In this document: in pieces, positions 1 to 23,295 of the stretch
Numbering within the stretch: position 1 is the stretch's first letter
Layout: each line of letters opens with the position of its first letter
Virus record (IMG/VR): IMGVR_UViG_3300035698_003458
Coordinates: 1-23,295 of that record
Direction: 5' to 3' (one strand)
From: a virus
DNA length: 23,295 nucleotides
The notes under the pieces: generated by a model
Seen by the model: only the letters and a program-made list of their open reading frames with translations
Databases searched by the model: none
What the model was told of the DNA's origin: nothing
Translations under genes and position numbers: made by a program

Positions 1-157
1 CTCTCTCACGTCTGCCGGCCAGATCAAGGCGCAGCCTAAGAAGGACGTGAAGAAGGCCGGGGACCCGTCGCCCGATCACGCCGACGCTCTGGCCATTGCC
101 TACTGGGCCACGGCTCACAAGCGCCCGGTGTTCGTCTCCGAGCGCGTCTACGGCTAA
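1..157 (+). CDS. Terminase large subunit, C-terminal end (partial)
   Basis: The window opens inside a gene read in the frame beginning at base 2 and ending at a TAA at 155-157, leaving 51 residues. The segment contains SPDHADALAIAYW, which resembles the SPD-x-ADAL motif near the end of the RNase H-like nuclease domain of phage large terminases, whose late acidic residue takes part in metal-dependent DNA cleavage during genome packaging. The next gene is a portal protein, the usual neighbour of TerL, with a strong AAGGAG site right after this stop. The ATPase domain and most of the nuclease lie outside the window, so the call rests on a short motif plus context. Confidence 0.75.
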   Translation, partial: SLTSAGQIKAQPKKDVKKAGDPSPDHADALAIAYWATAHKRPVFVSERVYG

Positions 158-166
158 AGGAGTTCC

Positions 167-1591
167 ATGCCGATTGATACCCTCCATCCTGAGTATGAGC
201 TGAGAAAGCCCGAGTGGGTGAAGTGCCGAGACGCCTACGGGGGAGCCACGCCGGTCAAGGCAGCCACCACCACATATCTCCCCTGGACCGAGGCCAACCC
301 AGACAAGGAGGAATACGACGACTACCTCATCAGGGCCGTCTGGTATGACGCGATGGAGCGGACGGTCAACGGGCTGGCTGGGGCCGTCACGCGCAAGGAG
401 ACATCCTTCGAGGTGCCCGAGTCGATGAAGGCGGACATGGAGGACGTGACGCTCTCTGGGGTGACGTTCGATGCCTTTGTGGGCCTCGTGCTGCAGGAGC
501 AGCTTACGCCAGGGAGGTTGGCCGTAGAGGTAGCGTATCCCATCACGGACGGCGCGCGGCCCTACTGGAACCTGTGGACGGCCGAGAGTCTGATCAACTG
601 GTCCACGATGCGGATTGACGGCGTGATGACCCTGGTGTGGGCCATCCTGGAGGAGCCGGCGCCCAAGGCCGACCGGGACCCATACAGCCACGAGACCGAA
701 CCACGTTTCCGCGAGCTGATGCTGGTGGACCCCCGGGGCGACAAATACTACGCCCAGCGCATCTGGACCAAGCGGAAGGCGGACGGCAAGGAAGTCTGGA
801 TACCGGATGCTCCGATAATCCCGACGCGCCGCGGGTCCAGGCTCAACAAGATCCCCCTGACCATCATCAATGCCAGCAACACTGAGGTGGGCGCGGAGAA
901 GCCCCCTCTGTTGGGCCTGGCTGACCAGAATTTCGCTCACTATCGCAACTCGGCAGACTACGAGACGGCCGTATCCCGGATCAAGCCGATCTATACCTTT
1001 TTCGGCGTGCCGGTGGGCCAGAAGATCATCCTGGGGTCCAAGCGAGCTGTCACGTCAGAGGATCACGACGCCAAGGGCTCTATTCTCCAGGGTGCCGACC
1101 CCATCGGGCTGGAGAAGGCCATGGCGTCGAAAGTGGCCTATATGGCTACATTGGGCGGCAGGATGCTGGAGTCAACGCCATCCCAGGCCGAGACGCTCGG
1201 GGCGGTCAAGATGCGCCATACCGGTGAGCAGTCGTCCTTGCGGGTGGTGGCCCAGACCATGGCCCAAGGGATGACCCTGGTGCTCAAGGATCACGCCGAC
1301 TGGGTCGGAGCTGATCCCGAAGACATCGAAGTCACGCCAAACCTCGACTACATCGACGCGACGCTCACCCCAGAGCAGGCGCTGGCATACATGACGCTCC
1401 AGCAAAACAGCATGATCAGCTATGCCACTTTCTACTACCTGCTGCAGGGCGGCGAACTGACCCGGCCAGGTATAGACGCTGAGACGGAGCAGGAGGACAT
1501 CGAAAACGACCAGGATGGCGATCTGCAGGCAAGATCAGCGGACACCGCCGCGGGGCTCGAAGCGGCACAGAGGATCCAGGACGGGGACTAA
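167..1591 (+). CDS. Portal protein, DUF4055-like family
   Basis: This 474-residue protein should form the dodecameric ring at the unique capsid vertex through which DNA enters and leaves. The N-terminal HPEYE...W..CRDAYGG pattern, the YLPW segment, the YLIRAVWYDAMERTVNGL stretch (about residues 57-75) and the following beta-rich core match what I know of the DUF4055 portal-like proteins. The length fits that family (about 450-500). The last 40 residues are acidic and Gln-rich, typical of portal tails. The ATG is preceded by AAGGAG at a good distance, and the gene sits between terminase and the minor head gene, as expected. The TAA directly abuts the next ATG, suggesting translational coupling. 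Confidence 0.85.
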   Translation: MPIDTLHPEYELRKPEWVKCRDAYGGATPVKAATTTYLPWTEANPDKEEYDDYLIRAVWYDAMERTVNGLAGAVTRKETSFEVPESMKADMEDVTLSGVTFDAFVGLVLQEQLTPGRLAVEVAYPITDGARPYWNLWTAESLINWSTMRIDGVMTLVWAILEEPAPKADRDPYSHETEPRFRELMLVDPRGDKYYAQRIWTKRKADGKEVWIPDAPIIPTRRGSRLNKIPLTIINASNTEVGAEKPPLLGLADQNFAHYRNSADYETAVSRIKPIYTFFGVPVGQKIILGSKRAVTSEDHDAKGSILQGADPIGLEKAMASKVAYMATLGGRMLESTPSQAETLGAVKMRHTGEQSSLRVVAQTMAQGMTLVLKDHADWVGADPEDIEVTPNLDYIDATLTPEQALAYMTLQQNSMISYATFYYLLQGGELTRPGIDAETEQEDIENDQDGDLQARSADTAAGLEAAQRIQDGD

Positions 1592-2497
1592 ATGCCCTTC
1601 TCGATTGCCCAGCTGGTCGCACAGGTTGAGGTCGCCCGGGAACGGGTGGAGCGCCAGCTTGTCGATCCCCAGGAGGCCAAACTAAGGCGGATCTTCTCCA
1701 AGGCCGAGCGAGCCTTGGCAGTCGAAGCACGGCTATTCTACTCGCTGGACACCAAGGGCGGGGACATCGTCCGCTCTACCAAGAATATCGAGCGCGCGAA
1801 CCGGATAGCGGAGCAGTTCAACGTCGCAGTCCGCAGGGAGATCATCCGACCCGGCAGAGAGTGGACCGGCCCGATGGTCGAAGCGGCCAAGAAGGGCGGC
1901 GACGCCATCACGCGCGCCAATCTCCGCGTCCCATGGCTGAGCCAGGATCAGGTTGACGCCGTCTTTGCGCATGTCCCCCGGGGCATTCCATCGGCTCTCA
2001 GGGTGGGCACGGAGGACGTCTACCAGATCATGGGCACGGTGGGCGACGATGTGCAGGAGTGGTTCCGCCGCACGATGCTGGACGCCGTGGCCGAGGAGCT
2101 GCCGCTGCAGGGTCCGGGGTCACTCGCCGAGCGCATCATCAAGAGCGGCAGGATCAGGCCCATCACGGTGGTGGGCAAAAACGGCAGGCCCTACACTCGG
2201 AGCATCGCCACCAGGGCCAACGCCATAGCCAGGGTTGAGTCAGCGAAGATCATCAACAACGTCCACGAGACGCTCGGGGAGCGCGCTCTGGGGCCTGACG
2301 CGCTGTGGATCAATACCAACCCCCTGGATTCGCGGACAACTGACATCTGTATCAGGGCGTCAAGGCTCGATCCCATGGGCCTGGATGCCTGGGCCCGGTC
2401 CGACGTAGGCAAGCCGCCACGATTGTGGCCAGAGTTCCACCTGTGCCGGTCGGTGCTGGTGGCTGTCAAACCCGAGTGGTTGGACGATAGCATTTAA
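1592..2497 (+). CDS. Minor head protein, Mu gpF-like head morphogenesis family
   Basis: This 301-residue protein probably sits inside the head near the portal and acts in head assembly or DNA ejection. The C-terminal third (about residues 205-295) has the layout of the Mu gpF/SPP1 gp7 head-morphogenesis domain: a helix with ARVESAKIINNVHE, then NTNPLDSRTTDICIRAS, then a Pro/Trp-rich loop ending in EFHLCRSVLVAVKP. This mirrors the family pattern of T-x-D-x-x-[TV]-C followed by a P-x-x-H-x-x-C-R block. The N-terminal half is helical and charged. It begins on the base after the portal stop. The usual His-Pro-Asn-Cys-Arg block is changed to EFHLCR here, a mild divergence. The assignment comes from motif and synteny. 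Confidence 0.8.
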   Translation: MPFSIAQLVAQVEVARERVERQLVDPQEAKLRRIFSKAERALAVEARLFYSLDTKGGDIVRSTKNIERANRIAEQFNVAVRREIIRPGREWTGPMVEAAKKGGDAITRANLRVPWLSQDQVDAVFAHVPRGIPSALRVGTEDVYQIMGTVGDDVQEWFRRTMLDAVAEELPLQGPGSLAERIIKSGRIRPITVVGKNGRPYTRSIATRANAIARVESAKIINNVHETLGERALGPDALWINTNPLDSRTTDICIRASRLDPMGLDAWARSDVGKPPRLWPEFHLCRSVLVAVKPEWLDDSI

Positions 2498-2511
2498 CCG
2501 AGGAGCACGAG

Positions 2512-2775
2512 ATGGAAGGCTACTTCAAAGCAATGACCGCGCAGTCCGTGGACATCAGTGCCGCGGACCACACGTTCCCGCGCACCACTTCGGCTGTCTA
2601 CGTCGGTGGAGCTGGTGATGTCGTGGTGGCAATGGCCACCGGCAACGTGACTTTCTACGGCGTCCCGGCCGGCACGATGCTCCCGGTGGGCACCAAGGTC
2701 ATCCGCATGACGAGCACCACGGCGACCTATATGGTCGGCATGTTCGCAGGCGAGTCGCTGGTCGAGGAAGGGTAA
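2512..2775 (+). CDS. Small beta-rich virion protein, spike-base/decoration-like
   Basis: This 87-residue protein has no charged domain or signal peptide and looks like a compact beta-barrel: a TFPRTTSAVYVGGAGDVVV strand pair, a NVTFYGVPAGTMLPVGT turn region, then VIRMTSTTATYMVGMF. The pattern (x-R-x-x-x-A-x-Y-V-G-x-x-G-D-V, then V-P-A-G-T-x-L-P-V) resembles small phage and gene-transfer-agent proteins annotated as spike base proteins of the Rcc01079 type. It lies between the minor head and scaffold genes, where a capsid accessory or head-fibre base gene would be plausible. The upstream site is GAGGAGCACGAG before ATG. The fold class is a reasonable inference; the exact virion position is not shown by the sequence. 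Confidence 0.55.
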   Translation: MEGYFKAMTAQSVDISAADHTFPRTTSAVYVGGAGDVVVAMATGNVTFYGVPAGTMLPVGTKVIRMTSTTATYMVGMFAGESLVEEG

Positions 2776-2834
2776 GCCGCTTGCCCATGCTGGATTGATC
2801 CGCTATCTTACCGGGTAACTGACGACAACCCACG

Positions 2835-2849
2835 GGGGGCAGCACCCCC
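2835..2849 (+). promoter_or_regulatory. GC stem-loop upstream of scaffold gene
   Basis: In the 94-nt gap before the scaffold gene, GGGGG (2835-2839) pairs with CCCCC (2845-2849) around a CAGCA loop. An AGGAG ribosome binding site follows at 2856-2860, nine bases before the ATG at 2870. There is no T-tract, so this is not a classic intrinsic terminator. It could tune transcription or messenger stability between the small decoration-like gene and the scaffold. Confidence 0.35.
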
Positions 2850-2869
2850 AGCAGCAGGAGTAGAGAGCA

Positions 2870-3658
2870 ATGGCCAAGATCAAAACCGTGATCGACAACC
2901 TGGAGGACGTCGAAGAGGGCCAGCGGGGGTTCTACGTTCAAGGCCAGGATCAGAAGTTCGTGCTTGACCTGGAGGGCGCCCCGCGCGGATTCGTGCCGCG
3001 GACACAGCTCGATGAGTTCCGCACGAACAATGAGCGCCTGACGTCTGAGCTGACCACGAACCGCGAGAGTCTGGCGCGCTTTGACGGTATTGACCCCGTG
3101 AAGGCTAAGGAGTTGGCGGACACCCAGGAGCAGCTCAACCGTGCCGACCTGCTGAAGAAGGGCGATGTCGATACGCTCATGACGCAGGAGATCGCGAAAG
3201 CCGTCGGACCCCTTACGGAGGAGCTTGCGAAGCTCACCACGCAGCTCAGCGACAAGGATACCGCGCTGCAGAAGGTGACAGGCGATGACGCGATCATCCG
3301 CGCCGGCAACAAGGCTGGAAAGCTGCAGGCAGGCGCAGAGGATGCCCTTGTGGCAAAAGCCTATGCCGCAGGCTGGGTGCCGGTAGAAGGCGAGTTGAGG
3401 CAGGTAGTCAACGGCCAGACGGTATACAGTCGCACCGCGGCAGGAGCCCATCGCAAGATTGACGAGTGGGTCGCAGAGGACGCGCTCAAGGAGATTTCCT
3501 GGTGCTGGGAGCCATCGTCGGGTGGCGGTGGCGACGGCAACAAGGACGGCGGCGGACCGGCGCCTGGCACTATTGATTCTCGCGACGTGCAGGGGTTCAA
3601 CTCATCCGTTGACGACATCGCAAGCGGCAAGAAGAAGGTAGTCCAGACACCAAGGTAG
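2870..3658 (+). CDS. Capsid scaffold protein
   Basis: This 262-residue protein should guide coat protein assembly and then leave the procapsid. It has a short N-terminal beta region (about residues 1-45) and a long charged helical stretch with heptad-like leucines (about 48-145: LTSELTTNRESL, ELADTQEQL, LTEELAKLTTQLSDKDTAL) consistent with coiled coil. A central globular part (about 150-205) follows, then a Gly/Ser-rich linker (SSGGGGDGNKDGGG, about 216-230), and a basic C-terminus DIASGKKKVV that resembles coat-binding tails of scaffolds. It lies immediately upstream of the coat gene, the canonical place. No serine protease motif is seen, so this is a scaffold rather than a protease fusion. 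Confidence 0.75.
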   Translation: MAKIKTVIDNLEDVEEGQRGFYVQGQDQKFVLDLEGAPRGFVPRTQLDEFRTNNERLTSELTTNRESLARFDGIDPVKAKELADTQEQLNRADLLKKGDVDTLMTQEIAKAVGPLTEELAKLTTQLSDKDTALQKVTGDDAIIRAGNKAGKLQAGAEDALVAKAYAAGWVPVEGELRQVVNGQTVYSRTAAGAHRKIDEWVAEDALKEISWCWEPSSGGGGDGNKDGGGPAPGTIDSRDVQGFNSSVDDIASGKKKVVQTPR

Positions 3659-3668
3659 AGCTTAACCG

Positions 3669-3864
3669 CATCGCCTCGGGGCGATGATAAGCCTGTTCCC
3701 CTGGTCCGGCGGGTCAGGGGCACTATCCCAGAGGGGTAGTGCAGGGCGACGCATCTCACCCCGGTGACAAACACGCGCGGGCCGTCCCCAGTGGGGCTCG
3801 GCAAGGTGCCAGTGGCACCCCCTCCGACGTGAGCGATTGACAGCGACATAGTCGCCATCACGTC
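3669..3864 (+). promoter_or_regulatory. Array of stem-loops in the coat-gene leader
   Basis: The 225-nt gap between scaffold and coat holds no convincing gene but is packed with inverted repeats. Hairpin 1 is CATCGCC/GGCGATG at 3669-3686. Hairpin 2 is a 10-bp stem with two G-U pairs at 3698-3720. Hairpin 3 is a 9-bp stem with an AGA loop at 3721-3741, abutting hairpin 2. A short TCAC/GTGA stem lies at 3756-3767. Next is GCCG-CCCC-AGT-GGGG-CGGC with a small internal bulge at 3781-3802, then GGTGCC-AGT-GGCACC at 3805-3819. Last is an outer GACGTGA/TCACGTC stem (3826-3864) enclosing GCGAC-ATA-GTCGC. The coat ribosome site GGAGG begins at 3871, just after the last stem. Likely roles are messenger stability, processing or translational control; none is proven. 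Confidence 0.6.
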
Positions 3865-3883
3865 TCACACGGAGGAAGATACC

Positions 3884-5035
3884 GTGACACAGTCCCTGAC
3901 CGAAGTGATCCCCCAGATTCTCGCCCAGGGCTTGGTTGCCCTCCGTGAGAACTCCATCATGCCCAGGCTCGTGAATCTGGGCTACTCCCCCACCCCGGAT
4001 GTCAAGGGTTCCACCGTCGATGTGACGATCCCGTCTGCTATCGCGGCCCAGGAAGTAGTCCCTGCGGCCACGGTGCAGTCTGCTGTCGATCTCAGTCCTA
4101 CCAGTGTGTCCATCGCCCTAGACCAGTGGTATGAGGCCCCGTTTGTGCTCTCCGACAAGGAGCAGACGCAGGCCATGGACGGGCTCGTCTCAATGCAGGT
4201 GACGGAGGCCGCCAAGTCGCTGGCCAACAACGTTGACTCCTACATCTTCGGCAAGTATCTCGGCGTCTACGGTTTCGGCGGCACGGGTGGCACCACGCCC
4301 TTCTCCTCGGATCTGTCGGCGGCCATCAACGCCCGGCGAGAGCTGGCGCGCAACCTCGCGCCGATATCCCCCCGGTTTGTCGTGATCAACGAGGACGCCG
4401 AGGCCAACGCGCTCAACCTGCGCAACTTCCAGGATGCGAGTTACCGCGGCGACCAGACCGGTAACGTTTTGGGCCAGATCGGACGCACCATCGGCGCCGA
4501 TTGGCACATGGACCAGAATGTCCCGAGCCATACCGCCGGCACGATTGCCAACGGTACAGCGGCCAAGGTGGCCCTGGTTAACGTCGCGCTGGCTGCTGCC
4601 GTTACCACCATGAACATCGACCATACCACGCTGACGGGGACGGTGGCGATTGGCGATGTGTTCAGCTTCGCCGGTCACTCTGGCACCTACGTGGCGACCA
4701 ACCTGACCACGGCCAACGCCAACGCGATCACGGGCCTGACCTTCAGTCCTGCCCTCCGTGAGATTGTGGCCAACAACGTGGTAGTCACGTTCCAGGCAAC
4801 GCACGCGGTCAACATGTTTTTCCACCGCGACGCCTTCGCCCTGGCGACCCGGCCCCTGGAGGATACCGCCGCCGAGGGGCTCGGCAGCCTTGTGATGGCT
4901 CGCACCGATGACATCTCCGGGCTGACGCTCCGGCTTGAGGTCAACCGCCAGCACAAGCAGACGCGGTGGTCTTTCGACATCCTGTATGGGGCCCAGCTGG
5001 TCCGGGCCGAACTCGCCGCACGAATCCTCGGATAA
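3884..5035 (+). CDS. Major capsid (coat) protein, P22 gp5-like family
   Basis: This 383-residue protein should form the icosahedral shell with an HK97-type fold. It shows the order typical of the P22 coat-like family: an N-terminal helix (LTEVIPQILAQGLVALRENS), a beta region ending in SIALDQWYEAPFVLSDKEQ (about residues 77-95), a helical spine (MDGLVSMQVTEAAKSLANNVD), RFVVINEDAEANAL (about 163-180), and WHMDQNVPSHTAGT (about 207-220). A roughly 80-residue beta-rich insertion follows (about 224-304), corresponding in place to the P22 I-domain. The fold then resumes with FFHRDAFALATRPL. Translation starts at GTG 3884, behind GGAGG at 3871-3875, because no better ATG is in frame. A GTG start on what should be the most abundant protein is notable beside the structured leader. 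Confidence 0.85.
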   Translation: MTQSLTEVIPQILAQGLVALRENSIMPRLVNLGYSPTPDVKGSTVDVTIPSAIAAQEVVPAATVQSAVDLSPTSVSIALDQWYEAPFVLSDKEQTQAMDGLVSMQVTEAAKSLANNVDSYIFGKYLGVYGFGGTGGTTPFSSDLSAAINARRELARNLAPISPRFVVINEDAEANALNLRNFQDASYRGDQTGNVLGQIGRTIGADWHMDQNVPSHTAGTIANGTAAKVALVNVALAAAVTTMNIDHTTLTGTVAIGDVFSFAGHSGTYVATNLTTANANAITGLTFSPALREIVANNVVVTFQATHAVNMFFHRDAFALATRPLEDTAAEGLGSLVMARTDDISGLTLRLEVNRQHKQTRWSFDILYGAQLVRAELAARILG

Positions 5036-5055
5036 GCCGCAGCACACGAAGCAAC

Positions 5056-5082
5056 GGGCGCCCTCCAGTCGCGGGGGCGCCC
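5056..5082 (+). terminator. Self-complementary GC hairpin after coat gene
   Basis: Two copies of the self-complementary octamer GGGCGCCC (5056-5063 and 5075-5082) can pair into an 8-bp stem around an 11-nt loop, 20 bases after the coat stop codon. There is no T-run, so an intrinsic terminator is unlikely by itself. It may be a partial terminator or a 3' stability element that separates abundant coat messenger from downstream genes, as is common after phage coat genes. Confidence 0.4.
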
Positions 5083-5100
5083 ACATCCGATGAGGCAGCA

Positions 5101-5487
5101 ATGCCACGCCCCACAGTCAAAATCGTAGACCCCGGCAAGGCCGGCGATTACCAGGTGATCAACCTGGAGGATTGGGACCCGGAGACGATGACCCGCTGGA
5201 CGCCTGATGTGGGTGTGCCGCGGCCGGCAACGCCAGTAGATGCCAGTGCGGCAGAGACGGCGCCAGATGTCGAAACGCCCACCGCGCCACTGACGCCCCG
5301 CGAGATCGTGATCACGGTCGAGGTGGACCGTATGGCCGGCATGACCGTAGCCGAGCAGGGTCCAGTGGTTGCTACTTACGAGGATCAGGAGATCCTGGAG
5401 CGGTTGCGCATGATCGAGAAGCGCAAGAGTGCTCTGGCCATCATTGACGCACGTCTCCGGGCGATCCGCGCCCGTCTGTTCAGGTAG
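5101..5487 (+). CDS. Hypothetical protein between coat and connector genes
   Basis: This 128-residue protein is not recognised. I chose ATG 5101, preceded by GAGG at 5092-5095, over an in-frame ATG at 4966 that would overlap the coat gene by 70 bases. The N-terminal half is Pro/Thr/Ala-rich and likely flexible (about residues 30-65). It is followed by a short strand region, REIVITVEVDRM, and a basic amphipathic helix near the end (EILERLRMIEKRKSALAIIDARLRAIRARLFR region, about 97-128) that could bind a partner or nucleic acid. It occupies the slot where siphophages often carry a short head-tail accessory gene. Only its coding status is well supported, from codon pattern and tight packing. Confidence 0.6.
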   Translation: MPRPTVKIVDPGKAGDYQVINLEDWDPETMTRWTPDVGVPRPATPVDASAAETAPDVETPTAPLTPREIVITVEVDRMAGMTVAEQGPVVATYEDQEILERLRMIEKRKSALAIIDARLRAIRARLFR

Positions 5488-5490
5488 ACC

Positions 5491-6135
5491 ATGGGCGCTT
5501 TCTACTGTTCCCGGGCGGATGTAACGGACCTGCTGGAGTCGCTGACCGGCTCTCCCATAGCGAGCACGGCGCAGCAGGACGCCAAGCTGCTGAGACCGGC
5601 CACGGCGTGGATTGACTCGGTCTATCCCGACCTGTCTCCCTTCTCCGCGATGGCCGCCAACGACGCCACGGGCTGGCTGGTGAATCAGACCGATCACGCC
5701 ATTGGGGATACGACGGTCACCATTGACGGCGGCACAGGCGACCCCGCAGCCGGCGACCTGTTCCGGCCCGTGCTCGCCCATCAGTGGAACGCCACAGACG
5801 ACGATATCAACCCCAAGTCCACCGAGACTCGCACGTATCGAGTCACCGGTTACGGCTCCAACGTCGTGACGTATGAGCCCATCGCAGAGGATGAGTTCCC
5901 GGACAATGCCGAGATCATCTTCGGGCCCCCGGAACTGGTCAGACAGGCGTGCCGCTACTACGGCGCCGGGATCGCCCTGCAGATCCTACGAAAGAATCCC
6001 GAGGACGCTTTGGTCATGTCCTACTTCGACCACGCCCGCTCAATGCTCCAGATCGCCGAGGGTGGAACTCTCGCCAAAGCCCGGCCAGACGTGACCTATG
6101 ACGTGGCCCTGTCCGGGGCATGGGTGATCTCGTGA
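5491..6135 (+). CDS. Head-tail connector (adaptor) protein
   Basis: This 214-residue protein is placed as the adaptor ring that attaches below the portal. An N-terminal helix-turn-helix-like stretch (YCSRADVTDLLES, then AKLLRPATAWIDSVYP) resembles the start of HK97 gp6/SPP1 gp15-type adaptors. A beta-rich insertion follows (about residues 60-140, with DHAIGDTTVTIDGGTGDPAAGD). The end is helical (PELVRQACRYYGAGIALQIL, then DHARSMLQIAE), like adaptor C-termini. It starts three bases after the previous stop and overlaps the next gene. The family is inferred from architecture and position; sequence similarity alone is modest. Confidence 0.6.
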   Translation: MGAFYCSRADVTDLLESLTGSPIASTAQQDAKLLRPATAWIDSVYPDLSPFSAMAANDATGWLVNQTDHAIGDTTVTIDGGTGDPAAGDLFRPVLAHQWNATDDDINPKSTETRTYRVTGYGSNVVTYEPIAEDEFPDNAEIIFGPPELVRQACRYYGAGIALQILRKNPEDALVMSYFDHARSMLQIAEGGTLAKARPDVTYDVALSGAWVIS

Positions 6136-6704
6136 AGCGGCGCGGCATCGAGGTGGATGACAAAGAGGTCCAGGAGATGCTCCGGGGTCTGGATGCCTAC
6201 GCAGAGGCCCCCATGCAGGCGTTTGAGGAGTCGGCGCAATACATGCGCGTGCGGACCGATACGATGTTCAAGAAATTGCGCAGGGGCGGCACTCACCGTG
6301 GCGTCAAGTGGGGACCATTCAACAAGCAGTATACCCGCAAGTCTGGTGTCACCGTGCCGGCGTGGGGCGGCGTCCCCCGGGTGGCCCCAGGCTACCGCAG
6401 AGACGGCACCAGGATGAGTCGGGTCACCGGTAGGGTGCAGGGGCGCAAGAGGCCGTCTGGAACGCGCCTGAAGCGCAATGACGCCTTGATGCAGGACGCC
6501 ATGCGGATGCGCAGCACGGCGGCGCTCGTGGTCAGGCAGACCGACGACGCCATGGAGCTCGGCCCGCAGAGCGTCAGGTATGCTGCCTTCCAGAACAAGC
6601 TCCGCAGGTTCCTCTTCTTCGAGGTCCCGCGAGACGCTGATGTCATCGGCCGGATATTCGCCGAGCACGTGGGCAGAAGCGCCAAGACGGGGCGGTCGTC
6701 CTGA
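6120..6704 (+). CDS. Neck / virion morphogenesis protein (Mu gpG- or HK97 gp10-like)
   Basis: This 194-residue basic protein resembles the phage virion-morphogenesis (tail completion) family. It has an N-terminal helix with VDDKEVQEMLRGLDAYAEAP, a central Arg/Lys-rich region (FKKLRRGG...KWGPFNKQYTRKSG, where the W-x-P-L/F piece is typical), then ALMQDAMRMRSTAALVV. It ends with YAAFQNKLRRFLFF, like the Y-A-x-x-H-x-x-G-x-x-x-R-x-F block of the family. ATG 6120 overlaps the connector gene by 16 bases. A GTG at 6132 would give a GTGA 4-nt overlap, as in many genes here, and would drop four residues; either start is possible. It probably joins the connector to the tail. Confidence 0.65.
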   Translation: MGDLVKRRGIEVDDKEVQEMLRGLDAYAEAPMQAFEESAQYMRVRTDTMFKKLRRGGTHRGVKWGPFNKQYTRKSGVTVPAWGGVPRVAPGYRRDGTRMSRVTGRVQGRKRPSGTRLKRNDALMQDAMRMRSTAALVVRQTDDAMELGPQSVRYAAFQNKLRRFLFFEVPRDADVIGRIFAEHVGRSAKTGRSS

Positions 6705-7231
6705 TGGCATTCACTTCTGACGACATCTGGAATCTGATCGAGCAGCACACCGTGGAAGCCATGCAGGCCGACGCCAAGCTTGGAACGGGCGGAGCGCTGG
6801 CCATAGCCACATGGGAGCAGGAGTTGCGTGAGGACGTGGGGACCTACCAGTCCAACCAACTCCCTGCCGTCGCCGTCGAAGTATTGGGTCAGTCTGCTCC
6901 GGTGGTTGAGAGTATCGGCGGTACGGTTGATTACACCTACGACGCCGCTATCGTTATCGCCACGACAGGCGGGACGCTCCCGCAGGTCAAGAAAGACACC
7001 AAATACTACGGCCAGAGAGCCGTCAGGGTGCTCCAGCAGCAGCATTACCCCGACAAGCAACTGAACAGCCTACCGGCCGCCCTGGAGGATGCCGACCCCG
7101 GCAGCGTCCTGGTGACCATCACCAATGTGGATTATGCCGCAGGCGCCACGTCGGAAAACTCCAACGTGTTGCGTGGACTGATCGAGATATCCGCCTCTGT
7201 GCGAATCTCTCTCATCATATCGGAGGACTGA
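6704..7231 (+). CDS. Putative tail terminator / tail completion protein
   Basis: This 175-residue protein begins on the last base of the preceding stop (TGATG). It has an N-terminal helix (DDIWNLIEQHTVEAMQ), alternating strands in the middle (LPAVAVEVLGQ, TYDAAIVIATTGG), a helix (KYYGQRAVRVLQQQ), and C-terminal strands (VLVTITNVDY, then LRGLIEISASVRISLII). This alpha-beta arrangement and the slot between the neck protein and tail tube match lambda gpU-like or tail-completion proteins that cap the tail. No diagnostic motif is visible, so the function is inferred from synteny and secondary-structure pattern. Confidence 0.55.
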   Translation: MAFTSDDIWNLIEQHTVEAMQADAKLGTGGALAIATWEQELREDVGTYQSNQLPAVAVEVLGQSAPVVESIGGTVDYTYDAAIVIATTGGTLPQVKKDTKYYGQRAVRVLQQQHYPDKQLNSLPAALEDADPGSVLVTITNVDYAAGATSENSNVLRGLIEISASVRISLIISED

Positions 7232-7233
7232 AC

Positions 7234-8283
7234 ATGGGCACCACGAATCTCGACAGACTGCGCACCATGCAGGTAAGTTCTGCCACCAAAGAGACGGCGT
7301 ATGACACCGCCCAGGCGGTGGAGACCCAGATCAACTTCAACGCGGGTGTGATCTCGAACGATGAGGTCCAGACCGTCAACGATCAGGACCACATCGGCGG
7401 CACCGAGGAAGCATCTGACGCCGAGCTGTTGGTGCAGAGCGTGTCGCTCCCCTTCGCTCAGAATCGCGTCAAGCCGCATACCCTGGCATTCACCGCCGCG
7501 TATGCTCTGGGCAGTGCGGTGTCTGCGACGGTCGCCGCGACGACATACAAGCATGTGATCACCCCGCAGACGCTCGCGCCCCAGCCTAGCTTTACGCTCG
7601 AAGGGTTGCTGGCGAGTGGCAATCAGATCAAGTATTCCGGCCTGTTCATCGACTCGTTCGGGATAGCCTTCCAGCGCGGCGCGAATCGCTACGTAAACCT
7701 CACCGGCCAGGCTTATGGCTCTGGGACGCAGGTGGCTGGGACCGCCTCCACGGCCGCTATCGCAGAGGGTGGTCTGAATGCGGCCAATGCGGCAGTATGG
7801 TTCGACGCCACCACCTACACCGGCACGACCGGCGATGACTTGGACCTTGCCACCAGCGAGCTGACGAGCGGCCCCACTGCCGACAGCACGAACGTCATCT
7901 CGCTGGACTGGCAGTATCGCAACAATATGGACACCGATTTCCTGTATGAGGTCGGTTCCGGGGTCAAGTTCGGCGGTGACGACAGACTGGCGAGGGATCA
8001 GACGCTGACGCTGGTCAGGCTCTACCAGGATGAGACCTATCGGCCCTACGTCGCAAATCAGACCGAGGTGGCGTTGCAGTGCAAGGCCAAGGGCGCGGAG
8101 ATCGAGACGGGGTTCTACTACGGCATGAACCTGATCTTTCCGCTGCTGCAGATCCAGGACCGCGACGTATCCGAGCAGGGCGGGAGGATGATCGAGACCA
8201 TCGTCTTCCACGTGCTGCAGGATGCCACATACGGCTCTGTGGTTTTGGACGTGTTCAACACGCAGACGGCTTACGCCGGGTAA
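7234..8283 (+). CDS. Major tail (tube) protein
   Basis: This 349-residue protein is expected to stack as hexamers to form the tail tube. The N-terminus carries the SSATKETAYDTA stretch typical of tail-tube proteins of this class (T-K-E-T-x-Y-G/D-T-A). Beta-rich domains follow, with the TLEGLLASGNQIKYSGLFIDSFGI block (about residues 122-145) and a long beta insertion (about 165-215). It ends MIETIVFHVL, then VVLDVFNTQTA. A strong GGAGG at 7222-7226 precedes the ATG, fitting high expression. It is larger than minimal tube proteins (about 200 residues), so an added surface domain is likely. The cassette that follows could act on this protein, but nothing in its sequence proves that. Confidence 0.75.
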   Translation: MGTTNLDRLRTMQVSSATKETAYDTAQAVETQINFNAGVISNDEVQTVNDQDHIGGTEEASDAELLVQSVSLPFAQNRVKPHTLAFTAAYALGSAVSATVAATTYKHVITPQTLAPQPSFTLEGLLASGNQIKYSGLFIDSFGIAFQRGANRYVNLTGQAYGSGTQVAGTASTAAIAEGGLNAANAAVWFDATTYTGTTGDDLDLATSELTSGPTADSTNVISLDWQYRNNMDTDFLYEVGSGVKFGGDDRLARDQTLTLVRLYQDETYRPYVANQTEVALQCKAKGAEIETGFYYGMNLIFPLLQIQDRDVSEQGGRMIETIVFHVLQDATYGSVVLDVFNTQTAYAG

Positions 8284-8297
8284 GTGGCACGGGGGCG

Positions 8298-8361
8298 CCC
8301 CGGTCTGCAGCCGGGGAGGTGCCGCAGGGGGAGCCGGGTGTTGCTGCCGCTCCGCTCCCCC
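8298..8361 (+). terminator. Tandem GC stem-loops after tail-tube gene
   Basis: CCCCGG (8298-8303) pairs with CCGGGG (8311-8316) over a 7-nt loop, and GGGGGAGC (8327-8334) pairs perfectly with GCTCCCCC (8354-8361). No T-tract follows. Together with the promoter-like sequence downstream, these stems look like a transcription boundary, perhaps factor-dependent, separating abundant tail-tube messenger from the accessory cassette. Confidence 0.45.
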
Positions 8362-8381
8362 GCCCCACCCCCAAGTTATCG

Positions 8382-8411
8382 TTGGCTTTCTCCGGGCGGG
8401 TGCCATATATT
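8382..8411 (+). promoter_or_regulatory. Candidate sigma70-type promoter of the glycan cassette
   Basis: TTGGCT (8382-8387; four of six matches to TTGACA) is separated by 18 bases from TATATT (8406-8411; five of six matches to TATAAT). The AT-rich patch stands out in GC-rich surroundings, lies just after the paired stem-loops, and is about 70 bases upstream of the first cassette gene. A start site near 8418 would give a short leader ending in AAGGAGG. It is a plausible but unproven promoter. Confidence 0.4.
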
Positions 8412-8479
8412 AGCCCCGTGGACAGGATGCCTGCAGCGTCCTGGAACTCCCCGCACGCACCAGCTCAAGGAGGCAGCCC

Positions 8480-9622
8480 GTGAGCCGGAAGATTCTCCGC
8501 CGTAAACCCCTGATATCTGTAGCTATGATCGCCCGTAACGAGGCCGAAAACCTTGTGCGGGCGATTCCGTCTGCGTTTGAGTTCGCGGACGAGGTGGTGG
8601 TCCTGGACACTGGGTCCACGGATGGCACGTCCTCGGTCGCCAAGGATCTCGGCGCCCGCGTTGTCCATTATGAGTGGCAGCACCACTTTGCCAAGGCCCG
8701 CAACGTTTCATTCTCCACATGCCGCGGCCAATACATCGTCTGGATGGACCCTGACGAGGTGATCCCAGAGCCCGGCCAGCTGCGCGCCATCGCCGAGGCC
8801 GGCAAGGTGGACGACCTATCCCTCCCCACCTTCATCGGCGCGAGCTACCGTCCTGCAGAGGAAGAGATCCCCGGATACGGTCACGGCTTTCGCGTGACCC
8901 GCTCCCGCATGGTCCGCAACTGCCGTGAGGTGGCATGGCGCTTCCGTGTCCACGAGGGGCTGTATTGGTCGCGTGAGTGTGTGACTCAGACGGCAGACAT
9001 AGCCGTGCACAACCACGGTGTCTCCGCTGTCCACAGTCCCACCGGCCAGGACTACTATTTCGCCCTCCAGGTGCTGGGCCATCGCGAGGACCCCGACGAG
9101 CCGCACTACACGCTCTACCTGGCAGAGTATGCCATCATCCGCAACGGTGACCCCAAGCAGGCGCTGGACTACCTGTCCACCGTGGATCATGGCAAGCTGA
9201 CGAACCCCGAGGAGCTGGAGAAATACTGGCTGCTCGTTGGTCGGTCCTGGAAGGCGTCGGCGATCTATGCGTTCCAGCAGGGCAATGCAGGGGGGGTCCA
9301 GCAGGGCCGGGACAATGCGCTCAAGGCATACTCTCATGCCGTCGAAGCCAAGAACGCCCACCGGGGCACCGTCGAGGCGGCAACGCTCGTGCTGGAGTTG
9401 GGCGAGGCCGATACCTTCCGCACGATCCTCAAGGGCGTGCTGACGGATACACCCGGCGACCTACAGGCCCTATCCATGCAGCGCATCGCCGACCGCCACC
9501 AGGACCCGGCCGTCCTCGCCCAGGCCATCATGGATTACCAGATTGCCACAGCGCGCGGCACGTCCCACGATGACGCCGTGGAGTCGGTCATGGATCACGG
9601 CAAGGAGGCGAGTGATGAGTGA
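8480..9622 (+). CDS. Glycosyltransferase family 2 with helical C-terminal extension
   Basis: This 380-residue cytosolic enzyme should transfer a sugar from a nucleotide donor. The GT-A domain occupies about residues 9-200: ISVAMIARNEAENL (12-25), VVVLDTGSTDGT (39-50), FAKARNVSF (70-78) and the metal-binding DPDE at 90-93. The usual DADE is changed to DPDE, which keeps both acids. RVHEGLYW (about 155-162) matches the acceptor-side motif of WaaE-like GT2 proteins, where RVHE is common. The remainder is helical and TPR-like (DNALKAYSHAVEAKNAHRG). Translation starts at GTG 8480 behind AAGGAGG with a six-base gap. It is the first gene of the cassette and overlaps the next gene by eight bases. Donor and acceptor are unknown. 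Confidence 0.85.
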   Translation: MSRKILRRKPLISVAMIARNEAENLVRAIPSAFEFADEVVVLDTGSTDGTSSVAKDLGARVVHYEWQHHFAKARNVSFSTCRGQYIVWMDPDEVIPEPGQLRAIAEAGKVDDLSLPTFIGASYRPAEEEIPGYGHGFRVTRSRMVRNCREVAWRFRVHEGLYWSRECVTQTADIAVHNHGVSAVHSPTGQDYYFALQVLGHREDPDEPHYTLYLAEYAIIRNGDPKQALDYLSTVDHGKLTNPEELEKYWLLVGRSWKASAIYAFQQGNAGGVQQGRDNALKAYSHAVEAKNAHRGTVEAATLVLELGEADTFRTILKGVLTDTPGDLQALSMQRIADRHQDPAVLAQAIMDYQIATARGTSHDDAVESVMDHGKEASDE

Positions 9623-10412
9623 GCGCGTGAGAGTCGTCATACCGGCGCGGGTCAGAGATTCTGGCGACGAGAGATGGCGCAACCTGTGCGCGTGCCTGAC
9701 GGCATTGAGGGCCGCAGCATACAAGACGGATGCACTCATTGAGGCGGTCGTGGCCGAACATGACAACGAGTGTCGCCTCCGCGCGATGCTCGATAGTTTT
9801 GGGGTGGCCCATGTGCCCGTGGGAGAAGGCGACGGGGAGACGCCATTCTCGCGTGCCAGGGCGCTGAACGCTGGCGTTCGTGCCGAGGTGTTCGAGGGGA
9901 CACCGAACGACGACAGCGGCGCTTTGGGTCACCCCACACTGCTCTGTCTGCTGGATGCGGATATCTGGGTCCGCGACCACTGGCTGGATCAGTGCGTCAA
10001 GGCCATTCGGCAATCCCGCGAGGCCGATAACTGGTCTGGGGCCGTGCTGCCCTATGACCGCGCCTTCTATCTGGACCAGGAGTCCACCAGGAGGCTACGG
10101 GATCACACCGGGCCCCACTCCGACATCCGCAATCTCAACGGCACGCCATACCACTCCCAGGGCGGCTGTATCTGGATCGATCCCGAGCTATACGCGAAGA
10201 TCGGCGGCCACTCTGAGGCGTATGTCGGCTGGGGATCCCTCGATAGGGATTTCTTCGCCAAGCTACTGGACGCCAAGGTCAACGTGCAGCGCATCCCACA
10301 GCCGCTAATCCACATGTGGCACCCTGAGCCGGACAAGTCCAACGCCCAGGCCAACTCGGGGCGATACAAGGCCGCCAACATCATCTCAGAAGAGGACATC
10401 GCCAAGCTATGA
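9615..10412 (+). CDS. GT-A glycosyltransferase with galactosyltransferase-like C-terminus
   Basis: This 265-residue protein starts at ATG 9615, six bases after GGAGG at 9604-9608, rather than at the upstream in-frame ATG 9543. It opens with RVRVVIPARVRD, a divergent GT2 start. FSRARALNAGV (78-88) and LLDADIWV with the DAD metal site at 114-116 follow. The later block GGCIWIDPELYAKIGGHSE followed by GWGSLDRDFFAKL (about 182-215) is the pattern of the GT7 C-terminal domain, in which a G-W-G-x-E/D-D motif sits at the active site. HMWHPEP (about 233-239) may supply a metal-binding His. It overlaps the previous gene by eight bases and the sulfotransferase-like gene by ATGA. A hexosyl or N-acetylhexosaminyl transferase is the likely class. 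Confidence 0.75.
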   Translation: MSERVRVVIPARVRDSGDERWRNLCACLTALRAAAYKTDALIEAVVAEHDNECRLRAMLDSFGVAHVPVGEGDGETPFSRARALNAGVRAEVFEGTPNDDSGALGHPTLLCLLDADIWVRDHWLDQCVKAIRQSREADNWSGAVLPYDRAFYLDQESTRRLRDHTGPHSDIRNLNGTPYHSQGGCIWIDPELYAKIGGHSEAYVGWGSLDRDFFAKLLDAKVNVQRIPQPLIHMWHPEPDKSNAQANSGRYKAANIISEEDIAKL

Positions 10413-10975
10413 ACCGGGCAATCATCGGGCTGGGCCCTGGCCGCTGTGGCTCCGCGTCGTTCGCTGCCCTGCTGGGCTCACAGGACGGCGTGGTGGCGAC
10501 GCACTCATGCCCGGTGTATCCGCATGGCCGGGAAGGCTGCAGCGGCATACGGGCGCCCTGGGCTCGCGTGGAGGACCTTCTGGAGGATCCCAAGGCCACT
10601 GATGCCAAAGCTGTGGTGGATTCTGGTCCCTACTGGCTGCACATCCTGGTTGACGGTGCGGACAAGCCGGGGCGCATCTGCGTGCTGTGGCGTCCCGTCT
10701 CGCACGTGGTGACATCGATGGTCAGGACGGACTACTGGTCCAAGCTCTCCCTCGTTGACGGCTTCGCGGCCATCCACACGTCTGCCTTGGATTACGTCAG
10801 AGGCTACTACGACAAAGCCTGCCGGCTGGCCTGCCAGTGGCCGGATATCGTCCGGTTTGTGGACGCCGAGAGGCTGTCAGATGCCCAATACACCGACGAC
10901 CTGCTGGAATGGCTCGAAATACCGCGCACGTCGGCGGACATACACCATCTCAACCGGAGTGACTCCCATGCTTAA
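10409..10975 (+). CDS. Sulfotransferase-like P-loop protein
   Basis: This 188-residue protein begins IIGLGPGRCGSASFAALL. The G-P-G-R-C-G-S-x-S loop (residues 9-17) matches the 5'-phosphosulfate-binding loop of PAPS-dependent sulfotransferases (family form G-x-x-R-x-G-[ST]-[ST]). ICVLWRPVSHVVTSM (about 90-104) resembles the 3'-phosphate-binding R-D/x-P...S segment. It is shorter than the usual 250-300 residues, so it is a minimal or divergent member; a kinase-like P-loop is less likely because the loop lacks the Walker GK[ST]. It overlaps its upstream glycosyltransferase by ATGA and the next by eight bases, so it is translated as part of the glycan cassette. Sulfate transfer to a sugar hydroxyl is the simplest role, with PAPS supplied by the host. 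Confidence 0.65.
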   Translation: MNRAIIGLGPGRCGSASFAALLGSQDGVVATHSCPVYPHGREGCSGIRAPWARVEDLLEDPKATDAKAVVDSGPYWLHILVDGADKPGRICVLWRPVSHVVTSMVRTDYWSKLSLVDGFAAIHTSALDYVRGYYDKACRLACQWPDIVRFVDAERLSDAQYTDDLLEWLEIPRTSADIHHLNRSDSHA

Positions 10976-11822
10976 GACTCCCCCCGTTGCGCAGGATGCC
11001 GCCGAGATCATCGCCCGGGGCCGAACGCCCGACATGATGACCAGCCAGGTGACGGCACTGCTCTACACGTCGCATAGGGTGTCGGCGTTCCAGCGGCTGA
11101 TGGACTCATGGGGGAATCGGCGGATGCCGTTGATGATCGCCGATGCATCTGATGGTGGATACGTCAGAGGGCAGGACATCCCGGATGGGTGCCTCACTAT
11201 CCCAGTGGAGCGGGAATACCCCATGGGCGCCTGCCTGAGAGAGCTCCTGAGCCTGGTCGCGACCCCATACTTCACCGTCCTAATGGACGATTGGGTCATG
11301 TCGCCCATGATCGCTATCGAGAAGCTGGCGGCGGTCTGCGAGTCTGGCGGATACACTCTCGTCTCTGGGCGCGTCCTTGATCTACCCAAGACCGCGGGTC
11401 AGGCCAGCGCCATCCGGCAAGACATCGCCATCGCGTCGATCGCCAAGACCTCCGACGACAGCGACGACATGGAACTGCGGCTGGCTCCTGTGGATTGGGA
11501 CCCCGGCGTCAGCGTCGCCCCGGCCAGCATCGTCTCGTCTCACTACGTCGCCCGCACAAGCTCCATCCTCAACCGCGGCGGGTGGTCGCCCAATCTCGCC
11601 AGTTGCCACCATCTGGACCTGTGCCTCTCTCTCCGGGACGATGCTTACCCCGTTGGTGTGACGGGTATCTCGATGGTCAACCATGGGCCCACGGATGCCA
11701 TGCCGGCTTACGACGCCATGCGGGCCGAGGGGATCCATCTCGGGCGCGCTGGGCTGATGCAGAAATATGGCGTCAAGCGCGTTGTCGGGCTGGAGATGTG
11801 GGAGAGTGGGGAGCCATCATGA
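10968..11822 (+). CDS. Putative GT-A fold glycosyltransferase
   Basis: This 284-residue protein starts at ATG 10968, eight bases after GGAG at 10956-10959; a longer in-frame opening from 10755 would run deep into the sulfotransferase-like gene and is rejected. VTALLYTSHRVSAFQRLMDS (about 24-43) is the first strand and helix of a GT-A fold. LMIADASDGGY follows, then ATPYFTVLMDDW, with M106-D107-D108 in the place of the DxD metal motif. Later SSHYVARTSSILNRGGW and the HHLDLCLSL block (about 185-222) match the acceptor and catalytic region of GalNAc-transferase-like relatives, where an E/H-D pair is expected. HLDL replaces the usual EDxxF. The ATGA overlap couples it to the next small gene. Substrate unknown. 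Confidence 0.65.
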   Translation: MLKTPPVAQDAAEIIARGRTPDMMTSQVTALLYTSHRVSAFQRLMDSWGNRRMPLMIADASDGGYVRGQDIPDGCLTIPVEREYPMGACLRELLSLVATPYFTVLMDDWVMSPMIAIEKLAAVCESGGYTLVSGRVLDLPKTAGQASAIRQDIAIASIAKTSDDSDDMELRLAPVDWDPGVSVAPASIVSSHYVARTSSILNRGGWSPNLASCHHLDLCLSLRDDAYPVGVTGISMVNHGPTDAMPAYDAMRAEGIHLGRAGLMQKYGVKRVVGLEMWESGEPS

Positions 11823-12055
11823 GCGCGGAACTGATCACCAAGGCCAGGGCAGACCTCTGGGAGATATCTCCACCGGATAAAATACCAGAGTCTCTCTTTG
11901 ATGCGCTGGAGGTGCCGCGCGGCGGGGGTCTGTGCAGTCTGAACCCTGCGTTTTGGGATTTCGTGACGAGCCGAGGCATGGTACACAAGGCGACAACGAT
12001 GAAGACGCTCCACGAACTCCTCGATCTCCGCGAGGAGTTCGAGAATGCCGAGTGA
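11819..12055 (+). CDS. Small hypothetical protein in cassette
   Basis: This 78-residue protein is not recognised. It starts at ATGA 11819 behind GGGGAG at 11808-11813. It is mostly helical, with an acidic helical tail MKTLHELLDLREEFENAE. There is no signal peptide or membrane segment. Its 3' coding end doubles as a perfect hairpin that covers the ribosome site of the next gene, so it may serve partly as a regulatory leader peptide-like gene. The only support for coding is tight coupling on both sides. Confidence 0.5.
   Translation: MSAELITKARADLWEISPPDKIPESLFDALEVPRGGGLCSLNPAFWDFVTSRGMVHKATTMKTLHELLDLREEFENAE
12013..12041 (+). promoter_or_regulatory. Perfect 11-bp hairpin covering a ribosome binding site
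   Basis: CGAACTCCTCG (12013-12023) is the exact reverse complement of CGAGGAGTTCG (12031-12041), with a 7-nt loop. The 3' arm contains GAGGAG (12032-12037), the ribosome site for the ATG at 12045. Folded messenger would block initiation of the Cys/His gene unless ribosomes translating the upstream gene open the stem, a classic translational-coupling arrangement. Confidence 0.6.
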
Positions 12056-12347
12056 TCATGGCCGCGACCCCAGGTGGCTCGAATGGTTCGCCAAGCGCCC
12101 AGAGTCCCAGGAGTGCCTATTCTGCACCCTCCAGGCGGCGGACACCTGTCACATTGAGCACGGGTCAAACCGCAAGACGGATTTCCTGGTCTACCGGGCA
12201 TGCCATGACCACCACATGGCCGTAGACCACCAGCCGCGCCACGGAGAGGTCAAGATCCTACGAGAGCAGGAGATCCGGCACGCCCTGGCAGAGTGGTGCA
12301 CGTTTACGCTGTCGAGGCTCATTCTGGAATACAGGGGCGAGATATGA
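12045..12347 (+). CDS. Small Cys/His putative zinc protein, HNH-like
   Basis: This 100-residue protein carries C24-x2-C27, then C35-H36-I37-E38-H39-G, then C53-H54-D-H56-H57, plus further histidines. The order CxxC ... H-I-x-H-G ... C-x2-H-H resembles compact HNH/treble-clef zinc modules of phage origin, in which the first His region is catalytic and the C-x2-H/C pair binds zinc. The catalytic Asn of a classic HNH is not evident, so nuclease activity is uncertain and a structural or regulatory zinc finger is possible. It overlaps the previous gene by 11 bases and the next by ATGA. Its ribosome site is buried in a perfect hairpin. A homing-type or DNA-repair origin would be unusual within a glycan cassette. 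Confidence 0.5.
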   Translation: MPSDHGRDPRWLEWFAKRPESQECLFCTLQAADTCHIEHGSNRKTDFLVYRACHDHHMAVDHQPRHGEVKILREQEIRHALAEWCTFTLSRLILEYRGEI

Positions 12348-12520
12348 CCATCGGGGACGCAGTTGCGATTGTAGGTGCTGCCTGGGCTTTAGCATGGATC
12401 GTAGTGGTGATCATCCGGGAGCCTGGGCGAGTGCTGGGCATCATGGCGGACAAGCCCGTGGTGGATCCGCGCGAGACGAAAGTGTTCGACGCTGCACGCC
12501 GCACAACTCGCCCAGAGTGA
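12344..12520 (+). CDS. One-helix membrane protein
   Basis: This 58-residue protein starts at ATGA 12344. Residues 3-25 (GDAVAIVGAAWALAWIVVVI region) form one hydrophobic helix followed by a basic-acidic tail (IREPGRVLG, then DPRETKVFDAARRTTRPE). By the positive-inside rule the C-terminus would face the cytoplasm. The function is not recognised. In this cassette it could anchor partners at the inner membrane, or be an unrelated small phage gene such as a holin-like or exclusion protein. Confidence 0.5.
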   Translation: MTIGDAVAIVGAAWALAWIVVVIIREPGRVLGIMADKPVVDPRETKVFDAARRTTRPE

Positions 12521-12531
12521 AAGGCGATCCC

Positions 12532-12765
12532 ATGAACGCAGGGCGACTGGCTGAGCTTATCGCCAAGTCCCACAGGGGCAGTCTCACTCCAGAGGAGCAG
12601 GGGGAGCTGGATCGGTGGCAGATGGAGTCGATAAGCGCCGTCTCGGGAACCTCTGCGGCTTACCGCGACGATGCTGCGCGCATGATAGCGAAGGAGGTTG
12701 ACGGGGTCATCATCGAGAAATACAAGGCCATCTACGGCACCAATGGCGAGGCGGTCACCCCATGA
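12532..12765 (+). CDS. Small helical hypothetical protein
   Basis: This 77-residue protein is not recognised. It begins at ATG 12532 shortly after an AAGG-containing site; a longer reading from 12394 overlaps the membrane-protein gene and lacks a good ribosome site. The sequence is helical and charged (RLAELIAKSHRGSLTPEEQ, then ARMIAKEVDGVIIEKY). It has no Cys, membrane or signal segment. The end is coupled by ATGA to the first CgeB-like glycosyltransferase. Confidence 0.5.
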   Translation: MNAGRLAELIAKSHRGSLTPEEQGELDRWQMESISAVSGTSAAYRDDAARMIAKEVDGVIIEKYKAIYGTNGEAVTP

Positions 12766-13736
12766 GAGTCCTGTGGCTCACCATCGACCAGACTACCGCA
12801 GTGATGCAATATTTTCTCACGCTCCGAGAGGAGTGCACCAAGCAGGCCGAGCTTGCTGGGTGGGATATCGACGTGCGAATGCGCGACGTGCCCAACCCGC
12901 GCGGTTGGTGGCTGAATAAGGCAGACCGCGATGAGGCGTGGTGCCCGGCCATCACAACCGCCGGGGAGTTGAATAGTTACGACCTCGTCTATACCGACTT
13001 TGGCAGCGCGTTCCAGTGGGAGCCGTGGACGGAATACCGCGGCGTCTGGGCTCAATCTATTGACGACACGCACGGGCCCATCAGGCAGGATAGGATCAAG
13101 CGCGCCACGAAGGAGGGCGGTGAGAGTTGGATTGCCCATCAGGCGCCGTTCAAGAAGCGTTTCCCTGGAGCGGCATACCGATGGCTCCCATTCTCTGCCG
13201 ACCCGGAGGTGTTCAAGCCCCTCGTGCCGTGGGATGAGCGCGAGCGTGGCGTGTTACTGAGTGGGGCACTGAGCCGGGGCGGATACCCGGTCCGGTGGGC
13301 GACAAGGGCAGCTCTTCAGGGCCTCCCGTGGTTCCACTATATCGAGCGCCCCCAAGAGGTTCAGGACGGAACCACGGGCCCGCGTGGTGTCGATTACGCG
13401 CGGTGGCTGTCTTCCTACATCGCCGGGGCGTCATGCTGCTCGGTAAACGAGCACACGCTCTGCAAGACGTTCGAGATATTGGCATGCAGGACCGCGCTAC
13501 TACAGGACCGGGTGCCGGAAATGGCCGAGCTTGGCTTCCGGGCTGGCAAGCACTACGAGCTGATCGAGAAGGGTAGCGACATCAAGTCCATTGCAGATGA
13601 GCTTGTGCGCGACGATGCGCGAGCGGAGGACATAGCCAGTGCTGGGATGGAGCACGTGATCGCCAACCACACCATCCGGCACCGTGCTGCGTTATGGATG
13701 GAACTCGTGGAAGCTGCTGTCAGGGAATCAAGATGA
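12762..13736 (+). CDS. GT-B glycosyltransferase, CgeB-like (copy 1)
   Basis: This 324-residue protein has the two-domain look of CgeB/Glyco_trans_1_2 enzymes. It has an N-terminal Rossmann start MRVLWLTID, a linker at PFSADPEVFKPL (about 146-157), and a C-terminal domain with a YARWLSSYIAG segment and CSVNEHTLCKTFEILACRTALL. The K-x-F/Y-E-x-x-A-x-x-x-A-L-L motif there carries the donor-phosphate-contacting Glu region. ELGFRAGKHYELI and a terminal helix ending NHTIRHRA complete it, matching the family ending (H-T-x-x-x-R). It is coupled by ATGA on both sides. It is a clear tandem paralogue of the next gene, sharing the start, linker, G-P-R-G-x-x-Y segment and ending. Donor sugar unknown. Confidence 0.8.
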   Translation: MRVLWLTIDQTTAVMQYFLTLREECTKQAELAGWDIDVRMRDVPNPRGWWLNKADRDEAWCPAITTAGELNSYDLVYTDFGSAFQWEPWTEYRGVWAQSIDDTHGPIRQDRIKRATKEGGESWIAHQAPFKKRFPGAAYRWLPFSADPEVFKPLVPWDERERGVLLSGALSRGGYPVRWATRAALQGLPWFHYIERPQEVQDGTTGPRGVDYARWLSSYIAGASCCSVNEHTLCKTFEILACRTALLQDRVPEMAELGFRAGKHYELIEKGSDIKSIADELVRDDARAEDIASAGMEHVIANHTIRHRAALWMELVEAAVRESR

Positions 13737-14716
13737 GAGTCCTATGGCTGACGGTTGACAGAAGCAAGAGAGCGTTGCAGTGGTTCGATCCCATGCGCTT
13801 GAAGGCCATGGAGGCCATGGAGCGCGCCGGCTGGGAGTGCGTGGTCAAAGTCCGGGATACACCAAATCCTATCAAGGCATGGGCTGGGGGTGCTATCTGT
13901 GACCCAAGCGAGGCGCCGCCGATGGTCACCAGGGGAGAAATGGCATCCTTCGATTTCGTCTATACTGATCTGTTGGCGGCGTTCATGTGGGAGCCCTGGG
14001 AGGCGTGCAAAGGCGGCAAGGCTTGCCTCATGGCCGATCAGCACGGGACTCTGGTGCGGACAGTCCACGAGACGGCACAGCGGCTGGGGATAGGCGTCTG
14101 GTATGTCTACCGCGATGCCCTGAACCGTTTCTGGCCCGATCTACCGCGGGGCTGGTGGCTGCCTTATGGCTATGACCCGGAGGTATTCTACCCACGGGTG
14201 GCGTGGAAATGCAGGACGCCAGGGGTTTTGATGACCGGAGAGCGGGGCGGAGGTTTATATCCGGCACGAGAGGAGGTGCACAACGCGCTGGCGCGCTATC
14301 CTTGGTATGCCCAGATACCCCGACCGAAAGAGACGCCAGAGGGGGAAACGGGCCCGCGCGGGGCATCCTACGCCACATTCCTCTCGGCGTATATGATGTC
14401 GGTGGCAACGTGCTCCGATTACAACTACACGGTCACCAAATACTACGAGATCGCCGGGGCTGGGACGGCGCTGCTGTGCAATTCAACCCCTGAGATGTCG
14501 GATCTCGGATTCGAGCCGGGCAAGCACTACATACCCATTGGCCCTGGAGGAAGTGCCCTTGCCGAGCAGATCGGCGGCATCGTCGGTGAGTCTGCCTATA
14601 TTGGAGACATCGCAGAGGCCGGCCACGAGCTGGTCAAGTCGCGTCACACCACAACCCACCGGGCCGCACAATGGATGGAACTGGCCGAGAAATGTGTGAG
14701 CAATTCACGCTCCTGA
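13733..14716 (+). CDS. GT-B glycosyltransferase, CgeB-like (copy 2)
   Basis: This 327-residue protein is the tandem paralogue of the preceding enzyme. Shared landmarks are MRVLWLTVD, a W-E-P-W segment about residues 85-90, LPYGYDPEVFYP as the domain linker, ETGPRGASYATFLSAYM, TKYYEIAGAGTALL, MSDLGFEPGKHY and HTTTHRAAQWMEL. It starts at ATGA 13733; an in-frame opening at 13694 lies inside copy 1 and is rejected. The two copies have diverged widely between landmarks, so they probably use different acceptors or donors rather than being a recent duplication. The 3' end overlaps the next gene by about 25 bases, longer than the usual 4-nt coupling here. Confidence 0.8.
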   Translation: MRVLWLTVDRSKRALQWFDPMRLKAMEAMERAGWECVVKVRDTPNPIKAWAGGAICDPSEAPPMVTRGEMASFDFVYTDLLAAFMWEPWEACKGGKACLMADQHGTLVRTVHETAQRLGIGVWYVYRDALNRFWPDLPRGWWLPYGYDPEVFYPRVAWKCRTPGVLMTGERGGGLYPAREEVHNALARYPWYAQIPRPKETPEGETGPRGASYATFLSAYMMSVATCSDYNYTVTKYYEIAGAGTALLCNSTPEMSDLGFEPGKHYIPIGPGGSALAEQIGGIVGESAYIGDIAEAGHELVKSRHTTTHRAAQWMELAEKCVSNSRS

Positions 14717-15450
14717 TCAAGACCATCTGGCGCCCGGAGAAGTGCTTACGGTTGCTGGAGTCTGTGCGCAAGGAATACCCGGCCATGCCTGTCGTGGTGG
14801 TGGACGATGGCCCAGACCACAAGGCGCTCAAGTCCCAGGACGTCTCCAGGCTTCGCACAAGCTACCACCGGTTCCCGTATGATGTGGGAATCGGCACCTG
14901 CTACAACACTGCCATCCGCGACATCATCACCACGCCATATGTGATCATCTGCGACGATGACAACGTGTTCCACGAGACCGACATAAGTCTTTTTGCACCC
15001 CACCTGGACGATGGGACCTTTGACGTGCTCGGCGGGGCCGTGATGCGCCGGTTCCGCGGCGCGCTACAGAAATACGTGGGCACGTTCGAGATCAAGAGCC
15101 ACAAAAACGGCCGCGAGGTCATCATGTGGGCGATCAACATCAAGGATCTCAGGGTTCCGATCCACGCCCACTACATAATGAACTTCTTCGCCGCTACCCG
15201 GGAGGCCCTGGCGCTGTGCCCGTATGATGAGAAGCTGAAGGTCTGTCGGCACGAGGACTGGTTCCTGATGGCCTACATGAAGGCCCTGAAGGTCGGATAC
15301 CACCCGGGGCCGCTGATCATCCACGACCCCGAGGGGGGGCCGCGGGATCCACCGGAATACAGCGCCCTCAGATCGGGCCGGTTCAAGGACTTCCGGGCAA
15401 TGTTCGGTGAGAAATGGGGCCTGCGACCTGATGGACTGAGGAACCCATGA
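14692..15450 (+). CDS. Glycosyltransferase, GT-A fold (B4GALNT/GT2-like)
   Basis: This 252-residue protein starts at ATG 14692; ATG 14671 is an in-frame alternative seven residues upstream with no better ribosome site. The order is GT-A: FTLLIKTIWRPEKCLRLLES (5-24), VVVVDDGPDH (about 35-44), GTCYNTAIRDI and VIICDDDN with the D88-D89-D90 metal motif. Then comes a later His-Glu-Asp block at 187-189 (CRHEDWFLM) that matches the catalytic-base region of GalNAc-transferase and chondroitin-synthase-like enzymes. All expected active-site acids are present, so it should be active. It is coupled to the small basic gene by ATGA. It resembles animal B4GALNT-type enzymes as well as bacterial GT2s. The product sugar cannot be told. 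Confidence 0.8.
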   Translation: MCEQFTLLIKTIWRPEKCLRLLESVRKEYPAMPVVVVDDGPDHKALKSQDVSRLRTSYHRFPYDVGIGTCYNTAIRDIITTPYVIICDDDNVFHETDISLFAPHLDDGTFDVLGGAVMRRFRGALQKYVGTFEIKSHKNGREVIMWAINIKDLRVPIHAHYIMNFFAATREALALCPYDEKLKVCRHEDWFLMAYMKALKVGYHPGPLIIHDPEGGPRDPPEYSALRSGRFKDFRAMFGEKWGLRPDGLRNP

Positions 15451-15653
15451 GGGCCAAGCGCGCCAAGCAGATCAACCGCCTTGCGAAGAATGAGGCGGCC
15501 CGGTATGTCCGGCAGAAACTGCCCTTGTGGCGGCGTCTGTATCTGTGGTTCCGAGCTGACCCGGAGCCCCGGACAAAGCGCCATGACGTGGCCAGCGCCC
15601 GCAGCAACGCGCGGTATCTCAAGCGGTGGTATCACCGCGACCGCCAGAAGTAG
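15447..15653 (+). CDS. Small basic hypothetical protein
   Basis: This 68-residue protein starts at ATGA 15447 and is extremely rich in Arg and Lys with few acids (RAKRAKQINRLAKNEAARYV, then LPLWRRLYLWFR). A short aromatic/hydrophobic patch (LWRRLYLWF, residues about 26-35) is flanked by positive charge, as in peripheral membrane or nucleic-acid-binding peptides. It is the last gene before a 179-nt non-coding gap. No family is recognised. Confidence 0.45.
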   Translation: MRAKRAKQINRLAKNEAARYVRQKLPLWRRLYLWFRADPEPRTKRHDVASARSNARYLKRWYHRDRQK

Positions 15654-15703
15654 TTGCACGATCAGCCAGAATTGGCGACCTTTCCAGCAGCACCCTTACT
15701 AGT

Positions 15704-15744
15704 GTCCGGCCAGTACCCGCCGCCAGGCGATTGAGCTGCCGGAC
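15704..15744 (+). promoter_or_regulatory. Stem-loop in gap before epimerase gene
   Basis: The gap 15654-15832 holds no credible gene. GTCCGGC (15704-15710) pairs with GCCGGAC (15738-15744) over a 27-nt loop, and GCCA/TGGC (15665-15676) can form a small stem. No convincing -10 box is seen; TTGGCG at 15672-15677 has no good partner. The gap ends with AGGAGG at 15822-15827, five bases before ATG 15833. It splits the cassette into two translation blocks. Confidence 0.35.
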
Positions 15745-15832
15745 CACGGGAACCACAACATCATCACCCCGTCGCTGGTCCATAGGTGCACTCCGCACAA
15801 ATAGACCCGCACGGACAGCGCAGGAGGCAGCA

Positions 15833-16660
15833 ATGCGCATCCTCGTCACAGGCGGATCCGGCTTCATCGGATCGACGCTGGTCCCGGCTCTGCAGGCCAG
15901 GGGTCACGAGCCTATCGTGTATGATCTCGTTGAACCAGAAAAGGGCATCCCCCGTGTCATTGGGGACGTTGTGGACGTGGTCGCTCTATACAGAGGGCTG
16001 GATACGGTTGACGCGGTAATCCACCTGGCAGCAGTCTCCGGCGTTGCAGATTGCGATGGCGACCCAATCCGCGCGGCGCGGGTAAACGTGGGCGCGGAGG
16101 TGCTGACGGCGGCCGCCAGGATGGGCGTCAAGAGCCTGGTCTACGCCTCTTCCATGGCAGCCGCCAGGGTCGATAGTTGGTATGGGGCCACCAAGAAAGC
16201 GCTGGAGGCGCTGGCGGAAGGCATTGCGGCCACGGTGGACATGGATTGCATCGGGCTGCGTTTCTCGAACGTCTACGGCCCCGGCTCTTGGGCCAAGCCG
16301 TCTGTGGTGGCTACGTGGATGCGCGCGGCGCTGCAGGGGAAGCCGCTCCGGGTGTTCGAAGATGGATCACAGACGCGCGACTTCGTCTACGTGGCGGACG
16401 TCTGCAGGGCCATCATCCTGGCGCTGGAGAAGGGTCTGGAGTTCGGCGACGACGGCTACGTCAGGACGGGGCGCAATACCAGCATACGCGATCTGGCGGC
16501 CATAGTGGCGAACATCACAGGCGCCGATGTCGAGGGGTGTGACATCTCCGACTATGAGGCGCCGAACGCTGTGAGAGGCCGATACGTAGCACTGGAAGAC
16601 GGCCTATCCCTCACCTGGCAGTGGTTCCAGCATATGCGCGGTCAGGAGGCCCTGGCATGA
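15833..16660 (+). CDS. NAD-dependent sugar epimerase/dehydratase (extended SDR)
   Basis: This 275-residue protein has the extended SDR hallmarks. TGGSGFIGS is at residues 6-14 for NAD(P) binding, HLAAVSG follows at about 64-70, VYASSM (103-108) supplies the serine, and Y117-x3-K121 (YGATK) is the catalytic pair. RFSNVYGPG precedes the substrate-binding region and SQTRDFVYVADVC comes next. These are typical of UDP-glucose 4-epimerase-like and nucleotide-sugar dehydratase enzymes, though it is somewhat shorter than GalE (about 335) because the segment before YxxxK is compressed. It starts at ATG 15833 behind AGGAGG; a longer reading from 15626 has no ribosome site. It is coupled by ATGA to the SQD1-like gene. 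It likely makes a nucleotide-sugar donor for the cassette transferases. Confidence 0.85.
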   Translation: MRILVTGGSGFIGSTLVPALQARGHEPIVYDLVEPEKGIPRVIGDVVDVVALYRGLDTVDAVIHLAAVSGVADCDGDPIRAARVNVGAEVLTAAARMGVKSLVYASSMAAARVDSWYGATKKALEALAEGIAATVDMDCIGLRFSNVYGPGSWAKPSVVATWMRAALQGKPLRVFEDGSQTRDFVYVADVCRAIILALEKGLEFGDDGYVRTGRNTSIRDLAAIVANITGADVEGCDISDYEAPNAVRGRYVALEDGLSLTWQWFQHMRGQEALA

Positions 16661-17862
16661 GGGTCTATATCTGCGGCATACACGGATACCTCGGCTGGTC
16701 TCTCGCCGTGCACCTGACGGCCCGCGGGCATGTGGTCGGCGGCACGGACACCGGATACCGCGAGGACTGGGTGCACGAGGTTGGCGGCCACAGTGGCATC
16801 CCCACGGCGCCATGGGCTGTCAGGGAATCCACGCTGGGCCTTGGCGACGTCGATGTTACCGACGTTACGGACATGGGTGAGATCCGCGAGAACCTGGAGG
16901 ACTTCAAGCCCGACGCGGTGGTGCATCTGGCAGAGATGCCGGCCGCGCCCTACTCCATGCGCTCGCCGGAAGCGGCCTACCGGACCTACGAGAACAATGT
17001 CATGGGCACGCTGGCTATCATGCTGGCGCTCAGGGACATGGACCGGTCTGTGCACGTGCTGAAGCTCGGAACAATGGGAGAGTATGGGACGCCGGCCTGC
17101 CCGATCCCAGAGGGGGAGTTCCCAGACGGATCAATGTGGTGGAACGGCCGTTGCGCGAGCCCCCAGAAGACCATGCACGACATCGGCGGCATGCAGTTCC
17201 CGCGCAAGCCCGGCTCGCTCTACCACGCCACCAAGGTCATCGACTCGACCACGGTGGAGTTCTTCTGTCGGATGTGGGGCATGCGCTCCACTGACGTGAT
17301 GCAGGGCGTGGTCTACGGGACTCAGATCCAGGAAATGATGGACGATGACCGGCTGGTGACCCGCTTTGACTACTGTGAGACGTTTGGGACGGCCCTGAAT
17401 CGTTTCTGCGCCCAGGCTGTCCTCGGGCTGCCCATCACGCCCTATGGCCTCGGCCACCAGCGCCGCGGGTTCCTGCCCCTGTGCGACTCCATGCAGTGCA
17501 TGACGCTGCTGCTGGAGAAGCCACCCGCGGCTGGCGAGTATCGCGTTGTCAACCAGCTTGAGGATGTCTACGATGTGACCGAGCTGGCGCAGAAGGTGCA
17601 GAAGGCAGCATCGGATGTGATCGGGAGCAAGTCGGAGATCCAGCACGTCCCCAACCCTCGAAAAGAGTCCGAGTCCCACGATTACGAGGTGGACCACTCC
17701 AAGCTCAGAGAATTGGGATACGTCCCCACGCAGGACATGGACACCCAACTGCGGCAAATGATCGAGCATCTGGCAGAGCACAAGGACCGCCTGGCAGAGC
17801 GGTCTGATTCCATCACCCCCACCACGCTCTGGGATCAGGGCGAGAAGGAGCGGCAGCTTTGA
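16657..17862 (+). CDS. sqdB: UDP-sulfoquinovose synthase (SQD1/SqdB/Agl3 family)
   Basis: This 401-residue protein matches the plant, bacterial and archaeal UDP-sulfoquinovose synthase family along its length. It has GIHGYLGW (7-14) in the NAD-binding loop where SQD1 has GGDGYCGW, and APYSM followed by ENNVMGTL. LKLGTMGEYGTP carries catalytic Thr139, and SLYHATKVIDS carries Tyr189 and Lys193. QGVVYG, FGTALNRFC, RRGF with SMQCM, and VPNPRKESESHDY then match too, as does the terminal DRL...SITPTTLW tail. Family members convert UDP-glucose and sulfite to UDP-sulfoquinovose through a 4-keto intermediate. It starts at ATGA 16657 behind AGGAGG. A family relative with altered substrate remains possible, but the catalytic Thr-Tyr-Lys set is intact. 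In cells the product feeds sulfolipid or archaeal S-layer glycans; in this phage it would feed the cassette transferases. Confidence 0.85.
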   Translation: MRVYICGIHGYLGWSLAVHLTARGHVVGGTDTGYREDWVHEVGGHSGIPTAPWAVRESTLGLGDVDVTDVTDMGEIRENLEDFKPDAVVHLAEMPAAPYSMRSPEAAYRTYENNVMGTLAIMLALRDMDRSVHVLKLGTMGEYGTPACPIPEGEFPDGSMWWNGRCASPQKTMHDIGGMQFPRKPGSLYHATKVIDSTTVEFFCRMWGMRSTDVMQGVVYGTQIQEMMDDDRLVTRFDYCETFGTALNRFCAQAVLGLPITPYGLGHQRRGFLPLCDSMQCMTLLLEKPPAAGEYRVVNQLEDVYDVTELAQKVQKAASDVIGSKSEIQHVPNPRKESESHDYEVDHSKLRELGYVPTQDMDTQLRQMIEHLAEHKDRLAERSDSITPTTLWDQGEKERQL

Positions 17863-18269
17863 CCGAAAACGCAGGATTGATGACAGGCAAGGGCGCGGAG
17901 GTGCGCGTCAAGGTAGACCTGGAGAGCGGTGGCCACATCGTGGCGGTATTCCCGTCGCATGGGGAGCCGGCCTTCGAGAAGGCCAAGAAAGCTCTCCTCA
18001 ATTCGCGCTTCGAGCAGCGCGGCAGGAAGACCAGGAACCTGTCCACGGAGGCGCGGTGCACCTTCTTCGACAAGACCTGCGAGAGTATCGAGGGATGGCA
18101 GCACAGGCAGGATGACGGCGCCACAGTGGACGCCATGACGCTCCCTGACTGGAGATCGCGATTCCCGGTCAACCTGAAGGTCTCCATTGTCTCCACGCAG
18201 TTCGAGGAGATGGACTCCCTCCAGGATGAGGACCGCGAGGATTTACCGGAAGCGTCCGACGAGGACTGA
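17859..18269 (+). CDS. Putative tail assembly chaperone, short form (gpG-like)
   Basis: This 136-residue protein lies two genes before the tail tip and directly before the tape measure, the standard site of the tail assembly chaperone. The best start is TTG 17859, eight bases after AAGGAG at 17845-17850 and overlapping the SQD1-like stop as TTGA; an ATG at 17880 is an alternative with a weaker site. It has strands near the start (EVRVKVDLES, HIVAVFPSHG), helices (EKAKKALLNSRFEQRG), and a very acidic end (EDREDLPEASDED). The acidic tail just before the stop is typical of G-type chaperones. A second coding frame begins inside its 3' end, consistent with frameshift expression of a longer form. 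Confidence 0.65.
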   Translation: MTENAGLMTGKGAEVRVKVDLESGGHIVAVFPSHGEPAFEKAKKALLNSRFEQRGRKTRNLSTEARCTFFDKTCESIEGWQHRQDDGATVDAMTLPDWRSRFPVNLKVSIVSTQFEEMDSLQDEDREDLPEASDED

Positions 18270-18589
18270 GACTCCAGTCCCTGACAGACGCACAGGTTGA
18301 GGCGCTGGACGATGGGGAATACGATGAGCTGCACGACATCAGTCCAGAGTATGTCTTCGCCACGAACTTTCTATCGCGCCGGGAGTTGGGTCTGGCTCCC
18401 GGCCGCGATGAACTCACAGCCCGCCAGGAAGAGGTCATCATGTTTGTGGCGGGTGAGCGGCAGCGGCAGCAGCGAGAGAAGGTTCCGGAGACCAAAGAGG
18501 ACGCGGAGTTCCAGGACGAGGCGGAACCGGACGAGATGGATGTGAGCGACGCTGATCTGCTGACGATACACCACAAGCGCGGGCGATAG
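18230..18589 (+). CDS. Tail assembly chaperone extension (T-like), reached by -1 frameshift
   Basis: This frame is open from 18230 to the TAG at 18587-18589 and reads as protein (SLTDAQVEALDDGEYDEL, then YVFATNFLSRRELG, then TARQEEVIMFVAGERQ). It has no ATG or GTG in its first half and no ribosome site; the first plausible initiator is TTG 18386, which would cut off clear coding sequence. It lies in the -1 frame relative to the short chaperone and overlaps it by about 40 bases, exactly the lambda G/GT layout. The frameshift product would be roughly 240 residues. Its last codon abuts the tape measure ATG. The short and long forms would coat the tape measure and recruit the tube protein during tail assembly. 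Confidence 0.65.
   Translation, partial: GPRGFTGSVRRGLRLQSLTDAQVEALDDGEYDELHDISPEYVFATNFLSRRELGLAPGRDELTARQEEVIMFVAGERQRQQREKVPETKEDAEFQDEAEPDEMDVSDADLLTIHHKRGR
18239..18245 (+). other. Candidate -1 frameshift site of the tail chaperone
   Basis: The overlap of the two frames (18230-18269) contains GGATTTA, read GAT TTA in the zero frame. Re-pairing the TTA tRNA one base back to TTT is favourable, but the GAT position is poor, so this is not a canonical X-XXY-YYZ heptamer. A possible stimulator is GGACTG (18263-18268) pairing with CAGTCC (18275-18280), 17 bases downstream, longer than the usual spacer. The exact slip site is uncertain. Confidence 0.4.
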
Positions 18590-21500
18590 ATGGCGACCAC
18601 CGAGCAACTGATCATCAAGGCATCGTGGGAAGGTCGGGACCTGGAGCGCGGGGCGCAGAAGGGCAAGAAGGCCCTGACGGATATGGACAAGGCCGCCAGG
18701 TTCGCCACCCGCGCGTTCATCGCTCTCGGCGGTGCTATGGCTGTCAGGCAGCTCGTTCGCTATGCTGACGAGTGGACCAACCTCAACAACAGGCTGCGTC
18801 TCGTCACCGACAGCACGGAGGGGCTCGAGCAGAAGCAAGGCGAGCTTTTCGCGGTGGCTCAGTCCACCCGGTCTGAATACGCCGCTACGGTGACGCTCTA
18901 TTCCAGGCTGAAGAAAGCCACCGAGGAGCTCAACGCATCCGACAAGGACCGGCTGGCTGTCACCAAGGCCCTGACTCAGGGCTTCATGGTGTCTGGCTCT
19001 ACTGCCGAAGAGGCACGCAGCGCGGTCATACAGCTGAGTCAGGGTCTGGCCGCCGGCGCGCTCCGGGGCGAGGAGTTCAATTCGGTCAACGAACAGGGCA
19101 CGCGCATTATGAAGGCCCTGAAGGACCAGCTCGGGTTGACTACCGGGCAGCTCCGAGAGCTGGCATTCGCCGGCAAGCTCACCACGGAGACGGTGTTCAA
19201 CGCGCTCTTGAGTCAGTCGAAGCTGATCAATGAGGAGTTCCAGACCATGGACGTAACGGCATCTCAGGCCGCCACGACCATGGCTAACTCCATGCTGCAG
19301 GCGATTGGCAAGATATCAGAGGCAACCGGCGTCACGAACCTGTGGGCGGAGGCCATGATGGGCGTTGCTAAGGCCGCTGACGATGTGGTCGCCGCGCTGG
19401 ATACTGGCGATGGCGCCGGGTTCGTGTCGCCGGCTGAGATAGAGAAGCGGTCCCGGGCTTCCGGCTACTTCGGCCCACAGGCGGCAAGCCCAACCGGCCT
19501 TTCTGTCGAGGCCGCCAATCGCGCTTTTTCCATCAGCGGCGACCCGATGAGGAGCGGGTCCACCGGGCCCATTGACATAGACAAACTCGCCGACTTGCTC
19601 AGTCAGCGCATCTCAGTAGAAGGCATTGTGAACTTCCTTGCCCGCGCCTCTACTCCTGCAGGGCTCGCCGGTATGTTGCCCGGTGCCCCCACGCCTCCTC
19701 TCGACGCCCGATTCAGCGCGGCTAATCTCGTGCCCAGGGATGACAGGCTGGCACCGGGAAACGTTGACCGCGCCATACTGCGGATGCTGGAGCTTGGTGG
19801 TGGTATCTCTGGACCGTCTGACATCCGGCGCCCTGGCGGCCAACCTGCCCTGATCCCGGATAAAGCTGCCGAGCTGGCTCTGTTCGACACGATGGCATCC
19901 GCCCTAAAGGCCGCCATCCGCGCCACTGAGGTCCGCGGCGGCGGTATTAATGTCCCGACGTCCTTCCCCATAGATGTGCGGTCGGAGCAGAATGACCAGA
20001 TGCGGGTAGCTGCACAGGAACGCATCGGAGAGGACCTGCGCAAGGTGCGGCGCCAGCAGCAGATGCAGGAACTATCCGATCTAAAAGCATCCGGGTTAGA
20101 TCGGATAGAGGTGGCCCGTAGGACCAACATTGTCCAGATGGCCGTGCTGCAGGACAGTCAAGCCGTCGAGGCGCTGAGATTTCAGGCGACCGGCGTGGGC
20201 GGGGACGCGATCCGCGAGTTGCAGGCGGAAGAAACCGCCCTGGCGAAAACACGGGCCGAGGCGAGAATCGCCGCGGCGTTTGTCGCCCAGGAGTCCGGGG
20301 TAACTGCCAAGGCGCTTGCCAAGGCGCTGCTGGATGAGGCGCAGCTCAAGGCGGATACCGTCCAGGCCACCCAGGCGGTTGTCAATGTGATGGCGCAGCT
20401 CAACCCAGAAATGGGGCTATTGGGGGCCTCCCTGCAGTCGCTCGTTGGTGGCGATTACATAGGGGCGCTGCAATACTCGTTTCTTGGAGTAGTTGACGCA
20501 TTCGGGGACCTGTCCAGTGCCTCCGACGCCTACGAGCAGCACCTGATTCGGATGCGGGAGATTTACAACTCCCAGCTCCAAACCACCATCGATCTGACCA
20601 ACTCGATCCTGGGGAACAACGAGGCATACCGCCAGGCCAAAGAGGACGCGCTGACCCCCCTGCTGGACGAGTTCGCGCGCCTCCAGACCGTATTCGGCAC
20701 AACCCACGAGGCCGTGCTGGCGTTCATCGACTCGCTGAATGTGGTCGGTGGCCAGCAGACGCTTGGATATTGGACGGGCAATGCCGAGCGCATGGCGCTT
20801 CTTGTGAGTAATTTTTCCGATATGTGGCCGGGTTTTGTGGCAGGATTTGAGGATGGAGCGTTGGGTCTGGAGGACTTCATAGAAGAAATTGCTATCCTGC
20901 TCGGCCCCGAGTCCACCTTTGCCGATCTGACGCGCACCATCTTTAGCCTGGTGGATGTGACTGACGAGTGGAATAGCTCGCTCCAGCGCCTGGATGATCG
21001 CGCCACCCGCGCAGCCTTCGACCTTGAGGAAATGGCGCTGCGCCAGCGCGCCTCTGCGGCCTTCAGTGCTGCCGGTGGCGACGTGGCCGCACAGTCCGCC
21101 GTCTGGCAAGACTTCCAGTCCCAGCTTGCTGATCTGATCCGCAGAGAGCGCCTGGCCGCGTCTTCAGGCTCCACGGCAGCCGCAGGGGGCACAACGACAG
21201 GCGGAGGCACTACGACAGGCGGTACGGGCTCCGCAGGCGGCACAGTGGCCACTGGCGGCGATCCTGCCGTAGTCGCTGGGTCCTTTGCTGACGTGTTCGA
21301 CCTGTCAGGGCTTGAGCTGATCGAGGTGCCGTGGTCTGAGGTAATAGAGCTGATGACGGGGCGCGTTGACATCGCGTCCGAGTTCAGCGTGTGGCATTGG
21401 TCCGGGGTCGTGGACATCTCCTATCTACGCTCTGGTGATATCGGCCCGATGTATGAGGTGCCGTGGTCTGAGGTCGTGCACTTCGACACGGCGCCAGCCG

Positions 21501-22477
21501 CTCGCTCCGGGGTTGACAGTTGGGCCGACGTGGTCACTATGGGCGATCTGGCGCCGATTGATGCGGCATGGTCCCAGGCTGTCAACCTGGAGCGGTCGCC
21601 CATTGAGGCGTTCGGCGTCACGACTTGGGGCAACATCGTCAACCCGTCCAGTCTGGCATTGAGCTCCACAGATCAGCAGAATCCGAACCAGGCGATCAAT
21701 GGGTCATGGTCTCGCGTGTTCAGCCTGGACATCGCCAGCATCGAGGCATTCGGAGTCACAACGTGGGGCTCGGTGATGGATCCCAGCTCCCTCAAGCATC
21801 GGTTCACCCAGGAGAAAGACGAGAATCAGATGTTTGACGCCTCCTGGTCGCGCGTCTTCGACATGCACGCGGCGGGGATTGAGGCGTTCGGTGCGACTAC
21901 CTGGGGTTCCATCATGGATCCCAATTCCCTAAAGCATCGGTTCGCCCAGGACAAGGATCCGCGGCAGATGTTCCCGGCTTCTTGGTCGCGGGTGTTCAAC
22001 GTCCAGCGGGCTGGCATTGAGGCATTCGGAGTGACGACATGGGGCTCGGTGATGGATCCAACGTCATTGAAGCACATGGCCACTCAGGACCGCGATGCGC
22101 GGCAGATGTTCGACGCAGCATGGTCTCGCGTGTTCAACATCGGCCAGGATTCTATTGAGTCGTTTGGCGTCACAACGTGGGGCTCGGTGATGGATCCCAG
22201 CTCCCTCAAGCACATGGCGACTCAGGCCAAGGATGCGCGGCAGATGTTCCCCGCTTCTTGGTCCAGAGTATTCAACCTCCAGGCGGCTCCCATCGCTGAG
22301 TTCGGCGTCAACACATGGGCCGATGTGATCACCCTGGGCCCGCTGGCGCCGATCTCTGTCAGGCTGTCTGACATCATCGAGATTGACGAGGTGGACTTGG
22401 ACGAGTTGGTGGCCGCTGCGCTGGCGCGGGTAGAAGCGGATCGCGTCACGGATAGCGTGGTCTACACGCCATATTGA
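18590..22477 (+). CDS. Tape measure protein
   Basis: This 1295-residue protein sets tail length and is the longest gene in the window, which is the usual hallmark. Residues about 1-250 form the recognised tape-measure domain: KASWEGRDLERGAQKGKKAL, FIALGGAMAVRQLVRYADEW, TNLNNRLRLVTDS, and SAVIQLSQGLAAGALRGEEFNSVNEQ. Long helical stretches follow (about 460-800), then a Gly/Thr-rich linker (about 858-896). From about 898 to 1264 there is an array of W-[SGA]-x-[VI] motifs that includes exact 46-residue repeats, unlike ordinary helical tape measures. The ATG is immediately after the chaperone TAG. A larger virion proteolytic or peptidoglycan domain is not visible. If helical throughout, 1295 residues would predict a long tail, roughly 190 nm at 1.5 A per residue, less if the repeat tail is not extended. 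Confidence 0.85.
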   Translation: MATTEQLIIKASWEGRDLERGAQKGKKALTDMDKAARFATRAFIALGGAMAVRQLVRYADEWTNLNNRLRLVTDSTEGLEQKQGELFAVAQSTRSEYAATVTLYSRLKKATEELNASDKDRLAVTKALTQGFMVSGSTAEEARSAVIQLSQGLAAGALRGEEFNSVNEQGTRIMKALKDQLGLTTGQLRELAFAGKLTTETVFNALLSQSKLINEEFQTMDVTASQAATTMANSMLQAIGKISEATGVTNLWAEAMMGVAKAADDVVAALDTGDGAGFVSPAEIEKRSRASGYFGPQAASPTGLSVEAANRAFSISGDPMRSGSTGPIDIDKLADLLSQRISVEGIVNFLARASTPAGLAGMLPGAPTPPLDARFSAANLVPRDDRLAPGNVDRAILRMLELGGGISGPSDIRRPGGQPALIPDKAAELALFDTMASALKAAIRATEVRGGGINVPTSFPIDVRSEQNDQMRVAAQERIGEDLRKVRRQQQMQELSDLKASGLDRIEVARRTNIVQMAVLQDSQAVEALRFQATGVGGDAIRELQAEETALAKTRAEARIAAAFVAQESGVTAKALAKALLDEAQLKADTVQATQAVVNVMAQLNPEMGLLGASLQSLVGGDYIGALQYSFLGVVDAFGDLSSASDAYEQHLIRMREIYNSQLQTTIDLTNSILGNNEAYRQAKEDALTPLLDEFARLQTVFGTTHEAVLAFIDSLNVVGGQQTLGYWTGNAERMALLVSNFSDMWPGFVAGFEDGALGLEDFIEEIAILLGPESTFADLTRTIFSLVDVTDEWNSSLQRLDDRATRAAFDLEEMALRQRASAAFSAAGGDVAAQSAVWQDFQSQLADLIRRERLAASSGSTAAAGGTTTGGGTTTGGTGSAGGTVATGGDPAVVAGSFADVFDLSGLELIEVPWSEVIELMTGRVDIASEFSVWHWSGVVDISYLRSGDIGPMYEVPWSEVVHFDTAPAARSGVDSWADVVTMGDLAPIDAAWSQAVNLERSPIEAFGVTTWGNIVNPSSLALSSTDQQNPNQAINGSWSRVFSLDIASIEAFGVTTWGSVMDPSSLKHRFTQEKDENQMFDASWSRVFDMHAAGIEAFGATTWGSIMDPNSLKHRFAQDKDPRQMFPASWSRVFNVQRAGIEAFGVTTWGSVMDPTSLKHMATQDRDARQMFDAAWSRVFNIGQDSIESFGVTTWGSVMDPSSLKHMATQAKDARQMFPASWSRVFNLQAAPIAEFGVNTWADVITLGPLAPISVRLSDIIEIDEVDLDELVAAALARVEADRVTDSVVYTPY
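21281..22384 (+). repeat. Array of about 18 W-[SGA]-x-[VI] motifs in tape measure
   Basis: After a Gly/Thr linker, the tape measure shows a ladder of short motifs: FADVFDL, WSEVIEL, WSGVVDI, WSEVVHF, WADVVTM, WSQAVNL, WGNIVNP, then alternating WSRVFxx and WGSVMDP, ending WADVITL and LSDIIEI. The spacing between successive aromatic positions is 16, 22, 22, 19, 16, 19, then alternating 27 and 19, and finally 19 and 16. The 16/19 pairs at both ends look like the ancestral unit, with the 27 form carrying an 11-residue loop insertion. This is read directly from the translation. Confidence 0.75.
21602..22291 (+). repeat. Five exact-period 138-bp repeats (46 residues each)
   Basis: Copies begin at 21602, 21740, 21878, 22016 and 22154, each exactly 138 bases apart, and a partial sixth begins at 22292. 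The residue pattern is I-E-A-F-G-V-T-T-W-G-S-V-M-D-P-S-S-L-K-H followed by a variable loop, Q-M-F-x-A-S-W-S-R-V-F and five or six variable residues. Copies 2 and 5 share a run of 44 identical bases (21755-21798 and 22169-22212), longer than seen between neighbours, which suggests recent recombination or expansion within the array. Confidence 0.85.
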
Positions 22478-22485
22478 GGTAATCC

Positions 22486-22866
22486 ATGACAACCGTAACA
22501 CTGACCCAAGGCGCCACCTCCATCATCATCAAGGCGCCCAAATACCCAGAGGTGCCGGCTCACTCCGGGGCTCGAGTCCTGGGCTTCACCTGGGGCGGCG
22601 GGCATCGCGTGGCGGATCTCTCCGGGGGCACTGACCGCAGGAATCCCGTGCTGGCGTTCCGTGGGCTCACGGCGGCGCATTGGGCCAGCCTGCTGGGATT
22701 CATCCAGACGACGTGCAGCTGGTCGGATAAGTTGTTCTCGTATACGGATCCCTTCAGCGTGACGTTGACCAACCTGCGGTATGTGAGCGGCATCACAGAG
22801 GCCCAGTCAAGCCGCGGCAACCGCTGGGACGTGGATCTGGCCACCTCACGGGACATCACGGCATGA
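22486..22866 (+). CDS. Putative minor tail protein (tail tip region)
   Basis: This 126-residue protein begins at ATG 22486, with GAGG of the ribosome site overlapping the tape measure stop. It is beta-rich, with TVTLTQGATSIIIKAP at the start, a Trp-containing centre (FRGLTAAHWASLLGFIQ, about 58-74), and DPFSVTLTNLRYVSGITE followed by RWDVDLATSRD, a layout seen in small distal-tail or baseplate adaptor proteins. It has no catalytic motif. Position just after the tape measure is the standard site for distal-tail genes; the specific family is not recognised. It is coupled by ATGA to the next gene. Confidence 0.6.
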   Translation: MTTVTLTQGATSIIIKAPKYPEVPAHSGARVLGFTWGGGHRVADLSGGTDRRNPVLAFRGLTAAHWASLLGFIQTTCSWSDKLFSYTDPFSVTLTNLRYVSGITEAQSSRGNRWDVDLATSRDITA

Positions 22867-23295
22867 GGACGCTACCGGGCACCGCTGCGGCAGGCTACAA
22901 GGCAGACACCTACGACCTGGTCTGGTGGGTCCACGTGCTGGCGGATGAGTGGGATGGCACCACCAGCACGCTCTACTTTGCCTCGCGCAAGATCACCATC
23001 AGCGGCCACGATTACCTCGACGTGCTGCAGCCCGACGGTATCAAGCCGGGGTGGGCCAGAGTCAGGCAGGATGGCGGTGTGTCACAGGTCGCCGGCTTTG
23101 GCCTGGAGTTCAACAGCCTGGAGGGTTTCGCCGATCTGCAGGACTCGTATGTGCTCGACAACGATGTAGTCAAGTGGGGCGTCGTGTTCGTCACTGGATC
23201 TGAGGTGGCTTCCGACCTGGTGGCGCTCGGCACTGGAGTCATCGAAGAGGGTCGTTGGGACCTGCTGGTCTGGCGCATTCGGTCTATTGATTCGA
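22863..23295 (+). CDS. Tail-tip protein, N-terminal part (partial)
   Basis: This gene starts at ATGA 22863 and runs off the end of the window with 144 codons readable and no stop. The visible part is beta-rich and aromatic (DTYDLVWWVHVLADEWDG, then LYFASRKITISGHDYLDVL, then VVKWGVVFVTG), resembling the start of a tail hub or baseplate protein. Nothing catalytic is visible in this part. Assignment beyond tail-tip gene needs the remainder of the sequence. Confidence 0.55.
   Translation, partial: MRTLPGTAAAGYKADTYDLVWWVHVLADEWDGTTSTLYFASRKITISGHDYLDVLQPDGIKPGWARVRQDGGVSQVAGFGLEFNSLEGFADLQDSYVLDNDVVKWGVVFVTGSEVASDLVALGTGVIEEGRWDLLVWRIRSIDS

Follow-up and report, generated by a model that had tools for sequence, protein, structure and literature searches.

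A predicted glycosylation cassette with a sulfotransferase-like protein in the tail module of a phage

Gene content and layout of the cassette

The window analysed here is a stretch of viral DNA of 23,295 nucleotides (IMG/VR record IMGVR_UViG_3300035698_003458). A plus-strand gene cassette (8480-17862) is flanked by a PF18906 tail-tube gene on one side and by tail-assembly-chaperone and tape-measure genes on the other (Table 1). Its enzyme set consists of six glycosyltransferases (GTs; four GT-A and two GT-B), two sugar-nucleotide SDRs, and a putative diverged P-loop sulfotransferase. All components named in an earlier sequence-only reading are located here, with matches far above chance. That reading also described a single tightly coupled cassette. 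The coupling is borne out by 12 of 14 gene junctions, which overlap by 4-25 bp, but the series of sugar genes is interrupted by five small ORFs and by a 179-bp gap ahead of the SDR pair. Promoter and terminator scans give no clear excess over shuffles. The translations of the nine large enzymes contain no membrane-spanning stretch.

Table 1 Features of the cassette and its flanks
Feature	Coordinates	Strand	Basis
Major tail tube protein; flank, candidate acceptor	7234..8283	+	PF18906 Phage_tube_2
First GT, GT-A (GT2), TPR-like C-terminal part	8480..9622	+	PF00535
Second GT, GT-A, galactosyltransferase-like C-terminal part	9615..10412	+	PF02709, phrog_1721
Putative diverged P-loop (PAPS-type) sulfotransferase, 188 aa	10409..10975	+	Predicted fold
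Third GT, GT-A-like, diverged	10968..11822	+	BLASTP to second GT2 of cassette
Small ORF, 78 aa, overlaps neighbours by 4 and 11 bp	11819..12055	+	
Small Cys/His-rich ORF, weakly HNH-like	12045..12347	+	phrog_96, phrog_1588
58-aa ORF, hydrophobic N-terminal half	12344..12520	+	Translation
Small ORF, 77 aa, 4-bp overlap with next gene	12532..12765	+	
CgeB-like GT-B 1	12762..13736	+	PF13524
CgeB-like GT-B 2	13733..14716	+	PF13524
Fourth GT-A, GT2	14692..15450	+	PF00535
Small basic ORF, 68 aa	15447..15653	+	39% identical ORF at matching place in L083
Extended SDR, sugar-nucleotide epimerase/reductase type	15833..16660	+	PF01370
SQD1-like SDR, Pro in place of Arg101	16657..17862	+	NF041015
Tail assembly chaperone-like gene; flank	17859..18269	+	45% identical to L083 gene
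Tail tape measure protein; flank	18590..22477	+	phrog_3519

In addition to phrog_3519 (3.9e-80), the tape measure protein matches 18 other tape measure families. The identity of the tail tube rests on PF18906 (29.6 bits vs a cut-off of 27), the AlphaFold model being too poor (pLDDT 31). In the window and in L083, a contig of a diverged sister phage, the chaperone-like gene separates the SQD1-like gene from the tape measure gene; an open frame without its own start lies downstream of it in the window. The Cys/His-rich ORF has weak matches to phrog_96 (HNH, E 0.015) and phrog_1588 (E 0.011). The N-terminal half of the 58-aa ORF, judged by eye and unscored, has a hydrophobicity sufficient for a single membrane span.

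The first GT carries a GT2 domain (PF00535, 2.3e-18), and its closest solved structures are GmaR (1.4e-15) and SunS (4e-8), which are glycosyltransferases acting on protein or peptide. The homology is limited to the GT2 domain (98 residues in GmaR), and the match to the SunS model TIGR04195 (5e-8) scores under its cut-off. The first GT is the best candidate for the protein-acting enzyme of the cassette. The second GT matches PF02709 (3.3e-9) and phrog_1721 (7.6e-10). The third has no Pfam match; it is homologous to the fourth GT-A (E 5e-7 in BLASTP against the 14671-15447 translation), and in L083 and L085 the two GTs share the ORFs to which they align. The fourth GT-A matches PF00535 (2.9e-10, scanned from 14671, where an earlier in-frame ATG is found). 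The two CgeB-like GT-Bs match PF13524 (1.7e-14 and 9.4e-11) and have relatives in L083, L084, L085, and L176. The partner SDR matches PF01370 (3e-39), is closest in solved structure to NAD-dependent epimerases and a UDP-glucose 4-epimerase, and contains the YxxxK motif as YGATK.

Sulfotransferase-like protein and SQD1-like SDR

The predicted structure of the 188-aa protein (AF2 pLDDT 78, pTM 0.79) resembles sulfotransferases. The top 11 Foldseek matches are all sulfotransferases (best E 3.2e-4), and the best rows in VIA are tyrosylprotein sulfotransferases (Z 13.5). The protein has no Pfam match of its own and stays below the sulfotransferase cut-off; its relative in L022 passes those of PF13469 and PF17784. 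Residues R12, R95, and S103 are invariant in nine relatives, and a nine-sequence profile aligns GPGRCGS, R95, and S103 with tyrosylprotein sulfotransferase 1. We take GPGRCGS to be the 5'-phosphosulfate loop, and R95 and S103 (R-x7-S) to be the 3'-phosphate Arg and Ser of the PAPS site. The predicted fold and the PAPS-binding residues support the assignment as a putative sulfotransferase, a name that is a statement of homology. We rejected a reading as a P-loop kinase: the best kinase scores lower (Z 11.0), and the P-loop is without the Walker Lys.

The SQD1-like SDR is 41% identical to SQD1 over its full length (phmmer 1.1e-80, residues 2-394). As in SQD1, SqdB, and Agl3, TMGEYGTP and YxxxK are kept; the retained residues T139, M140, E142, Y143, Y189, and K193 comprise the catalytic Thr/Tyr/Lys and the TMGEY segment, and both the Glu and the Tyr required for dehydration by Agl3 (PMC4388408) are among the conserved residues. 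Unlike these enzymes, the SQD1-like SDR has Pro95 at the position of Arg101 of SQD1 and Agl3, and Agl3 R101A is inactive (PMC4388408). Among relatives, 78 of 80 viral proteins and 47 of 80 cellular ones have Pro at this position. The residue is Arg in 24/24 SQD1-group rows and 11/11 Agl3-group rows, and all 126 remaining rows have Pro. The groups were themselves split by residue 101, but no other position is common to the SQD1 and Agl3 groups and absent from the rest, so that it alone discriminates perfectly between these two groups and the other rows. Further departures, at positions 93-100% conserved elsewhere, are D10H, R37E, S102A, N192T, and D233C. In the tree, the SQD1-like SDR joins L003 (97*) and then Pro-type rows only, outside the SQD1 and Agl3 groups; the Arg rows form two separate groups, and a single clade is rejected (p-AU 1.4e-4).

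The SQD1-like SDR matches NF041015 across its full length (9.9e-130, 432.9 bits; cut-off 575). NF041015 does not separate Pro-type from Arg-type proteins, because the score ranges of the cellular relatives are equally high (495-579 and 484-621 bits, respectively). We dropped its cut-off as a criterion for UDP-sulfoquinovose synthases: bacterial Arg-type members (484-495 bits) also fall under it, and one Pro-type protein from an archaeon exceeds it (578.7 bits).

The two proteins raise two alternatives. The SQD1-like SDR could be a true UDP-sulfoquinovose synthase despite Pro at position 101, in which case the glycan would be both sulfonated and sulfated, in line with the sequence-only reading. 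The full-length homology, the retention of all other tested catalytic residues, and the similarly high NF041015 scores of Pro-type and Arg-type proteins speak for it, and an SQD1 relative of a Mu-like virus is already annotated in this way (PMC7785012). We nevertheless consider it unlikely, given the inactive Agl3 mutant, the strict distribution of Arg101, and the placement outside both Arg-bearing groups. In addition, some Pro-type genes adjoin NeuA/NeuB/NeuC-like genes and the L083 cassette encodes a DegT aminotransferase, which point to ordinary deoxy- or amino-sugar pathways. The name UDP-sulfoquinovose synthase, given by the sequence-only reading, therefore holds as a homology statement that failed the key-residue test, and sulfite addition is doubtful because Arg101 is absent. 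The other alternative concerns the sulfotransferase-like protein, which may lack activity or have a substrate other than this glycan, e.g. a tyrosine of a virion protein. The protein is shorter than its relatives, has Ser33 where seven of eight relatives have Glu (presumably the catalytic acidic residue after the P-loop, by its role in tyrosylprotein sulfotransferases), is encoded by a gene absent from L083, and is closest in fold to enzymes acting on tyrosine. However, its PAPS-site residues are intact, its reading frame is intact and coupled to the neighbouring genes, and its relatives are linked or fused to GTs, which makes this alternative somewhat improbable. The sulfur chemistry of the cassette is thus only half supported. 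Of the proposed complete system for a sulfur-bearing glycan, with two ways to add negative charge, the sulfotransferase fold stands; the sulfonating arm is weakened by the loss of Arg101, and the sulfating arm by Ser33 and by the missing gene in L083.

Cassettes in related viruses

L083 carries a cassette at the same site as the window, and the two phages are 62% identical in the major capsid protein and 59-60% identical in the tail tube. Conservation is seen at both ends of the cassette, in the first two GTs and in the SDR pair with its SQD1-like member, and the central part has been exchanged. The identities are 41% and 33% for the first and second GTs, 40% for the fourth GT-A, and 40% for the partner SDR, and an SQD1-like gene is also kept. 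The syntenic L083 cassette has no sulfotransferase gene.

A two-sequence alignment search of IMG/VR found 93 SQD1-like proteins; a single-sequence scan gave no match. At least nine further viral contigs (L005/L006, L007, L009, L010, L011, L017, L024, L051, and L176) have SQD1-like genes in sugar cassettes within head or tail modules, and those that were typed add three other major-capsid families. The linkage therefore holds in relatives, and its complete absence there, one of the outcomes that the sequence-only reading had named as a refutation, did not occur. Other viral SQD1-like genes form a large clade that is found within replication modules, next to deoxynucleotide enzymes, and the SQD1-like SDR of the window is apart from it in the tree. 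Sulfotransferases related to that of the window are also encoded in tail or structural modules of other phages, and the one in L169 shares a reading frame (541 aa) with an apparent GT-A domain. In 50,697 phage records, no match was found to the SQD1-like protein, the tail tube, or the first CgeB-like protein, and a portal search for close phage relatives returned only relatives of about 30%.

Proposed function and target

The genes, their fold families, and their arrangement can be read directly from the DNA, as can the shared location of the cassette in a diverged sister phage; the glycan and its acceptor site on virion proteins are not visible there and are candidates only. We think it probable that this is a phage-encoded cytoplasmic glycosylation cassette decorating a virion protein, with the tail tube as the first candidate. 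Virion-protein glycosylation is favoured because the first GT resembles GmaR and SunS and the nine large enzymes are free of membrane segments. The SQD1-like SDR and its partner would convert a host UDP-sugar, probably UDP-glucose, to an unusual nucleotide sugar, and the conserved TMGEYGTP and YxxxK motifs would fit C4 oxidation followed by dehydration. The SunS/GmaR-like GT may then attach the first sugar to protein, the remaining GT-A and GT-B enzymes may extend a short chain, and the P-loop sulfotransferase may transfer sulfate from PAPS onto it. The virion target proposed earlier (tail tube or coat) is supported by the tail-module position, which is kept in relatives; against it, the tail tube and capsid have no obvious Ser/Thr-rich tail. 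The cassette lies between the tail tube and the tail chaperone/tape measure genes.

The record is a 23-kb fragment, and targets other than virion proteins may exist. The cassette might modify the host envelope, e.g. for superinfection block or lysogenic conversion, as phage GTs often modify O-antigen (PHROG 'moron' annotations) and surface sugars are possible substrates of the two CgeB-like enzymes. But the cassette encodes no polyprenyl-phosphate transferase, flippase, polymerase, or large membrane protein, and it sits amid tail genes in an arrangement repeated in unrelated phages, so we regard this target as quite unlikely. A search for a Gtr-type O-antigen conversion set gave only a GtrB-like match (E 0.031), and no integrase or lysogeny gene is found in the 23-kb fragment. 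Glycosylation of phage DNA to give hypermodified bases is more improbable still. DNA-hypermodifying viral GTs are known (Pyle 2024, as cited in PMC12619734), and the replication-module clade is found beside deoxynucleotide enzymes, but the window has no base-modifying enzyme or replication gene, its gene set is in the tail module, and its SQD1-like protein falls apart from that clade.

Virion-protein glycosylation by phage GTs has a precedent in mycobacteriophages, whose capsid and tail tube carry glycans (Freeman 2023, as cited in PMC12619734 and PMC11600133); in our case, the product is a prediction. The mycobacteriophage system has few GTs (in cluster O, three tandem GT genes and an O-methyltransferase), whereas the genes here indicate six GTs, dedicated nucleotide-sugar enzymes, and a sulfotransferase within the tail gene order. 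As would be expected of a virion-glycosylation cassette, several GTs are linked to virion structural genes, and the linkage is kept in relatives. The Mu-like Cariaco Basin virus carries a gene of the same SQD1 family as a single auxiliary metabolic gene, also with a proposed role in glycosylation, but that gene is thought to serve host N-glycosylation, whereas the window gene is part of a tail-module cassette (PMC7785012). Sulfotransferases of the PF13469 type occur in tailed phages, e.g. in OM43 phage genomes, with a function stated to be unclear (PMC10580990). Unlike these, the putative sulfotransferase described here lies among GTs in a structural module and has a relative fused to an apparent GT. 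We found no report in open-access PMC text that pairs a phage sulfotransferase with virion glycosylation.

More tentatively, and with less than even confidence, we suggest that in several lineages of tailed phages the tails or capsids are covered by a glycan that is sulfated and perhaps sulfonated as well, and that this glycan is the product of dedicated nucleotide-sugar enzymes, GTs, and PAPS sulfotransferases encoded within the structural module. If so, phage particles would bear charged sugar coats from their own genes, with a bearing on particle charge, adsorption, stability, and recognition, and phage sulfotransferases would gain a concrete function. In addition, viral and many cellular proteins annotated as UDP-sulfoquinovose synthase may make something else, as one residue cleanly divides the two groups holding proven synthases from the remaining relatives.

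Sugar-enzyme cassette at the tail tube site

The 23,295-base virus contig carries the head-tail region of a siphophage. Its nearest isolates by portal share only ~30% identity, and the tail tube protein has no match in 50,697 phage records. Between the tail tube stop and the tail-chaperone start lie 14 ORFs, nine of which encode sugar or sulfate enzymes, confirming the cassette of the sequence-only reading and its count of six glycosyltransferases. The other five are small ORFs of no assigned role. Overlaps occur at 12 of the 14 junctions, and a 179-bp gap precedes the SDR pair.

Features of the window and of related viral loci (L-numbers, other IMG/VR contigs)
Feature	Locus	Position	Match or remark
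Portal	window		phrog_145, 2.8e-99
Scaffold	window		phrog_206
Major capsid	window		phrog_283, 6.7e-74
Connector genes	window	head-tail region	
Tail tube protein	window	stop at 8283	PF18906, 29.6 bits (cut-off 27), basis of naming
GT-A glycosyltransferases (four)	window	starts 8480, 9615, 10968, 14692	
Sulfotransferase-like protein	window	start 10409	188 aa
Small ORF, mid-cassette	window	12045-12347	Cys/His-rich, weakly HNH-like
CgeB-like GT-B (two)	window	starts 12762, 13733	
Epimerase-type SDR	window	start 15833	
SQD1-like SDR	window	start 16657	
Tail chaperone region	window	17859-18589	first ORF stops at 18269; then, in a different frame, a second open frame without start (LQSLTDAQVEALDD..., to 18589)
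Tape measure protein	window		phrog_3519, 3.9e-80
Tape measure C-terminal part	window	21738-22282	~4 copies of 138-bp repeat (SWSRVF...IEAFGVTTWGSVMDP)
Sulfotransferase relative	L169	9995-11599	541-aa frame among neck and tail genes: P-loop sulfotransferase domain, then apparent GT-A domain (by eye); no NCBIfam match
Sulfotransferase relatives	L171, L173		adjoin GT2 genes
Sulfotransferase relative	L175		within structural module
Sulfotransferase relatives (two copies)	L176		beside SQD1-like, CgeB and GT genes
SQD1-like SDR, DNA-metabolism module	L049	4949-11000	
SQD1-like SDR, DNA-metabolism module	L030	3994-5708	
SQD1-like SDR, NeuC-, NeuA/PseF-, NeuB-like genes	L077	1963-6523	immediately adjoining

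The diverged sister phage L083 (19.6 kb) has the same gene order (scaffold, capsid, connectors, tail tube, sugar cassette, tail chaperone, tape measure), with identities of 62% for capsid, 59% for tail tube, 45% for tail chaperone, and 40% for tape measure. The cassette ends are kept, with the first two glycosyltransferases at one and the SDR and SQD1-like pair at the other. The middle is unlike that of the window; it encodes an ATP-grasp protein as well as a DegT aminotransferase, and no sulfotransferase relative is present in the L083 cassette. Therefore, judged by sequence comparison, the cassette is an old, stable occupant of the site whose middle part can change. The HNH-like ORF might be a mobile-element remnant, which would explain the swapped middle.

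The tail chaperone region looks like the programmed frameshift usual in siphophage tail chaperones, and its second frame has a counterpart in L003. A Gly/Thr-rich linker stands just before the tape measure repeats.

Candidate sulfation and sulfonation enzymes

The 188-aa protein has no family match of its own, and its L022 relative (BLAST 8e-8) exceeds the PF13469 and PF17784 cut-offs. Its AlphaFold2 model, built on a nine-sequence alignment, has a pLDDT of 78 and a pTM of 0.79. The top 11 Foldseek matches are sulfotransferases only, and VIA gives human tyrosylprotein sulfotransferase a Z of 13.5 (168 residues, 3.2 Å) and the best kinase 11.0. The family profile matches tyrosylprotein sulfotransferase 1 at 1.6e-3 and, at 3.1e-3, a sulfotransferase of bacterial origin; its single top row, a designed helical repeat protein, was taken as a chance match. 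R12, R95, and S103, at positions expected to contact PAPS, are invariant in the alignment. Residue 33 is Ser in the window protein versus Glu in seven of eight relatives, and in the profile alignment it falls at the tyrosylprotein sulfotransferase Glu pair. This Glu is presumably the catalytic base; the Ser counts against activity. Relatives occur in phage structural modules, some with and some without SQD1-like genes. A sulfotransferase-like P-loop ORF also lies within ~3 kb in four other contigs with SQD1-like genes (L011, L024, L058, L064), where the matches score below the Pfam cut-off. Phage sulfotransferases were previously known, with function described as unclear (PMC10580990).

The SQD1-like SDR is certainly, by sequence, a homolog of SQD1 (1.1e-80, 41% identity, full length), and retains the catalytic Thr, Met, Glu, Tyr, Ser, Tyr, His, and Lys. 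Its Pro95 occupies the position of Arg101 of SQD1/Agl3, whose replacement by Ala inactivates Agl3 (PMC4388408). The published Agl3 primer (A-E-Q-[R to A]-S-A-P; PMC4388408) fixes the alignment with SQD1 E-Q-R-S-A-P. Of the 80 viral relatives, 78 have Pro here, as do 47 of the 80 cellular ones. When rows are split by this residue, no second position is common to both Arg groups yet missing elsewhere. The tree has two separate Arg groups; SQD1 falls in the first, and a Sulfolobales protein of Agl3 type in the second. A single Arg clade is rejected (p-AU 1.4e-4), and thus both biochemically proven enzymes have Arg though they are not nearest relatives. All sampled rows outside these groups, the window included, have Pro except one Ser.

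Because of Pro95 and its place outside the Arg groups, we do not apply the name UDP-sulfoquinovose synthase to the window protein. We infer that it may nonetheless belong to the UDP-sugar dehydratase type, since it retains the Glu and Tyr on which dehydration by Agl3 depends. The DegT aminotransferase of L083 would take a keto-sugar, consistent with this reading; by eye, the usual dehydratase acid/base pair is not visible in the L083 SDRs. NCBIfam NF041015 scores overlap between Pro-type and Arg-type proteins, and the database label is therefore independent of the residue Agl3 needs. Viral 'UDP-sulfoquinovose synthase' genes were previously known (PMC7785012).

Target of the cassette

The nearest solved structures of the first glycosyltransferase are GmaR (1.4e-15, 98 residues) and SunS (4e-8), which glycosylate protein or peptide. 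None of the nine large enzymes has a membrane-like stretch, and the cassette contains no polyprenyl machinery. Together with the tail position, these features make a virion protein a likelier target than the host envelope. Mycobacteriophage capsid and tail tube carrying glycans offer a precedent (Freeman 2023, as cited in PMC12619734 and PMC11600133). The proposed complete system for a sulfur-bearing virion glycan is supported in part: what stands is an apparently virion-glycosylation-type cassette, unusually rich and probably sulfating; sulfonation is unproven, and one key-residue test (Pro95 for Arg101) speaks against it.

Settings of viral SQD1-like genes

An alignment-based scan of IMG/VR gave 93 contigs with SQD1-like proteins, and the 80 examined show at least three genomic settings. 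In one, the gene lies among glycosyltransferases or other sugar genes within the head-tail module (L083, L005/L006, L007, L009, L010, L011, L017, L024, L051, L176), so that the linkage expected by the sequence-only reading recurs in relatives. Major capsids typed in these contigs are phrog_247, phrog_1005, and phrog_334 (window, phrog_283); the L176 portal is phrog_145. The open-access literature yielded no report of viral SQD1-like or sulfotransferase genes linked with glycosyltransferases in a structural module. The window-type SDR adjoins the SQD1-like gene in eight viral loci and, among cellular loci, in 7 of 47 Pro-type versus 1 of 32 Arg-type.

The second setting is a DNA-metabolism module (~40 loci). 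An all-viral clade (SH-aLRT 100; L012-L052, ~40 loci) lies in such a conserved module with no sugar cluster, containing an AAA_24 ATPase, ParB/DNA methylase, dCMP deaminase, and, by eye, nuclease- and polymerase-like genes. DNA hypermodification is one idea for why a nucleotide-sugar enzyme is there. The third setting has NeuA/NeuB/NeuC-like neighbors (~10 loci), as in L077 and in L056, L060, L061, L062, L076, L080, and L082. These loci may encode a nonulosonic-acid-like pathway with an SQD1-like enzyme, adjoining DNA-metabolism genes; in several, ribonucleotide reductase follows the set.
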